From Pelagicoccus enzymogenes (GTDB lineage Bacteria; Verrucomicrobiota; Verrucomicrobiia; Opitutales; Opitutaceae), in assembly GCF_014803405.1 (NCBI RefSeq), contig NZ_JACYFG010000004.1, forward strand, positions 62,001-126,000: a stretch of DNA of 64,000 nt, written 5' to 3'. This document shows, in pieces, positions 1 through 64,000 of the stretch. How positions within the stretch are numbered: the stretch's first letter is position 1; the number at the start of each line of letters is the position of its first letter. The position numbers were made by a program, and so were the translations under genes. Below the pieces are notes generated by a model. It saw only the letters and a program-made list of their open reading frames with translations. It was not told the origin of the DNA and did not search any database.

Positions 1-598
1 CGATTCGCTTCAACCAAAAGCGCATTGGCTTCGAACTCTCCTCAGACTCGCCGATCTCCTTCCAGGAGAAGCTCGCTTCCAGATCCGGCTGCTCCACGAA
101 GCCGTACTTTTTCCAAAAGGCCGACAAATCCGCATAGTCCGGCGGGCGCCTCGGATCGTCCTCCGCCCGACGCACCGCGCAAAAAGCGCAGTAGTCGAAT
201 CCCCCCAAAGCGCGAGCATGCCGCTCCCGCTCCTTCATAAATCGCGAGCCAATCCCCAGGCCGCGATACCCTCGTCGCAAAACCGACTCGCCAAAATAGA
301 ACACTTGCTCGATCGCGTATCCACTTTTCAAGAACGGCTCCGCAAATTCGCCGTCCGCATCCGCCAGCGGCAAGCCCGTCGAAACGCCCACCACCTTGTC
401 CCCATCGAAAGCCAGCGCGAATACGCTTCGCTGCGACTCAGCGTAGGACAGCAAGTACTCCGACTCATAGTCCAGGCTGCCTTCGTAGAGATAAGGGTAC
501 TCCCGAAAGACCTCCATACGCAACAAAGCGAGGTCCGGCACGTAAGGCCCAACCTCGCTTCCTGAAACCGTCTTGACGCTAATACCTGATGTATCCAT
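1..598 (-). CDS. GNAT-family N-acetyltransferase, 3' end cut by window edge
   Basis: I read this frame by hand on the minus strand. It is open from the ATG at 598 to the left edge with no stop, giving 199 residues. The acetyl-CoA binding signature RRGYRGLGIGSRF sits in the middle after a beta-strand rich core (VVGVSTGLPLA), as in GCN5-related acetyltransferases. The last residues visible (MRFWLKR) look like the end of the domain, so only a few residues are probably missing. GNAT enzymes move an acetyl group from acetyl-CoA to an amine; the substrate cannot be told. It lies 34 bp downstream of the DUF3127 gene on the same strand, so the two may be co-transcribed. The family is well supported, the function is not. 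Confidence 0.82.
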   Translation of the reverse strand, partial: MDTSGISVKTVSGSEVGPYVPDLALLRMEVFREYPYLYEGSLDYESEYLLSYAESQRSVFALAFDGDKVVGVSTGLPLADADGEFAEPFLKSGYAIEQVFYFGESVLRRGYRGLGIGSRFMKERERHARALGGFDYCAFCAVRRAEDDPRRPPDYADLSAFWKKYGFVEQPDLEASFSWKEIGESEESSKPMRFWLKRI

Positions 599-632
599 CA
601 GACGGATAAAAGTTAAGGTGCGACTCTCCCGC

Positions 633-983
633 CTAGAAAGGGGATTCCTCGAGATCGTCGAGGTTACCGCCGCCGGACGATCCTTCCGAGCCCGCTGCGT
701 CGAGAGCTGGCGAAACTTGACCGCCCGCGTTCTCGATCTTCCAAGCCTGCAGGTTCACGTAGTAGCGGCCCTTGTACTCGTTGCCTCGGATATTGAAGCT
801 GACCTTCACATGATCGCCCACCTTGAGCTTGTCCACCTGCTCGATTTTTTCCTTCGTCGCCTCGAACTTCACGTCTTGCGGAAACTTGTCCTCAGTAGTG
901 ATGACAAACTCGCGCTTGCTGAAGCCGCTGGAAAACGTCTGCGTTTCTTCGATAACTTTTACGGATCCGACCATTTCGTACAT
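633..983 (-). CDS. DUF3127 (OB-fold-like) protein with SSB-type acidic tail
   Basis: A 116-residue protein. Residues 1-85 match the DUF3127 pattern: a start such as [11 protein letters not shown], then the [10 protein letters not shown] strand, then [21 protein letters not shown] and a final aromatic strand. The domain is thought to adopt an OB fold related to single-stranded DNA binding proteins. After it comes a Gly/Ser-rich linker and the acidic C-terminus LDDLEESPF. This resembles the protein-recruiting tip of bacterial SSB (acidic residues ending in Pro-Phe). A role in DNA replication or repair is inference. The start could be the second Met, three residues in. No Shine-Dalgarno sequence is visible. 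Confidence 0.85.
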
Positions 984-1052
984 AGACCCGCACTCTTGGA
1001 GGCCGCTCAGCCGATGTTAAGCCGAAACTTCCAGAACTTACTCACAAAGGAA

Positions 1053-1115
1053 GTGGGAAGCGGCCTTGCGCCGCGATTTCAAATGGAATGATCGCGACGC
1101 AAGGTCGCTTCCCAC
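1053..1115. repeat. REP-like imperfect palindrome
   Basis: Two 25-base arms, 1053-1077 and 1091-1115, are reverse complements with two mismatches and are separated by 13 bases. The arms read GTGGGAAGCGGCCTTGCG... and ...CGCAAGGTCGCTTCCCAC. This is the layout of repetitive extragenic palindromes (the GTGGGAGCG... class known from Pseudomonas). It lies between two minus-strand genes and could fold in either transcript. No REP-associated transposase gene is in the window. Confidence 0.75.
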
Positions 1116-1154
1116 AATGAACAATTGAGATCTGGAACTTGGCGCCCCCTCCCG

Positions 1155-1874
1155 CTACCGCCAATTCTCTTCCACCCACTTGGCCGGACGCGAGTAGCGA
1201 CGCACCCAGAAGCTCGTTCCTTCCAGAGCTTCCTGCAGCTTCGGGTTGCCGTGGAAAATCGCGATGCGCGTGCCCGCCGGATACTTCGGCTTGATGAAAT
1301 AGTTGAGCGGGGCCGTCGGCAAGCAATGGTACTTGTAGCTCACGCACCACTCCGCCGGCCAGTACTTCAACTTGCCACGCTGGTGAATCGCGTCGCTCAG
1401 GTAAGCCTGCTCGTTGCGGAAACGGGCCCGCACGTCCTCCAAATTGTTAAGGAAGTAGTCGAGCACGTAGGGATGCGCCCCCGGACGAAAGCGGAACACG
1501 GAAGAGTTGCCCGTCACACGACGCGGATACTTCCAGTCGTTGATGATCAAGAACTCGCCCTCTTCCTCGAAAAACGGGTCGATGCTGTCGAGAATCACCA
1601 CGTCCAAATCCAAGAAAAGCGTGTCCCCCTCCAGATCTTCCAGCTTCTCCGGAAACATGCTCAACTTGTTCCAGCCGCGCTCAGGAGCGCCCGCCGGCAA
1701 CTTCATCTCCGGCAAAGGAAATACCTCCACGTCCGCATCGATCCCCTCCGGACGATCCGTGAAGCACACGAAGCGATGCTCGTACGACAAATGCCGCTTC
1801 ACCATCGACTTAAGACGGTTCACGTACTCAGGACCATAGCGGGTCCCCCACTTCATGCAGATCACGTTTCTCAT
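1155..1874 (-). CDS. Small nucleotide-sugar glycosyltransferase
   Basis: A 239-residue protein starting MRNVICMKWGTRYG. The upstream in-frame Met at 1925 adds 17 unlikely residues, so I chose the ATG at 1874. The N-terminus is a Rossmann-like strand followed by HRFVCFTDRPEG. The central LFLDLDVVIL contains the DxD metal/nucleotide-sugar motif of GT-A folds, and RGWNKLSMF precedes it. No signal peptide or membrane span is seen, so it is probably cytoplasmic or peripheral. It resembles glycosyltransferases of cell-surface polysaccharide assembly; donor and acceptor are unknown. Neighbours give no pathway clue. Confidence 0.8.
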   Translation of the reverse strand: MRNVICMKWGTRYGPEYVNRLKSMVKRHLSYEHRFVCFTDRPEGIDADVEVFPLPEMKLPAGAPERGWNKLSMFPEKLEDLEGDTLFLDLDVVILDSIDPFFEEEGEFLIINDWKYPRRVTGNSSVFRFRPGAHPYVLDYFLNNLEDVRARFRNEQAYLSDAIHQRGKLKYWPAEWCVSYKYHCLPTAPLNYFIKPKYPAGTRIAIFHGNPKLQEALEGTSFWVRRYSRPAKWVEENWR

Positions 1875-2001
1875 GCTCGTCCGCCAAGAAGGCGAAAGCC
1901 TCCACCCCACGCAAGCGAGAACCACCCATGGTGGGTCGACCGCTCCGCGGGCGACTCCGTACCCCCTTCGCGCTTCCCCATCGAAAATTCACCACCCCCC
2001 G

Positions 2002-3312
2002 CTACCCCTGCGGCAACAACGCCATCTCCGAGAGCAACTCCTCGCTCAAGCTCGCCGACAAGTTCGCCCGCCCCGAACCCAAGTAGCCCGCAACCGCCTC
2101 CACATCCACTGCAAGCCAGTCCTTCAAAGTCGAAAACACCACCGGAGCCCGCCCCTCGTCCTCCGGCAGGTAGACGTAGTCAATGTAGCCCAGCGAGCTG
2201 CCAATGTCCTCGTACCCGATCTCGTAGAGCGCGTCCAAAACCGCCCGCTGCCGCGTAGACGGATCCTCGATAGCCCTTGCCCATTGAGCCGATACCACCG
2301 GCTCGCGGCGCGCCTTCAGGCGAGAGACTTCGGACGCCACCGAATCACGCTTGCCCGGTTCCCCCAAGCCCTCGTGAAAGCCGTGCAGCTCCTCGTCCTC
2401 CGCGCCCAAGGTCAGATGCTTGGCAATGCTGCGCACCCCCGCCAGCGACATTTCCTGCTCATTTGCCAAGACCCACTGAGCGGCTCCTTCGCCGTCGCGA
2501 GCGGCCCATTGCTCCGCCACCGCATCCATCACCGAAACGTCAAAGACTCCGGTCTCCAGCTCCGCCAAACGATCCAATGCGTTCTCGGGTCCATCCCGCA
2601 CGATCCGATGGGCCACCAGCTCCGTCAGCTCAGCCTTCAAGTCCGGATCCGCCAAGCCAGCCAATACCTCCGCCGCTTGCTCGTAGTCCCGCAGTTCCCC
2701 CACCAAAACGTCCATCGCCCTCCCATAAAGATCGTTCTGCAAGCCCCGATCAATGTAGCCGCCGTCCGGCGCCACCCAAGCCGACTCGATCCAAGCAAAC
2801 GCCCCCTGCGGGTCCGCCATCGTCCAGCCCCTAGCCACCGAAGGAACCAAGGCCGCACGCTCCGCCGGAGTCATGGCGCTGAGCAAAGCCACCCCCAGAT
2901 CCGGGGACCGTTGGGCAATTTCCTGCAAAACTCTTCCCGCATAGCCAAGAGCCCGATGGTCGTCCAAATCCCGAGCCATCAACTCCGCAAAGTGCTGCTC
3001 GAGCTGAGGTCCCGAGAAGTCCCGCAAAGCCACCTCCAGCATCAAAGCGCCCTGTCGCTCGTTTTCCCGCAAGACCTTGTCCGCAAAAGCGATTTCGTTG
3101 CCCGCCTCTCGAGCCAACAAGCTTTGCCAGTTCGCCTTCTCCACCGACCTCGCCACCTCAGGTAGCTGCGGTGCCTCCTTGCCAGCCTTCACCTCTGCCA
3201 CCGTCGCCGCCGGGCGAGCTTCCTGCCGAATCGCCTCCAAGATGAAAGCCACGCAAAAGCCCAAGGCAGTCAGGGTCAGAATTGAAAAAGCGATTTTGGC
3301 AGCGAGTCTCAC
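2002..3312 (-). CDS. Membrane-anchored helical-repeat protein of unknown function
   Basis: I do not recognise a named family. The GTG at 3312 gives RLAAKIAFSILTLTALGFCVAFIL as an N-terminal membrane anchor. An ATG at 3363 would add 17 Cys/Arg-rich residues that look untranslated. The rest is soluble and alpha-helical, with a loose recurring unit of the form W(t/a)..D(p/g)..A..W: GWTMADPQGAFAWIES, QWAARDGEGAAQWVLAN, QWARAIEDPSTRQRAV. Such Trp/Asp/Ala repeats are common in uncharacterised Verrucomicrobia proteins and probably form a HEAT/TPR-like superhelix in the periplasm. The gene stands alone between the glycosyltransferase and a hairpin-rich intergenic region. Function unknown. Confidence 0.75.
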   Translation of the reverse strand: MRLAAKIAFSILTLTALGFCVAFILEAIRQEARPAATVAEVKAGKEAPQLPEVARSVEKANWQSLLAREAGNEIAFADKVLRENERQGALMLEVALRDFSGPQLEQHFAELMARDLDDHRALGYAGRVLQEIAQRSPDLGVALLSAMTPAERAALVPSVARGWTMADPQGAFAWIESAWVAPDGGYIDRGLQNDLYGRAMDVLVGELRDYEQAAEVLAGLADPDLKAELTELVAHRIVRDGPENALDRLAELETGVFDVSVMDAVAEQWAARDGEGAAQWVLANEQEMSLAGVRSIAKHLTLGAEDEELHGFHEGLGEPGKRDSVASEVSRLKARREPVVSAQWARAIEDPSTRQRAVLDALYEIGYEDIGSSLGYIDYVYLPEDEGRAPVVFSTLKDWLAVDVEAVAGYLGSGRANLSASLSEELLSEMALLPQG

Positions 3313-3382
3313 GAAACAAGATCCAGGAAACAAACACCTGCGCGAGCCCGACGCACATGGCAAGCCTCCCCACAGGCGTAGC

Positions 3383-3578
3383 GTCCGCTGTCCCAGCGGA
3401 CAGAACTCCGAGATGGAGGGACGATCCGCAAATCCAAAGCAGCCACCCCGAGAAACAAGAAGGCCGACGATCTAAGATCGCCGGCCCAGGAATCCAACTC
3501 TTGTATGTGAGCAAAAGCTCCCGATCGAATATAGCCTGCTGTTACCCTAGCCGTCTCCGAGGAGACGCGTTCGATCGG
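3383..3578. repeat. Cluster of strong inverted repeats (intergenic repeat element)
   Basis: Several palindromes lie in a row. GTCCGCTG-TCC-CAGCGGAC is perfect (3383-3401). A 12-bp stem with one mismatch spans 3462-3486, arms GGCCGACGATCT and AGATCGCCGGCC. CCGATCGAA (3521-3529) and TTCGATCGG (3570-3578) bracket a perfect inner hairpin CGTCTCC-GA-GGAGACG (3552-3567). On the minus strand the second hairpin is followed by a T-rich run, so it could act as a terminator or attenuator ahead of the repeat-protein gene. The cluster most resembles a composite extragenic repeat. No convincing ORF covers it. Confidence 0.6.
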
Positions 3579-4055
3579 AATCCTAAACCCGAGAACAGGA
3601 TATCACTTTTCCGCCTAAAATCTATTGGGCCCGCTGCTCAAATTCGATAAGTGGTAGTACGTAAAATTTGGACACATACGTGTAACAACTGCGCAAAACC
3701 GTGAGTGAAACATCCCATTTTTAGCTCGTTTGCCCTTACTGGGATACCCTCATACCACTCCCCATCTCGCCAAGAATCCTTGATTCCGCCCCGCAGCGCC
3801 CAACTGACCGCAGCAATAAGCCTCAAGGCGTCAGGTTTCACGGTCACCCAGCCAATCGTCTCCAAACCGTCAGTACAAACTGAAGGCCATTCGGCGGCGC
3901 CTCGCCCAAAAAAATTAGAAAAAAGTCAAACAAAGGCGCTTTGCGTCGTCGCATCCCAGCAATTCGCCCTACTGCCGAACCCAATTTGACACAATTCAAC
4001 AAAACGCTTGACCACCCCCCACCGTTTTTGATCTAACCCCCACCCTACTAATTAA
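3579..4055. other. Intergenic, no gene seen
   Basis: The short open frames here have no protein-like composition and overlap each other. The DNA is somewhat AT-rich towards the tRNA. It presumably contains the tRNA promoter, but I cannot point to convincing -35/-10 boxes. Confidence 0.5.
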
Positions 4056-4129
4056 GCGGGTATAGTTTAGTGGTAGAACTCCAGTCTTCCAAACTGGTTG
4101 CGTCGGTTCGATTCCGTCTACCCGCACCA
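4056..4129 (+). tRNA. tRNA-Gly (anticodon TCC)
   Basis: The acceptor stem GCGGGTA pairs with TACCCGC, followed by ACCA, so the CCA end is encoded. The D arm contains AGTGGTAGAAC, the anticodon stem CCAGT/ACTGG encloses loop CTTCCAA (anticodon TCC), and the T arm contains GGTTCGATTCC. All four arms pair. Glycine is read from the anticodon. It is a single tRNA followed 11 bases later by a terminator. Confidence 0.97.
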
Positions 4130-4140
4130 CTTTCTTAAAG

Positions 4141-4169
4141 CGCTGTCCACTACCGGGCGGCGTTTTTTT
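4141..4169 (+). terminator. Rho-independent terminator of tRNA-Gly
   Basis: The stem CGCTGTCC (4141-4148) pairs with GGGCGGCG (4155-4162), including two G-T pairs, around loop ACTACC. Seven T residues follow (4163-4169). Its position right after the tRNA fits transcription end. Confidence 0.85.
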
Positions 4170-4565
4170 GTGCTCGCTCACCAACAGGACCAAGGCAGAG
4201 CCATCTCAAAAAATCACCGCTGCTCGAACGACCAAGGTACCGTGGAACTCACTCCCACAACCACCCTTCAGGAAAGCCCGCTGGCAAGAAAGATAGATAT
4301 CTGGCGACGACTTCCTCCCCCACTTCGCCAGTCACGCAATGAGCGTCGAATCTGTACCAGTAAATGGATACAAATCCCGACAAGAACACTTAACCGTCCT
4401 CTGCGGCCACCCCACAGTTCAGCCGAAGCCCAAATCCCCCTAACCTCAAAGCCAAAACCAGGGTAGTGGAGCAGGGCAAACTACCCCGCCAAGAGGTCTT
4501 CGAAATAGTGGGTGGCTGCCCTTGTCGGGCCAACTGTGGTTGGCCAATAGGCTAGAGACTGCGAC
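4170..4565. other. Intergenic, no gene seen
   Basis: This holds the space between the tRNA terminator and the stop codon of the exported isomerase. An open frame from 4098 to 4466 runs through the tRNA and its terminator and is not credible. I see nothing else I can support. Confidence 0.5.
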
Positions 4566-5444
4566 CTAGTCCACATCCAAGCTTTTGAGGTAGGCCAGGC
4601 TGAGAGGGATGTCGACATGAGGCCGGACGCCCTCGTCCTCGATGAAATGAAGGTCTACCCCGTACTCGAGTGCCGTGCTGATGACAGCCTCCCAGTCGAT
4701 CTGGCCGGTGCCAACCGCCACTTTGTCCGTGGCAGGCGCGCCGCCGGTCGGTTTTCCGATCGGGGCTCCTTTCCTGATATCCTTGATATGGGTGGCAATC
4801 CAGCGGTCCTTGTACTTGTGCAAGAGTCCGACGGGATCTCCCCCGCCGTGCACCACCCAGAAGACATCCATTTCGAACCAGACGGTCTCGGGATCAGTCT
4901 TCCGAAACATGGAATCGAGGAGGGTCTCCCCTTCCAGTTCGCCGGGAGCAAACTCATAGCCGTGAGGATGGTAACCGAAACGGATCCCCTCTTCCGCGAA
5001 CATTGCCCCCCACTTGTTAAAATGCGCCACCGCAGTGTTCAACTGCTCGATGTCAAAGGTATCGCCCTGCCGTATCCATGGAATGAAGACCGCCTCGACG
5101 CCGAGAGCCTTCATTTCAGCTACCACTTTCTTCGGATCTTCCTTCATCGCCCCGTACTGGACGTGGGCCGAGCGCAACTTGAGGCCGCGCTTTTCGATTT
5201 CTTCGCGGTACTCCTCAGGAGTCCACCCATAGAGCCCCGCTGCCTCCACCTGCTCGATCCCCCAAGCCTTTACTAGGTCCAACGCCACCTCTGGGTCTTC
5301 CTTGGTCAAGTCTCGAAGGCTCCACAGTTGAAGCCCAATCTTGTTTTTGAAGCTTCCATGCCCATGTTCATGGGCCTTATCGCTCCCCGCGAATAGGAAC
5401 GGCGCCAATAGTGTCAGTGAAAGCAGGGTAAGGGTCGTTTTCAT
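4566..5444 (-). CDS. Exported xylose isomerase-like TIM-barrel sugar isomerase/epimerase
   Basis: A 292-residue protein with signal peptide MKTTLTLLSLTLLAPFLFA and a His-rich stretch after it (HEHGHG). The mature part is an AP-endonuclease-2/xylose isomerase-like barrel: GLQLWSLRD, VEAAGLYG, EEGIRFGYHPHGYEF, VWFEMDVFWVVHGGGDP, ATHIKDIRKG and HFIEDEG supply the usual Glu/Asp/His metal ligands. Export of this fold is common in PVC bacteria, where periplasmic isomerases accompany 3-keto-sugar metabolism. The sugar substrate is unknown. It is divergent from the TonB receptor gene across a 1.3 kb gap. Confidence 0.87.
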   Translation of the reverse strand: MKTTLTLLSLTLLAPFLFAGSDKAHEHGHGSFKNKIGLQLWSLRDLTKEDPEVALDLVKAWGIEQVEAAGLYGWTPEEYREEIEKRGLKLRSAHVQYGAMKEDPKKVVAEMKALGVEAVFIPWIRQGDTFDIEQLNTAVAHFNKWGAMFAEEGIRFGYHPHGYEFAPGELEGETLLDSMFRKTDPETVWFEMDVFWVVHGGGDPVGLLHKYKDRWIATHIKDIRKGAPIGKPTGGAPATDKVAVGTGQIDWEAVISTALEYGVDLHFIEDEGVRPHVDIPLSLAYLKSLDVD

Positions 5445-6719
5445 AATACGCTAAGGACAGGTGCTCGGCGAAGCGCTGTAAATTGGAAAATGGCTGCCAC
5501 TCGCGAATCCTTCGTTGAAAGAGAGCGGAGCAGTCACGGGTCGAAACAGGATAAGATGACTCCTTAGACGACTAAGGCGTGCCTCAACCTCTTATTCGAC
5601 AAGCCCATCAACTTCGCTCACGGCAGCCTCGACTGATACGGCTGTGCCGTTGAACAGCAAAAGCGTAAGCTCAACGAGTCCTGAGATCTCCAGTCAACTC
5701 AACCATCTATCCTACTCCGGCCTAAAAGCTTAACTCTCACAACCGTCCCATCCTGGCGTCTCCAATCTCCAAAGAGATAACGCAATCGCATAACCTGAGT
5801 GACCTGATTTATCGAAGCGAATTCAACAGAATAAAACGAGCCGACGGGATCTATTTAAGCGCAGAAACGAGGTCTTGAGTCAGCTGCATCATGCTGACGA
5901 TAAACAATTCTATATGGTTTATCGATATATCCTATATGACTTAGGGTATAGAACGACATCAAATACCCTCGATAACAAGCCGTGCCCAACCTCTCAACCC
6001 TCACAGCAACTCACTATCCTACAACCACTTGGAATCTTCCTACAGAAATCAATCAACAGTGCCACCGCAGATGACAGCCTGCTCTATAGGCAGACGGACA
6101 GAGTAACTAATATTACCGAGTCCGGTTTGACGAGGGCAGGTATTTGAACAACCTCACATATATTAATAAGACCAATCAGTTTTATTGATAAAGCTACCCA
6201 CTGATTGCCCCTTCCCCCTACACTATAGCAGCTTAACACTGCTCGTCTCCAAGGCTGCAATTCCAACTAGAACATACCCCCTACCCCCATACCCTCCCAC
6301 CATTATTCGAGAACCTGTACTGGTTTACACTTTACAATTGGCAATCCGTCACGAATTGCACCCGCCTTTGTTAGATAATGTCGTGCCGAGGACTCGGCTC
6401 GAAAGCTAGCGGAAGCCAATGCATCCTGGTTGTTAAGATACCCAGAGTCCAACCGGCCCACGACGGGCTGTTTCAGTGCCCCCCCCTCCGCAACATCCTC
6501 GAACGGCTCCCTGTCGCCCAACAATGCGCTCCGGCTAGCCCGCCACTAGAAACTGCAAATTTCCAACACTCGCTCAATCTGGCTCCGCCCCCAGGCTCCG
6601 TGGCCAAGCTACATGCCTCGAAAAAGGAAAGCGACCCCTGCCATAGCCTACGATTTGAGCGCTGAGTACAGCCGCCTTCCGCGACGCCATGATTTCCTGT
6701 TCATAATCAACTATAACCT
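5445..6719. other. Long AT-rich divergent intergenic region
   Basis: 1.27 kb between the isomerase (minus) and the TonB receptor (plus), visibly richer in A/T than the genes around it. No open frame in it looks like a protein. Two inverted repeats stand out: GTCAGC-N8-GCTGAC at 5879-5898 and CTATA-N10-TATAG at 5932-5951. They may be operators or promoter parts. The length suggests lost genes or an elaborate control region; the sequence does not decide. Confidence 0.45.
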
Positions 6720-9700
6720 ATGAAAAAACAAAACCTAAGATCATGCACGATCATGGCGTTTGCGAGCACCTTGCTCACTCTGCCAATGGTCGGTCAGGAC
6801 GCAGACGGCGAGGAAGAAGAAGTCTTCGAACTCTCGCCGTTTGAAGTCACGGCCAATGATAGAGAAGGTTATCAAGCGGTGGATACGCTGGCTGGTAATC
6901 GTCTGAACACCAAACTGCGCGATGTCGGTAACGCCATATCCGTTGTCACGACGCAATTCCTCGAAGACACTGGAGCGACCGATAACAAATCCCTGCTGCA
7001 ATACACCACGGGAACCGAAGTCGGAGGCACGCAAGGTACCTTCGCTGGTACAGGCGATGGAGCATTGCTCGACGAATCGTCCAACTTCATCAACCCGAAC
7101 CAAAACACGCGCGTGCGCGGCCTCACCGCCGCCGACAATACGCGAGACTTCTTCACTTCCGACATTCCTTGGGATGGATACAATGTCGAACGTGTGGAAC
7201 TGCAGCGCGGGCCTAACTCCATCCTGTTCGGACAGGGAAGCCCAGCCGGCCTCGTAAACGTCGGCTTGAAAAGCGCTGCCTACGAGGACGAAGGAGAAGT
7301 CGAAGTACGGTTCGATCAGCACAACAGCATTCGGCTGGCCTTCGACATCAACAAAGTCCTTATAGAGGACGAGCTGGCGGTGCGATTTTCCGTCCTGAAC
7401 AATGACGAAAAATATCAACAAAAACCCGCATACAGCCTAGACAAACGTATCTACGCGGCCTTGCGCTGGGATCCTGCCTTCCTCAACGGCGAGGGCGTCA
7501 GGACCACCTTCAAAGCGAACTTTGAAGACGGGAAGGTTGAAAGCAACAACCCTAGAACCCTGCCCCCTATCGACCGCATCACCCCTTGGTTCGATACCGG
7601 CACCTATAATGGTTCCTACATTTCCAACGGAAACATCATCGGTCCCGACGGAGAGCTGATAGCTGTCAGCAAAGGCGACACTCGGGTTTACCAAGCTCTC
7701 AATAGGCAAACGTTTAATGCCCACCAGTTGCAGCAGGACAACGTCCAGTTTCCGAACCACGGCCAAGGCCGCCCGGGCGTTAATGGCGGTCCGTATTCTG
7801 GTGCCTTCAATCCCGACTACAATCCTCGCCTCGGCAGCTTCGCTGATGCTTTTGGCGGTCCCATCAACTACTTTGCGGTAGACGGCGGATCACCTCAAAT
7901 CTGGCAACAGGAAATCCAAGGATCTCGCGGTATTGGGCCAGATGGTAACATCGATGGAGGAATCGGCGGCTTCGACTTCAACCGTTCGATGGGAATCGCA
8001 ACCGAGTCGGACTTCGCCAAAAACGCAGGCCTGCCCTTCGGCGAGTTTGGCGTCTACAAGAACAACAGCATTACCGATCCTTCCATCTTTGACTTCTACA
8101 ACAACCTGATCGACGGTCCAAACAAGGAGGAGTGGCAAAACTTCAACTCCTTGACCATGAGCTTCTCCCAGACCTACTTGAGCGACATGGTTGGTTTCGA
8201 CCTGTCGTACAACAAGCAGGACTACGACAACGGTCAGCTGTCACTCCTCACCGGAAGTCAGCAGGCTCTCTACATCGATATGATGGGAGTGTTCCCCGAC
8301 GGCAACACAGACGGCTGGGATCCCGGTGAAATACCTTTCGACAACGGCACGCCAAATCCGAACGTTGGACGTCCATTCGTCTCTGATAAAGGCCAGTTCG
8401 GAAACAACTCCTACGAGAGCTTGCGCGAGAGCATCCGCGTCACTCCTTTCGTCAAGTACGACTTCGACAAAGGGGACGGCAACTGGTTCACCAACATACT
8501 CGGTAGCGGGACAATCACTGGCCTTTACAGCGAAGACTCGCTCGACCGTGAAAACCGGAACTGGCAACAGTACGCGATCGAAGACCAAGGGTATATCGAC
8601 TTCATGAATTTCGCCAATGTCAACAGCTTCAGCAGTGGCGATCTCGCTCCCAGCACCGTGGTCTACTTAGGTGGTTCGCTAAAGGACGCTTCCAGCGCCG
8701 TCGGGGCAAACATTCCAGGCATCACCCAGAAAGTTAACCTGCCACGGAATTCGATAACGAGAGTTTTCGACTCAACTTGGGGCAATTATCCAGGTGTCGA
8801 TCCAGCAGCGGAGTGGATCAACAATGCGTATCTGCCACCCGAACTGGAGTATCCAGATTATGACCCTTCCGATCCAGACGCAGAGACCCTGTGGCCAGAT
8901 CGTCGCCTAAGCACCCAAGCGGAGAACCCGCTGAACTACGTGGGCTGGCGCGACTATCCGTACACCTTGACTGCGTCAGAAGACTCGGCAGCGAACCGCG
9001 AAAGACTGACCACTCGGGCTGCCCTCGAGAGCAGTGAAGTGGAATCCCAAGCGCTGATCTGGCAGGGGCACCTCATCAACGATTCCATCGTCGGAACCTA
9101 CGGATGGCGCAAGGACACGGTGACCTCTCGATCTTTCAGCCAGGACACCAATGATCATCTCGACGGCGGCGGATTCGGATACTTGGACTTTGACCCTTCC
9201 TACTACACGCTCGAAGGCGCCAGAGAGAACCAACTCGAGGTGCAATCTCACAGCTACAGCATCGTTACGCACCTAGACCAGCTGCCTTTCGTCAGCGACC
9301 TCGTGGACAACCTGCCATTCAGCGTGAGCTTGTTCTACAACAACTCGTCGAACTTCCAGCCTGAGTCGGCTCGCGTCGATGCCTACGGCGAATCCATCTC
9401 CGCCCCTGCCGGCGAAACTTGGGACAAGGGCATACTCGTGCAAAGCAAAGATGGCCGCTACTCCTTCAAGCTCAACAAGTTCACGACCAACGTTACCAAC
9501 GGTACGAGCACAGCTCTCAGCAATATCGGATTCGTAGGGCAATCCCAGGACTGGGGCGGCAACTGGGCCAACCAGTTTGAATACGACATGTCCATCGACA
9601 ACCAGTCACACGTTATCAGCCACATCGCCAAAAACCGACCCGCCGGTTCCCCTATTCCGCCTAACTTCTCGGAGGACCTTCTCCTTCCGAACGTCGACAT

Positions 9701-10634
9701 TTGGAACGATGGACAAGGGAATGACATCAACGGTGACCCCGTTGACGGCGGAAGAGGTTCACTGTACAACTACGGCCTCGCTCCTGGAGAGACAGCCGCG
9801 GATGCCGCAGCCCGCGAAGCCAATGCGATCGCCGCATGGCGTTCTTGGCAGGCTTCGATCGACCCACGTTTCTACGAAGCGTGGAAAATCGATCTGAACA
9901 GCCCGTTTAGAACCACGGATGCGACACGCATCTCATCCACAACTCCGCAAAACCTAGCGGTCACCGAGGACAGCACCTCGCAGGGCTACGAAATGGAGTT
10001 CACGATGCGTCCCACCGAAAACTGGAACATCATGGTCAATGCCGCCAAAACCACGGCAGTTCGCAATAATATCGGTGGCGCTGCACTGAACGAGTTCATC
10101 GCTGGTTACGAGAACGCCCTCAACAATACTGCGGCAGGCGACATCCGCGTCTGGTGGGGTGGTGCCGGTAACGAAACGACCCTATTCCAGTGGAATCGAG
10201 AAATCGGTTCCGAGTGGACTTCGCGCAAGCTTCAGGAAGGCACAAACGTCCCGGAACTTCGCGAATGGCGCGCCAACTTGATCACCAACTACGACTTCAC
10301 CGATGGTAAATTCGCCGGTCTAAGCGTAGGTGGTGGCCTTCGCTACCAAGATTCGGTAATCATTGGATATACTCCCGTAATCGATTCGGATGGAAAACTC
10401 GGCTACGATCTAGCGAACCCCTACATGGGACCTTCCGAGACGAATCTGGACCTCTGGGTCGGATACGGCAGGGAGTTAAATGACAATCTCGATTGGCGAA
10501 TACAGCTAAACGTTAGAAACGCCTTTGAGGGGGATGGCCTGATACCGATAACGACCCAACCGGATGGCACGCCGGCGGGCTATCGTATAGCGCCGTCGGA
10601 AACCTGGTCGATTAGGAATACATTCTCGTTCTGA
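6720..10634 (+). CDS. TonB-dependent outer membrane receptor
   Basis: A 1304-residue outer-membrane receptor. An N-terminal signal (MKKQNLRSCTIMAFASTLLTLPMVGQ) is followed by an acidic stretch and the TonB-box region VFELSPFEVTAND. The plug (about 60-230) has DVGNAISVVTTQFLEDTGA, the RVRGLTAADNTRDFF strand and the VERVELQRGPNSILFGQGSPAGLVN hallmark. The remainder is a long beta-barrel rich in Tyr, Asn, Asp and Gly, ending SETWSIRNTFSF with a terminal Phe as barrel proteins do. This subtype is expanded in Opitutae and takes up large substrates using TonB energy; the ligand is unknown. No SusD partner is nearby. FG-GAP surface proteins follow it. Confidence 0.95.
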   Translation: MKKQNLRSCTIMAFASTLLTLPMVGQDADGEEEEVFELSPFEVTANDREGYQAVDTLAGNRLNTKLRDVGNAISVVTTQFLEDTGATDNKSLLQYTTGTEVGGTQGTFAGTGDGALLDESSNFINPNQNTRVRGLTAADNTRDFFTSDIPWDGYNVERVELQRGPNSILFGQGSPAGLVNVGLKSAAYEDEGEVEVRFDQHNSIRLAFDINKVLIEDELAVRFSVLNNDEKYQQKPAYSLDKRIYAALRWDPAFLNGEGVRTTFKANFEDGKVESNNPRTLPPIDRITPWFDTGTYNGSYISNGNIIGPDGELIAVSKGDTRVYQALNRQTFNAHQLQQDNVQFPNHGQGRPGVNGGPYSGAFNPDYNPRLGSFADAFGGPINYFAVDGGSPQIWQQEIQGSRGIGPDGNIDGGIGGFDFNRSMGIATESDFAKNAGLPFGEFGVYKNNSITDPSIFDFYNNLIDGPNKEEWQNFNSLTMSFSQTYLSDMVGFDLSYNKQDYDNGQLSLLTGSQQALYIDMMGVFPDGNTDGWDPGEIPFDNGTPNPNVGRPFVSDKGQFGNNSYESLRESIRVTPFVKYDFDKGDGNWFTNILGSGTITGLYSEDSLDRENRNWQQYAIEDQGYIDFMNFANVNSFSSGDLAPSTVVYLGGSLKDASSAVGANIPGITQKVNLPRNSITRVFDSTWGNYPGVDPAAEWINNAYLPPELEYPDYDPSDPDAETLWPDRRLSTQAENPLNYVGWRDYPYTLTASEDSAANRERLTTRAALESSEVESQALIWQGHLINDSIVGTYGWRKDTVTSRSFSQDTNDHLDGGGFGYLDFDPSYYTLEGARENQLEVQSHSYSIVTHLDQLPFVSDLVDNLPFSVSLFYNNSSNFQPESARVDAYGESISAPAGETWDKGILVQSKDGRYSFKLNKFTTNVTNGTSTALSNIGFVGQSQDWGGNWANQFEYDMSIDNQSHVISHIAKNRPAGSPIPPNFSEDLLLPNVDIWNDGQGNDINGDPVDGGRGSLYNYGLAPGETAADAAAREANAIAAWRSWQASIDPRFYEAWKIDLNSPFRTTDATRISSTTPQNLAVTEDSTSQGYEMEFTMRPTENWNIMVNAAKTTAVRNNIGGAALNEFIAGYENALNNTAAGDIRVWWGGAGNETTLFQWNREIGSEWTSRKLQEGTNVPELREWRANLITNYDFTDGKFAGLSVGGGLRYQDSVIIGYTPVIDSDGKLGYDLANPYMGPSETNLDLWVGYGRELNDNLDWRIQLNVRNAFEGDGLIPITTQPDGTPAGYRIAPSETWSIRNTFSF

Positions 10635-10691
10635 CCAATTGATATTAATTGGTCGTCTTTGCGCGCCCCCGGATTTTCCGGGGGCGTTTTT
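10633..10691 (+). terminator. Double hairpin terminator after the TonB receptor
   Basis: A perfect inverted repeat GACCAATT-N6-AATTGGTC (10633-10654) begins inside the stop codon. It is followed by a 10-bp GC-rich stem CGCCCCCGGA/TCCGGGGGCG (10664-10686) with a 3-base loop and five T residues. The second hairpin is a textbook Rho-independent terminator and separates the receptor from the FG-GAP genes. Confidence 0.9.
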
Positions 10692-10831
10692 CTTGCCTGA
10701 ACGAACGGCCCAATCATAATGCAAGATCCCAGCTGTTCTATTTTTTGATCCTTGTTTTGCCCCACGAACAAAGCTTGATTCGCTCTAGGCTAACCGGCAG
10801 CTTCTCGTATTCACTTCTCGATTACTTAGAT

Positions 10832-13489
10832 ATGCGCGTACTAGCGATCACAACAGTAACCACCCTATACATCGCTGGCGCTAGCTACCTCAACTCCACC
10901 CCACAGTCCATTCCTCTCGCGCCGCCCAGCGCTAAAAGCAGCACAACCCTTTTCACCCGCCTCAGCCCAGAAGAAACAGGTATTCGCGCCAACAACGAGT
11001 ACGCTGACCCTCGCATGTGGGGCGAACGCTACCAAGAATTCGCGCTCGGAGCAATCGGTACCGGCATCACCGTCGGAGACTACGATAACGACGGAAAGCC
11101 CGACCTCTTCATCGTGAACAAGACCGGTCGCTCCAAGCTATTTCGCAACCTCGGCAACTGGAAATTCGAAGACACCACCGAAAAAGCCGGCCTCGCCCCC
11201 AAAGCCGAAAACGGACTCCTTAGCTGGTTTGGCTCGGTTGAGGATGAAAGCTCCGTCGAAATCTGGAAACAAGGCGCCGCATTCGCCGATATCGACAACG
11301 ACGGAGATTTAGACCTGTACTTATGCCGTTCCAATGCCCCCAATCAACTCTTCATCAACCAAGGCGACGGCACCTTTAAAGAAGCCGAGAATGCCAATGG
11401 ACTCGCTCTCAACAGTGCTAGCGGCATGGCTTGCTTTGCCGACTTCGACAGAGATGGCTGGCTCGATGTCTACGTGCAGACCAATCTCCTAGACTCAACC
11501 ACAAGCCCTGAAGGCAATCGAGACCGTTTGTATCGCAACATCGGATACGGTAAATTCACAGACATCACCGACGCTGCCGGAATATCTGGGCTGACCTTAG
11601 GCCACTCCGCCACTTGGTGGGACTACAACGAAGATAATTGGCCCGACCTCTACATCGCGAACGATTTCGCCACGCCCGACACCTTGTATCGCAACAATGG
11701 CGACGGCACATTCACAAACGTACTAGATCAAGTCGTCCCCCACCAACCCTTCTCCTCAATGGGCGCCGACCTCGGGGATATCGACAATGACGGGCACATT
11801 GACTTCTTCGTCGCCGACATGGCCCCCACCACCCATGAGATGGACCACCGTGGCATGGCTGTTACCCGCTACTCCATGCGCGAAGAAAACATTACACCTG
11901 GCACCGCTCCCCAGTACATGTACAACGCTCTGTATTTGAATAATGGAACAGGACGCATGCAAGAGGGAGCCTGGCTCTACGGCATAGCCCGCACCGACTG
12001 GACCTGGTCAACTCGCTTCGTCGACTTAGACAACGATGGTTGGCTCGATCTTCATGTCACCAACGGCATGTCCCGCGAATACCAAAACGACGACCTACGC
12101 CAAAGAATCTACCGCACTGTTCATCCCAAAGCACGCCTCGCAGTCATGAAATCCAGCCCAGTCATGAACGAGGCTAACCTCGCCTACCGCAACCAAGAAG
12201 GCCAAGGCTTCAAACGCGTCGAGAAAGACTGGGGCCTTGGAGAAGTCGGCGTCAGTTTCGGCACCGCCTTCGCCGATTTCGACAACGATGGCGATCTCGA
12301 TCTCGTATACAGCAACCTCGACGCCCCTCCCACGATCCTCCGCAACGACAGCCAAACAGGAAATCGCGTCATTTTCGATCTCCGAGGCTCCGCTTCCAAT
12401 CGCTACGGCGTCGGCGCCACCATCGAGATTCAAACAAAATCCGGAAAGCAACTACGCCAGCTCGTCCTAGCCCGCGGCTACCTTTCTAGCAGCGAACCCG
12501 CCCTCCATTTCGGCCTTGGCGAAGATACCACAATACTGAGCGCCACCATAAACTGGCCAAGCGGAACAACCCAAATTCTAGAGGACCTTCCCGTTAACCA
12601 GCGGTACCTCATCCAGGAATCCTCGAGCTCCGAATCGTCCAGCAACGATTTGGTCAAGAACAAGAGAACAGCACCGATTTTTGCAAAGGAAGCAGCTCCA
12701 GCACAATCCCCGTCGCCAAAAAACCAGCCCAAACCGGATCTACCCTTTCTCGAATCCACGCTCTGGAATTGCGCTGTTAAAGCCGATTTCAACGGCGATG
12801 GTATCCCCGACTACGCCATCGGTAACCAAGGTTTAAATACACACTACCAAGCCACCCCCGAAAACTCCATCGTCTTCTTCAAAGGTAACTTCGGGGGACG
12901 TAGCCAAAACCAACAAGTCGAAGCCTACTACCAAGACGGTCGCCTACTCCCCTTCGCCTCGCGAAAGGAACTCATCGCAGCGATCCCACCCCTCCAACGA
13001 CGAATCCCCTCGACCAATAAGTACGCCGCTTCCACCATCGAAGAAATTCTCCCACCTGCAGCCCTCGCCCAGGCAATCCGCACCGAAATAACAGAACTCC
13101 GCAGTGGCGTCCTGATCAGCCAAGCAGACGGCTCCCAGCGCTTCATCCCCTTCCCCTTCATAGCCCAAATCGCTCCTATCCAAGACTTCGGAGTAGCCGA
13201 TATCGATGGCGATGGTCATCTCGACCTCCTAGCCGCCCAAAACGACTACCAAGTCCCCGCTCATATTTCACGCTACGACGGAGGACTGGGCCAACTTCTC
13301 CTAGGAAATGGTGATGGCACCTTCCGTGCAATAGATCCTCAGTCAAGTGGCATCATCATAGACGGTCACGCCCTGTCCATCCATATCGAAGACCTGAACC
13401 AAGACGGAAAAACCGACTTCATCGTACAGCGAGAAGGCCTAGAACCACTCGTCTTTCGCAACCAATCCGAAGGCACCTCCTCCAACTAG
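10832..13489 (+). CDS. FG-GAP/VCBS repeat protein with UnbV/ASPIC domain, short form
   Basis: The ATG at 10832 gives 885 residues with signal peptide MRVLAITTVTTLYIAGASYL; an upstream frame from 10649 passes through the receptor terminator and is rejected. The protein carries about ten calcium-binding loops of DxDxDGxxD type (DYDNDGKPDLF, DIDNDGDLDLY, DFDRDGWLDVY, DLDNDGWLDLH, DIDGDGHLDLL), indicating an integrin-like beta-propeller. A UnbV/ASPIC domain lies near residues 540-625 (GLGEDTTILSATINWPSG). The C-terminal part (about 650-880) has GNQGLNTHYQAT and IAQIAPIQDFG. It is probably exported and surface-bound; such proteins are suspected in adhesion or glycan binding. It is followed after 2 bp by a paralogue. 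Confidence 0.88.
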   Translation: MRVLAITTVTTLYIAGASYLNSTPQSIPLAPPSAKSSTTLFTRLSPEETGIRANNEYADPRMWGERYQEFALGAIGTGITVGDYDNDGKPDLFIVNKTGRSKLFRNLGNWKFEDTTEKAGLAPKAENGLLSWFGSVEDESSVEIWKQGAAFADIDNDGDLDLYLCRSNAPNQLFINQGDGTFKEAENANGLALNSASGMACFADFDRDGWLDVYVQTNLLDSTTSPEGNRDRLYRNIGYGKFTDITDAAGISGLTLGHSATWWDYNEDNWPDLYIANDFATPDTLYRNNGDGTFTNVLDQVVPHQPFSSMGADLGDIDNDGHIDFFVADMAPTTHEMDHRGMAVTRYSMREENITPGTAPQYMYNALYLNNGTGRMQEGAWLYGIARTDWTWSTRFVDLDNDGWLDLHVTNGMSREYQNDDLRQRIYRTVHPKARLAVMKSSPVMNEANLAYRNQEGQGFKRVEKDWGLGEVGVSFGTAFADFDNDGDLDLVYSNLDAPPTILRNDSQTGNRVIFDLRGSASNRYGVGATIEIQTKSGKQLRQLVLARGYLSSSEPALHFGLGEDTTILSATINWPSGTTQILEDLPVNQRYLIQESSSSESSSNDLVKNKRTAPIFAKEAAPAQSPSPKNQPKPDLPFLESTLWNCAVKADFNGDGIPDYAIGNQGLNTHYQATPENSIVFFKGNFGGRSQNQQVEAYYQDGRLLPFASRKELIAAIPPLQRRIPSTNKYAASTIEEILPPAALAQAIRTEITELRSGVLISQADGSQRFIPFPFIAQIAPIQDFGVADIDGDGHLDLLAAQNDYQVPAHISRYDGGLGQLLLGNGDGTFRAIDPQSSGIIIDGHALSIHIEDLNQDGKTDFIVQREGLEPLVFRNQSEGTSSN

Positions 13490-13491
13490 CC

Positions 13492-16185
13492 ATGCGCTTT
13501 TATTATAAAGGAAGCTTCGCTTTGCTCGCCCTAGGCCTAGCTACGACGACGCCCAACCTTGTCGGCAGATCCCAAGTCGATTCAGCACCCCTTGTTCCCT
13601 ATTCCTCCCCCAACCCCACCAGCTCTCAGACCCTATTCTCCGAAATCCCCTCCACCCATTCCGGAATCGATCTCGTCAACAGCTACAACGACCCCCGCAT
13701 GTGGGGAGAACGCTACCAGGAAATGGTTTTTGGAACCATTGGCACCGGAGTCGCCGTAGCCGACTACGACAAAGATGGACTACCCGATCTATTTCTAGCG
13801 GCTAAGACTGGAGGCTCACGACTGTATCGAAACCTTGGTGACTTTAAATTCGAAGACCTGACCGAGTCTGCCGGACTGAGTCTTCAAGACGACAGTTGGT
13901 CAGGTAGACTGAGAGGCCTCTTTGGCAGCGGCTCGGACCAAGACCTGCCCTGGGATCAAGGCACAGCTTTCGTTGATGTGGACAACGACGGATGGCTCGA
14001 TCTCTACGTCACCTCTTTCAATGCGCCCAACCGCCTTTACATTAACCAAGGCGATGGCACCTTCCACGAAGAAGCAGAGCAAAGAGGGCTTGCCATTCAA
14101 GACTCAAGCGGCAGTGCCGCCTTCTGCGACTTCGATCGAGACGGATGGCTCGACGTCTACCTGCAAACCAACATGCTAGACGTCATCTCACAGCCCGACG
14201 GGAGACCTGACCGGCTCTTCCGCAACAAGGGCGACGGAACCTTCGAGGAAGTCACCCAATCCGCTGGCATCTCTGGCTCCACCTCCGGCCACTCCGTCGC
14301 TTGGTGGGACTACAACGAAGACGGCTGGCCAGACATCTACGTCTCCAACGACTTTTCCGTTCCCGATCGCCTGTATCAAAACAATGGCGACGGAACCTTT
14401 ACCGATGTTCTCGAATCGGTCCTCCCTCTCACCCCATACTATTCTATGGGTGCCGACATCGGAGACATCAACAATGACGGCCTGATTGACCTCTTCGTCG
14501 GCGACATGGCCCCAACATCGCATGAAACCGACCACCGTGGCATGGCCATCTCCCGAGCCCGTGAACTCGCAAACCGCCCCCCCGAAGCAGCGCCCCAACG
14601 CATGCGCAACGCACTCTACCTAAACACTCGCTCCAGCCGCATGCTCGAAGCCGCTTGGCTGTTCGGCGTCGCACGCAGCGATTGGACTTGGTCAGTACGG
14701 TTCGAAGACTTCGACAATGATGGCTGGCTCGATCTCCACGTCACAAACGGAATGATACGAGAGTACCACAACGCCGATATCCTTAAAGGCGTCATGGGCG
14801 CCGTCAGCCGCCAAGCCCAGCGTGCTGTCATGAAACGCAGTCCCGTCATGGCCGAGAGCAACCTCGCCTTCCGCAATAAACAAGGGCAAGGCTTCGAACG
14901 CGTCGAGCAAGAATGGGGACTCGACCACCTTGGCGTCAGCTTCGGCTCCGCCACTGGAGATTTCGACGGCGACGGCGACCTCGACCTCATCTACGCAAAC
15001 TACGACGCCCCCTTCACCCTATACCGCAACGACAGCCGAGACAACCGCGTCGTATTCGCCCTCCAAGGCAAGCAATCCAACCGCTACGCCATCGGAGCCT
15101 CCATCGAAATACAAACCGTATCTGGTAAACAGATACGTAAACACCTCAATGCCCGCGGCTACCTTTCCACTAGCGAACCCATCTTCCACTTCGGCCTTGG
15201 GTCAGAGGAAACCATCCAAACCGCCACCATCCGCTGGCCCAGCGGGAATGTGCAAACCCTAACCAATTTAAAGGCGAATCGCAAATACACCGTCCCGGAA
15301 GACAACTCGTCGCAGAACGGTACGCTCGCCACCATCCCGGATCCAGCGCCACAACTCTTTAGGAAAGCAGATTCCACATCACTGGCCTCTAACCTGCAGC
15401 CCCCAGTCCAGACAAAAGACTCCCTAGCCATCGCACCGCCCCTCGTTCCCCAAGGAATACAGTTCTTCCCAGACTTCATCTCAGTCCAAGCCGACCTCAA
15501 CAACGACGGGACCCCCGACTACGTCATCGGTAACCTCGGTTTGAATACACGCTACCAAGCCAGCCCCGAGGCCCCCTTCGTTATTCTGGAAGGCCGCTTC
15601 GCCAATCCCCGAGAGACGCAACGCATCGAAGCCTACGTCGAAAACGGACGACTCCTCCCCTTCCGCTCGAGAAAGGACCTCATCGAGCTCATCCCGCCGC
15701 TCGAACGAAAATTTCCCAGTGCCAACGCTTTCGCCGCAGCCACGCTCGAAGAAATCCTCGGCCCAAGCGCAATCTCCAAAGCCTCCCGCCTTGAAATCAC
15801 CGAACTGCGCAGTGGGGCGCTTATCTCAAGCCCCGAAGGTGAACTCACCTTCTTCCCCTTCACCGGACTCGCCCAAATCGCCCCCATCACCCACGTAGCC
15901 ATCGCCGACTTCAACGGCGACGGACATCTCGACATTGCCGCCGCCCAAAACGAACACGACGTGGATCCCGTCATTGGCTACCACGACGGAGGTCTCGGTG
16001 TCATTCTGCTCGGTGACGGAACGGGCCACTTCAACAGCCTCTCCCCTTCCGAGAGCGGCCTCGTTCTTCCCGGTACCAACTGGCGTCTAAACGCTCAAGA
16101 CGTCGACAAAGATGGCGACATCGACCTGATCGCCACCCCGTCCGAAGGAACAAGCCAAATCTACCTCAACCGCACAAACGACTGA
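13492..16185 (+). CDS. FG-GAP/VCBS repeat protein with UnbV/ASPIC domain, paralogue
   Basis: 897 residues, starting 2 bp after the previous stop, so clearly in one operon. Signal peptide MRFYYKGSFALLALGLATTTP. It is collinear with the preceding protein: the same MWGERYQE block, DYDKDGLPDLF, DVDNDGWLDLY, DYNEDGWPDIY and DFDGDGDLDLIY loops, then a UnbV/ASPIC domain ending TATIRWPSGNVQ, then the GNLGLNTRYQAS tail. The pair is a tandem duplication that has diverged. Calcium-stabilised propeller and surface location are inferred from the family. Function unknown. Confidence 0.88.
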   Translation: MRFYYKGSFALLALGLATTTPNLVGRSQVDSAPLVPYSSPNPTSSQTLFSEIPSTHSGIDLVNSYNDPRMWGERYQEMVFGTIGTGVAVADYDKDGLPDLFLAAKTGGSRLYRNLGDFKFEDLTESAGLSLQDDSWSGRLRGLFGSGSDQDLPWDQGTAFVDVDNDGWLDLYVTSFNAPNRLYINQGDGTFHEEAEQRGLAIQDSSGSAAFCDFDRDGWLDVYLQTNMLDVISQPDGRPDRLFRNKGDGTFEEVTQSAGISGSTSGHSVAWWDYNEDGWPDIYVSNDFSVPDRLYQNNGDGTFTDVLESVLPLTPYYSMGADIGDINNDGLIDLFVGDMAPTSHETDHRGMAISRARELANRPPEAAPQRMRNALYLNTRSSRMLEAAWLFGVARSDWTWSVRFEDFDNDGWLDLHVTNGMIREYHNADILKGVMGAVSRQAQRAVMKRSPVMAESNLAFRNKQGQGFERVEQEWGLDHLGVSFGSATGDFDGDGDLDLIYANYDAPFTLYRNDSRDNRVVFALQGKQSNRYAIGASIEIQTVSGKQIRKHLNARGYLSTSEPIFHFGLGSEETIQTATIRWPSGNVQTLTNLKANRKYTVPEDNSSQNGTLATIPDPAPQLFRKADSTSLASNLQPPVQTKDSLAIAPPLVPQGIQFFPDFISVQADLNNDGTPDYVIGNLGLNTRYQASPEAPFVILEGRFANPRETQRIEAYVENGRLLPFRSRKDLIELIPPLERKFPSANAFAAATLEEILGPSAISKASRLEITELRSGALISSPEGELTFFPFTGLAQIAPITHVAIADFNGDGHLDIAAAQNEHDVDPVIGYHDGGLGVILLGDGTGHFNSLSPSESGLVLPGTNWRLNAQDVDKDGDIDLIATPSEGTSQIYLNRTND

Positions 16186-16274
16186 TCCCCATCAACCATT
16201 GTCGCTTTCACTGCGCTCTTGCACCTCTCGTGCGTCCGGCAGTTAATTTCCTCCACCGACAAGACCCATAACTC

Positions 16275-18722
16275 GTGACTCAAGCCCCAAAGACACAAAC
16301 AACATTCCTGAGCTCCAAAGGCTGGCTACTCGCCTTAGCGGCGTCCTCGCTACTGCTGCTTTTCGCTCACTCCTCCCGCATCAAGCAGATAGACCACGTT
16401 TCAAATCTTGCCGGAGGAGACGAAATTGCAATCGACGCGTCTTCACCCACTGGATACGAAAACGGCTTCCGTAAACTCGTCGTTCCCGAAAAAAACACGA
16501 ACAGCATTCAATGGATCATGCAGGTCCAGCAGCTCTTCGAAGAAGACACGCTACTACTTCGTCACGTCGACTACGACAATGCCCCAGACGGACGAAGCGT
16601 TCGAACCTCCTCGCTTTACCGGTGGTATCTCGGGAGCATAGCGTTCCTGAACAGCCTCCTCACCGGGAATCCGACAGGCGTATCGGTCGAAAAAGCTGCA
16701 CTTTGGGCCGATCCCATCCTACAAGTAGCGACTCTTCTTTTGCTCGCTTGGTTCATCAAGCGCCATTTCGGTACATTGCCGGCGAGCTTTTTTGCAGCCG
16801 GCTTTGTAAGCCTCTTCCCTTTGAGTACCGCCTTCGCCCCAGGTCAGCCCGGCGAATCCTCCGTTCTCATCGCTTGCCATCTCGGCGCCATAGCCACCCT
16901 CCTGGTCGCCGTCCCAACCCCCTTACCCCCAAACGCCCCCACATCGCTTTCTAAGCGACGGCGCCTCTTCACCGCAAGCGGCCTGCTTGCCGGCCTCGGG
17001 ATGTGGATAGGCATTGCGGGGACCTTGCCCCTCTTAATCGGAATAGTCCTGTCCGGCATCTTGCTCGCTTTCTTAAACTCCCGCCAAGCAGAATCAGATC
17101 CGCTACCATGGAGAGCCTGGGCACTTGCAGGAGCTTCCACCACCCTCGTGGCATGGCTCATAGATCGAGCTCCCGCTATCGCGGACGAAGCGTCCTGGCA
17201 GTCCGACTTTATCCACCCGCTCTACTCTGCAGCATGGTTAGGCTCCGGAGAGCTACTACGTTTTCTGTCCATGCCAAATAAAGGCTCAACTCGCCGCAAG
17301 GTTACCATAACCGTCCTTTGCTTGCTCCCAATAGCAGGCCTCGCCTACATCAGCAGCGTAAACTCCTCCGTGGAAGGATGGAGCTTGAATCCTGTATCCA
17401 TAAAACTAACGCGTCTACCCATTGGCCCAGACGCAGCAGGTTTCGTTGAGTGGATCAAACAAGACGGAACCGGCCTCATGCTGATTGCCACTTTGCTCCC
17501 GCTTGCCACCCTAATCTCCCTTGCATTCCATCTGTTCACGACGAAACTCGCAAATGCCGAGAACCGGGCGCTGTTAATAATTCTCGGCCCCGTCCTACTC
17601 GCCGCTGTATTCGCATTCTCGCGACTCGGCTGGTGGAATCAAGTGGCCGCTCTCACACTCCTCCTTGCAACAACCGCCCTGACGAGCAAACACGTCAGCC
17701 AAGCCCTCAAGTGGAGCCTAGGCTCGACCATTGGATTCGCCGCCTTGCTCGGACTCTCCCTCTCCTACTCCGGTATCGGGAAAGCATCGGACAACCTAGT
17801 CGAAACCAAGGATTTCGAAAGCCTCATCGAGCGCCACCTCGCGCAATGGCTTGCCAGACGAGGGGCCATGCCTGGAGAAGTCGCTCTCGCTCCGCCCACC
17901 GTGAGCGCTACGCTTTCGTACTATGGAGGCCTTCGCGGTCTCGGTACACCGTATCCAGAAAACGTTGAAGGTTTTTCCACCGCAGTCCGGCTTTCCGCCG
18001 CCTCGACCGCAGACGAAGCGCACGCGCTTTCAGAAGGACGCGAGGTCAGCTTCATCGTCCACCCCTCTTGGGACACCTTCCTTGAAGAGTACGCTCGTCT
18101 CGGCACCGAGCATCCCGAAAACTCCTTCATAGCGCTGCTGAACCGCTGGCTCGCCCCACGCTGGCTCTATCCCGTAGCCTTCCAGCTTCCAGTTGTGCCA
18201 GGCTTCGAAAACGAATGGGTTACCATCTACCGTGTGGGCGAAGTACAGGACAACTCCAGCGCTATCGCCAGTCTCTTTGAGTACTTTTTGGATACTGGTC
18301 GCCGCCAACTCGCCGTCATGGCCCAAGAAGCGCTCGCCAACAATTTTCCCGATGAACTCGTTACCCACATAGCCACAGCACAACTCGCTATAGCTCGCGG
18401 CGACCCTCAAGGCTTAAAACTCGCCGCTGACAAAATCATTGGATCCATCAATGCCGGAACCGACTTCTACCTCCCTTGGAATTTCCGCGTGAGCGCCTCT
18501 ATAGTTCTCGCCAACGCTAAGCGTATTCCCGAAACGAAAACGCAGCTAGGGATCTGTCTCGAGGAAATCACTACAGATCGCGTTCGACGCCTTCCAACCG
18601 GCTCCCTAACGAACCTGCTCCTTCTCTCAAAGGCACTCAAGGCCGACTTTCCCGATCCAGAAGTCAAAGCCTATGCCATAAGCCTACTTCCGAAGCAACA
18701 GCAAGCTGAGTTTCAGCAGTAG
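16275..18722 (+). CDS. Multi-pass membrane protein, GT-C glycosyltransferase-like
   Basis: 815 residues, with a GTG start at 16275; no better start exists before the first membrane span. Residues 1-500 hold a row of hydrophobic helices (first span 17-31, then many from about 140). The first large loop has HVDYDNAPDGRS (Asp99, Asp101) followed by aromatic YRWYLGS. This recalls the acidic loop of GT-C and STT3-type oligosaccharyltransferases. The C-terminal 300 residues are soluble, with helical TPR-like pairs (AQLAIARGDPQGLKLAADK). It follows the two FG-GAP genes after 89 bp, so it may glycosylate or assemble those surface proteins. That role is inference. The protein itself is uncharacterised. 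Confidence 0.72.
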   Translation: MTQAPKTQTTFLSSKGWLLALAASSLLLLFAHSSRIKQIDHVSNLAGGDEIAIDASSPTGYENGFRKLVVPEKNTNSIQWIMQVQQLFEEDTLLLRHVDYDNAPDGRSVRTSSLYRWYLGSIAFLNSLLTGNPTGVSVEKAALWADPILQVATLLLLAWFIKRHFGTLPASFFAAGFVSLFPLSTAFAPGQPGESSVLIACHLGAIATLLVAVPTPLPPNAPTSLSKRRRLFTASGLLAGLGMWIGIAGTLPLLIGIVLSGILLAFLNSRQAESDPLPWRAWALAGASTTLVAWLIDRAPAIADEASWQSDFIHPLYSAAWLGSGELLRFLSMPNKGSTRRKVTITVLCLLPIAGLAYISSVNSSVEGWSLNPVSIKLTRLPIGPDAAGFVEWIKQDGTGLMLIATLLPLATLISLAFHLFTTKLANAENRALLIILGPVLLAAVFAFSRLGWWNQVAALTLLLATTALTSKHVSQALKWSLGSTIGFAALLGLSLSYSGIGKASDNLVETKDFESLIERHLAQWLARRGAMPGEVALAPPTVSATLSYYGGLRGLGTPYPENVEGFSTAVRLSAASTADEAHALSEGREVSFIVHPSWDTFLEEYARLGTEHPENSFIALLNRWLAPRWLYPVAFQLPVVPGFENEWVTIYRVGEVQDNSSAIASLFEYFLDTGRRQLAVMAQEALANNFPDELVTHIATAQLAIARGDPQGLKLAADKIIGSINAGTDFYLPWNFRVSASIVLANAKRIPETKTQLGICLEEITTDRVRRLPTGSLTNLLLLSKALKADFPDPEVKAYAISLLPKQQQAEFQQ

Positions 18723-18730
18723 GCTATCCA

Positions 18731-21700
18731 CTACTTCACGATTTCCCAAAGGCCATTTTCAGGGATCTCGCTCAATTCGCTTACTTGCCCATCCGTCCAT
18801 CGTACAGCAACCCTCGCAAGCCTGCGCTCCTTCGAATGAGCCACCCAAAGAAGCGCCGATCCTTGTGACATCCAGCCCCCGCCCGAACCTACTTCTTGAA
18901 TTCGCTCGTATCCATCTTCGTAGACAAACATTAGTTGCGCACCCACTGCGTTTGGGTTTGTTGCGGAACCCGTCAGATGAATAGCCAGCCAATTCGCCGC
19001 GTTACTCTTATTTTCAAGATAGACGCTTTCGCCACGATGCCGCGTCGAAAAAACTCCCGGCTTGCCATCTCCCGCAGCATCCAAAACCACAGCCGCTCGC
19101 CCGTTCCCCTGTATCGACACTCCTGAGCGACTCGGCTCTAAGACTTCAAAACGTCCGTCGCCTTTACCGGCTAGGAACAGACCCGCTCCCCCATGGAAGC
19201 TAGGCGTCGCTACGTCCGTATTTTGGCTGGCAAACACATCCAAATAACCATCCCCATCGAAGTCCTCGGCCAGCAATCCCAAAATCGGCCCGATCTGGGC
19301 CCTCGGCGGAAAAGGGGAAAATTCATAGCGCCCACCTTCTTGGCTAAGAAACACGCCCGAAAGAAAACTGTCAGCTTCGAAAACTTCAGCTGCATCCAAA
19401 GCACGAACTCCGAAGACTTCTTCCAAAGTGGCTTTCGCATAGTCATCACTCCGCGGAAAGCGTCGGAGGGCATGTCCGAGCCGACTGCCTATATCTCCAC
19501 GAGCCCTCAGCGGATACAGCGTCCCATCTTCGTACACCGCTTCCGCGATCACTCTCTGGTTGCTAGCGCCGAAGGGTCCGTAGTACAAGCTCGCCGGAGC
19601 TTCCCGAGAAGCTTCATAGGTCGTATTCAATCCTAGGTTACCGACTGCGAAGTCAAGTCGGCCATCTCCATTGAAATCGCCGCTCGCCAAGCCATTCCAC
19701 CAGCCGCGAAGGCCACTATCGAAACCAGCAGCCTCCGTCCTGTCTTCAAAGACACCGCCGCCCGCGTTACGGAAGTAGCGGACCGTATCCCACTCCAAAG
19801 CTGCGATCAGGTCCGGACGGCCATCCATGTCGATATCGCGAAACAAGGCACTCTTAACCAAACCAATATCATCCAACCCGGCGACCTCGCTTACAACAAA
19901 GCGTCCCCCCTGCCTCAACAACAAGAAACTACGCGGACTAGCCGGATACTCGCCGGGAATCGAACGGGCTCCCAGAAAGAGATCCAAATCGCCATCGCCA
20001 TCTACGTCGCCTAGCGCCGCCGCTCCCACGTTGATAGAGAGACGAGGCAACCAGTTCGTCTTTGAGAATTTTCCTTTGCCATCGTTGGAATAGATCAAAG
20101 GCTCAAAACCCTGCGGCCATAGCTCCGATTTAGCGCTCGCCTTTGTCACCAGCAGATCCTCAGCTCCATCTCCGTTGGCATCGAAAAGCATGACCGGCCC
20201 GTCCTCGACCGCAGAAGCACCCAAACCCGAGACGGCGACCTGCTCGTATCCACCGTCCTTAGACAATAACAATCGAGCAGCGGAACCAGTCGTGGCGCCC
20301 ACATAGACATCCTCCCGTCCATTGCCGTCGACATCCCCCACTGCCAAAGCAGGACCATGTCGATCGGTGCGAAACGGAAGCAGGAACTGCTCTTGGTCGG
20401 ATATCGCAAGTCCCGACTCGTCCACGAACTTCAAGCCATAATCCTCGGCCCGAGGAACAAAAAGCGGCTCTCCCTGAACCTTTACTGGTCCATCGCGCGC
20501 TGCCCCCTCTTCCTCGATTAGATAAGCAAAGTTCGCATCAAGCTTCTCAAAGACCTGGGCTCCCCCCAATGGCCATTGGACCGTAAGTCGTTCAATCTCA
20601 GATTCCGAGCCAAGACCGAAATGAGTCACCAATTCGCTGCCTGAGGAATAGCCACGGGCCGAAGCTAAATCCCTCACCTGTACCCCCGACCTCGTTTCGA
20701 CCTTTACAAGCGCACCCAATGCATCCCGGTTCGACTCGCCCCCGCGCAGGCGAACCTGTATGCGATTCCCCCCCGCAACGTCATTCCGGTAAACGCTGAG
20801 ACCTCCTCCGTGGTTTAGGTACACAATATCCATGTCCCCATCCCTATCAAAATCGCCCATCGCCGCTCCGAAACTCACCCCGACGTCCTCAAGTCCCCAA
20901 TTCTTGGTTACATCTTCGAAACGCCCTCCAGCTAAACTGCGAAAGGCTAAGTTCGATTCCTCCAAACGTGGCGAGCGATTCATAACGGCGATCCGCTGCG
21001 GCATGGAACGCGCTTGCATCATACGGGCCAACAGATCGCTGTTGTTCGCCTCCCGGACCATGCCATTGGTCACGTGAAGATCCATCCAACCGTCATTGTC
21101 GAAATCCTCGAAACGAACCGACCATGTCCAATCCGTCGCGTCCAGTTCCGCCCAACAAGCCGCTTCCCAAAAGGAATCCGTACCCATGTTGAGCAAGAGT
21201 GAGTTCCGCGTATACTGAGGAGCCACATGAATGCCGCCTCCCATTCTAAGCAAATCCTCCTTTGACGCTGCTGGCTTGCGACGCATCTCTGTCTCACGCG
21301 AGGTCGCCGCCATGTCGCCGAGGAAGATGTCGATATGCCCATTGTTGTCCACATCAGCCGTGTCCAGACCCATCGTCGAGTACGAGGTATGTGGGGCCAC
21401 TTGGTCGACAACGTTGGTAAAGCTACCGTCTCCGTTATTCCGATACAAATAGTCGGGACCTGCATAGTCGTTGGCGATGTAGAAATCAGGCCAAAGGTCC
21501 TCATTGTAGTCGAACCAAATGACAGCGTGGCCGAAGGTATCTCCAGAGACTCCCGCCTCCTTTGTAGTCTCCACAAATAGCCCGCCCCCTGTGTTGCGGT
21601 AGAGGCGGTCCAAGCGACCATTCGACTCGGTCCCATCCATTTGGTTTGTGAGCACGAGCACATCCAGCCATCCATCTCGATCGTAATCGGCAAAGGCCCC

Positions 21701-22309
21701 TAAAACGCTGCCATCAGACAATCCCAGACCGCGTTTTTCGCCCTCCTCCTCAAAGGTACCGTCTCCTTGATTTACATAGAGTAGATTCGGGGCTCCATTT
21801 CGACAGACGTAGAGGTCCTTGTCTCCATCATTGTCGATATCCGCGAACACCGCCCCTTGACGCCAAACGACCTCGTCGTCCGAAGAAACCGCGTTCCTCA
21901 ACCAACTCATCACCCCAGACTCCTCAGCTAGCCCAGCCTCTTCAGTTACATCCTCGAACCTCCAGTCGCCCAGATTACGGAAAAGGCGGCCTGGCTTCGT
22001 CTTCGTCGACACGTAAAGGTCGAGCTTCCCGTCACCATCGTAGTCGCCCGCCGCGATTCCCGAACCCATGCTGCCGCCCATGTACTCCCGATAGCGAGTT
22101 CCCCACATCTCTGGATCATCATAGGCGTTGTCGACCACAAGCCCCGTATCGTTCGGGTCCAACTTGGTAAAAAGGGTCGAGGCCCTAGATTCGGAGGGCA
22201 CGGAGAATTCCGTTTTTTCGATAAGCTTGGAAAACGCCTTTTGTCCAGATACCGCGCTAGACGATAGTAAGGCAATTGTTACGAGAGCGATCGAATCAGT
22301 GCGTGTCAT
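18731..22309 (-). CDS. FG-GAP/VCBS repeat protein with two UnbV/ASPIC domains, long form
   Basis: I chose the ATG at 22309 because it gives a clean signal peptide (MTRTDSIALVTIALLSSSAVSG) and 1192 residues; an ATG at 22336 or 22390 is possible. About 13 DxDxDGxxD calcium loops are seen (DYDGDGKLDLY, DIDNDGDKDLY, DVDGDGDLDLF, DFDGDGYLDVF). One UnbV/ASPIC domain lies mid-protein (FGLGSESEIERLTVQWPLGG) and a second at the C-terminus (LARVAVRWTDGQ). The region with LPRLSINVGAAALGDVDGDG and LRGWWNGLASGDFNGDG is typical of the 1100-residue CRTAC1-type family and is absent from the two shorter paralogues. It converges on the GT-C-like gene with an 8 bp gap. Confidence 0.88.
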   Translation of the reverse strand: MTRTDSIALVTIALLSSSAVSGQKAFSKLIEKTEFSVPSESRASTLFTKLDPNDTGLVVDNAYDDPEMWGTRYREYMGGSMGSGIAAGDYDGDGKLDLYVSTKTKPGRLFRNLGDWRFEDVTEEAGLAEESGVMSWLRNAVSSDDEVVWRQGAVFADIDNDGDKDLYVCRNGAPNLLYVNQGDGTFEEEGEKRGLGLSDGSVLGAFADYDRDGWLDVLVLTNQMDGTESNGRLDRLYRNTGGGLFVETTKEAGVSGDTFGHAVIWFDYNEDLWPDFYIANDYAGPDYLYRNNGDGSFTNVVDQVAPHTSYSTMGLDTADVDNNGHIDIFLGDMAATSRETEMRRKPAASKEDLLRMGGGIHVAPQYTRNSLLLNMGTDSFWEAACWAELDATDWTWSVRFEDFDNDGWMDLHVTNGMVREANNSDLLARMMQARSMPQRIAVMNRSPRLEESNLAFRSLAGGRFEDVTKNWGLEDVGVSFGAAMGDFDRDGDMDIVYLNHGGGLSVYRNDVAGGNRIQVRLRGGESNRDALGALVKVETRSGVQVRDLASARGYSSGSELVTHFGLGSESEIERLTVQWPLGGAQVFEKLDANFAYLIEEEGAARDGPVKVQGEPLFVPRAEDYGLKFVDESGLAISDQEQFLLPFRTDRHGPALAVGDVDGNGREDVYVGATTGSAARLLLSKDGGYEQVAVSGLGASAVEDGPVMLFDANGDGAEDLLVTKASAKSELWPQGFEPLIYSNDGKGKFSKTNWLPRLSINVGAAALGDVDGDGDLDLFLGARSIPGEYPASPRSFLLLRQGGRFVVSEVAGLDDIGLVKSALFRDIDMDGRPDLIAALEWDTVRYFRNAGGGVFEDRTEAAGFDSGLRGWWNGLASGDFNGDGRLDFAVGNLGLNTTYEASREAPASLYYGPFGASNQRVIAEAVYEDGTLYPLRARGDIGSRLGHALRRFPRSDDYAKATLEEVFGVRALDAAEVFEADSFLSGVFLSQEGGRYEFSPFPPRAQIGPILGLLAEDFDGDGYLDVFASQNTDVATPSFHGGAGLFLAGKGDGRFEVLEPSRSGVSIQGNGRAAVVLDAAGDGKPGVFSTRHRGESVYLENKSNAANWLAIHLTGSATNPNAVGAQLMFVYEDGYERIQEVGSGGGWMSQGSALLWVAHSKERRLARVAVRWTDGQVSELSEIPENGLWEIVK

Positions 22310-23091
22310 GCTTAAGCAAGACAGATTGAAGGACATCGAAAATCGCTTCGCAACTGAATTGTCCCCCTCGCCAAACTCAAACCGTTCCAAGTCTTGACCG
22401 AGCAGCGAACTATCCCATCAAAAACTCGCGAATTCAGTCATCTCGCACTCCTCCCAGAGGGGCACCGGCCAAATCCTCCCATTGGAGTCCTAAATTCGAC
22501 CACGCTCTCGCCTTTGGGGCCCATGCGAACCGACATGATTAAAGTCAACGTGCGAATACAGGTTCTACAAGATGCCCTTTTGCATCAGTGGGCCAACAAG
22601 CGATTCATCGCGACCCGCACCCGCTATCGAATGAAAGGCAAACAATAGCCAGCCATTCGGAATATTGAAAAACCGCCCCTCGAAAACCGGCATTGAACGA
22701 AAAGGAAAACACGAGGCTGGAGGACCTGCTTCAACAGTAGACAAATAAAGCCCCATTTGGTTTAGTAAATAAAATCTATAACCTTGGATATAGCCAACAG
22801 CCCCATTCGGCATATTCTATTTATAGAGATGCCTGCAGCGTTTACTTCTAAGCGTTCCAAGGATGAACTAATGTTCACGATGAGGAAATTCCGACTCGCA
22901 CGTACCCATTCCCAAGCAGCGAACATCATTGTGCCTTCCGCATCGTTCTCATCTGCAACACTCCAACAAAAACGGAACTCAAGATTCAACATCTCGTTTC
23001 CATTTCGAAACGCCCCCAAAACCTGATACCGAATCACGTATATTACTTTTGGATACACAAAAGCTAATGCTTTGTCAAAAAGATCGATATT
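22310..23091. other. Intergenic region between divergent genes
   Basis: About 780 bp between the long FG-GAP gene (minus) and the CE6-type esterase (plus). It becomes AT-rich towards 23000. Small open frames are present, but none has a recognisable start, composition or domain. It probably holds both promoters. Confidence 0.45.
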
Positions 23092-23925
23092 ATGAAGTAC
23101 CTACTCTCGATTTTTAGCCTTCTGACCTGCGCCACTATCGCTGAAATGCATGCGCAGGACGAAGACTTTTACATATTCCTCTGCTTCGGCCAATCGAATA
23201 TGGAGGGATTCCCAGGCATTCCGGAATCGGAAAAAGGTCCTGTCGACCCACGTTTCCAGGTCCTCGCTGCCGTAGACTTCCCAGAGCTGGGACGGGCAAA
23301 AGGCAGCTGGTACACCGCGACCCCTCCGCTAAGTCGCCCCTCCGCAGGCCTCAGCCCAGCCGACTACTTTGGCCGGGCTCTCGTCGAGGCCCTACCTGAA
23401 AACAAAAAAGTCGGCGTCATCAACGTCGCCGTCGGCGGCACCAAGATCGAACTCTTCGACGAAGCCGCGCGCGCGGCCTACCTCGCCGATGCTCCCGACT
23501 GGCTACACAACATTTCCAGCGCCTACGACAAGGATCCCTACGCTCGCCTAGTCGAGATGGGCAAGCTCGCTCAAAGGGACGGCGTCATAAAGGGCATACT
23601 CATGCATCAGGGCGAATCCAACACCGGCGATAAGGAGTGGCCCCACAAGGTGAAGACCGTATACCTGAACCTCCTCAACGATCTTGGCCTCAAGCCCGAA
23701 GACGTTCCTCTGATCGCAGGCGAGGTCGTTGCAGCCGACCAATACGGAAAGTGCGCCAGCATGAACGAGATCATCCGCACCCTTCCCGAAACCATTCCCA
23801 CCGCTCACATCGTTTCTTCCGCTGGATGCCCGGACACGGTAGACGACCTCCACTTCTCTCCCGAAGGCTACAAAATGCTGGGCACCCGTTACGCCGACAC
23901 GATTTTACCACTATTGGTACAGTAA
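23092..23925 (+). CDS. Secreted SGNH/CE6-type carbohydrate acetylesterase
   Basis: 277 residues with signal peptide MKYLLSIFSLLTCATIAEMHA. The GQSNMEG block carries the catalytic Ser35. INVAVGGTKIE and GILMHQGESNT are the oxyanion and conserved Gln/Glu blocks. TVDDLHFSPEGY supplies the Asp-His pair (His254). This is the sialate-O-acetylesterase-like/CE6 pattern; CE6 enzymes remove acetyl groups from xylan. The acetyl-xylan role is inferred from the neighbouring GH43 and esterase genes. It is the first gene of a four-gene plus-strand operon, with 20 bp to the next gene. Confidence 0.88.
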   Translation: MKYLLSIFSLLTCATIAEMHAQDEDFYIFLCFGQSNMEGFPGIPESEKGPVDPRFQVLAAVDFPELGRAKGSWYTATPPLSRPSAGLSPADYFGRALVEALPENKKVGVINVAVGGTKIELFDEAARAAYLADAPDWLHNISSAYDKDPYARLVEMGKLAQRDGVIKGILMHQGESNTGDKEWPHKVKTVYLNLLNDLGLKPEDVPLIAGEVVAADQYGKCASMNEIIRTLPETIPTAHIVSSAGCPDTVDDLHFSPEGYKMLGTRYADTILPLLVQ

Positions 23926-23945
23926 CCAAATATCCAATACTAATC

Positions 23946-25130
23946 ATGCGCCCTTACCCCATCTTCGCCGCCTTCGCCCTATTGGCCTGTGCCACTTGCC
24001 ACGCCCAACAGGCCAACGTAAACCTCGACTGGAATCCTCAAGAAAACACGGAAAACCTAACGCCCTTCAGCGCCCCGCTCAATTCGCCCGAGGTCCACGA
24101 CGACCGAACCGTCACCTTCCGCGTCAAAGCTCCGAAAGCAGAAACGGTCGCCCTCAACGGAGCCATCCTCGCCGCATTCGGCCGAAACTGGAACGATACC
24201 CTGCCGTTCGAAAAAGGTGAAAACGGCATTTGGACACTGACCGTAGGGCCCGTCCGTCCCGACATCTACGCATACCTCGTGCAGGTCGATGGCGTCCAGG
24301 TCGCTGACCCATCCAATACCATAGCATCCTTCACCGGCATGCCGCCCTACAGCCAAGTGGTCGTGCACGGCGACGGTCCGGCTTACTACGATGCCAAGAA
24401 CGTCCCTCACGGTGCCATCACTAGGCACATTTACCACTCGGACGTTACCCAAGGCGAACGCGATCTCTACGTGTATACGCCTCCTGGATACGACTCATCT
24501 ATTCAATACCCCGTCCTCTACCTCATGGGTGGCAGCGGCGAACTCCCCCATAACTGGATACACGACGGGCGGGCCAACTTCATTTTGGACAACCTTTACG
24601 CGGAAGGAAAAGCCGAGCCTATGATAATGGTGATTCCAAACAACCAAGTCATCCACCGCAACCATCCCCAGCACCGCCAACTCAGCTTCGACATCCTCGA
24701 ACGCGAACTGCGCGAACAAGTAATCCCACTAATTGACGCCAACTACTCCACCATCCCCAATCCGAGCGGACGCGCCCTCTCCGGTCTTTCGATGGGCGGT
24801 CGACACGCCATGCTAGTCGGGCTCAACTCACTCGATCTATTCGGCTCCTTTGGAATCCTCAGCGCGGGCATGACGGATGCCGAGGAAGTCCTCGCCGACT
24901 TCCTGAACGACCCTATGGCCAACCAGAAAGTCGACTACCTATTCATCGGCCAAGGGAAAATGGAAGCGGAAGGCCGCTGGAACGAACGCGTCCAAGCCCT
25001 CATCGACTCCCTCAAGGCTCACGACATCGAGTACGAGTATTCTGTCGCTGGATACACCGCCCACGACTGGGCAACATGGCGGGCCCTTTTACACGAGGAC
25101 TTCCTGCCCAACCTCTGGAGAAAGCAGTAA
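23946..25130 (+). CDS. CE1-type (feruloyl/acetyl xylan) esterase with N-terminal E-set domain
   Basis: The open frame extends back to 23637, but the ATG at 23946 begins a signal sequence (MRPYPIFAAFALLACATCHA) and does not overlap the upstream gene. LLAC could be a weak lipobox. Residues 45-140 form an Ig-like E-set/CBM48-like domain (VTFRVKAPKAETVALNG, WTLTVGPVRPDIYAY). Residues 160-394 are an esterase D-like alpha/beta hydrolase with GLSMGGRHA (Ser282) and GYTAHDW (His373), as in CE1 feruloyl esterases such as those attached to xylanases. It would release ferulate or acetyl groups from arabinoxylan. It is the second gene of the operon. Confidence 0.9.
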   Translation: MRPYPIFAAFALLACATCHAQQANVNLDWNPQENTENLTPFSAPLNSPEVHDDRTVTFRVKAPKAETVALNGAILAAFGRNWNDTLPFEKGENGIWTLTVGPVRPDIYAYLVQVDGVQVADPSNTIASFTGMPPYSQVVVHGDGPAYYDAKNVPHGAITRHIYHSDVTQGERDLYVYTPPGYDSSIQYPVLYLMGGSGELPHNWIHDGRANFILDNLYAEGKAEPMIMVIPNNQVIHRNHPQHRQLSFDILERELREQVIPLIDANYSTIPNPSGRALSGLSMGGRHAMLVGLNSLDLFGSFGILSAGMTDAEEVLADFLNDPMANQKVDYLFIGQGKMEAEGRWNERVQALIDSLKAHDIEYEYSVAGYTAHDWATWRALLHEDFLPNLWRKQ

Positions 25131-25173
25131 CAAAGCCCTTTACCCCTTATTCCCCACCATTCTCTCTCTTTCC

Positions 25174-26196
25174 GTGTTCCAAACCTTACGCCGCACCCCA
25201 CTTTTTATTATCCAGACGATTGCGTTCGCTACGATGAGCCTCGCCGAAACAACCGACCGATCTGATATTCGCATCCGCGATCCCTTTGTGCTGCCTGACC
25301 CGTCCTCGAAAACCTACTACATCTACGGCACCACCACTTCCGGTATTTTCGATGGCAACATCGAGCGTAAGGCTGTGATGGTTTTCCGCAGCAAGGATCT
25401 GAAAAACTGGGAAGACCCCGTTCCAGTCTGGGAAATTCCCGAGGACCACTGGGGACGCGAAACAGTCTGGGCCCCGGAAGTGCATGAGTACAAAGGTCGC
25501 TACTACCTGTTCACCACCGTCACCTCCAAGGAGACCCTTCCCACCCCGCCAGGCCGTCCGCAAAACGTGCGGCGCGGCACAGAGATCCTCGTGGCCGACT
25601 CTCCGCTCGGTCCTTTTGAACCTTTCGAGAACGGCCCACAAACTCCCCACGACTGGATGGCCCTGGACGGCAGCCTCTGGGTTGAGGACGGCGTTCCCTA
25701 CATGGTTTTCTGCCACGAGTGGGCCCAGATCACAGACGGCAGTTTCGACATCGTACAACTCAGCGAAGACCTCTCCCGTCCCGTCGGGAATCCAAAGCTC
25801 CTCTTCCATGCATCGGAAGCGCCTTGGGTTCGCTGCCGCGGGGATATAGGCGAACTGTATCAAGGAAAGCGATACCACGCTTACGTGAGCGACGGAAACT
25901 GGCTCCACTACACCAAAGACGGAACGTTGCTCATGCTCTGGTCCAGTTATGGCCCGACCAAGTATGCCGTTGGGATTGCCCGATCGCAAAGTGGCAGCGT
26001 TTTCGGACCTTGGGAACAGCTCCCCGATCCGCTCTGGTCCGACGATGGAGGACACCCAATGCTATTCAACACCTTCGACGGACGCCTCGTCATGGTCATC
26101 CACCAACCCAACCGCAAAGTCGAGCGAGCACGCTTCTTCGAAATCGACGACCTAGGCGACACCCTCGCAATCAAAAAGGAAATAGCCATCGATTAG
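25174..26196 (+). CDS. Secreted glycoside hydrolase family 43 enzyme
   Basis: The GTG start at 25174 gives a signal peptide (FQTLRRTPLFIIQTIAFATMSLA); the ATG at 25234 would remove most of it. The 340-residue protein is a single five-bladed propeller. Likely catalytic residues are Asp36 (RIRDPFVLPDP, general base), Asp165 (MALDGSLWV) and Glu215 (ASEAPWV, general acid). The block LLMLWSSYGPTKYAVGIARS followed by DGGHPMLFNTFDGRLVM is typical of one GH43 branch active on arabinose- or xylose-containing glycans. The exact linkage is not predictable by eye. Third gene of the operon. Confidence 0.9.
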   Translation: MFQTLRRTPLFIIQTIAFATMSLAETTDRSDIRIRDPFVLPDPSSKTYYIYGTTTSGIFDGNIERKAVMVFRSKDLKNWEDPVPVWEIPEDHWGRETVWAPEVHEYKGRYYLFTTVTSKETLPTPPGRPQNVRRGTEILVADSPLGPFEPFENGPQTPHDWMALDGSLWVEDGVPYMVFCHEWAQITDGSFDIVQLSEDLSRPVGNPKLLFHASEAPWVRCRGDIGELYQGKRYHAYVSDGNWLHYTKDGTLLMLWSSYGPTKYAVGIARSQSGSVFGPWEQLPDPLWSDDGGHPMLFNTFDGRLVMVIHQPNRKVERARFFEIDDLGDTLAIKKEIAID

Positions 26197-26283
26197 GCAC
26201 ATCTTGAATAGCTGTATCCAAAATTCCTACAGACTGCAACGCGCTGTAATTTACTAAAAATAATTCAACCCTATCGCAAAACA

Positions 26284-27210
26284 ATGACACTACCCAATAC
26301 CGTACTCAATCTAACCAAATCAGCTATTTTCACGCTGACGCTTGCAGTCTCTGCGACAGCCATCGCCCAAGACGGAAAAATCTATCCCCTCGATCGCCCG
26401 GACGAGCCTAACGCCATTCCCCTCAACACCGGAGGCGTCGAAGGTCAGGAAAATCCAGAGAGCTGGTTCCGCCAATGGGGAGATCCCATGGCTCGCAATA
26501 TCTCCGAAGCGACACTGACTCCGTTCCTGCCTGATCCTGAAAAAGCGAATGGAGCCGCAGTAATCGTAGCCCCCGGCGGAGGTTTCCGCTGGTTATCTAT
26601 GGGCAACGAAGGCTGGGAAATCGCCGAGGCCCTCAACGAACAAGGTATCGCCGCATTCGTACTCAAATACCGACTACGCCCAACCGGAGCGACCATCGAG
26701 GATTTGGAGCGCAGCATGAACCGCACATTCTCTTCGGCCGGCAGCGGCGACAATCCCCCACGCCCGCAGTGGGATCTATCAAATCAACTCGAAGACGCCG
26801 AAGCAGCCTACGACATGATCATCGAGCGAGCCGAAGAATGGGGCGTCGACACGGACCGCATTGGCATGATCGGCTTTTCGGCTGGTGCTGGTCTGACCAT
26901 GCACTGTACGCTAAATTCCGAAAAGATGAAGCTCGCCTTCATCGGTCCAATCTACGGCGGAATGGGACCGCAAGAAGTTCCCGAAGACGCGCCACCAATG
27001 TTCGCCGCCATCGCTACCGACGACTTCCTTTTCCGCGGTCAATTCGGCGTAATAGAGTCATGGCACAAAGCTGGCGTTCCCGTCGAATTCCACCTGTATC
27101 AGAATGGTGGGCACGGATTCGGACTCGGCAACCCCGACCGCACCAGCAACAAGTGGTTCGGCTCCTTCATCTACTGGCTGGAAGTAAACGACTTCCTCGA
27201 AGCTAAGTAA
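26284..27210 (+). CDS. Secreted alpha/beta hydrolase, acetyl (xylan) esterase-like
   Basis: 308 residues with signal peptide MTLPNTVLNLTKSAIFTLTLAVSATAIAQ. The oxyanion block VIVAPGGGF, nucleophile GFSAGAG (Ser199), acid in ATDDFLF (Asp246) and NGGHGFG (His277) form the triad of hormone-sensitive-lipase-like acetyl esterases. Relatives are often found with xylanases. It is the last gene of the CE6-CE1-GH43 operon and is followed by a strong terminator. A decayed copy of its 3' third occurs at 35534-35726. Confidence 0.88.
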   Translation: MTLPNTVLNLTKSAIFTLTLAVSATAIAQDGKIYPLDRPDEPNAIPLNTGGVEGQENPESWFRQWGDPMARNISEATLTPFLPDPEKANGAAVIVAPGGGFRWLSMGNEGWEIAEALNEQGIAAFVLKYRLRPTGATIEDLERSMNRTFSSAGSGDNPPRPQWDLSNQLEDAEAAYDMIIERAEEWGVDTDRIGMIGFSAGAGLTMHCTLNSEKMKLAFIGPIYGGMGPQEVPEDAPPMFAAIATDDFLFRGQFGVIESWHKAGVPVEFHLYQNGGHGFGLGNPDRTSNKWFGSFIYWLEVNDFLEAK

Positions 27211-27255
27211 GTTTTCGAGAGCAGTTTCTGCTCCATCTTCAGTTTCTTTCACGCA

Positions 27256-27287
27256 AAAGCGTCGCTGCCATTCGGAGCGACGCTTTT
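27256..27287 (+). terminator. Rho-independent terminator between convergent genes
   Basis: An 11-bp perfect stem AAAGCGTCGCT (27256-27266) / AGCGACGCTTT (27276-27286) closes a 9-base loop and ends in a T run. It ends the esterase operon. The A-rich left arm means it may also terminate the minus-strand regulator transcript. Confidence 0.85.
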
Positions 27288-27324
27288 TCATTTATTGCTT
27301 GGACGCAATATACTTCAGCGTGCC

Positions 27325-28062
27325 TCACGTTTTCGAGAGATGCCGATGCTTCCGATAAACCAGTGGAGTCGTCTCGAATATTGAGCGAAAGTGGCGGATG
27401 AAGCTGCTGTGATCGTAAAAACCCGACTCAATCGCGATGTCGGTAATAGGAGTATCACTGTTGAGCAATCGGTCGCTGGCGATCAGGACGCGCAAGCGCA
27501 CGATATATTGCCTCGGAGTTGTTCGAAAAGTCTCCTGGAAACGTCGCTCGAGCTGTCGCTGCGAAAGCCCAATCCGCTTGGCAAGCTCCGGAATTGAAAT
27601 CGGTTCCGAGTAGTGGCTGCGAATGTATTCTACGAGGGTGAAGATTACATCGTTGGAGTGATCCAGAATCCTCTCGTAGCTTTGCACGATACCGCAAATC
27701 CCAACCGTTTTCCCCTTCACGTCACGCATGGGAAACTTCTGAGTGATGAACCACTCGGGAAGGCGCTCGCGCGATGGGAAAAGCTCCACTAGGTTCAATA
27801 AGGGTTTTCCGCTGCGCAGGACCTCCAAGTCGTCGGCTCGAAATTTCCGAGCCATGTAGGCGGGAAAGATATCCATATCGCTCTGCCCGTGCAGGTCCTC
27901 GGCCCCGGACAGTCCGCAGCGTTGAGCGAATTCGCGATTGCCCATCAGAATGCGGGATTCGCGGTCCTTGACGAAATACATGATGCCCGGGAGGTGCTCG
28001 AAAACCTGGTTAAGCGATACGGTGGGATCGATGTTCGAAAACCAAGATTTCACTTCCAGCAT
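27325..28062 (-). CDS. AraC-family regulator with N-terminal PAS domain
   Basis: I use the ATG at 28062 (245 residues); the upstream TTG is less likely. Residues 15-110 form a PAS sensor (HLPGIMYFVKDRESRILMGN, SDMDIFPAYMARKF, WFITQKFPMRDVKGKTVGI). Residues 145-242 hold two helix-turn-helix motifs of the AraC/XylS type (SIPELAKRIGLSQRQLERRFQ and ITDIAIESGFYDHSSFIRHFR). It is cytoplasmic and binds DNA; the PAS ligand is unknown. It is convergent with the esterase/GH43 operon and divergent from the epimerase operon, so it probably controls one or both. ATACA-AGC-TGTAT at 28093-28105 in the divergent gap is a possible operator. Confidence 0.92.
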   Translation of the reverse strand: MLEVKSWFSNIDPTVSLNQVFEHLPGIMYFVKDRESRILMGNREFAQRCGLSGAEDLHGQSDMDIFPAYMARKFRADDLEVLRSGKPLLNLVELFPSRERLPEWFITQKFPMRDVKGKTVGICGIVQSYERILDHSNDVIFTLVEYIRSHYSEPISIPELAKRIGLSQRQLERRFQETFRTTPRQYIVRLRVLIASDRLLNSDTPITDIAIESGFYDHSSFIRHFRSIFETTPLVYRKHRHLSKT

Positions 28063-28092
28063 GGCGAAAAAGTACAATTTTTAAGCCAGTCG

Positions 28093-28105
28093 ATACAAGC
28101 TGTAT
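28093..28105. promoter_or_regulatory. Candidate operator in divergent promoter region
   Basis: A perfect 5-bp inverted repeat ATACA-AGC-TGTAT lies in the 119 bp between the AraC regulator (minus) and the epimerase gene (plus). Position and symmetry suggest a regulator site. It is short enough to occur by chance. Confidence 0.3.
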
Positions 28106-28181
28106 TTCCTTCGGTGCGCTAGACTACAGTTGTGGGTCGGGCTACGTGCTGACCCCAGCCCTTCAACCCCATTACCCTTTC

Positions 28182-29027
28182 ATGAAATTTGGAGCGAGCA
28201 CTTGGCTTTGGACCTCACCTTTCGACGGCAGCGATGTTTCGTTGCTCTATAAGATCGCGGAGCTCGGCTTCGACTGCGTTGAGATTCCCGTGGAAGACCC
28301 GGAAGCGATTGATCCGGAAAAAATCGCCGCAGCACTGAAAGAAACAGGTCTTCAGGCGATCGTTTGCGCAGCGGTCGTGGGAGACCGAGACATTTCTAGT
28401 TCCGATCCCATCAAGGTTCAAGCTGCCGAAACCTACTTGCAGGCGTGTATCAAGCTAGCAGTGACATGGGGAAGCTCGCTCGTGGTGGGCCCGCTTTACG
28501 CCCCCGTCGCCAAAACTCGTTTGCCCACAGAAGTCGAAAGACAAGCGGAATGGTCCCGCTCCGTCGCAGGCTTGCGTCGCATGGCGGGTTTCGCCGCTGA
28601 AGCCGGAGTCCGCCTCGGTATCGAACCGCTGAACCGCTTCGAATCAGACATGGTAAACACTGCGGCTGATGCCTTGCGAATGCTTGACGAAATCGATCAT
28701 CCGGCCATCGGCCTTTCGCTGGACAGCTTCCACATGAACATCGAGGAAGTCGATTTTTGCAAAGCAGTCGAGCGAGCAGGAAAACGTCTGCTCCACCTGC
28801 AGGTCTCGGATAGCCACCGCGGCGTTCCAGGCGATGGAAATAGCGATTGGACGGGCTTACGAGAAGGGCTTCGTCGCATCGGCTATGATGCAGCAGTATC
28901 GATCGAGAGTTTTTCGCCCGATACCTCCAGCTTAGCGGAAGCCGTCTGCATCTGGAAACGCTTCGCGCCGAGCCAAGACGAGTTCGCGAAAAGAGGTCTA
29001 CAGTTTTTAAAGAGTTGGTCTGCCTGA
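28182..29027 (+). CDS. Sugar isomerase/epimerase, D-tagatose/psicose 3-epimerase-like
   Basis: I start at the ATG at 28182 (MKFGASTWLWTSPF, 281 residues) rather than the GTG at 28146. It has no signal peptide, so it is cytoplasmic. Conserved barrel blocks include GFDCVEIPVEDP, VRLGIEPLNRFESD (catalytic Glu and partner), IGLSLDSFHMNIEE (Asp, His), LLHLQVSDSHRGVPGDG and VSIESFSPD (second Glu). This is the ketose 3-epimerase arrangement with a metal between Glu, Asp, His and Glu. It leads an operon with an oxidoreductase, a dehydrogenase and a transporter. The substrate is unknown. Confidence 0.9.
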   Translation: MKFGASTWLWTSPFDGSDVSLLYKIAELGFDCVEIPVEDPEAIDPEKIAAALKETGLQAIVCAAVVGDRDISSSDPIKVQAAETYLQACIKLAVTWGSSLVVGPLYAPVAKTRLPTEVERQAEWSRSVAGLRRMAGFAAEAGVRLGIEPLNRFESDMVNTAADALRMLDEIDHPAIGLSLDSFHMNIEEVDFCKAVERAGKRLLHLQVSDSHRGVPGDGNSDWTGLREGLRRIGYDAAVSIESFSPDTSSLAEAVCIWKRFAPSQDEFAKRGLQFLKSWSA

Positions 29028-29068
29028 CAGATAAGGGCGACCTAGGTTAACCCCAAAAAGTGAATACG

Positions 29069-30187
29069 ATGAAAGTTGCAATCATAGGGCTCGGATTTGG
29101 AGCCGAATTCATTCCCATCTACCAAGCCCACCCACGGGCTGAAATGTACGCCATCTGTCAACGCAACGAGGATAAGCTCAATGCGACTGGCGACCAGTTC
29201 GGAATCGCAAAGCGCTACACTTCGTTCGAAGACGTGCTGGCTGACCCGGAAGTTGACGCCGTGCACATCAATACGCCGATTCCTGATCATGGCCCGCAAT
29301 CCATCAAGGCGCTGGAAGCCGGCAAGCACGTCGCCTGTACGGTGCCGATGGCGACAACTGTCGAAGACTGCAAACGAATCGTAGAACTGACGAAAGAGAC
29401 CGGTCTTATCTACATGATGATGGAGACTGTTGTCTATAGCCGCGAGTACCTCTTTGTGAAAGAGATGTACGACAAGGGCGAGTTGGGTCGTATCCAATTT
29501 CTACAGGCAAGCCACCAGCAAGACATGGCTGGTTGGCCAGGGTACTGGGACGGCCTTCCACCGATGCACTACGCCACGCACTGCGTAGGACCCGTGCTCG
29601 GATTGCAACGCAAGCTGGCAGAGAGCGTTTCGTGCGTCGGTTCCGGAAAGATCGACGACGCGCAGGCTAACGTCTATGGGTCACCGTTCGCGATCGAGTC
29701 TTGCCACATCCAGATGAAGGATAGCGATGTGGCCGCTCGCATCTATCGCTCGCTTTTCGAGACGGCCCGTCAATATCGCGAGAGCTTCGACGTATACGGC
29801 TCCAAGAAGTCTTACGAATGGCCGTTGATCGAGGGTGAAGACCCTGTATTGCACACCCTCGGCAAACCAGAGCCCGAAATCCCAGAGCGGGTGAAGGTAC
29901 CGGACTACGCCCATCTCCTGCCGAATGAGATCCAGCATTTCACGGGGCGCGGCGTTTACGATGCCGACGAGCACCAACACCTCTCCTTCACGCAAGGGGC
30001 TGGGCACGGAGGGTCGCACCCGCATCTCGTTGACAACTTCATCGGAGCGGTCCTCGACAAGTCCAATCCGTATCCAAATGCGGTGGAATCTGCCAACATC
30101 AGTTGTGTGGGCATCCTCGCCCACGAGTCAGCCATGAAAGGCGGCGAGCTGATGAGAATGCCAGATTTTACGCTCTCGCTGGACTAA
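29069..30187 (+). CDS. Gfo/Idh/MocA-family protein with altered EKP motif
   Basis: The ATG at 29069 (MKVAIIGLGFGAEF, 372 residues) is preferred over a GTG three codons upstream. The N-terminal Rossmann domain has GLGFGAEF and VDAVHINTPIPDH. At the usual Glu-Lys-Pro motif after GKHV, the sequence is ACTVPMATT, so the conserved Lys is absent. The C-terminal substrate domain includes HYATHCVGPVLGLQ, offering a His at the active site. Family members oxidise or reduce sugars with NAD(P). The changed motif suggests a specialised reaction or a non-redox role. No signal peptide. Second gene of the operon, between the epimerase and the dehydrogenase fusion. Confidence 0.88.
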   Translation: MKVAIIGLGFGAEFIPIYQAHPRAEMYAICQRNEDKLNATGDQFGIAKRYTSFEDVLADPEVDAVHINTPIPDHGPQSIKALEAGKHVACTVPMATTVEDCKRIVELTKETGLIYMMMETVVYSREYLFVKEMYDKGELGRIQFLQASHQQDMAGWPGYWDGLPPMHYATHCVGPVLGLQRKLAESVSCVGSGKIDDAQANVYGSPFAIESCHIQMKDSDVAARIYRSLFETARQYRESFDVYGSKKSYEWPLIEGEDPVLHTLGKPEPEIPERVKVPDYAHLLPNEIQHFTGRGVYDADEHQHLSFTQGAGHGGSHPHLVDNFIGAVLDKSNPYPNAVESANISCVGILAHESAMKGGELMRMPDFTLSLD

Positions 30188-30194
30188 ACCAAAG

Positions 30195-30216
30195 GCGTCT
30201 CGCTCACGCGAGACGC
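30195..30216 (+). other. Strong intra-operon hairpin
   Basis: GCGTCTCGC-TCAC-GCGAGACGC is a perfect 9-bp stem between the oxidoreductase stop and the dehydrogenase start. No T run follows, so it is more likely an mRNA-stabilising or polarity element than a full terminator. Confidence 0.55.
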
Positions 30217-30253
30217 GTACCCGCTTCTTTCTTGAAAATCCTGTAACTCGCAG

Positions 30254-33200
30254 ATGAAACAATCCTTTATCCACCGACTGGCTGTGGTGGCCGCAATCGC
30301 AGCAATCTTTACGGCGGGCCCATCCGTTGCGGCCCAGGAAAACGATGACGATGGCGTTATCGACCTCCTGTTCATAGGGCACGGTCAACGCGAAGGTAGC
30401 GGTTACCACCTGTCGCACGTATTCGCTCCCGTCTTCAACCGCTCTCTCGGAGACGAGAAAATTCGTATGCGTTATGTGGAGACACTGGATGTGCTCAACC
30501 CGGAGGACTTGGCGGCAACCGACGCTCTGATGCTGTATGCGAATTACAATACCATCAGTGACGATCAAGAAGCGGCCTTGCTCGAATTCGTGGCGAACGG
30601 CGGCGGGTTCCTACCTGTTCATTGCGCGAGCGCCTGCTTCGGACATTCGCAGGAGTTCGTCGACCTTGTCGGAGCGCGTTTCCGCAGCCACGGCTACGAG
30701 GAGTTTTCTACAACGATACCAGAGGGTAGAGAGACACACCCCATTTTGCAGGGGTACGAAGGCTTCGTCACCAAGGACGAAACTTATGTGCACGCCGACC
30801 ACAACGAGGACCAACGGGAAGTGCTGATGTTGCGGGAGGACGAGCCATGGACCTGGACTCGAACTCACGGTAAAGGCCGCGTGTTCTACACCGCTTACGG
30901 CCACGATATGAACACTTGGGGACAGGAAGCGTTTCACGACCTGCTGATTCGCGGGATTCTCTGGAGCGTCGGCGAGGAGAAAAGCGAGGCGAATCGGCGA
31001 TTGGTAGCGAGCATGCCAGAGATGAAATACGAGGCTGCGGATACGATTCCAAACTACCTGAAAAAAAGCCCAGCTCCCCAGCTCGCGAGCGCCTTTTCTC
31101 CTGAAGAATCCGAGAAGCTAAGTCTCGTTGCGGACGGCTTCGAAATGAAATTGTTCGTGGCAGAGCCAGACATCGTGAACCCGATTGCTTTCGCATGGGA
31201 CGAAAAGGGACGCCTCTTTGTTGCGGAATCTGTGGACTACCCTAATAACGTCGACCCGAACCAAGAGGGTAACGACCGAATCCTCATCTGCGAAGATAAG
31301 GACGGCGACGGGCGAGCAGATACTTTCACCGTGTTCGCGGAAGGACTGAATATCCCGACTAGTTTGACGCCCGTGGACGGCGGATGGATCGTGGCCCAAG
31401 CGCCTCATTTCCTGTTTCTCAAAGATACGAACGGCGACGACAAGGCCGACGTCAAGTATCCAATAAACGATTACTGGGGAATTCGAGATACTCATGCCGG
31501 TCCCTCTAACCTGCGCTACGGTTTCGACAATAAGATCTGGGGAGCCGTCGGCTACTCGGAGGTCGAGAAGTCGACACAGGGAGAATTTGGACAAGGTGTA
31601 TTCCGCATGGATACGGATAACGGAACCGTCGAGCCAATAGGTCTCTTCAGCAACAACACTTGGGGACTAGGCATGAGCGAGGATTTCGAAATTTTCGGGT
31701 CAACCGCCAACAACGCGCCTGCTTGGCATGTACCTTTGTGGCGTCCTTTCACCTACGAGAGAAACCCTGCTCTCCCCTCTCAGCTTTCAGCGAAGATCGA
31801 CGACTTTACCCAGTTCTTTCCCATCACGCATAAGTTTCTCCAGGTAGACGCCCACGGTCGCTACACCGCAGGTGCTGGCTTCAACCTGTACACAGCGCGA
31901 GCTTTCCCGAAACAGTATTGGAATGCCTCAGCGTTCATAGGAGGGCCAACGGGCCATTTGCTAGGCCAATTCTTCCTCGAAGAAGAAGGCTCTAGCTATG
32001 TTGCCCAAAATCGTGGTTCCATCTTGTCTTCGGTCGACGAGTGGCTGTCTCCAGTTTTTGCTGACGTCGGTCCCGACGGTCAGCTCTGGGTTGCGGATTG
32101 GTATAATTTCATCATCCAACACAATCCTCAACCCTCCAAGCAATCGGCAGGCTTCGATGCTGAAACGGGAGCGGGCAATGCCCATGTGAACCCGCTGCGC
32201 GATCGCCATCACGGCCGTATTTATCGCATCGTGGCAAAAGGGTCGAAGACCCCAAAGTCCCTCGACCTATCGGAAGCAAGTACGACGGAGCTGGTGGAAA
32301 CCTTGGCCAATGACAATCTGTTCTGGAGGATGACCGCCCAGCGGAAACTGGTGAGAGAAAAACGTCGTGAGGCAATCCCTCAGCTTCGCGAAATCGTTCT
32401 CGAAGACAATTCAGTCGACGAGATCGGTTTGAACACGCGAGTCATCCATGCCCTTTGGAGCTTAAGCGGACTCGGCGCTTTTAACCTTGATTCAACACAG
32501 GCTGAATCGGTTGTTCTTGCGGCCTTAGAGCATCCGTCAGCATCCGTTCGCAAGAACGCAGTTATGGCGTTGACGGAAACAGGGAGCGAAGAGGAACTGA
32601 GTTTGGCTGCGAGCAAGACCGATGACGCTGATCCCAAAACCCGCTTGAAGGCGCTTCTCGCTCTGGGGCTTCTTCCGCCGTCGGAAGATCGATCAAACGA
32701 ACTCCTGAGTCGCCGCTCTGAGTTTACGACCGATCCCTGGCTGGGCCGAGCATTTGCCTATGCTGTACTCGAAAATGGCGACGCGTATGTGAGACGTTTA
32801 CTCGAAGGAGGGACGAGCATAGATTTCGCAAATGGATTCGACAGCATCGAAGAGGTGCCCGAGTACGTTGCCTTGAAGCTCTATCTCGCAAAGCAAGAGG
32901 GCGACCTCGTTGCCGCACTTGGAAACTGGAAGAGCCTCCCATCCGAGACAGTCGCAATCGCCAGCATGGCTCTCCTCGACGTATGGAAGACTCAACTACA
33001 CGAGCCAAGCAGTAGCGACCTAGTCGCCTTGCAGGAGATGGCTCGTCTCGTCGACGCGGATACTCAAATGCAGCTGAAGCTGCGAACTGCAGGCCTAGAT
33101 CTGCAGTTTTCAAAAATCGACGAAGAGAAGTACCAGGATTTCGTGAAGCAAAACACTTTCGAGCCTCAAATCTGGGGCTGGGGACGCGTTTCCTCGGGCG

Positions 33201-33763
33201 AAGAACTGTACATGCAACACTGCGTGGCTTGCCACGGTTCAGACGCAGGAGGCGATCAAGGACTTGGGGCTCCTTCCCTGCGCGGAATGGACAATTGGTA
33301 CACGCAAACTCAGCTGCAGAAATTCTATGCAGGCGTTCGCGGGACCCACTTCAAAAATCCCCGTGGAATCGCCATGAAAGGAGCGCTGCAATTCCTCGAT
33401 ATGGAGACTCGTCCTCAGATGACCATTTCACACTTGGCCCACTACCTCGAGACGCTTGAGGCAAATGCTCCAGATGAGGCCACTTTGGAAGGCGATCCAG
33501 CGAAAGGCAAAACGCTGTACACGACCTGTGTGGCTTGTCACGGGCCCGAAGGTCAAGGTAACACGGAACTGGCAGCGCCGAAGCTCACCGGTAAACAAGA
33601 CTGGTACCTCTACAAACAAATTCGCGAATTCCAGGAGGGGGTACGCGGGTCTGATCCACGTGATGCGAAAGGAGCAGAAATGGCCCTGATGGCAAAGACT
33701 TTGGTCGACGAGCAAGCCGTCAAAGACGTCGTCGCCTATATCCGTTCATTGGATACAAAATAA
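30254..33763 (+). CDS. ThuA-PVC dehydrogenase-HEAT-dicytochrome c fusion
   Basis: 1169 residues with signal peptide MKQSFIHRLAVVAAIAAIFTAGPSVAA. Domains in order: ThuA-like glutamine-amidotransferase fold (about 36-240, LPVHCASACFG, HADHNEDQREVLM, GKGRVFYTAYGHD); PVC-type membrane-bound dehydrogenase beta-propeller (about 290-680, AFAWDEKGRLFVAES, WVADWYNFIIQHNP); HEAT-like helical repeats (about 690-950, ASVRKNAVMALTETG); two cytochrome c domains with CVACH at 990-994 and 1092-1096. Such proteins are exported and thought to pass electrons from substrate oxidation to respiration. A periplasmic sugar oxidation is likely here given its neighbours. Fusion of ThuA and two hemes in one chain is notable. 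Confidence 0.92.
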   Translation: MKQSFIHRLAVVAAIAAIFTAGPSVAAQENDDDGVIDLLFIGHGQREGSGYHLSHVFAPVFNRSLGDEKIRMRYVETLDVLNPEDLAATDALMLYANYNTISDDQEAALLEFVANGGGFLPVHCASACFGHSQEFVDLVGARFRSHGYEEFSTTIPEGRETHPILQGYEGFVTKDETYVHADHNEDQREVLMLREDEPWTWTRTHGKGRVFYTAYGHDMNTWGQEAFHDLLIRGILWSVGEEKSEANRRLVASMPEMKYEAADTIPNYLKKSPAPQLASAFSPEESEKLSLVADGFEMKLFVAEPDIVNPIAFAWDEKGRLFVAESVDYPNNVDPNQEGNDRILICEDKDGDGRADTFTVFAEGLNIPTSLTPVDGGWIVAQAPHFLFLKDTNGDDKADVKYPINDYWGIRDTHAGPSNLRYGFDNKIWGAVGYSEVEKSTQGEFGQGVFRMDTDNGTVEPIGLFSNNTWGLGMSEDFEIFGSTANNAPAWHVPLWRPFTYERNPALPSQLSAKIDDFTQFFPITHKFLQVDAHGRYTAGAGFNLYTARAFPKQYWNASAFIGGPTGHLLGQFFLEEEGSSYVAQNRGSILSSVDEWLSPVFADVGPDGQLWVADWYNFIIQHNPQPSKQSAGFDAETGAGNAHVNPLRDRHHGRIYRIVAKGSKTPKSLDLSEASTTELVETLANDNLFWRMTAQRKLVREKRREAIPQLREIVLEDNSVDEIGLNTRVIHALWSLSGLGAFNLDSTQAESVVLAALEHPSASVRKNAVMALTETGSEEELSLAASKTDDADPKTRLKALLALGLLPPSEDRSNELLSRRSEFTTDPWLGRAFAYAVLENGDAYVRRLLEGGTSIDFANGFDSIEEVPEYVALKLYLAKQEGDLVAALGNWKSLPSETVAIASMALLDVWKTQLHEPSSSDLVALQEMARLVDADTQMQLKLRTAGLDLQFSKIDEEKYQDFVKQNTFEPQIWGWGRVSSGEELYMQHCVACHGSDAGGDQGLGAPSLRGMDNWYTQTQLQKFYAGVRGTHFKNPRGIAMKGALQFLDMETRPQMTISHLAHYLETLEANAPDEATLEGDPAKGKTLYTTCVACHGPEGQGNTELAAPKLTGKQDWYLYKQIREFQEGVRGSDPRDAKGAEMALMAKTLVDEQAVKDVVAYIRSLDTK

Positions 33764-33844
33764 ACCTATATTTCGAACCGGTAACGCTATCCTTTCCCTC
33801 GGCCTTCTTGTCCTGTTTCACCTCAACACACTGAACCTGACCCC

Positions 33845-35392
33845 ATGACTGACTCCCTAATCCATCCTAAACGTCTTCTCTACGCCGGCTTTACGGCAAT
33901 CCTTGCTACCGGCATCGGATTCGCCGTACGGGGCGGAATTCTTGACAACTGGGGGGCCGAATTCGGATTTTCCGCCACCCAGCTCGGGGTGATCAGCGGA
34001 GCCGGTTTAACCGGGTTTTGCTTTGGGATTTTCGTTGGGGGCTTGGTGGTCGATTCCATTGGCTACGGAAAATTGATAGTCGCCTCCTTTCTTTTGCATA
34101 TGCTTTCTGCGGTAGTCACCTTCACGGCGACTGCCGGCATGGATACGGCGATCGCCTACCAGTGGCTTTTTTGGGGAACCTTCATATTTGCGCTAGCGAA
34201 TGGTTCACTCGAAGCGGTAGCAAATCCACTGGTGGCGACGCTCTTCCCTGAAAACCGTACCCATTATTTGAATATACTGCACGCTTCTTGGCCACTGGGT
34301 CTTGTGCTTGGTGGCGCGGTCGGCTGGTTCCTTGACGACCGTATGAATGTCTCTTGGAAATGGCAGCTCGCCATCTTCCTGATCCCAACGATCGTTTACG
34401 GAATCATGTTCATGGGCCAGCGCTTCCCTAAGTCGGAAGCAGCGGAAAAGGGCCTCAAGCTCGGCGACATGTTCAAGGACGTCGGCCTGCTAGGCGGAGC
34501 GGTGATTGCCTTGATGTTGTTCCTGTTTTTCCAAGCGACCTTCCCAGCGATCCCTACATACGTGCTGGCGATTGCTGCTCTAGCGTTGATTTTCGTGATC
34601 GGAAAGATAACGAGCTTCGCCCTCGGTTCTATCATGCTCTTCGTCCTGTTCGGAACGCATATCTTGGTAGGCGCTGTCGAACTCGGAACAGATGGATGGA
34701 TACAAAACATCACTGGAAGCATCCTGAGTTCGGAGGAAGGAAAGTTCCTCTTCGTCATCACCTCGCTCACCATGTTCGTCCTGCGTTTTTGCGCCGCTTG
34801 GATCGAAGAGCACCTTAAGCTGTCACCGGTCGGCTTGCTATTGCTCTGCTCGGTACTTGCTTTCGTGGGCTTGAATCTCTCAAGCGGAATTGAGTCCTTC
34901 AAGGGTGCTGTATTGGCATTGTTGATATACGGTGTTGGCAAAACCTTTTTCTGGCCAACGATGCTCGCAGTGGTAGGTGACCGGTTCCCGCGCACCGGAG
35001 CCATCGCGATCAGCATCATGGGCGGACTTGGCATGATGTCCGGTGGCTTGATCGGATTGCCTGGACTAGGATACGCAAAAGATCGTTTCGCGAGCGAAGC
35101 GTTACAAGAAGAGGCACCAGCTATCTATCAGGAAATGAAAGCTGTGGACTCCAATAGCTGGCTGTTTTTCGAACCCGTGGCAGCAATCGATGGAAAGAAG
35201 CTAGCCGAAGCTCGTTCCCAAGAAATCCCGAGCGAGGTCCAGCAAACCTTGATCGACTCCAGCCTGAAGGGAGACCGCAAGACCTTGAGAGTCGACTCGC
35301 TCATTCCAGCAACCATGGCCGTGATATTTCTCGGACTCCTCATCTACTTCCGTCGGCTAGGAGGCTATCGCCGCGTCGATCTGGACAACTAG
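33845..35392 (+). CDS. MFS transporter, probably sugar
   Basis: 515 residues with about 12 hydrophobic segments. The first half has [19 protein letters not shown] and [16 protein letters not shown], the loop 2-3 region typical of major facilitator proteins; [20 protein letters not shown] lies in the fifth helix. The second half has [11 protein letters not shown]-like [15 protein letters not shown] and [18 protein letters not shown]. No signal peptide beyond the first helix. It is the last gene of the epimerase-oxidoreductase-dehydrogenase operon and most likely imports the oxidised or epimerised sugar. Substrate unknown. Confidence 0.9.
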
Positions 35393-35533
35393 CAATCGGA
35401 GGCAGAAAAGAACCATTACACTTCCAAGACAAATGGGAACGAAGGCCTTCGCAATGGATTGCTGCAGTCTCAGTGTGACTTCGTACACTTTAACTTATTT
35501 ATCGCTAATGAGACATAGCGAGAACTTGGTACG

Positions 35534-35726
35534 CCACGTTCAACGCCATCGCCACCAGCGACTTCCTATTCAAAGGTGAATTCGGCGTGCTCATGTCTTG
35601 GTACCTAGCTGGAATTCCACCTGTATCAAAAACGGGGGGCCTCGCGATCGAGGCAATACCTCTAACGACTGGTTCCCTGTCTTCAGGCATTGGCTCGAGG
35701 TCAACAAATTCTTAGAAGCGAAGTAA
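35534..35726 (+). pseudogene. Remnant of an acetyl esterase gene (3' end)
   Basis: In-frame pieces read FNAIATSDFLFKGEFGVLM, SWYLAGIP, then after a deletion and frame change GNTSNDWFPVF and HWLEVNKFLEAK, followed by TAA. These match the end of the esterase at 26284-27210 (AAIATDDFLFRGQFGVIES, WHKAGVP, RTSNKWF, YWLEVNDFLEAK). The 5' two thirds are gone and no single frame is open. It is a decayed relative or tandem-duplicate leftover between the MFS transporter and the next GH43 gene. Its terminator-like hairpin survives downstream. Confidence 0.85.
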
Positions 35727-35765
35727 GGCCTTTCGATCTCGCACACAGCGTTTACCAATGAGGAG

Positions 35766-35799
35766 CACTTCACCCCATGTGAAGTGTTGCTCTATTTTT
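35766..35799 (+). terminator. Terminator hairpin downstream of the esterase remnant
   Basis: CACTTCAC (35766-35773) pairs perfectly with GTGAAGTG (35779-35786) around a 5-base loop, and TATTTTT follows. It lies 40 bp after the remnant's stop codon, as expected for the lost gene's terminator. It could now serve the MFS operon. Confidence 0.7.
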
Positions 35800-35964
35800 G
35801 CGGGTAGAGGCAAAACCTAGAACTTAGGATATAGACAGATTTGCCCCAATGTCGGGCTGACAGGCGACTCATCTGAGGCAAGCTCGTACCTTCGGTTCCC
35901 TTCTAGGAAAAGAAGAGAGCACATTAACCCCGTAGCGACCCCTAGGGATCCTACTTGTTTGCAC

Positions 35965-37326
35965 ATGATGACACCCACCAGATATAGACGCTTCCTAACA
36001 GCACTCACGCTATGCACGAGCATAGGTTCGATCGCGCTTGCGGACTATCCCATTGTCTCCAATCGTTACCTCGCGGATCCCACCTCGGTAGTGACAAAGG
36101 ACCGCGTTTACATCTACTGCTCGAACGACGACGAAAGTCCCGTCGAAGGTGGATACAACATTCCAAACATCGTCTGCGTTTCGAGCAGCGACATGAAAAA
36201 CTGGACTGACCACGGAATCGTATTCGATGCCGAGAGAGATACTTCCTGGGCCAAGAAAACGTGGGCCCCTGCGGCCGTGGAGCGCGACGGAAAGTTCTTC
36301 CTCTACTTCGGAAACGGTGGAGCCAACATAGGAGTCGCAGTCGGCGACAGCCCGATTGGCCCTTTCGAAGACGTTCTCGGAAAACCTCTCATTACCCACG
36401 GAACCCCTGGCGTTCAACCTGCCGAGAATATGTGGCTATTCGACCCAGGCGTTTTCATCGACGACGATGATCAGGCTTACATCTACTTCGGCGGAAACGG
36501 TGACGACAACGTAAGGGCAGCGAAGCTGCATCGAGACATGGTCACACTGGACGGCGAAGTGATCAAAATGCACGCCCCGAACTTTTTCGAAGCAGCGTGG
36601 GTCTACAAAATAGACGATACCTACTACTTCACCTACTCCACCACTCCGAAGGCCGAGATGCGTATCGATTACATGACCAGCAAGCATCCGACCGAAGGCT
36701 TCAGCTACGCAGGAATCGTTGCCGCCCAGCCGCCCCTCAACAACAACAATAACCACGCCGCTGAGTTTAAGTTCAAAGGCAAGTGGTACCACGTCTACCA
36801 CAACCGTATCGTCGCCACCGAGGCCGGCATTCCTACCGGATTCCGTCGTAACATCGCGCTCGAGGAATTTGGATACGACGAAAACGGAGCGATAATCCCA
36901 GTCGAGTACACCGTTAACGGAGTGGAGCAAAATGGCGCCCTTGATCCCTATCAGCGAGTCGAGGGCGAAACCTTCGCAGCCCAGAGCGGCATCGAAACGG
37001 AGCCGAGCTCCGCAGGGGGCATGAACCTGGCCCACGCGAGCGACGGGGATTGGGTAAAAGTCGTCGGAGTCGACTTTGGAGAACAAGGAGCCAAGAGCCT
37101 CACCCTTAACGCCAAAGCCCAAGCCCAGGGAGCTGAAATAGAGCTGCGGACCGGTTCGCTTGACGGCCCGCTCCTCGCGAAAGCCGTGGTTTCGCCATCT
37201 GACGACTGGAAAAGCCATTCAACAGAGGTGAGCCCTCTCACGGGCATCCATGACCTGTACATCCGGTTCACAGGCGACCAAAATTCAGAACTGAAACTGG
37301 ACTGGTGGCAATTTGCCTCCAACTGA
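35965..37326 (+). CDS. GH43 arabinofuranosidase/xylosidase with C-terminal CBM6
   Basis: The ATG at 35965 (453 residues) precedes a signal peptide (TRYRRFLTALTLCTSIGSIALA). GH43 propeller at 30-320: Asp38 (YLADPTSVV, base), Asp160 (WLFDPGVFIDDD) and Glu209 (NFFEAAWVYK, acid). This is the layout of arabinoxylan-acting GH43 enzymes that carry a CBM6. Residues 325-453 are a CBM6 beta-sandwich (RVEGETFAAQSG, GDWVKVVGVDFG, LYIRFTG, LDWWQF), which binds xylan or similar glucans. It probably acts on arabinoxylan outside the cytoplasm. First of a three-gene group with a hydrolase and a GH51. Confidence 0.92.
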   Translation: MMTPTRYRRFLTALTLCTSIGSIALADYPIVSNRYLADPTSVVTKDRVYIYCSNDDESPVEGGYNIPNIVCVSSSDMKNWTDHGIVFDAERDTSWAKKTWAPAAVERDGKFFLYFGNGGANIGVAVGDSPIGPFEDVLGKPLITHGTPGVQPAENMWLFDPGVFIDDDDQAYIYFGGNGDDNVRAAKLHRDMVTLDGEVIKMHAPNFFEAAWVYKIDDTYYFTYSTTPKAEMRIDYMTSKHPTEGFSYAGIVAAQPPLNNNNNHAAEFKFKGKWYHVYHNRIVATEAGIPTGFRRNIALEEFGYDENGAIIPVEYTVNGVEQNGALDPYQRVEGETFAAQSGIETEPSSAGGMNLAHASDGDWVKVVGVDFGEQGAKSLTLNAKAQAQGAEIELRTGSLDGPLLAKAVVSPSDDWKSHSTEVSPLTGIHDLYIRFTGDQNSELKLDWWQFASN

Positions 37327-37378
37327 TTACATTACAACTATCCATACGCCTCTACCAACCCCATCCCCATAGGCACCC

Positions 37379-38158
37379 ATGCAACACCTAGTACTTCGAA
37401 CAACGCTTTTCTTTCTCGCCTTCTCAATCGCAGCCAGATCCCTAGCGAGAGATTCCGAAAAGGAAACCTTCGTCATCGTCCATGGCGCCACAGCAGGCGG
37501 GTGGGAATGGAAGGCGACAGGAAAGTACCTGGAAAATGAGGGGCACGAAGTGTACCGAGCCACCCTCACCGGGCTGGGCGAACGCTACCACCTCGCAAAT
37601 CCGGACATCGACCTCGACACCCATATTGACGACGTAGTCAACCTCATCCTATTCGAAGACTTGCACGATGTAGTGCTCTCAGGGCACAGCTACGGAGGCA
37701 TGGTTATCACTGGCGTAATCAACGAGATCCCCGAGCGTATCAAGCACGTCATCTTCCTCGATGCCGCGGTGCCCAATGACGGGGAGTCGATATGGGACAT
37801 GTTTGGCAGCGGGGGACCGAGGAACGATTCGCGCATCGAAAACGGGATGCTCCTCACCCCTTGGGTCACTGAAGAAGCCACCCCTCCGCACAACACCCCC
37901 CAGTCCATCAAGACCTTTAGCCAAGCAGTATCCTACGACAATCCAGCCGCGAAGGCGCTCGACGTCACGTTTGTCGCCTTCATCCCCGAAGACCAGAGCG
38001 TCGAAGAGCGCTCCCAAAGCAAAGCCTGGCGACGGGCCGTGGAGCGAGGCTGGACCATCCGCACCTTCCCCGGCGGCCATGTCGCCCAACAGGAAGACCC
38101 GCGCGGCGTCGCTAACCTCATGTTCGAATGTATCGGTGACGTGAATACTGCTCGCTAG
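37379..38158 (+). CDS. Exported alpha/beta hydrolase
   Basis: 259 residues with signal peptide MQHLVLRTTLFFLAFSIAARSLA. The fold begins ETFVIVHGATAGGWEWK, the pattern of small esterases of the methylesterase/hydroxynitrile lyase-like class. The nucleophile elbow is SGHSYGGM, and the His is in FPGGHVAQQEDP. Substrate unknown; its place between a GH43-CBM6 and a GH51 gene suggests an ester on hemicellulose or a released aglycone. It starts 52 bp after the GH43-CBM6 gene. Confidence 0.85.
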   Translation: MQHLVLRTTLFFLAFSIAARSLARDSEKETFVIVHGATAGGWEWKATGKYLENEGHEVYRATLTGLGERYHLANPDIDLDTHIDDVVNLILFEDLHDVVLSGHSYGGMVITGVINEIPERIKHVIFLDAAVPNDGESIWDMFGSGGPRNDSRIENGMLLTPWVTEEATPPHNTPQSIKTFSQAVSYDNPAAKALDVTFVAFIPEDQSVEERSQSKAWRRAVERGWTIRTFPGGHVAQQEDPRGVANLMFECIGDVNTAR

Positions 38159-38269
38159 ATAAAAACAACATTCATCGTTCAACGTGATACGTCCGTTCTC
38201 TGGAGAGCCATTATCATTTCTATCGCTCGAAAGTCGGTCGGAGCGAGCAAACACCTAACCTCAAAGACC

Positions 38270-40276
38270 TTGAAAAAACAAATACTACTACTTGGAGCGC
38301 TGCCATTCGCGCTATCAGCCCAACCCGTGACGGACGTGACTGTCCGTATCGACGCCGAAGAACGCGCCGACGCGATCAATCCCATGATCTACGGCCAATT
38401 TATCGAGCATATGGGCCGCTGCATCTACGGAGGCATTTGGGCCGAGATGCTCGAGGACCGAAAGTTCTACCACCCCATCACCGAAGACTATAATCCTTAC
38501 GGTGATCAGACGCTGGCAGACCCAGATTTCCCCGGCGTCATCGACAGTACCGAGTTTCCAGTGATTTCGGCCTCGCCCTGGGAGATTATTGGCGAGCCCT
38601 CCGGCTTGAGCATGGTCACAGAAGACAGTTTCGTCGGAAAACACACCCCGCGGATCGTCTCCGGCACCGGAGTTCGCCAGAACGACCTCGGCCTCAAGGA
38701 AGGCCTCGACTACCCGGGCTACCTCTGGGTCAAGCCCCTCGGCGGCACCGCCGAAGTGGAAGTGAGCCTCAATTGGGGCAATGCCGAAGGAGAGAGCAGC
38801 TCCCAGAAACTCACCTTTTCCGGCAAGAAATACGCCAAGAAAACGTTTTCCTTCACTCCTCGCAAAACGACTTCGCAGGGCGCCTCTCTTAGCGTTCGCG
38901 TCCTGCGCGGAAGCATCCAGCTGGGCACCCTTTCTCTCATGCCTGGCGACAACATCGACGGCATGCGGAGCGACACCATCGAACTGCTCAAGGAACTCGA
39001 CTCTCCGCTCTACCGCTGGCCGGGCGGAAACTTCGTTAGCGGCTACGACTGGCGCGACGGCATCGGCGACCGCGACCGTCGCCCTCCTCGCGTCAATCCG
39101 GCCTGGACCGGCGTCGAGCACAACGACTTCGGCACCGACGAGTTTCTGGCCTTCTGCCGCCTCCTCGGCACGGAACCGATGATTGCGGCCAACACTGGCT
39201 TCGGCGACGCCTATTCCGCGGCCCAATGGGTCGAATACACAAACGGCGACACCTCTACTATCGGAGGGGGCTGGAGAGCCGACAACGGACACAAGAAGCC
39301 TTACGGCGTGAAGTACTGGTGCGTGGGCAACGAGATGTGGGGCAACTGGCAGCTAGGCCACATGCAATTGCATCACTACTCGCTCAAGCACAACCGAGTA
39401 GCCGAAGCGATGCTCGGAGCGGACTCCGACCTCATACTCATCGCCTCCGGCGACTTGGAACGCGTGAACGAAACTGACCTAGCGCAAGTCCGCCGCGGCG
39501 TCACTTGGACCGAGGGCATGCTCATGGACAGCCATGAATACATGGACTACATTTCCGAGCACTTCTACACCGGCCGCACTCCTTGGTCGGACGTGGGGCG
39601 CGTCGACATCGCCACTCACCTGGAAAACATGCGCAGCAACATTCGCAGAAAGGCCGAGGGCCATCGCGAGTTGCAGCCTAAGCTCGAAGAGCTAAACGGA
39701 AAGACCATGCCCATCGCCATGACCGAATGGAACTATTGGCACCGCACCTACAAATATGGCGAACTGGGTTGCGTCTACGACGTGGCGGACGGACTCGGCA
39801 TCGCCGCAGGCCTCCACGAGTATTTCCGCCACACCGACATCATCGATATGGCGCTTTACGCTCAGACGGTGAACGTCATCGGAGCCATCAAGACAACTCG
39901 CATCGCGGCGGAGATGGATACCACGGGTATCGCCTTGAAGATGTATCGCCGCCACTTCGGGACCCAACCGGTAAACGTGGAGTTCGAACACGAGGTTTTG
40001 GACGTGTCAGCCGCCCTCACCGATGACGGTAAAGCCCTCACGCTCTCCGTCATTAATCCCACCGAATCGGAATTAACCATCGACCTAGATCTGAGCGGCA
40101 TGGCAGTTGGCGATGCCGGCAAGCGCTGGCACTTCAGCGGCCCCGACGAATTCGCCCACAACACACCCGGCAAGGAACGCGTCGTCGAGATCGTCGAGAC
40201 CCAGATTAACAACCCTGGCAACGGCCTAAACTCCCCAGCCCTCAGCGCCTCGATCTACGTCCTGCCGCTGAAATAG
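38270..40276 (+). CDS. Alpha-L-arabinofuranosidase, GH51 (long form)
   Basis: The TTG at 38270 is the only start that leaves the signal peptide KKQILLLGALPFALSA intact. The 668-residue protein has an N-terminal beta domain including a CBM4-like insert (about 85-225), the TIM barrel with YRWPGGNFVSGYDW, acid/base Glu355 (KYWCVGNEMWG) and nucleophile Glu486 (IAMTEWNYW), then a C-terminal beta-sandwich. GH51 enzymes remove L-arabinofuranosyl side chains from arabinoxylan or arabinan with retention. It is exported, unlike many GH51. Last gene before a strong terminator. Confidence 0.94.
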   Translation: MKKQILLLGALPFALSAQPVTDVTVRIDAEERADAINPMIYGQFIEHMGRCIYGGIWAEMLEDRKFYHPITEDYNPYGDQTLADPDFPGVIDSTEFPVISASPWEIIGEPSGLSMVTEDSFVGKHTPRIVSGTGVRQNDLGLKEGLDYPGYLWVKPLGGTAEVEVSLNWGNAEGESSSQKLTFSGKKYAKKTFSFTPRKTTSQGASLSVRVLRGSIQLGTLSLMPGDNIDGMRSDTIELLKELDSPLYRWPGGNFVSGYDWRDGIGDRDRRPPRVNPAWTGVEHNDFGTDEFLAFCRLLGTEPMIAANTGFGDAYSAAQWVEYTNGDTSTIGGGWRADNGHKKPYGVKYWCVGNEMWGNWQLGHMQLHHYSLKHNRVAEAMLGADSDLILIASGDLERVNETDLAQVRRGVTWTEGMLMDSHEYMDYISEHFYTGRTPWSDVGRVDIATHLENMRSNIRRKAEGHRELQPKLEELNGKTMPIAMTEWNYWHRTYKYGELGCVYDVADGLGIAAGLHEYFRHTDIIDMALYAQTVNVIGAIKTTRIAAEMDTTGIALKMYRRHFGTQPVNVEFEHEVLDVSAALTDDGKALTLSVINPTESELTIDLDLSGMAVGDAGKRWHFSGPDEFAHNTPGKERVVEIVETQINNPGNGLNSPALSASIYVLPLK

Positions 40277-40308
40277 GAACGGCATCCAGATAATTAAAGC
40301 ACAAGAGG

Positions 40309-40341
40309 GTGTATCCAGATTTCTGGATACACTCTTTTTTT
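40309..40341 (+). terminator. Terminator built from an inverted pair of TGGATAC words
   Basis: GTGTATCCAGA (40309-40319) and TCTGGATACAC (40322-40332) form a perfect 11-bp stem with a 2-base loop, followed by TCTTTTTTT. It ends the GH43-CBM6/hydrolase/GH51 group. The stem is made of two opposed copies of the word TGGATAC, which is frequent across this window. Confidence 0.88.
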
Positions 40342-40657
40342 CGGTTTAGGCTCGTCGCTTGCCCGTTGAGAGTTTTAGGGCCTTCAGCTTAAACAAACCG
40401 GCGACGCTTCTGAGGTGGATCGACTTCCGAAGACAAACGCGAATGCCGCCTTTGGTACCGAGCTTGCGATAAAGCCAAAACGCCCGAAGCCAGCACACCT
40501 TTTTATTCCCTTGAGATACTCCGTTCGCTTGCGGCGGGGATGTTTATTTTCGAAGGCGGGGCGTGTCCGCCGGGGCATGCAGTAATGCAGGATCGATCGA
40601 CTCCGCCTCCGCAAGGGAGGCACTCAAGCGCTCGCCCTTGGTCGCAAACGGTCGGTC
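40342..40657. other. Intergenic, possible dispersed repeat
   Basis: An Arg/Pro-rich minus-strand frame at 40384-40623 has no protein character. The DNA is GC-rich with short direct and inverted motifs (GCATGCAGTAATGCA near 40575). This may be an extragenic repeat. I cannot show other copies in the window. Confidence 0.35.
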
Positions 40658-41581
40658 CTAATCCGACGACCCGACACTAATCTCCGACCTGATCGAGACT
40701 TCACCCTCACTCGGAAAGTCCTCGGGGACCGGGAACGTGACCGGTCGATCCGCCAGCCATTGCAAAGCGCGGACCACCACGGTTTGCAGTCCGGCGCAGC
40801 GCATGCGCTCCGGCTGAACGTCCCCTTTCCAGACGTGCCCAAAAGTCGAAGTGTACACCCTCCCGCTTCCATAGGAAACCGTCCATTCGAGCGGCCAGTT
40901 CATCGTCGTCACCGGGTCGTACCCATACGAAAGGACTTGGAGGTCCTTCGCAGGACCGCGTGCGTAGTAGTAGACCTCGATGTCCGGCGTCAGCCAAGCA
41001 GTCGGCAGTCCCGCGTGAATCGGATGTTCGCCGATGCGGCGGACGACAGTATCAAGCCGATCGCCGTGACCCGTATCCAGCCCCTCGCCCGGAGGGATGC
41101 GCTTGAGGCTTCCGTCGTCGTTTACGGCGATCGCCCAGCCAAAGCCCTTCTCGCGCCAGCCAAGGCCAATCATGTCGTTGTAGGCCGGCCAATCGGCAAA
41201 GGCATTGTTACCCGAGTGCCATACGTAGACACCTCCTCCCTCACGGACATAGGACTCGAACTCCTTTTGGACCTTTCTCGGCCAAGCTGGCCCGCCCCAA
41301 ATATCATTGCAGGTCTGGATAGCCACATCGTAGCTACCGAAATCAGGTTCCCAGTCGTCCCAGTCGGGAGATTCAGCATTCGCCGGAGCGGTGGATACGT
41401 CGACCTCGAAAAGTTCCGTAGGCTCGAGCATCCCGCGAATCAGGGCCGTATTCAACTTCCAGTCGTGATTGCTGTACCCATCGACGATAAGCGCCCGAAT
41501 AGAAGCCTGGCTCTCCGCAACAATTGCAGCCGGTAACAGGAAAATCGATACAACAAGCAAGCAAAGAACAGGCCAGGGCAT
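40658..41581 (-). CDS. Exported ThuA-domain protein
   Basis: The ATG at 41581 (307 residues) gives signal peptide MPWPVLCLLVVSIFLLPAAIVA. ThuA features: IRALIVDGYSNHDW, YDVAIQTCND, GGGVYVWHSGNNAFADWPAYNDMIGLGWR, HPIHAGLPTAWLTPDIEVYYYARGP and GSGRVYTSTFGHVWKGD. ThuA folds like a class-I glutamine amidotransferase but lacks its catalytic triad. It is linked to trehalose/disaccharide 3-keto metabolism (ThuA/ThuB) and to PVC sugar pathways. The reaction is not established. It is divergent from the tandem ADOP permease genes. A second, similar ThuA gene lies beyond them. Confidence 0.88.
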   Translation of the reverse strand: MPWPVLCLLVVSIFLLPAAIVAESQASIRALIVDGYSNHDWKLNTALIRGMLEPTELFEVDVSTAPANAESPDWDDWEPDFGSYDVAIQTCNDIWGGPAWPRKVQKEFESYVREGGGVYVWHSGNNAFADWPAYNDMIGLGWREKGFGWAIAVNDDGSLKRIPPGEGLDTGHGDRLDTVVRRIGEHPIHAGLPTAWLTPDIEVYYYARGPAKDLQVLSYGYDPVTTMNWPLEWTVSYGSGRVYTSTFGHVWKGDVQPERMRCAGLQTVVVRALQWLADRPVTFPVPEDFPSEGEVSIRSEISVGSSD

Positions 41582-41904
41582 CTCCCAAGTGCACACCCCG
41601 CCACCCCCAACCGCAAGCGGAATCCCAACCCCTTCATTTCCTGTAGCGCCAGCCGACCTCCCGCTCCTCCGAAAATGCCTCCCTCGACAACACCGACCGA
41701 CCTATAACATTTCAAAACGATTTCATGCACCGACCGCAAAGGTATGGAATCGACCCCTTTTAGCTCCTTCCAAACTCTATCGAATCTAGGCTTACCCTTT
41801 ACTGCCCGCCTCGCCGTGGGCTTTTGGGTCTTCAAGTCAATTCTATTGCTCAAGCGCTCCCATCGCTTACGTTCAACCTGCAATCCTTCGATCCTCCTCT
41901 CGAC
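41582..41904. other. Divergent intergenic region
   Basis: 323 bp between ThuA (minus) and the first ADOP permease (plus). An upstream extension of the permease frame to 41824 crosses this region but lacks similarity to the second copy. No clear promoter boxes or repeats are visible. Confidence 0.4.
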
Positions 41905-44271
41905 ATGCCCTTGCCCATCCCCGCAAACCTCCGGGCCCTCGCCAAGCGCCCGGCCTTCACACTTACCGCTGTCGGCATCGTAGCCCTCGGCGTCGCCCTC
42001 GCTACCACTGCCGCCTCCATCGTCGACGCGCTGGTCTTCCGGCCGATCCCAGTCGAACGTATCGACCAACTCTATCGCGTGCAAAGCGGGATCTACAGTG
42101 GCACAATGACTCCGCCGGACGCTCGGGAACTCTTCGATCGCACCGATTTCCCTGCGTTGGGTTATCACCACCGCTATTCCGTAGAATACAACAGCGGCAA
42201 CCATGCCGGCTTGCTGGTGCTCTGCGAACTGCAAGGCGATCCGTTTCGCGTGCTCAATTGGAAGGCCGCTCAAGGGCGACTGCTGCAGCCGGACGATTTC
42301 CAGCTCGGTTCGGAGCCTGTAGCAGTCCTTTCCCACGCTTTCTGGAAAAACGACCTCGGCGGACCTGACGTCATTGTTGGCGAATCCCTCCTCCTCAACG
42401 GCAAGAGTTTCCGAGTGGTCGGCGTGCTTCCGCCCGAACACGATCGTATTCACCGCACCACCAAGCCTCACGCTTGGACGAGCTTGGCGCATACGTTTGA
42501 TAGCTGGCTCTTCGACGGGCGAAACGCCCATTGGCAAAGGGTTATCGCCCGGCTTCCAAGCCCGGAGCAGCTGCCAGCCTACCAGACGCAGCTCGATCGA
42601 GTGACCGCCCACCTCAAGCAGGCCTTCCCCGCCGAATCCCAAAACCTCGACTTTCAAGCCGTGCACGAAATCCAAGCAGGCCGGGAATCGAGCGCCGAAG
42701 CGGCCCAGCAGAGCTACATCATCGTAGGTTTGGTGGCGAGCTTGCTGCTAGTCACCTGCTTCAATGTCGGAAACATGCTGTTGGCGAACGCCTACCGGCG
42801 CGAGCGCGAGTTCGCGATCCGACGCTCCGTAGGGGCTTCTCCACTACAGATCGTCAAGAGCCTGCTTGGCGAGAGTTTTGGCATCGCCCTGCTGGGCGGC
42901 GTCGCCGGAGTGTTGCTCAGCCTTTGGCTGGTAGACTTGGCGGACCAGCTGCCCCTCACCCGATCGGTCGATGTACGGCTAGATACGACTGCCCTACTCA
43001 TCGCTCTCGGCACTACGATAGCGACAGGGTTGATTAGTGGTCTCGCCCCAGCCTGGCACCTTGCGCGTGGAAACACCGCCGACTCGCTGAAACGCGGTGC
43101 CAAGGACTCAAACGTCGCGTTCGCCGCCAAGTCCCTCGTCGTGGCCCAGGTCGCTCTTTCCGCGGCCTTGCTCACTTCCACCTTCCTCTACACCCAGTCG
43201 CTCAAGCGCTCGTTGGAATTCGACCCGGGTTACAACTTCGAAAACATCACCTACTTCCGCATTTCCGTGCAGAGCATTCCCGAAGGCCGAAGGTACCAGG
43301 CGGCCAAAGAACTGCGGCAAGCGATCAGCTCGATTCCCGGCGTAACGCACGTCGGCTATGGATCAACGCGGCCCCTCGGCGGCTTCGGGTCCTCCCATAT
43401 CAAAACGGCGCAATTCGACCCCGGCATAGAAGAGGACAATTGCACTTCGCATTTGATTTTCGTGTCGCCCAACTATCTAGCAGCCCAAGGCCTGACCCTA
43501 CTCGAAGGTCGCGATTTTCTGGATACAGACGATGGCTGGCCGCTCAAGGTCGCGATCGTAAACCAAGCCTTCGGAGAGCGCTTCTTCCCGGAAGACCAAT
43601 TGATCGGACAGGAGTTTTGGCCTTGGGGGGACACCGGAGAGCCCGCGATCCGCATCGTCGGCGTAGTAAAAGATTTCGCCCCGGAGCCTTGGGCCAAGAC
43701 GCGTCCATTGATGATCTTGCCCGCGGTTCAACCACGAATGGTCATGTACATTCGGTCGGAGGGCCCGCCCGCCACGATCAGAGATTCCCTAGAAAAGCTC
43801 GTGCACGATCCAAAAAACGAATACGTAGCCCAAGAAATCCGCGACTTTTCTTACGCACGACAATCCTCGCTTTCCAATGAACGCGGAGCCTTTTACGTTT
43901 TAGCTGTGCTCGCCATCTGCGGCCTTGCGTTGTCTTCCGCGGGCATTTGGTACACGACGCGACAGTTCGTCCGGCAGAGCCGTAAGGAGCTCTCGATCCG
44001 CTCGGCAATCGGAGCGACTCCAGGCAGCCTACTCGTGCTGACGCTCTCCCGGTCCCTCCGGCTCGTCAGCTCGGGACTGCTGATCGGCTGCCTCTTGTCG
44101 TTCTTCGCTTCGCGCCTCATCCAGAGCTCCATCAACGGAGTCGAAGCCACCGACGCACGACCTTATTTACTTATGGCCGCATGCCTGATCGCGGTCGCGA
44201 CTGTCGCGACTTATCTGCCAGCGCGAGCCGCTTTGAAAGCCGACCCGCGCGAAGCGCTCAGCGAGGTTTAG
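41905..44271 (+). CDS. ADOP-type FtsX/MacB-like permease, copy 1
   Basis: 788 residues from the ATG at 41905, which aligns exactly with the start of the next gene. It matches the duplicated orphan permease (ADOP) layout: an N-terminal LRALAKRPAFTLTAVGIVALGVALATTAASIVDALVFRPIP helix, a periplasmic MacB core, three helices with ATRREREFAIRRSVGAS-like YRREREFAIRRSVGASP, then a second core and three more helices ending RKELSIRSAIGATPGS and YLPARAALKADPREAL. No ATPase gene is beside it, as usual for ADOP. The role is unknown; MacB relatives export peptides or lipids or act mechanically. Confidence 0.9.
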   Translation: MPLPIPANLRALAKRPAFTLTAVGIVALGVALATTAASIVDALVFRPIPVERIDQLYRVQSGIYSGTMTPPDARELFDRTDFPALGYHHRYSVEYNSGNHAGLLVLCELQGDPFRVLNWKAAQGRLLQPDDFQLGSEPVAVLSHAFWKNDLGGPDVIVGESLLLNGKSFRVVGVLPPEHDRIHRTTKPHAWTSLAHTFDSWLFDGRNAHWQRVIARLPSPEQLPAYQTQLDRVTAHLKQAFPAESQNLDFQAVHEIQAGRESSAEAAQQSYIIVGLVASLLLVTCFNVGNMLLANAYRREREFAIRRSVGASPLQIVKSLLGESFGIALLGGVAGVLLSLWLVDLADQLPLTRSVDVRLDTTALLIALGTTIATGLISGLAPAWHLARGNTADSLKRGAKDSNVAFAAKSLVVAQVALSAALLTSTFLYTQSLKRSLEFDPGYNFENITYFRISVQSIPEGRRYQAAKELRQAISSIPGVTHVGYGSTRPLGGFGSSHIKTAQFDPGIEEDNCTSHLIFVSPNYLAAQGLTLLEGRDFLDTDDGWPLKVAIVNQAFGERFFPEDQLIGQEFWPWGDTGEPAIRIVGVVKDFAPEPWAKTRPLMILPAVQPRMVMYIRSEGPPATIRDSLEKLVHDPKNEYVAQEIRDFSYARQSSLSNERGAFYVLAVLAICGLALSSAGIWYTTRQFVRQSRKELSIRSAIGATPGSLLVLTLSRSLRLVSSGLLIGCLLSFFASRLIQSSINGVEATDARPYLLMAACLIAVATVATYLPARAALKADPREALSEV

Positions 44272-44299
44272 CCGGCACCCCCTTCCGATCCCTCCTCCT

Positions 44300-46669
44300 A
44301 TGACCAACTACCTCCCCGCTAACCTTCGGGCCCTCGCGAAGCGGCCCGCATTCGCGTTCGCCGCGATCGCCATCGTCGCAATCGGAGTTGCCCTTGCCAC
44401 CACCGCCGTATCGATCGTCGACGCGCTCGTATTTCGGCCGATCCCGGCGGAAAACGTCGATCGGCTTTACCGTGTTGAGGGCAACATTTTCAACGGTGTA
44501 CTGCCTGCGCCGGACGCCCGAGATATCATCGAGCGATCCGGCGAAACTGCCTTTTCCTACAGCCACCGCTATTCTGTTGAATACTCGCTGGAAAAAAACG
44601 CGGGGCTGATAGTTCTTTGCGAGCTGCAAGGTAAAGCCTTCGAGACGCTGGAATGGCAGGCCCACGAAGGTCGCCTACTGCAGCCCGACGACTATTTGCC
44701 CGGCTCCGAACCAGTCGCAGTGCTCGCCTACGCCTTCTGGCAAACGGATCTGGCAGGCCGTCAGGATGTCGTGGGCGAGACAATCAATCTAAACGGCAAG
44801 CCTTTCCGCGTGGTCGGGATTTTGCCGCCGGGCAAGGACCGGGTGCATCGCACTGTGAAGCCGCAAGCCTTCACTGCGTTGATCCACACTTTCGACGACT
44901 GGGTGTATGATAATCGTGGATACTTTTTGAGTACGGCGATTGCTCGACTCAGGCCGGGAGCCACCCCGATCGCCTTCCAAACGCGGCTCGACCAAGTGAC
45001 CGACTACCTCAACGACCGGCGGCCCGAAGGAGCTGGCGAGCGGAGCTTGAAGGCGACCCCCGAGATCCAAGCGGCCCGTGCCTCCTCGACGGAGTCGCTG
45101 CAGCAAAGCTACATCATCATCGGCCTGGTCTCCGCCCTCCTGCTGATCGCCTGCTTCAACGTGGGAAATATGCTGCTTTCCAATGCTTACCGTCGCCAAC
45201 GGGAATTCGCCATCCGACGCTCGGTAGGGGCCTCGCCACTACAAGTGATGCAGCAGCTACTCGGCGAGAGCATGGCAGTTTCGATCATCGGTGGAGCGCT
45301 AGGCGTAGGGCTTAGCCTTTGGTGGATTCAACTGGCAGACCAGCTGCCATTCGTCGCTTACGTTGAAGTCGAGTTCAACGGCATCGCTCTAGCGGCAGCG
45401 CTCGCGGCCACTTTGTTCACTGGGCTCGCAAGCGGTTTACTCCCGGCTTGGCATCTGTCTCGCGGAGCCACCTCCAGCTTGCTCAACCAAGGCGGAGCCA
45501 AAGCCTCGCAAGTCAATTTCTCGACCAAGCTCCTCGTTGTCGCACAGGTCTCTCTCTCGGCCACGCTCCTTAGCGCTGCCTTTCTCTACACCCTGTCACT
45601 GCAGCGTTCGTTCGCGTTCGACCCCGGCATCGAGGGCGAGCGCCTCGCGTATTTCGAAGTGTCGTTGCAAAGCATTCCAGTCGGCCGACGAGATCAAGTC
45701 GCAGAAGACCTGCGGCAACGCCTCGCGAACATCCCAGGCGTAGAAGCCGCGGGCTTCTCCACCTCGCGCCCACTGGGCGGATACGGCACCACCCACCTCA
45801 CGACCGACCGTTTCAAGCCCACGGAGGAGGAAGACAATTGCGCAGCTGGCTTCATGTACGTCTCGGAAGGCTTTTTAGACACTCTCGGCGTGCCGATCGT
45901 CTCCGGAAGAGATGTAAGGAGAAGTGAATACACCTGGCCTTTCGAGGTCGCCGTGGTGAACGAGTCTTTGGAAAAGCGGTTCTATCCTGGCGAGAGCGCC
46001 GTCGGGCAAACCTTCAAGCCTTGGGGTGGCGACGAGCAGCCCCCTGTGCGCATCGTTGGCGTTTTTCGTGATTACCCCGTTCAGCCATGGGAGCCCGCTC
46101 GGCCCCTCTTCGGACTACCACAAGCCCAATCCCGAGTCCGCTTCCACATCCGGTCAGAAGGCGACCCTCGCTCGATTAGCGATGCGCTGGATGCCATTGC
46201 GCGCGACCCGAGCAACGAATTTGTGGCTCAGGACGTCCAATACTTTTCCGACGCCATCGAGCGCAGTCTCAGGACCGAGCGCAGCGCCTTCATCGTGCTC
46301 GCCACGCTCGCCGTCTGCGCCCTGCTGCTCTCCTCCACGGGGATCTGGTACACGACCCGCCAATATGTCCGGCAAAGCCGCAAGGATCTCTCGATCCGCA
46401 TGGCGATCGGGGCCTCGCCCAACAGCCTGCTGATGCTGACGCTCGCCCGCTCGCTCAGACTCATCGGCGCCGGACTAGTGCTCGGGTGCCTGCTCTCGTT
46501 CGCCGCTGCCCGGGCGATACAGAGCTCGCTCAACGGTGTAGAGGCGACCGAGCTGACGCCTTACCTACTGATGCTCGCTTGCCTGCTGAGCGTCGCGGTA
46601 GCCGCCACCTATATGCCTGCCCGAACCGCATTGAGAGCCGACCCCAAGGACGCCTTGAACGAGGTTTAG
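44300..46669 (+). CDS. ADOP-type FtsX/MacB-like permease, copy 2
   Basis: 789 residues, 28 bp after copy 1 and collinear with it from end to end (LRALAKRPAFAFAAIAIVAIG; YRRQREFAIRRSVGASP; RKDLSIRMAIGASPNS; YMPARTALRADPKDAL). The pair is a tandem gene duplication. About eight membrane helices flank two large periplasmic domains. No partner ATPase is seen in the window. Two similar but diverged subunits could form a heterodimer; that is inference. Confidence 0.9.
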   Translation: MTNYLPANLRALAKRPAFAFAAIAIVAIGVALATTAVSIVDALVFRPIPAENVDRLYRVEGNIFNGVLPAPDARDIIERSGETAFSYSHRYSVEYSLEKNAGLIVLCELQGKAFETLEWQAHEGRLLQPDDYLPGSEPVAVLAYAFWQTDLAGRQDVVGETINLNGKPFRVVGILPPGKDRVHRTVKPQAFTALIHTFDDWVYDNRGYFLSTAIARLRPGATPIAFQTRLDQVTDYLNDRRPEGAGERSLKATPEIQAARASSTESLQQSYIIIGLVSALLLIACFNVGNMLLSNAYRRQREFAIRRSVGASPLQVMQQLLGESMAVSIIGGALGVGLSLWWIQLADQLPFVAYVEVEFNGIALAAALAATLFTGLASGLLPAWHLSRGATSSLLNQGGAKASQVNFSTKLLVVAQVSLSATLLSAAFLYTLSLQRSFAFDPGIEGERLAYFEVSLQSIPVGRRDQVAEDLRQRLANIPGVEAAGFSTSRPLGGYGTTHLTTDRFKPTEEEDNCAAGFMYVSEGFLDTLGVPIVSGRDVRRSEYTWPFEVAVVNESLEKRFYPGESAVGQTFKPWGGDEQPPVRIVGVFRDYPVQPWEPARPLFGLPQAQSRVRFHIRSEGDPRSISDALDAIARDPSNEFVAQDVQYFSDAIERSLRTERSAFIVLATLAVCALLLSSTGIWYTTRQYVRQSRKDLSIRMAIGASPNSLLMLTLARSLRLIGAGLVLGCLLSFAAARAIQSSLNGVEATELTPYLLMLACLLSVAVAATYMPARTALRADPKDALNEV

Positions 46670-47078
46670 ACCGAGATCAAAAATTTGCCGACGTCGAACC
46701 AGAGAGGGTCAGGACTTAAATCTTAATATCGCAATCGAAGGTCCCACCACATCTCAATTGATCATCAAAAACCTCCGTACCCTTCAGTCCCGATTCTGTC
46801 CAAGAATAGCAAATACACCACTGGCGGTTAACCCGTATCGAATGCCGCCCTTCCCAGTCGCCGCTGAGAGCTTTGAGGGGGATGCCGGTGGCACGCGGAC
46901 GCCATCGACTCGAGCCGGCGCCAGCACGGGGGAAAGGTCACTTCTATGAACGTGCCTCCTTGATACCGTGCCTCCTTCCTCAGCCGCCCGCTACGGGCGC
47001 TTGAGGACGAATACAGTCGCTGCTCGCTGCGGCAGTTTCATATTGTCACCGCCTTTTTCCAGCGGCATACATGGACGC
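46670..47078. other. Intergenic, no gene seen
   Basis: Contains a direct repeat CGTGCCTCCTT (about 46953 and 46968) and a GC hairpin CCGCCCG-CTA-CGGGCG-type near 46983-47000, without a T run. The frame that extends upstream of the ThuA gene to 46968 is not credible because it lacks a signal peptide at its start. Confidence 0.4.
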
Positions 47079-48026
47079 ATGACTCGTACTACCCCGATTA
47101 TCGCGTTTCTCCTCTGTCTCGCCTCTTCCGTGATGGCCGCTGATTCAATAAAAGTTATGCACCTGACCGGGCAGTCCAACAAATACCACAGCTGGAAAAA
47201 CCTGGGCGACGCAATCACCCAGCATTTGGAAAATGCCGGCATTTTCGAAGTGGATACGGTCGTTTCGCCTGCCCTCGGTGAGGACATGAGCGAATTCTCT
47301 CCTAACTTCGGCGAATACGATGTTATCGTCCTCAACTACGACGGAGCGGAGTGGTCTGAACCGACCAAAGCCGCCTTCGTGTCGTACGTGAAAAATGGCG
47401 GCGGTCTCGTCACCATCCACGGCACCAATAACTCGTTCGCCTATTGGCCGGAGTTCAACGAGATCATAGGCCTCGGCGGCTGGGGCGGCGCGGGGCTCTA
47501 CGACCCTCCCCTCTACCCGGGCGAGCCAGACAAGCAGGCAAGTCGTGACGAGAAATGGGGCCCAAGGGTCTACTGGCATGCCTGCGGGGCAGTACACGAC
47601 GATTCTCCGGGCGGTACCTTTCACCCACCTAAGCACGACTTCATCATCACCAACCGAACTCCCGATCACCCCATAATGCGCGGATTGCCCGAAATGTGGC
47701 TGCAGGCAAATGACGAAGTCTATTCACGGCTCCGCGGACCAGCTAAGAACCTGACCATTCTTGCGACCGCCTACGCAAATCAAAAGCTGAGAGGCTCCTC
47801 TCCGCACAACGAACCGATGCTCTTTACGGTAGCTTACGGCAAGGGTCGCGTGTTTCAAACGACTCTCGGACATGTCGGCGCCAATGACGACGCTAACGTT
47901 CCTTCCGTTCGCAGCGTCGGATTCATCGTCACGCTGCAGCGCGGAGTTGAATGGGCTGCCACGGGAGAGGTCACTCAAGCTCTACCCGAAGACTTCCCCA
48001 CAGCCTACGAAACGAGCGTTCGGTAG
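47079..48026 (+). CDS. Exported ThuA-domain protein, second copy
   Basis: 315 residues from the ATG at 47079 with signal peptide MTRTTPIIAFLLCLASSVMA. ThuA blocks: IKVMHLTGQSNKYHSW, YDVIVLNYDGAEW, GGGLVTIHGTNNSFAYWPEFNEIIGLGG, HPIMRGLPEMWLQANDEVYSRLRGP, GKGRVFQTTLGHVG. It is related to the ThuA at 40658-41581 but is not a recent copy, and lies on the other side of the permease pair. Probably periplasmic; activity not established. Confidence 0.88.
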   Translation: MTRTTPIIAFLLCLASSVMAADSIKVMHLTGQSNKYHSWKNLGDAITQHLENAGIFEVDTVVSPALGEDMSEFSPNFGEYDVIVLNYDGAEWSEPTKAAFVSYVKNGGGLVTIHGTNNSFAYWPEFNEIIGLGGWGGAGLYDPPLYPGEPDKQASRDEKWGPRVYWHACGAVHDDSPGGTFHPPKHDFIITNRTPDHPIMRGLPEMWLQANDEVYSRLRGPAKNLTILATAYANQKLRGSSPHNEPMLFTVAYGKGRVFQTTLGHVGANDDANVPSVRSVGFIVTLQRGVEWAATGEVTQALPEDFPTAYETSVR

Positions 48027-48095
48027 CGGCTGTAGAGTTTCAAAAAAACCACTGACCACGGAGGCAAGAGAGCTCGAAAAGAAACGAAGAGAGCC

Positions 48096-49631
48096 TTACT
48101 TCACAGGAATCTCCATCTGCGTCAGCGAGTGAGCGGGGAAGCTATAGCGGATCATGTTCTTCTTGAACTTGATCGATCCTTCGTCGATGTCCACTTGCTC
48201 TACTTCCGCTGTATTCGTCGCATCGATACTGTCGCCTGTTACGGTCCGAACCGTAGCACTTCCCATGTATTCGCCCGACTGCAGCTCGATGTCCGTTTCG
48301 ATGGCGTCGATTTCGCTGCGGTTGACCACATTGATAAAGAGAGCACCCTTTTCTTCATTGAGAACTGCGGTCACATCGAGATAGGGAACCTCTTTGAAAA
48401 GCTCGTTGCTGTAGGTCTCGCAACGCGAATAAACGTCGAGTGAAACGCCACGGCAGTTGTTCGAAAAAAGCGAAAACGGATAATACAAGGACGTCTTGTA
48501 GCTTCCGTCTTCCGTGATACCGGTTAAGCTGGTGAGAAAGGTCAGGTTCGCCATCTTCACGATGTCCGCGTGCCGGATAAAGGCATTTAAATGCTGCGAA
48601 AGCAACAAGGGGCCAGCGATGGTATTGCCGCGAGCACCATACTCGTCGAAGGAAATATAAACATCGTGATCGCTCACGGCCTTCGACTTTGCCTTCTCAA
48701 TGAGCCCCTTGGTGACGACGATCTTCTCCTCAATATCCAGTCCCAGCGACATGGTGTCAGCGAAAACGGGCTTGTCGATTGCCCTCAGCGCTTGCGTCGC
48801 GTATCGGTGCAGAGAGATGTAGTCGATATCCTCGTACATCTTGTCGAGAATGTAATCGTTCCAATCAATCCAACCGTCGTTGGGGTCATAGCTACTCGTC
48901 ACCAGCGGGTAATTGGAGGAACCCGAGGCGATGAGTTTAATATCCTCGTCTACCATCTTCATAACCTTAGCGGCTTCGCTGGCAAAACGCACGTACTCCT
49001 CCTTGGTCTTGTAACCGATCTGCCAAGGACCGTCCGCCTCGTTTCCAAGTCCCCAATACTTCACGTCAAATGGTTCTGGATTCCCGTACTTCGCTCTCAA
49101 ATCGGCATAGTACGTACCCACTGGAGCATTACAGTATTCCACCCAATTGCTGGCATCGTCGATGGTACCCGATCCGGCGTTAATACAAATGAAATTCTCC
49201 GCTCCGACGAGATTGCAGAACGCGACATACTCGTCCGTCCCCATTTGGTTGCTCTCTGGGCGAGTGCGGGAACGGTCAAGCTTCACCGGGCGTTGGTCCT
49301 TGGGGCCGATTCCGTCTTCCCAATTGTATCCAGAAACGAAATTTCCACCCGGCCAACGAACGATGGGAACCTGTAGTTCCCTGACTTGCTGCAGGTATTC
49401 TTTACGGAATCCGTTTTCGTCGGACAGCGACGAATCGGGATCGTACAAAGATCCGTAAACTACAGGGAATCGTCCGAGCGGCTCCAGAAAGCTACCGTAG
49501 ATCTTCGGATCGATAGCGTCGACTGTTCGATCCAAATCGATTTTGATTAGAGCAGCTTCCTCAGCCGCAAAGCTCGCAGAGAGCAAGCTGGAGAACAATG
49601 AACAAACGAGAAATTTATTGGGCAAATTCAT
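48096..49631 (-). CDS. Alpha-L-arabinofuranosidase, GH51 (short form)
   Basis: 511 residues with signal peptide MNLPNKFLVCSLFSSLLSASFA. The TIM barrel has IVRWPGGNFVSGYNWEDGIGP, acid/base Glu198 (KYWGLGNEADG) and nucleophile Glu330 (ISFDEYGARGN). The C-terminal beta-sandwich ends SFPAHSLTQMEIPVK. Length and start match the single-module GH51 type, without the N-terminal insert of the other GH51 here. It would release arabinose from arabinoxylan or arabino-oligosaccharides. Last gene of the minus-strand CE1-GH97-GH43-GH51 group. Confidence 0.94.
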   Translation of the reverse strand: MNLPNKFLVCSLFSSLLSASFAAEEAALIKIDLDRTVDAIDPKIYGSFLEPLGRFPVVYGSLYDPDSSLSDENGFRKEYLQQVRELQVPIVRWPGGNFVSGYNWEDGIGPKDQRPVKLDRSRTRPESNQMGTDEYVAFCNLVGAENFICINAGSGTIDDASNWVEYCNAPVGTYYADLRAKYGNPEPFDVKYWGLGNEADGPWQIGYKTKEEYVRFASEAAKVMKMVDEDIKLIASGSSNYPLVTSSYDPNDGWIDWNDYILDKMYEDIDYISLHRYATQALRAIDKPVFADTMSLGLDIEEKIVVTKGLIEKAKSKAVSDHDVYISFDEYGARGNTIAGPLLLSQHLNAFIRHADIVKMANLTFLTSLTGITEDGSYKTSLYYPFSLFSNNCRGVSLDVYSRCETYSNELFKEVPYLDVTAVLNEEKGALFINVVNRSEIDAIETDIELQSGEYMGSATVRTVTGDSIDATNTAEVEQVDIDEGSIKFKKNMIRYSFPAHSLTQMEIPVK

Positions 49632-49876
49632 AAGTGGGGGTAGGAAAATTTACAAACAGGTGGCCTCTCTATCCTAATACGCTCGGCACCTCTGTCAACG
49701 ACCTGCATGAGTATAGATGATATAAGGTCGGCGAACGCGCGTTTGAAAAATCGAACAGAGGCACGGCAATGCTCCGTCATGGCCGCAGAGCCCGGCTGCC
49801 TATGGCACGACGGAACGTTGATTTTCTAAATCGCTTCAACTGTAGAACCGTTACCGCAGACACCACGGCCGCTACC

Positions 49877-51439
49877 TCACTCCATCGTCCCAAGGCGGTA
49901 GTAGTCGAAATCCACATACCCGCCGGTTTCTTCCGAGGCCCAATTGAAGAGCCCGAAGCGGTAGCCCATGAAGTGAGGCAAGGTATAGCGCATCTGCAAG
50001 GGCTCACCGACGGGAATCCATTTCCTGCCGTTAAGGCTGTAGTAGAAATAGGCCTTGTCGATGCGATCGCGGAAGTCGAAATCGATCTTCAAGTACACTC
50101 GCTTCTTGCTGAGCGGCAAAGTGGCGAGGACCTCAGTCTCGTCCTCTTGAGCCCGTACCATCACGATAGAACGCTCGCCATTTTCCTGTCTTACTCCCAC
50201 GTATCCAAAATGCCGTTGCAAGGCGATCAGACCGGCAGTGTCGCCGTCCTTCATGTCAGAGACGTCGAGTTTTATCTCGCCTGAGCTGGTCGGGCCAAAG
50301 CTGCGCTGGGTCAACATGTTTCTCGCGTGCAACACGTCCTCGTCCACTCGAACCGTTTCGAGTCGCAGGTGTCCCTTGCGTTCGCCGATCGACCACTTGT
50401 CGTTTACTGGGTTGTGATTCCATTGCCAGGCCAGTGGTAGTTCCTCGCCCGGCTTGCGGTTAAACTCGTCGGACCCCACGATGTTGCCGAAGCCTTCCTG
50501 ATCGTCCTCGATGTCGAGAACCAAAGGAGCCTTGCCGTCCTCGCCTAGCACGGGCCAGCGGTCTTCCCACTTCACTGGGACCAGCCACGGACTGCGGCCC
50601 ACCGCGCCATTGTCCTGAAACAATACTGCGTACCAGTCGCCTTCGGGCGTATCGATCAAACAGCCTTGGGCGACACCCTGATCTTGTAGCACCATGCGTC
50701 CTTCATAGGGACCTTCAAGGTTCTCGGAGCGATGCACGATCTGCGTGCGCATCCCGCCCTGCGGCCAGCAAATGTTCATGACATACCACATGCCGTCCAC
50801 CTTCAGAACCTGCGTGCCCTCCGCGTGCAGCATGGCGTTGTCAGTCGCAACTTTCTCGGCATGCTCGATCACTACCTCGTTGAAGCCATTCTCCTTCACC
50901 CCCGACAAGTCAGATTCCAACTCGGTCAACCGAATGTTGCCACCACCGTACATCAGATAGACTTTTTCGTCGTCGAAGATCAAGGAGTGATCGTGCAGCG
51001 AAGGCTCAAAAGAGATCTCCTCCCACTCGCACTTCTCGATATCGTCTGTAATATATATGTGGGTACGCCCGCTTGTAGCAGAAAAAGTGGATACGTAGAA
51101 TTTCCCCTCGTGATAACGCAAGCTACTCGCCCACGAGCCTCGCCCATAGGCGCTGCGTTCAGTTTCCAGCCTTAGCGCTTCATTGTCCGCCAAAGTATCG
51201 TAAGCGTACCCCAGCAGCTCCCAGTTCACCAGATCCTTCGACTTCATAATCGGAAGCCCGGGACTCATGTGCATGGTGGTGCTGCTCATGTAATAAGTGT
51301 CGTTGACACGGATTACCGCCACATCCGGTACATCAGCCCAGATGAAGGGATTTTTGGCCTGCTCTGCGCACGCCAAATTCGCTAAACTCGATGTCGCTAT
51401 GACAACGAGAAGACGGGTGAATATTCGAAAACGGCTCAT
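49877..51439 (-). CDS. GH43 beta-xylosidase/arabinofuranosidase with C-terminal beta-sandwich
   Basis: 520 residues with signal peptide MSRFRIFTRLLVVIATSSLANLACA. The GH43 propeller (30-310) has WADVPDVAVIRV (Asp39, base), PSLHDHSLIFDDE and MLHAEGTQVLKVDG (acid Glu). The block NGAVGRSPWLVPVKWEDRWPVLG and the C-terminal domain (325-518, LAWQWNHNP, RHFGYVGVRQENG, YVDFDYYRLG) define the GH43_12/X19-type arrangement, in which the sandwich helps form the active site. Related enzymes cleave xylose or arabinose from oligosaccharides. It lies between GH97 and GH51. Confidence 0.92.
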   Translation of the reverse strand: MSRFRIFTRLLVVIATSSLANLACAEQAKNPFIWADVPDVAVIRVNDTYYMSSTTMHMSPGLPIMKSKDLVNWELLGYAYDTLADNEALRLETERSAYGRGSWASSLRYHEGKFYVSTFSATSGRTHIYITDDIEKCEWEEISFEPSLHDHSLIFDDEKVYLMYGGGNIRLTELESDLSGVKENGFNEVVIEHAEKVATDNAMLHAEGTQVLKVDGMWYVMNICWPQGGMRTQIVHRSENLEGPYEGRMVLQDQGVAQGCLIDTPEGDWYAVLFQDNGAVGRSPWLVPVKWEDRWPVLGEDGKAPLVLDIEDDQEGFGNIVGSDEFNRKPGEELPLAWQWNHNPVNDKWSIGERKGHLRLETVRVDEDVLHARNMLTQRSFGPTSSGEIKLDVSDMKDGDTAGLIALQRHFGYVGVRQENGERSIVMVRAQEDETEVLATLPLSKKRVYLKIDFDFRDRIDKAYFYYSLNGRKWIPVGEPLQMRYTLPHFMGYRFGLFNWASEETGGYVDFDYYRLGTME

Positions 51440-51533
51440 TTAGAATAGAGTGAGGTTATCGGTTGGAGATCAAATGCGTTACAAAATTGCTGCAAGGTAG
51501 CTGAGTGGGGAGGGCAACGCTCCTGATCGATTC

Positions 51534-53465
51534 TCAGTAAAGTACCACGCCTCCGCGCGCTTCCAGCTCCACAACCAGACTACCATCGTCTCCCACGACA
51601 GCCTCTTTCAGCCCTACCGTTCCGTCTGGCAGGTCGTGCAGCATACGAAGGGTCTTGCCAGCTAGCCACGGAAGCGAGAGTTCGTATGCCTTCGATTCCT
51701 CACTAGAATGCGTCGCTGCGACGTACCAATCCTCACCTGAACGGCGAGCCAGTACGACCTTTTCTCCCGGATAGCCGTCGACAAAGCGGGTCTCGTCCCA
51801 AGCAGCTGGAACCACACGGAAGAAATCGAGCACATGGGCGGGTTGTTCATCCAAGTTGTTCGGCGTTAGGCCGTAGTGTTGGATCGGCGAAAAGTAGAGC
51901 ACCGAGGTTGCGAGCTGAAACGCATCCGTGGTGCGGCGGAAATTGCCTCGCTCCGGAGACTTGGAAAACCGCTCGTTGAGAACCACAGGACCGTAGTCCA
52001 TCGCCCCGACGGGGTTGCGAACGAAGGGGAACAAGGTACTGTTAAAGGCCTCCTTGTCGGAAAAGCCCTGACTAAAGATCAAATTCTCCGAAGCCGTGAC
52101 CGCTTCGCTTGTCATGTGATTTGGATACATACGTTCCCATCCGCGTGGCAGGGTTGCACCGTGGAAGTTCAACGAGAGTCCGTAGCGGTTGGCATCGGTC
52201 ATAAGATCCTCGTAGAATTTCATGGTCACCTGCTTGTCGCCGCCGAAGAAATCCACCTTCAAGCCTTCAACTCCGATGGACTGCAGCCACTCCATCTCTT
52301 CCTGCCTGATCGGAGCGGAAGCCATACGGTTGCGCGGCGTCTGGGGCGCGTCGTTCCATGAACCGTTGGAATTGTACCAAAGCAAGACGCCGACATCCTT
52401 CGATCGGGCGTATTCGACAAGATCCTTCATGCCTTCGCGACCGATACGTTCGTCCCACCAAGCGTCAATGAGGATGTATTCAAAATCTAATGCAGCCGCC
52501 ATATCGATAAACGCCACTTGATCCTCGCGGTTCATGCTCCCGTCCTGCCAAACGAGCCAACTCCACGCCGCCCTTCCCGGGCGATAGTATTTCGACGGCT
52601 CGTACAATGGCTTCACAAGGTCGGTCGCTACCGTAGACTCGACGATCGGAGCAAGCGTTTTGCCAAAGGTAATGGTGCGCCAAGGCGTCTGCATTGGCAG
52701 TGAAACCGAAACGGTGCTCTCCCCGACTCCCGCATTCTCAGCGGCCTCGGGAAATGCGATGCGGTACTCGCCTTCTTCGTTCGGATCGCTCAAGCGAGTG
52801 CCCACATACTGGCTGGTGGTACCCGTCTCCGAGATGAGAAGCCAGCCTTCGGAATCCAGCTTGAACAAAGCGGGGAAAGTAAAGCCAAGGCCTGTATGCG
52901 ACTTCGTATCCACCGGCACATCCACCAAATACCCTTCCTCGTAGCTGGGCTTAGTGGCCGCGTATCCACCGCCCCATGGCACTTGCCACGTCACGAAGGC
53001 GGTCGATTCATCCGGCAGGTTGAAGCTCGACTGCTCGCTCTCTACCACGACGCGATGCCTCTCCTCGCTGTTGACTCGATATCGATAGGCAACGTCGGAA
53101 TCGGATACGCGAAAGACGACCGATAGCTGATCGCCACGGTCGTTAGCGTAAGTCGCAACAAGCTCGTTCGCCTCGTAATCAACGAAACTCGTTTTTCCAT
53201 TCGGCAGCCGGTAGCTCTCCGAAACCGCAGATTCCTCTGACGAAACGAATTCCAATCCCGCGCCGAAGTTTCCGATACTGGTCTCCAATCCCAAACGCGA
53301 TTGTTCCAACACGGAGACATCGCCAGAACGCACAGAATAGCTGAGCCCTTCCTCGGTCTGATCGATCCGAACGGACAGATGCCCATTCGGAGAATTCACC
53401 TCCACTGCAGCCAGGGCTTTTGCGCAAAGCCCTAGTGTCATAAGTGTTCCTACACAGTTTTTCAT
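51534..53465 (-). CDS. GH97 glycosidase, retaining (alpha-galactosidase-like) subgroup
   Basis: 643 residues with signal peptide MKNCVGTLMTLGLCAKALAA. The N-terminal beta-supersandwich (20-275), the (beta/alpha)8 barrel (285-550) and a C-terminal sandwich follow GH97. The barrel has RAAWSWLVWQDGSMN, EYILIDAWWDE and GVEGLKVDFFGGD. Asp405 in the last block is the likely nucleophile, and Glu454 (NHMTSEAVTA) the likely acid/base, by comparison with retaining GH97 alpha-galactosidases. The inverting SusB type uses glutamates instead. It would remove terminal alpha-galactose or a related sugar. The gene is 18 bp downstream of the CE1 esterase gene. Confidence 0.92.
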   Translation of the reverse strand: MKNCVGTLMTLGLCAKALAAVEVNSPNGHLSVRIDQTEEGLSYSVRSGDVSVLEQSRLGLETSIGNFGAGLEFVSSEESAVSESYRLPNGKTSFVDYEANELVATYANDRGDQLSVVFRVSDSDVAYRYRVNSEERHRVVVESEQSSFNLPDESTAFVTWQVPWGGGYAATKPSYEEGYLVDVPVDTKSHTGLGFTFPALFKLDSEGWLLISETGTTSQYVGTRLSDPNEEGEYRIAFPEAAENAGVGESTVSVSLPMQTPWRTITFGKTLAPIVESTVATDLVKPLYEPSKYYRPGRAAWSWLVWQDGSMNREDQVAFIDMAAALDFEYILIDAWWDERIGREGMKDLVEYARSKDVGVLLWYNSNGSWNDAPQTPRNRMASAPIRQEEMEWLQSIGVEGLKVDFFGGDKQVTMKFYEDLMTDANRYGLSLNFHGATLPRGWERMYPNHMTSEAVTASENLIFSQGFSDKEAFNSTLFPFVRNPVGAMDYGPVVLNERFSKSPERGNFRRTTDAFQLATSVLYFSPIQHYGLTPNNLDEQPAHVLDFFRVVPAAWDETRFVDGYPGEKVVLARRSGEDWYVAATHSSEESKAYELSLPWLAGKTLRMLHDLPDGTVGLKEAVVGDDGSLVVELEARGGVVLY

Positions 53466-53483
53466 CGGCTTTCGATTCGGGGC

Positions 53484-54446
<963 letters not shown>

Positions 54447-54527
54447 TTACGGGGTTGACGTACCCTTGCGATCAAGCCCCTCCCTCGCAAAGGCTTCAAG
54501 GCTTAGTTAGTAAAACTTACTCTATAT

Positions 54528-54566
54528 CTATAGTCATAAGAAATAATCAACCCATGACTATAGTCG
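54528..54566. promoter_or_regulatory. Candidate regulator-binding site in divergent promoter
   Basis: A perfect 10-bp inverted repeat CTATAGTCAT-N16-ATGACTATAG (54528-54563). Its right arm also forms a self-palindrome GACTATAGTC (54556-54565), so CTATAGTC occurs as a direct repeat 30 bp apart (54528 and 54558). This symmetry in the AT-rich gap between the CE1 operon (minus) and the next gene (plus) fits an operator for a dimeric or AraC-type regulator. Confidence 0.5.
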
Positions 54567-54656
54567 TATATGAATACTTTTGAGGCTTTCCCTCCTTTCG
54601 TTATCCAGAGCTAAGCTAGAACTGATGAACGAAAACATCACCCTCTTTTACTTCAC

Positions 54657-55583
54657 ATGAGAACGAGCGCTATTCTAATACTCCCATTCCTCTCACTTTC
54701 CCTGCAATGCTTCATCGCCGTCCCCACGACTTCCGCCAAAGAGCCCAGGCCTCGCCACACCATGGCCCACTCCGTAACCAGTCCCAATTACGAACGGGAG
54801 CGACTAGACAACGGAGCTTGGAAAGCTGAAACCTACGCCCTAGCAATGGGCAAGACCATCGATCCCAGCGGAAAAGACGAGTCCCTCAACGCCCTCACCG
54901 TAAAAGAAATGGCGGAGATACTAGCCAATGCCCTTCACCGGCAAAATTACTTGCCCCAGTCGGATCCTCGTAAAACCGATCTCATGATCGTCGTCAACTG
55001 GGGGAAAACGATCCCCTTCGACGACGGATTGAGCCAGAGCGCCATCCAAAACCTGACCGCGACCATCGACCAACTCGACAGCCTAGAACTCGACGGAGAA
55101 AGCGCGGGCGCCGTCACATTCAGCGCCACCCCGTCGGAAGCGAAGCTAGAAACGATGCTTACCATTCAGTCGATGGCTGAGCGAGCCCGGCGCCAAGCAA
55201 ACGACTACAATGCGCAACTGCTCGGGTTCGCTCCGGACCTGTTCGAACATTACAAGGACGACACCCTTGGCGGGCCGCAGCGCTTGATCTTCGACGACCT
55301 CGTCGCCGAAGTGGAAGCCTCACGTTACTTCGTCATCCTCGTCGCCTACGACTTCAAAAAACTGGTCGAGAAAAAGGAAAAAGAGGTCCTTTGGATTACC
55401 CGATTCAGCATGCGAGCCAAAGGGCGAAACTTCGACGAAGAGCTCGCCAACATGGCCCAATCCGCCTCCAAGCTTTTTGGAACCGCCTCAGGTCGAATGC
55501 GGCGAAACTTGCTTCCCGGAAAGATTGAGATGGGCGAACTCGAAGTCATCGATACCTCCGAAGACCATAAGGACATCGAGTAA
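54657..55583 (+). CDS. Exported protein of unknown function
   Basis: I do not recognise the family. 308 residues with a signal peptide (MRTSAILILPFLSLSLQCFIAVPTTSA). The mature part is helical and charged: VKEMAEILANALHRQNYLPQ, then KTDLMIVVNWG, a middle segment SMAERARRQANDYNAQLLGF, and DLVAEVEASRYFVILVAYDF followed by LWITRFSMRAKGRNFDEEL. The tail is acidic. It could be periplasmic or an unlipidated surface protein. It is the only gene not clearly sugar-related in this stretch and is divergent from the CE1 operon. Function not assigned. Confidence 0.75.
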   Translation: MRTSAILILPFLSLSLQCFIAVPTTSAKEPRPRHTMAHSVTSPNYERERLDNGAWKAETYALAMGKTIDPSGKDESLNALTVKEMAEILANALHRQNYLPQSDPRKTDLMIVVNWGKTIPFDDGLSQSAIQNLTATIDQLDSLELDGESAGAVTFSATPSEAKLETMLTIQSMAERARRQANDYNAQLLGFAPDLFEHYKDDTLGGPQRLIFDDLVAEVEASRYFVILVAYDFKKLVEKKEKEVLWITRFSMRAKGRNFDEELANMAQSASKLFGTASGRMRRNLLPGKIEMGELEVIDTSEDHKDIE

Positions 55584-55598
55584 GCTGCCGTCGCTGGG

Positions 55599-57977
55599 CT
55601 AGCGAAGGATTTCAGCAGAATCCAATCCCTCGCTCAATTTGATCCCATCGCCCTTTTTCAAATCGAAGCGCTCCCGCTTCTCCCCTAAAACAAAGGTCAC
55701 GGAACCGTCCCGATCCGCGCGAACCAGCGCTGACTTCAGTTCTCCGCCTTCCCATGCCATATCTACCGTGAAACCGCTCCGCGTCTTGAACCCTCGGAGC
55801 GAGCCCGCAGGCCAGGAGGCGGGCAAAGCCGGCAGTAGTTGAATCATTGGCACACCCGCCTCATCCTCGAGGTGGGATTGCAACAGCATCTCGGTGATGC
55901 CGTTGGCACCGCCAAAATTACCGTCTATCTGAAACGGTGGGTGGGCGTCGAACATGTTGGTATAGCAATAGCCTGGACTGATCAGAAGCTCCAAGAGGTC
56001 GTGAGCGCGCTCGCCTTCGAGGAGACGCGCCCAGAAGTTTACCTTCCATGCCAAGCTCCAGCCCGTTCCCTCGTCGCCGCGCAGCTCTAGGCTCCTACGA
56101 GCCGCCTTCGTTAGCTCAGGGGTCGTGAGCGGAGAAATCTGGTTGCTCGGGTGCAACGCATAAAGGTGGGAAATGTGACGGTGATCCATTTCCGGAGCTC
56201 CCAAGTCCCAATCGAACTGCCACTCCTGCAACTGCCCGGCCTCGCCGATCTTGAAAGGGCTGAGGCGCAGAGCGGTCGCTTTTACCTCGTCGCGAAAAGC
56301 GGCATCCACCTCTAAGACCTCGCTCGCTCGCCCAACCGCCCGAAACAGGTCCCTTAGGATTGCATTATCCATGGTGGGGCCTGCCGCGTTGGTCACCCCT
56401 GCGTGGTGAGCATTCTCCGGTGAATTTGAAGGGGCAGTCACCAAGTATCCAGTTCTTGGATCTTCAACGAGCGTATCCAAGAAAAATTGAGCCGCCCCTT
56501 TCAGCACTGGATAGTCTTCTCGAAGCGTGGCGATATCCCCGCTAAATTCGTAACGCTCCCACAGGAAGAGGCTCAACCAGGCTCCGCCCATCGGCCACAT
56601 CCCCCAAAACGCTCCATCGATCGGAGCAGTCGCCCGCCAGAGGTCGGTGTTGTGATGCGTGACCCAGCCCGAGGCATTATAGAAATTCCTGGCCGTTCGC
56701 TGCCCCGACTCCGAGAGCTCATGCAACATCGCGGCAAGCGGCTCTACGCACTCGCCCAACTGTACCACCTGAGCCGCCCAGTAGTTCATCTCCGTATTGA
56801 TGTTGATCGTATACTTGCTCCCCCAAGGGGCCGAAAGCTTGTCGTTCCAAAGCCCCTGCAAGTTCGCAGGCTGCGATCCGGGCCGGGAACAGGAGATCAG
56901 CAGGTAGCGGGCAAAGTTGAAGTACATCTCCGCCGTCGCTGGGTCATTGTCCTGCGAGAAAGTAGCAATGCGGGCATCGGTCGGACGCCGAGACAAGTCG
57001 GGTCGCGGACTCTCGAGATTCAGCTCCACACGATCGTACAAGGATTGGTAGTCGGCAATGTGTCGGGACTTCAGTTCCTCGTATTCATAGCCAGACGCGG
57101 CAACGACCTTCGCGGCGTTCCGCTCATGCGGGTCGCCGCTGACGTCCTTCCAGTTTACGTAACTCGTGTCCGCAGCCACCAGCAGCGTTACGCTATCTGC
57201 GTCACGGATTTTCAAATACCCATCCCCAGGAAGCGCCCAGCCACCCTCTCTCTTGACCGACACTTCCACTTCCCACCGCAAACCCGACTCGATCCCCTCG
57301 CTTGGACTGTTTCTGCCGGCAATTCTCATTCCCTCGGCCCAATAGGATTGGCGAGCCCCATCGTGCAAGGAGTCCAACTGCAAGGTCACATCCACGCTCG
57401 AGGGCTGGTCCGCTTGTATTCGAAACACAAGCACACCATCGGGCGCGCTGGCAAAGCTCTCTCGGGTGAATCGCACCCCATCCTTCACGTAACTCACGGT
57501 GGCAAGGGCTTTGGTCAAATCGAGGGAACGCTCGTAGTCTTCGACGACCTCGTGCCCAGGCACCTTCATCAGAAGGTCCGCCATAGACTGATAACTCATC
57601 TGCCGCATCGGCTTCGCCATGAAGGAACGCTGCACCAAGGCCTGAGCCTCGCTGTGCTTGTTTTGAAACAGCAGCTCTCGGATTTTCGGCAACGCTTCTG
57701 CTGCCTCGGGATAGCTCGGATCGTAAGGGCCGCCTGCCCAGAGCGTATCGTGATTGAGCACGATTCGCTCGTCCGCCGCGCGCCCCATTACCAGGGCGCC
57801 TGTGTTGCCGTTGCCGATCGGTAATCCCTCGGACAATGGCTCGAACTGCCCCGGCTCGTCGTACCGGAGCAAAGTTGAATTTTTAGCTACGAGCAGCGGA
57901 GCGAAGCTCGCCAGCGCGAGGGAAATGAGAATTGAGCGATGGGGCATTGTAATAATGAAAACAATAGATCGGTTCAT
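55599..57977 (-). CDS. GH95 alpha-L-fucosidase/alpha-L-galactosidase
   Basis: 792 residues; the ATG at 57977 is preceded by GGAAG at a fair distance, and an internal ATG at 57947 would shorten the signal region. The GH95 blocks are clear: LPIGNGNTGALVMG, ERIVLNHDTLWAGGPYDP near the N-terminus; LQGLWNDKLSAPWGSKYTININTEMNYW; VTAPSNSPENAH; DHRHISHLYALHPSNQI; and HPPFQIDGNFGG with the key Asp685. GH95 enzymes are inverting and remove alpha-1,2-fucose or, in plant hemicellulose context, alpha-L-galactose. It lies 27 bp downstream of the GH43-GH5 gene, in the same operon. Confidence 0.94.
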   Translation of the reverse strand: MNRSIVFIITMPHRSILISLALASFAPLLVAKNSTLLRYDEPGQFEPLSEGLPIGNGNTGALVMGRAADERIVLNHDTLWAGGPYDPSYPEAAEALPKIRELLFQNKHSEAQALVQRSFMAKPMRQMSYQSMADLLMKVPGHEVVEDYERSLDLTKALATVSYVKDGVRFTRESFASAPDGVLVFRIQADQPSSVDVTLQLDSLHDGARQSYWAEGMRIAGRNSPSEGIESGLRWEVEVSVKREGGWALPGDGYLKIRDADSVTLLVAADTSYVNWKDVSGDPHERNAAKVVAASGYEYEELKSRHIADYQSLYDRVELNLESPRPDLSRRPTDARIATFSQDNDPATAEMYFNFARYLLISCSRPGSQPANLQGLWNDKLSAPWGSKYTININTEMNYWAAQVVQLGECVEPLAAMLHELSESGQRTARNFYNASGWVTHHNTDLWRATAPIDGAFWGMWPMGGAWLSLFLWERYEFSGDIATLREDYPVLKGAAQFFLDTLVEDPRTGYLVTAPSNSPENAHHAGVTNAAGPTMDNAILRDLFRAVGRASEVLEVDAAFRDEVKATALRLSPFKIGEAGQLQEWQFDWDLGAPEMDHRHISHLYALHPSNQISPLTTPELTKAARRSLELRGDEGTGWSLAWKVNFWARLLEGERAHDLLELLISPGYCYTNMFDAHPPFQIDGNFGGANGITEMLLQSHLEDEAGVPMIQLLPALPASWPAGSLRGFKTRSGFTVDMAWEGGELKSALVRADRDGSVTFVLGEKRERFDLKKGDGIKLSEGLDSAEILR

Positions 57978-58004
57978 AGCAACCGCTTCCGGAGACAGGA
58001 AACG

Positions 58005-61000
58005 CTATCGCTCGATCCTCAAGCGATAAAAGAGCACAGGTTTGTCGGAATCCAAAGGAATGTTCCAATTAAGCGCCTCTCCCGTTCCCGTCTCGAGCGT
58101 TCCGACAGGCTCCCAGTCAGAATCCAAGAGCGTTTCGCTGTTTTCGACCTGATAACGACGTCCTGAAATTGTATTGTTGAGTGTGATACGTAGATGCGAC
58201 TGGTCGAAAAGAAAGCGAACCGCATTCGCTTCCGCGGGATCGAGCTCAGGCCTCACGTCCTCCTGCATCACCGCCACTACCCCCTCCGCATCCAAGGCCT
58301 TGGAATAAATCCGAAAATCATCAACTCGCCCCTCAAGGTAAGGGTCAGGCCATTGCGAGCGCCCAATATAGTTTTGGCTAGTCACACCCAAGCTGGAAGG
58401 GTTCAAAGTCATCTCACCGTTGCGCCCGACTTCCTCTCCGTTGACATAAAGAATAGCGAGCGAGCCCTTCATCGTCACCGCAAGGTGCAGCCATTCCCCA
58501 AGCGGCAAGGGTTCCGAACCGTCTACCACCTGCTCACCCGAACCGTCGGTGATAGCGAAACGAACCGTGCCGCCTCCGCCGTTGGGAGTGAGAAAAAGGT
58601 AATTGCCCGTGCCAGAGCCGAAATCAAAAATCCGGGACCAAAAATGTCGTTCGTCAAGATAGGCCCAAGTCGATATCGTAATCTCATCTAGCTCACTGAC
58701 GATGCCTTCAGGCAAGAGCACATGCCCATCGCCGCCATGCAATTGAACAGCGTTTCCGTCACGCCCGCTGGCCCAACTGGCATCTCCAGCAAGCGCACCT
58801 TCCCAACCACTCACGGAGCTATCGACTACCGAAGTGCCGCTCGACGCGTCGAAGCCGAAACTGGCGTAGAGGAGCGGCGGACTTGATTTCGCTTCCGCGC
58901 TCTCCAAGCTCTCGGCGCCGTTGATCTGAGCGCTAACGATATAAAACCAAACATCGCCCTCTTCCACATCAGAATCCACGTAGCTCGTCTGCGTCACGCC
59001 TGAGGCGATATCCGTGTAGGGCCCTCCGGATACAGGCGACCGTTTCACGTTGTAGCTGCTCGCACCCTCAGTTGCGCCCCATGTCAATTGATTCCCCGTC
59101 TCTACAGTGCCTACGCTCAATCCTAGCGGAAACGGAACGGAAGCGTCTGACTGAATTGCCCACAACTGGCTCGCGCTTCCATCGTATACGTATTGCACCA
59201 CGGCCGCATCTTCATCAACCGATGCGGCCATGGGAACCACCGTTAATCCACTCACCGCGCTGCGGAGTCTGAAAAATCCATCCGCCGATGGAGTGATCAA
59301 CACACGCCGGTTGCGCAGCAAGTCCGTCCAAGGTACCACCTCCATCGGATCGTCGTTATCCTGCTCCAGTCCCACGCTCCACTTCAAGTTTTGGTTCGCC
59401 CACCTTACATGATAGTTGCCAGCTCCCAGATGCGTGAGTTGCCACTCCTGGCCAGACCCTTGGTAGGTTTCCTGCACAAGCTCGTAGGAACCGAGGTCAA
59501 CTCCAATCGAATGGCCGCTCTTTCGATTGACGAAGCGGTAAGTTCCATCGGGGACGGGTCCGTCCGATACGGGCGTCAACTCAAACCAATTCAGATCGAT
59601 CCCGCCAGACTCAACCTCCGTGCGAACCTTCTGCTGACCATAGTCTAAGAATACCACAGACTCAACCGTCCCCCAAACACTCGAGCCGCCAGTGCTCGGC
59701 ATCGCAATGGGTCCCGTGGCATCGATTCCATTGAAGTCCATTCGTATTGTAGAACTCGATACCGCAGCATAACGAACCTTCAAAGCGTAGAGCCCCGGCT
59801 CTTTAACGAAAACCGTATACTCGAGCCACTCACCCGGCTCCGCGGACCTTACCGCGAACCCGCTTCCACCGTCACTTACACTGCGGATATCCACACCTTC
59901 ATCAGGTCGATACTCCCCATGATTGTTCGTGTTGTCCAAGTCATTGTAGGCAATGCCTTGACCTCCGGTATCGAAATCTTCCGCTTCTACCCGCAGGGTT
60001 CCCGTAAGCTTGTTGTTTATCCATTCGCCAACCGTTTCGCGCGGCAGTCCTTGGTTTCCAAATACGCCTCGCTGCACGGGCCATTCTCCGAAGTCCGGGA
60101 CCCAGCCGAGTCCCGAGCGGTTCAGGATATCAGAATAAGCGGTTGGATCGTTGATCGCTTCATTGATAAAGTTGGGCGGGACGTGGAGAAAGTTGAGCCA
60201 CGAGATCCCCAATCGTTCCAGGGATGCCGTCATCTCCAAATCGATGTGATCCAAACTATACCCCCATTCCGAAGTAGTGAATTCCGTCATGAACATCGGG
60301 TAGCCCGCTTCCAACATCTTCTCCAATGCGGGAGTGGTTTCCTCATGCCCAGCATATCCATGAAAAGCGACTGCTGCATTGCTCCAGTCGATATCGTCGT
60401 GTATTTTAGAAAGATCACTCAGAGCCGCCTCCCAATTCGAAAATACAGCGTAAGTCATTAGCAGCACAGGTGTATCCGGGGCATGGCTACGTATCGTATT
60501 ATAGGCATCCACCTCCATTTCGAGAACCGACTGAGAATAGGGTGGCGTCCAGGCCACCGGTTCGTTTTGGATCTCGAAGATGACGTGCGTTTCGTCGGCG
60601 TAGCGGGGCGCGTAAAAATCCCAAAAATCGATAATGTAGTCGTAATTGTAATCACCATTGTTGGCTCCGTTACCAATCGTGATGACAAGGTAAAGCCCCA
60701 GCTCGCGAGTCATCTCCACCATCTGATCCATTCGCGAAGCAGAATAGCCGGGCCCCTGACTGCCCTCCGCGGGATAATCTGGATCAAAGACTTCGCCGTA
60801 GAGATGCACTGCATTCAGTCCAAGTTCCTTCAGCTGCGCCAAGTTTTCCCTCGGAGGTGGATTACCCCACTCCGTTGAGGCAAACGGCCCACGGATAAGC
60901 TGACCATTGTCCGCCACGAAGGTGGTACCCGCTTGGTTAAGAACGGCCCTTCCTCTCTGCATGGACAGTTCCGACGCATCGTCCCCCAGTTCGAAAGAAT

Positions 61001-62525
61001 CCACATCTACGTAACCAGCGCTGGAATCGGTCTCCGTGTTGTAACAGAATATCGAATACTTCTGGCCTTGAAACGTGCTGTGCGTAATATCGAAGCCCAG
61101 AGTAAATATTCCGCCAAAGCGGGTCCATGTCACACCGTCATAGCTGTAGGAACAGATTCCTACTTCTTCTTCAAAGTCTAGGTCGGTCCGCAGGTAGATG
61201 GCATTAGCCTCCACCGCGATGGGCACCGCTCCATCGTGACGGCCGACGCCCCGATTCTCGAAGCTGCTGCGTAACCATTTGTCGCCTTCACTATCCACTT
61301 CCACGAAAACATTGGCATTCACCTTCCCCAAGACACCAAAGCCCGCCCGGTCACCGCTTTTCAGATTGGAAATATCCAGCTTGACGATACCGTGGCTCTG
61401 CGGTCCCTGACCCTTTTGCGTGAGCGTGTTCTTCGCATTCCAGAAGCGATCCGCTCGGAGAGGACGAAGCCTTAAGAAGCCTGGGCGTTCGCTTAAAGAC
61501 CATTTGCTTTCGTCAGGATTGTGATTCCACTGCCACTGTAATCCTAAGGTCGAACTTGAAAAGCCATCCGAGGTGGCTGGCTCCTTTATTGCCTTTCCTA
61601 TAATGGGCTTATCGACTGTATCCAAAATCACGTTCCGATTATCCGGCGTACCGAAGACTGGCCAATCGTCTTCCCAAAAAACGGGCCCTAAGTTTGGAGT
61701 TCGACCAATGGCCCCCTTGTCTTGATGAACGAATCCAAACCAAGAGCCATCCTGCAACTGGACAACAGATCCTTGATGCCCACCGCTTGTCGCCGTTAAC
61801 ACCACTCTGCCGGTTTCCCAAGGACCCGCCAGATTATGAGATCGGGAACACCGTAGTTGAAAGGGCCATACACTAGGATTTGCATTGAATACGTAATAGT
61901 AGTTTCCCCGCTTGATCACGTGAGCCCCCTCACCTCCTGCGTCGAAAACATTGTTCGATTGCGAAACCACTTGCGAGTAGTCTTCGCTCAATTCCATTAG
62001 CGTCATCTCGGAATGGCCGCTGAAGATATAGCCCTTGCCGTCATCATCGAAGAAGAGACCTGGATCATAGGCAGGGCGATCCAGCTGGTGGTATTGCCAG
62101 TCACCCTCCACATCATCGCTGTAATAGAGTCGAGCATTACCAAAAGTCGGGTTCACTAACACATAAAAAATCCCCTCATTGTAACGCAGACTACACGCCC
62201 AATAACCTTCTCGATAAGCGGTGCCGCTCTCCAAGTCATAGGCAGCGCCACCATCAACCTCGATCGCGGCATGCCCCGCGATCTCCCAGTTGACAAGATC
62301 TTCCGAATGCAGGATTCGAATCCCCGGCACGTCCACAAAGGTGGTCGATACCATGTAAAAATCGTCGCCGACTCGAATGATATCCGGATCAGGATAGTCG
62401 GCGTAGAGCACGGGGTTCGTAAACCTGCCATCTCCCTGATCCGCCTGCCAAGCAAGGGCTACCTGAGACGGACTGTGCAAAGCGAGACCGAGAAGGAATA
62501 CGTTTACTAATATGCGTACAGTCAT
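58005..62525 (-). CDS. Multidomain GH43-GH5-CBM6-ricin-Fn3-LamG enzyme
   Basis: 1506 residues with signal peptide MTVRILVNVFLLGLALHSPSQVALA. Domains in order: GH43 propeller (35-300; Asp46 base in DYPDPDII, Asp154 in YDPGLFFDDDG, Glu199 acid in GGEGAHV); its beta-sandwich (318-512); a GH5-type TIM barrel (520-815; acid/base Glu655 in FEIQNEP, nucleophile Glu748 in MFMTEFT); CBM6 (843-986); ricin-type trefoil (990-1125); Fn3 (1132-1215); LamG jellyroll (1218-1420); and a C-terminal YQVENSETLLDSDW... FYRLRIER module. It probably combines side-chain removal with backbone cleavage on one secreted chain. The GH5 subfamily is undetermined. First gene of its operon. Confidence 0.94.
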   Translation of the reverse strand: MTVRILVNVFLLGLALHSPSQVALAWQADQGDGRFTNPVLYADYPDPDIIRVGDDFYMVSTTFVDVPGIRILHSEDLVNWEIAGHAAIEVDGGAAYDLESGTAYREGYWACSLRYNEGIFYVLVNPTFGNARLYYSDDVEGDWQYHQLDRPAYDPGLFFDDDGKGYIFSGHSEMTLMELSEDYSQVVSQSNNVFDAGGEGAHVIKRGNYYYVFNANPSVWPFQLRCSRSHNLAGPWETGRVVLTATSGGHQGSVVQLQDGSWFGFVHQDKGAIGRTPNLGPVFWEDDWPVFGTPDNRNVILDTVDKPIIGKAIKEPATSDGFSSSTLGLQWQWNHNPDESKWSLSERPGFLRLRPLRADRFWNAKNTLTQKGQGPQSHGIVKLDISNLKSGDRAGFGVLGKVNANVFVEVDSEGDKWLRSSFENRGVGRHDGAVPIAVEANAIYLRTDLDFEEEVGICSYSYDGVTWTRFGGIFTLGFDITHSTFQGQKYSIFCYNTETDSSAGYVDVDSFELGDDASELSMQRGRAVLNQAGTTFVADNGQLIRGPFASTEWGNPPPRENLAQLKELGLNAVHLYGEVFDPDYPAEGSQGPGYSASRMDQMVEMTRELGLYLVITIGNGANNGDYNYDYIIDFWDFYAPRYADETHVIFEIQNEPVAWTPPYSQSVLEMEVDAYNTIRSHAPDTPVLLMTYAVFSNWEAALSDLSKIHDDIDWSNAAVAFHGYAGHEETTPALEKMLEAGYPMFMTEFTTSEWGYSLDHIDLEMTASLERLGISWLNFLHVPPNFINEAINDPTAYSDILNRSGLGWVPDFGEWPVQRGVFGNQGLPRETVGEWINNKLTGTLRVEAEDFDTGGQGIAYNDLDNTNNHGEYRPDEGVDIRSVSDGGSGFAVRSAEPGEWLEYTVFVKEPGLYALKVRYAAVSSSTIRMDFNGIDATGPIAMPSTGGSSVWGTVESVVFLDYGQQKVRTEVESGGIDLNWFELTPVSDGPVPDGTYRFVNRKSGHSIGVDLGSYELVQETYQGSGQEWQLTHLGAGNYHVRWANQNLKWSVGLEQDNDDPMEVVPWTDLLRNRRVLITPSADGFFRLRSAVSGLTVVPMAASVDEDAAVVQYVYDGSASQLWAIQSDASVPFPLGLSVGTVETGNQLTWGATEGASSYNVKRSPVSGGPYTDIASGVTQTSYVDSDVEEGDVWFYIVSAQINGAESLESAEAKSSPPLLYASFGFDASSGTSVVDSSVSGWEGALAGDASWASGRDGNAVQLHGGDGHVLLPEGIVSELDEITISTWAYLDERHFWSRIFDFGSGTGNYLFLTPNGGGGTVRFAITDGSGEQVVDGSEPLPLGEWLHLAVTMKGSLAILYVNGEEVGRNGEMTLNPSSLGVTSQNYIGRSQWPDPYLEGRVDDFRIYSKALDAEGVVAVMQEDVRPELDPAEANAVRFLFDQSHLRITLNNTISGRRYQVENSETLLDSDWEPVGTLETGTGEALNWNIPLDSDKPVLFYRLRIER

Positions 62526-62862
62526 GGAATCTTATATCGGAATTTGGAGTCCCGAAGCGCGCGCCTCTAAAGCAAGCGAAATCTGGGGGAAAAGAGGGCG
62601 CGTATTGGGGTGTACACAACGCTTCCCAAGCCCCCATTGCACACAAGCCTACAAAGGTAAGCAAATACCCCTTACCGTAGTTATAGACGCGCCTCCGCCG
62701 CACTTTCCGAGCCACCCCCTCCTCGTGCATATAACCAAAGACATATGCCATTTTTAGCCAACGCCACCTTGACGGTTCATCACTACCGCTCGTTCAATCG
62801 GTATCAGAGAAGGTCCCGGTCGACTCCGGCCCTACGGCTCCCTACCCCCACTTTTCCCTCGC
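62526..62862. promoter_or_regulatory. Divergent control region with inverted repeat GCATAT-N10-ATATGC
   Basis: The 337 bp between the GH43-GH5 gene (minus) and the XylR-like regulator (plus) contain a perfect inverted repeat GCATAT-N10-ATATGC at 62727-62748, and GGTAAG/CTTACC arms near 62656-62679. This is a sensible place for autoregulation by the neighbouring regulator. The sites are read by eye only. Confidence 0.45.
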
Positions 62863-64000
62863 ATGAACGCAAACAGTACATCCTCTACTTTTGTCGCTCA
62901 TAAGCCCGCCCACCCGCTTCAAGCGCCCTTCGCAATCAGCCCCCTGCCCCCCTCCAACAAGAGGCCGCCTCCCGAGCCCACTCACCAGCAGGGACGAACA
63001 AGACAGAGCCCCGCCAGTCGAAGTAAAATTTTAGTCGCGGCCCAGTACGCCAATCAAGACTTCCTGCAGGGCATCGCTCGTTTCGCCAAGGAACACAACT
63101 GGCACCTTATTACGGACATGCTGCACACCGGAGTGCTTCCCAAGCGATGGGATGGCGACGGGATTCTCGCCTTCGTTCCTTACCAATCCGATCAGCCCTC
63201 CTTCGCGAACGGCACCAAGGTGCCGAACGTGACCGTCAGCCTGGCCGACGATTGCCGCTCAATACCAAGAATTGAGCCTAACCACTTCGAAATCGGAAAA
63301 CTCGCAGCAAAGCACCTAATCGAAGTAGGCTGCCAGAACTTCTTGTGGGCGCCCTTTATCGACGACCCTCAAAACCAAGAGCGTTTCGCAGGCTTTCGTT
63401 CAGCGCTCAAAGCCTTCGGATACCCCTGCGGCCAACTCCCTCCTCCCCACGCTAAATCATTCCAACCATGGCAAGAGAACTGGACAGAGTGGCGCCAGTC
63501 CGTACTAGAACTGCTTTCCAAGCCCCAAGACCGCATCGGCCTTTTCTCGTTCAATGACTGCCTTTCCGGGGAACTATTAACCATCGCCGACGAGATCGGA
63601 CTATGCGTTCCAGACCAAATCGCCATCCTCGGGGCAGGAAACGAAACGGTCGAATGCGAGGCGTCCCACGTCAGTCTCTCGAGCGTCGACCCGAACATGG
63701 AAGACATGGCGTACCAAGCGGCCGCCCTGCTTTCCGATCTCATGGACGGCAAACGTTGCGAGACCGAATGCATCAGAATCGCTCCCAGGAAGGTGGAAGC
63801 AAGAACCAGCACTGAGGTATCTTCTCGAAACAATCCCCGTATCCATCGGGCCATGACATTCATTGCGGAAAATTATTCCGACCCTAACTTAGGCGTCAAC
63901 CCCGTCTCCGACGCCCTGGGGATTTCTCGACGACAGCTCGAACGCGACTTCCGGGCGGAAAAAGGAAAAACCATTCGCGAGCACATCGAAGAGACGCGCA
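62863..64000 (+). CDS. XylR-like regulator: sugar-binding domain fused to AraC HTH, 3' cut
   Basis: I read the frame by hand from the ATG at 62863; it is open to the right edge (379 residues). A Pro/Ser-rich N-terminus (1-50) is followed by a LacI/RbsB-type ligand-binding domain (55-320): KILVAAQYANQDFLQGIARF, ILAFVPY, FEIGKLAAKHLIEVGCQNF, GLFSFNDCLSGELLTIADEIG, VPDQIAILGAGN and VSLSSVDPNMEDMAYQAA. From about 326 comes an AraC helix-turn-helix (VSDALGISRRQLERDFRAEKGKTI), cut before its end. This is the XylR architecture that senses a pentose and activates catabolic genes. It is divergent from the GH43-GH5/GH95 operon. Confidence 0.9.
   Translation, partial: MNANSTSSTFVAHKPAHPLQAPFAISPLPPSNKRPPPEPTHQQGRTRQSPASRSKILVAAQYANQDFLQGIARFAKEHNWHLITDMLHTGVLPKRWDGDGILAFVPYQSDQPSFANGTKVPNVTVSLADDCRSIPRIEPNHFEIGKLAAKHLIEVGCQNFLWAPFIDDPQNQERFAGFRSALKAFGYPCGQLPPPHAKSFQPWQENWTEWRQSVLELLSKPQDRIGLFSFNDCLSGELLTIADEIGLCVPDQIAILGAGNETVECEASHVSLSSVDPNMEDMAYQAAALLSDLMDGKRCETECIRIAPRKVEARTSTEVSSRNNPRIHRAMTFIAENYSDPNLGVNPVSDALGISRRQLERDFRAEKGKTIREHIEETR

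Follow-up and report, generated by a model that had tools for sequence, protein, structure and literature searches.

Gene content of the window

The window (the whole stretch of DNA analysed, 64,000 nucleotides from the genome of Pelagicoccus enzymogenes, order Opitutales) carries genes for a TonB receptor, two FG-GAP/UnbV proteins (FG1 and FG2), a multi-pass membrane protein (P0004) and a third FG-GAP/UnbV protein (FG3), beside an arabinoxylan-type enzyme cluster (Table 1). The original prediction had named this five-gene set, and all five genes were confirmed in place (open reading frames and Pfam; the membrane protein by fold), with FG1 and FG2 in tandem 2 bp apart and FG3 converging on the membrane-protein gene across an 8-bp gap. 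A promoter scan of the region gave no excess (6 vs 8.1).

Table 1. Features of the five-gene set and the adjoining cluster, in window positions
Feature	Position	Strand	Basis or remark
TonB-dependent receptor (P0001), 1304 aa	6720..10634	+	Pfam plug domain only
Strong terminator-like hairpin between receptor and FG1	10663..10687	+	kept in L086
FG1, FG-GAP/UnbV (CRTAC1-like), short form	10832..13489	+	called as an ORF from 10649; start probably at 10832
FG2, FG-GAP/UnbV, short form, 897 aa	13492..16185	+	Pfam; model
Eroded oligosaccharyltransferase-fold membrane protein (P0004), 815 aa	16275..18722	+	model, alignments
Codon N76; at canonical D70 of L056 in the alignment, the presumed AglB Asp47 equivalent	16500..16502	+	
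Codons G193-E194-S195; canonical Asp-His-His there (taken as AglB Asp161/His163)	16851..16859	+	
Codon D386; at the canonical Glu of loop 5 in the alignment, the presumed AglB Glu360 (TIXE) equivalent	17430..17432	+	
FG3, long-form FG-GAP/UnbV, two UnbV domains	18731..22390	-	likely start near 22336
Adjoining carbohydrate cluster	23092..62525		SASA esterase, Esterase, several GH43, arabinofuranosidase-type, GH97, GH95, GH5-type, MFS, ThuA

FG1, FG2 and FG3 each matched Pfam FG-GAP_3 and UnbV_ASPIC over curated cut-offs (UnbV E values, 9e-23, 7.1e-22 and 4.8e-27), which places them by domains in the ASPIC/UnbV FG-GAP (CRTAC1) family; a fold match was obtained for FG2 (model pLDDT, 83.8; best PDB match, murine CRTAC1 9etn; E, 3.7e-28). 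These domains and the FG2 fold are held in common with CRTAC1, whereas the long form here is extended by a further half that includes another UnbV domain, and some members are paired with an oligosaccharyltransferase (OST)-fold protein. The short form, as in FG1, has neither the middle repeat region nor the second UnbV domain that the long form has.

The receptor matched the TonB plug (E, 2.2e-9) and, by Pfam, no CarboxypepD_reg domain, and by that mark is not SusC-type; its best NCBIfam match, TonB-siderophor, scored far under its cut-off. The hairpin that follows it has 11 pairs, 9 of them G-C, with a T run after, and is unchanged in a 94% relative (L086). Because this strong, conserved hairpin precedes ATG 10832, the called FG1 start at 10649 is doubtful and the ATG likely. 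Terminator-like sites across the region were in no excess over shuffles (20 vs 20.6), so the case for a terminator rests on the strength, place and conservation of this hairpin. The conserved terminator led us to reject a simple operon of receptor and FG-GAP genes in the window.

Fold and residues of the membrane protein

Homologues of the membrane protein numbered 85, or 77 once copies identical in the last 300 residues were removed. Canonical members were picked first as those with six or more of seven sites selected in alignment A3 and then checked on four AglB-equivalent residues, giving 22 canonical and 55 eroded proteins; alignments A1 and A5 are mixed, each including a few canonical rows. 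L112, an overlong frame, is counted in the 77 and is absent from the trees and from the 54-copy conservation set. Copies with stops or in fragments were seen at L102 and L105 and in genomes G429 and G485. In a search of the phylum (38/383 genomes; two candidates scored per genome), matches outside the order spanned only part of the profile.

The model of the window protein (pLDDT, 85.8) has 13 transmembrane helices as read by eye, a periplasmic domain and C-terminal TPR-like helices. Its best structure match was archaeal AglB (3wak; Z, 22.5; rmsd, 4.2; 586 residues aligned), followed by STT3, DPY19 (Z, 18.4), ArnT (Z, 15.4) and PglB, and a Foldseek search with it gave an E value of 2.2e-11. 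The modelled protein thus has the GT-C fold of the OSTs, in agreement with the GT-C likeness first proposed for it; the acidic DYD loop on which attention had been drawn is real (D99-Y100-D101) but lies off the OST metal-motif positions in the alignment. With STT3, AglB and PglB it shares the fold, sequence traces in STT3 models, 13 transmembrane helices and a periplasmic C-terminal domain. The likeness to DPY19, a C-mannosyltransferase and so an OST-fold relative with a different reaction, comes from a structure match to the C. elegans protein, at 9% identity.

Sequence profiles gave fainter traces. Pfam found nothing in the window protein at E 0.001 and, at a limit of 10, only an unrelated PI3Ka (E, 0.28). 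TIGR04154 matched 8/17 canonical members and 5/24 members of A1 (2 of the 24 canonical), with a best E value of 3.5e-9 and every match far under the curated cut-off; Pfam STT3 matched 1/17 canonical members. In PDB profile searches, the 60 matches listed for the whole canonical alignment were TPR-type, on the C-terminal part; the truncated alignment reached the C-terminal domains of AglB only weakly (E, 0.13 and 0.25), with a tRNA synthetase better placed (0.11), and A1 gave an AglB domain (E, 0.027) ranked under an unrelated match at 0.02.

The catalytic and metal residues of AglB are given as Asp47, Asp161/His163 and Glu360 of the TIXE motif (PMC8342417), and their putative equivalents here were set by motifs and loop position. 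On this footing, all four residues are present in 21/22 canonical proteins and at most two in every eroded one (55/55), the loss being uneven, with two retained in 18/55. The first DXD Asp (Asp47) is N76 in the window protein, D in 8/55 eroded and 22/22 canonical; at the second DXD (Asp-His-His) the window has G-E-S, with D kept in 31/55 eroded copies and the second H in 14/55; and the TIXE/SVSE Glu of external loop 5 (Glu360) is D386, with E in 2/55 eroded and 22/22 canonical. The WWDXG motif of OSTs binds the sequon Ser/Thr; in that region, canonical proteins have YWEN (a presumed counterpart, by position only) and the window protein P-E-N. Many structural W/P/G positions are retained in the eroded clade. 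Eroded and canonical proteins form one split (SH-aLRT, 100), also after the motif regions were taken out, and W393, W525, E581 and W599-D600 are conserved in 52 to 53 of the 54 eroded copies compared, against far weaker conservation in the canonical form. In the window lineage the frame is intact and dN/dS is 0.29 and 0.15; the membrane protein there is under purifying selection. An ordinary active OST was rejected for P0004, its catalytic residues being lost.

Enzymes of the DPY19 or ArnT type transfer sugar from lipid phosphate independently of metal, with a loop-1 acid as base. The membrane protein could be a neofunctionalised GT-C enzyme that still works in this way, with an FG-GAP protein or an envelope glycan as acceptor. 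This would fit the D101 position in external loop 1 (D or E in 55/55 eroded copies), the retention of G106 (53/55) and R107 (51/55), the presence of DPY19 and ArnT among the fold matches and the purifying selection. However, the D101 position is just as invariant among canonical proteins and stands apart from the position aligned with AglB Asp47, where E, P, D, N, A, T, R and G all occur, and W105 of the canonical NAPxGREVHW is lost in 55/55; we judge such an enzyme possible but rather unlikely.

Linkage and joint divergence

Among loci with at least 7.2 kb of flank visible, an FG-GAP/UnbV gene lies within 250 bp of the membrane-protein gene in 37/37 eroded loci versus 0/12 canonical ones, counts that are not independent because many loci are related (e.g., L031/L032/L033, L053/L054 and L065/L068) or come from the same genome. 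Over the whole set of 22 canonical copies, no FG-GAP gene comes as close as 250 bp; one copy (L091, 3355-5919) has one at 314 bp. Five of the 55 eroded copies are without a detected FG-GAP neighbour (L034, L035, L092, L096 and L101) and all lie close to the end of a contig (225 to 1489 bases away); FG-GAP fragments under the 150-bit threshold are present at L092 and L101. The linkage of the eroded clade to FG-GAP genes is more than chance. Conservation of gene order had been proposed as the check, and unlinked genes in relatives as the refutation; the set recurs in Opitutales, and eroded membrane protein and FG-GAP gene stay linked throughout the 37 loci.

Distances among membrane proteins correlate with those among their FG-GAP partners (r, 0.795), with 0/5000 permutations as high and again 0/5000 when shuffled within genomes only; the six pairs of genome G010 alone were borderline (93/2000). 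Eroded copies reach seven in one genome, and the linkage persists through deep divergence in four gene orientations. This persistence, with the intact frame and dN/dS of 0.15 to 0.29 in the window lineage, argues against passenger genes merely duplicated together around a decaying membrane protein, a reading to which the stop-containing and fragmentary copies would lend themselves and which is already highly improbable.

In 23 further genomes, 32/51 strong membrane-protein matches lie within 350 bp of an FG3-type match, a lower bound because no more than four FG-GAP candidates were scored in any genome and the 51 include fragments. This wider check is weaker than the 37/37. The genomes all have an FG3-type match, and the membrane-protein matches may be of either form. 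The set leaves out G436, G474, G493, G494 and G511 (no FG3-type match) and some fragments in G473, G429, G319, G460 and G492. A membrane-protein match of either form occurs in 36/40 genomes with an FG3-type match (the others being G019, G330, G424 and G434), and 42/78 genomes with a membrane-protein match are without an FG3-type match at the threshold used. Neighbour-gene families do not separate the groups, TPR proteins topping both lists (7/78 and 8/71) in a scan of hand-chosen neighbours (78/135 and 71/113 listed; L032, L054 and L068 excluded).

The dependence runs in one direction, as many FG-GAP genes stand without an OST-fold partner: the window genome has 23 UnbV matches versus three eroded membrane-protein copies (beside a canonical one of L059 type), and G004 has strong FG3 homologues, with a canonical copy as the only membrane protein found there.

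Receptor association and SusD

In 31/37 eroded loci a TonB receptor is found no more than 7.2 kb away, whereas the density of plug domains in three genomes would predict 12 to 18%. The receptor's place in the unit is upheld in part, since one is also found at 6/12 canonical loci with enough flank and a conserved terminator precedes FG1. FG-GAP/UnbV proteins adjoin TonB receptors in several phyla; titles and abstract beginnings of open-licence papers yielded no role for them there.

The original prediction was that FG-GAP/UnbV proteins may stand in for SusD in capturing ligand for the receptor, and that the membrane protein could modify them. PF07980, the only SusD model run genome-wide, is absent from 57/57 genomes, that of the window included (Bacteroides control positive), so the statement that no SusD is visible holds for that model; this, the nearby receptors and the polysaccharide gene cluster downstream favour replacement. 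Yet an FG-GAP homologue lies beside SusC and SusD in two plasmids, of Bacteroidota and Gemmatimonadota, a coexistence that rests on two loci because the best three of 112 plasmid records matching FG3 were examined. The Hymenobacter plasmid (L116) shares with the window a TonB receptor, carbohydrate enzymes and a homologous FG-GAP protein; the window differs in having no SusD found, a receptor without CarboxypepD_reg (present in the L116 and L117 receptors), an extra OST-fold protein and FG-GAP proteins mostly without lipobox. The lipobox pattern occurs in just 2/47 Opitutales FG-GAP copies, so their surface display is only putative. Across 27 common loci, FG-GAP distances track the membrane protein (r, 0.90) more than the receptor (r, 0.50). 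N-X-S/T sequons in FG-GAP partners fall under shuffles (223 vs 278 ± 15; repeat composition may contribute) and are at expectation in receptors and membrane proteins. These observations and the terminator 3' of the receptor weaken the SusD substitution, and the eroded OST residues and sequon counts weaken the modification; we regard this model as improbable. N-glycosylation of FG-GAP proteins at N-X-S/T was rejected on the sequon depletion.

Interpretation

The FG-linked clade departs from STT3, AglB and PglB in having eroded residues at the two DXD motifs, at the Glu of loop 5 and in YWEN, in its TPR-like tail and in its FG-GAP linkage. With fold and distant homology, residue loss in one clade, FG-GAP linkage of that clade, joint divergence and an intact frame under purifying selection established, we give an even chance to a two-protein pair in which an inner-membrane protein of OST fold (STT3/AglB), without metal-binding and amide-activating residues, holds a CRTAC1-like FG-GAP/UnbV partner for polysaccharide capture. 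Glycan transfer to asparagine by the membrane protein would have ceased. The newly conserved residues cluster in its periplasmic domain and TPR-like tail, and these parts would hold the FG-GAP protein while it is folded, exported or positioned; the FG-GAP protein in turn would capture polysaccharide together with the nearby TonB receptor. Against a partner role stand the loop-1 acid at D101, which could serve another transferase chemistry, the C-mannosyltransferase activity of the like-folded DPY19, the FG-GAP proteins that do without an OST-fold partner (window genome and G004) and joint divergence, which could come from cassette duplication without contact. More tentatively, the OST fold may have become a non-enzymatic, periplasm-facing partner of CRTAC1-like FG-GAP proteins within an inner-membrane-to-surface polysaccharide capture module that radiated as cassettes in Opitutales.

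No description of an OST-fold/FG-GAP pair was found in the titles and abstract beginnings of open-licence papers. In these polysaccharide-degrading bacteria, an OST-like fold without its key residues, beside a large FG-GAP protein and usually near a receptor, suggests an enzyme fold put to a new job. A dedicated, co-diverging OST-fold membrane partner is a first handle on some FG-GAP/UnbV proteins, and with eroded and canonical OST homologues in the same bacteria, what FG-GAP proteins do and how far the OST fold can be stretched are both directly testable.

The 815-aa membrane protein encoded beside the FG-GAP/UnbV genes had no credible Pfam match and matched the archaeal STT3 model TIGR04154 faintly (E 8.5e-4, far under the curated cut-off); its homologues reached E 3.5e-9 against the same model, and one member of the canonical group, which keeps AglB-type catalytic residues, matched Pfam STT3 (E 5.1e-6). 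An AlphaFold model (pLDDT 85.8, pTM 0.86), built on an alignment (A5) of 30 rows holding only window and related-locus sequences, returned AglB, DPY19 and STT3 as top Foldseek matches. VIA-align placed it on AglB with Z 22.5 (586 residues, 4.2 Å) and gave Z 19.3 for STT3, 18.4 for DPY19, 15.4 for ArnT and 14.2 for PglB; beyond approximately residue 658 the structural match was to TPR proteins. Given these matches to the predicted model and the STT3-model traces, the earlier guess of a GT-C protein was right and can be sharpened to an oligosaccharyltransferase (OST) fold. Purifying selection acts on the gene, with dN/dS of 0.29 relative to related locus L086 and 0.15 relative to L087.

Homologues were found in 25 of 57 relatives searched (seven in genome G010, four in the window's own genome), and 77 distinct sequences were aligned for residue classification. 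In AglB, Asp47, Asp161 and His163 are described as metal ligands (Asp161 and His163 belong to an Asp-His-His motif), with water-mediated participation of Glu360, the TIXE glutamate (PMC8342417, PMC7226087). All four equivalents occur in 21 of 22 canonical sequences and three in the other; the loop-5 motif of locus L077 is exactly T-I-A-E. The remaining 55 sequences form an eroded clade that keeps at most two (two in 18, one in 19, none in 18), and the window protein has N, G, S and D at these positions. Out of 50 near-invariant canonical positions, 17 (mainly W, P and G) persist in 80% or more of the eroded sequences, and the catalytic positions fall among the 33 lost. A single branch of an unrooted tree separates the two forms (SH-aLRT 100), also after removal of the motif regions; the canonical form would be the older, because its residues match archaeal ones. 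The one-contig genome G010 (loci L036, L038, L042, L043, L046 and L067) yielded seven matches of the eroded type and none of the canonical type; eroded proteins thus seem able to do without a canonical paralogue from this family. Fragmented or stop-containing copies (L102, L105 and matches in genomes G429 and G485) suggest cassette turnover.

This residue-defined split predicts the neighbourhood. An FG-GAP/UnbV gene lies within 250 bp of 50 of the 55 eroded copies, the other five being near contig ends. Among copies with 7.2 kb or more of sequence on both flanks, FG-GAP linkage was 37/37 for eroded versus 0/12 for canonical copies, counted over loci that are not independent (some come from close relatives or a single genome); a receptor lay within 7.2 kb of 31/37 and 6/12, respectively (the density of plug domains in three genomes predicts 12 to 18%). 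For one canonical copy, at L091, the distance to an FG-GAP gene is 314 bp; two eroded copies share its contig, all three set among three FG-GAP genes, which makes the contig useful for studying the canonical-to-eroded transition. Three canonical copies in the window's genus (L059, C50 of the window's own genome, L070 and L074) keep all four catalytic residues. A TonB receptor lies 93 to 573 bp from them and an FG-GAP protein of another kind (~1,440 aa) ~4 kb away; this arrangement may be an active relative of the module.

Linkage is not that of one frozen operon, since orientation varies among 47 pairs (28 divergent, 12 tandem with FG-GAP first, 4 convergent, 3 tandem in reverse order). Dependence is one-way: the window's genome has 23 UnbV matches but three eroded copies, and genome G004 has FG3-type genes, with only a canonical copy found. 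Among 23 further genomes, selected for having an FG3-type match, at least 32 of 51 strong membrane-protein matches lay within 350 bp of such a match; the true number may be higher, as scoring covered four FG-GAP candidates in each genome.

Membrane-protein distances correlated with those of the FG-GAP partners at 0.795 over 47 pairs (0/5,000 permutations); within-genome partner shuffles (14 genomes, 39 pairs) averaged 0.43 (maximum 0.71), and 0/5,000 reached the observed value. At 27 loci with a receptor, correlations were 0.90 for the pair, 0.62 for membrane protein and receptor, and 0.50 for FG-GAP and receptor; G010 alone was borderline (93/2,000 permutations). The correlation shows that the pair shares its descent, not that the two proteins touch.

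The most likely reading, at about even odds, is a membrane protein that has abandoned asparagine glycosylation and would hold its FG-GAP partner, facing the periplasm; candidate contacts lie in the soluble domain (W525, E581 and W599-D600, retained by 53/54 eroded copies). The main rival, an active, metal-independent transferase, we consider rather unlikely; in its favor, the loop-1 acid singled out in the original prediction (D101) is D or E in 55/55 eroded copies, which leaves room for other chemistry. Direct modification of FG-GAP proteins, proposed earlier, found no support as N-X-S/T glycosylation, since their sequons numbered 223 versus 278 ± 15 in shuffles (receptors, 353 versus 354; membrane proteins, 88 versus 91).

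The FG2 model (pLDDT 83.8) best matched murine CRTAC1 (E 3.7e-28). FG3 matched 112 plasmid records, of which the best 3 were inspected: its homologue adjoins SusC and SusD in Hymenobacter (annotation, Pfam) and Gemmatirosa (Pfam) and lies near a TonB receptor in Granulicella, and the three stretches held no OST-fold match. FG-GAP proteins had been suggested as possible stand-ins for SusD; in both SusD-bearing loci they adjoin it instead. Lipobox-like N-terminal signals were seen by eye in the Hymenobacter and Gemmatirosa copies, and the pattern occurs in only 2/47 Opitutales FG-GAP copies; speculatively, the OST-fold partner may compensate for the absent lipid anchor.

Gene positions and Pfam domains bear out the five genes and their arrangement; the nearest named locus is L086 (Pelagicoccus sp. 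SDUM812005; membrane-protein identity, 94%), which marks the genome as Pelagicoccus-like. The FG1 start as called is probably misplaced, the likely start being ATG 10832. Between the receptor and this ATG stands a hairpin (11 pairs plus T run), identical in L086, so the receptor probably terminates its own transcript. FG1, FG2 and the membrane-protein gene are probably read as a single unit. Judged from enzyme types, the downstream cluster looks like arabinoxylan use.

Features of the window
Feature	Position	Strand	Remarks
TonB receptor	6720-10634	+	
FG1	10832-13489	+	Short form
FG2	13492-16185	+	Short form
Membrane protein	16275-18722	+	OST fold
FG3	18731-22390	-	Long form, two UnbV domains
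Carbohydrate cluster	Downstream of the five genes		Several GH43, SASA esterase, Esterase, arabinofuranosidase-type proteins, GH97, GH95
ThuA + DUF7133 + HEAT + cytochrome c fusion	30254-33763		Large; within carbohydrate cluster
ThuA protein	40658-41596		
ThuA protein	46968-48026		
1506-aa protein	58005-62525		GH43, GH5-type, CBM35/CBM6, ricin-type, LamG-type domains
ORF, 308 aa	54657-55583		No Pfam match at E 0.001
ORF, 436 aa	1855-3165		No Pfam match at E 0.001; doubtful as a gene, since a similarly long ORF overlaps it in antisense

Taken singly, the OST fold, the FG-GAP family and the context of a receptor are already known. FG-GAP/UnbV proteins paired with an oligosaccharyltransferase whose catalytic residues are eroded were not found in the open-licence literature (most subscription journals lie outside this coverage).
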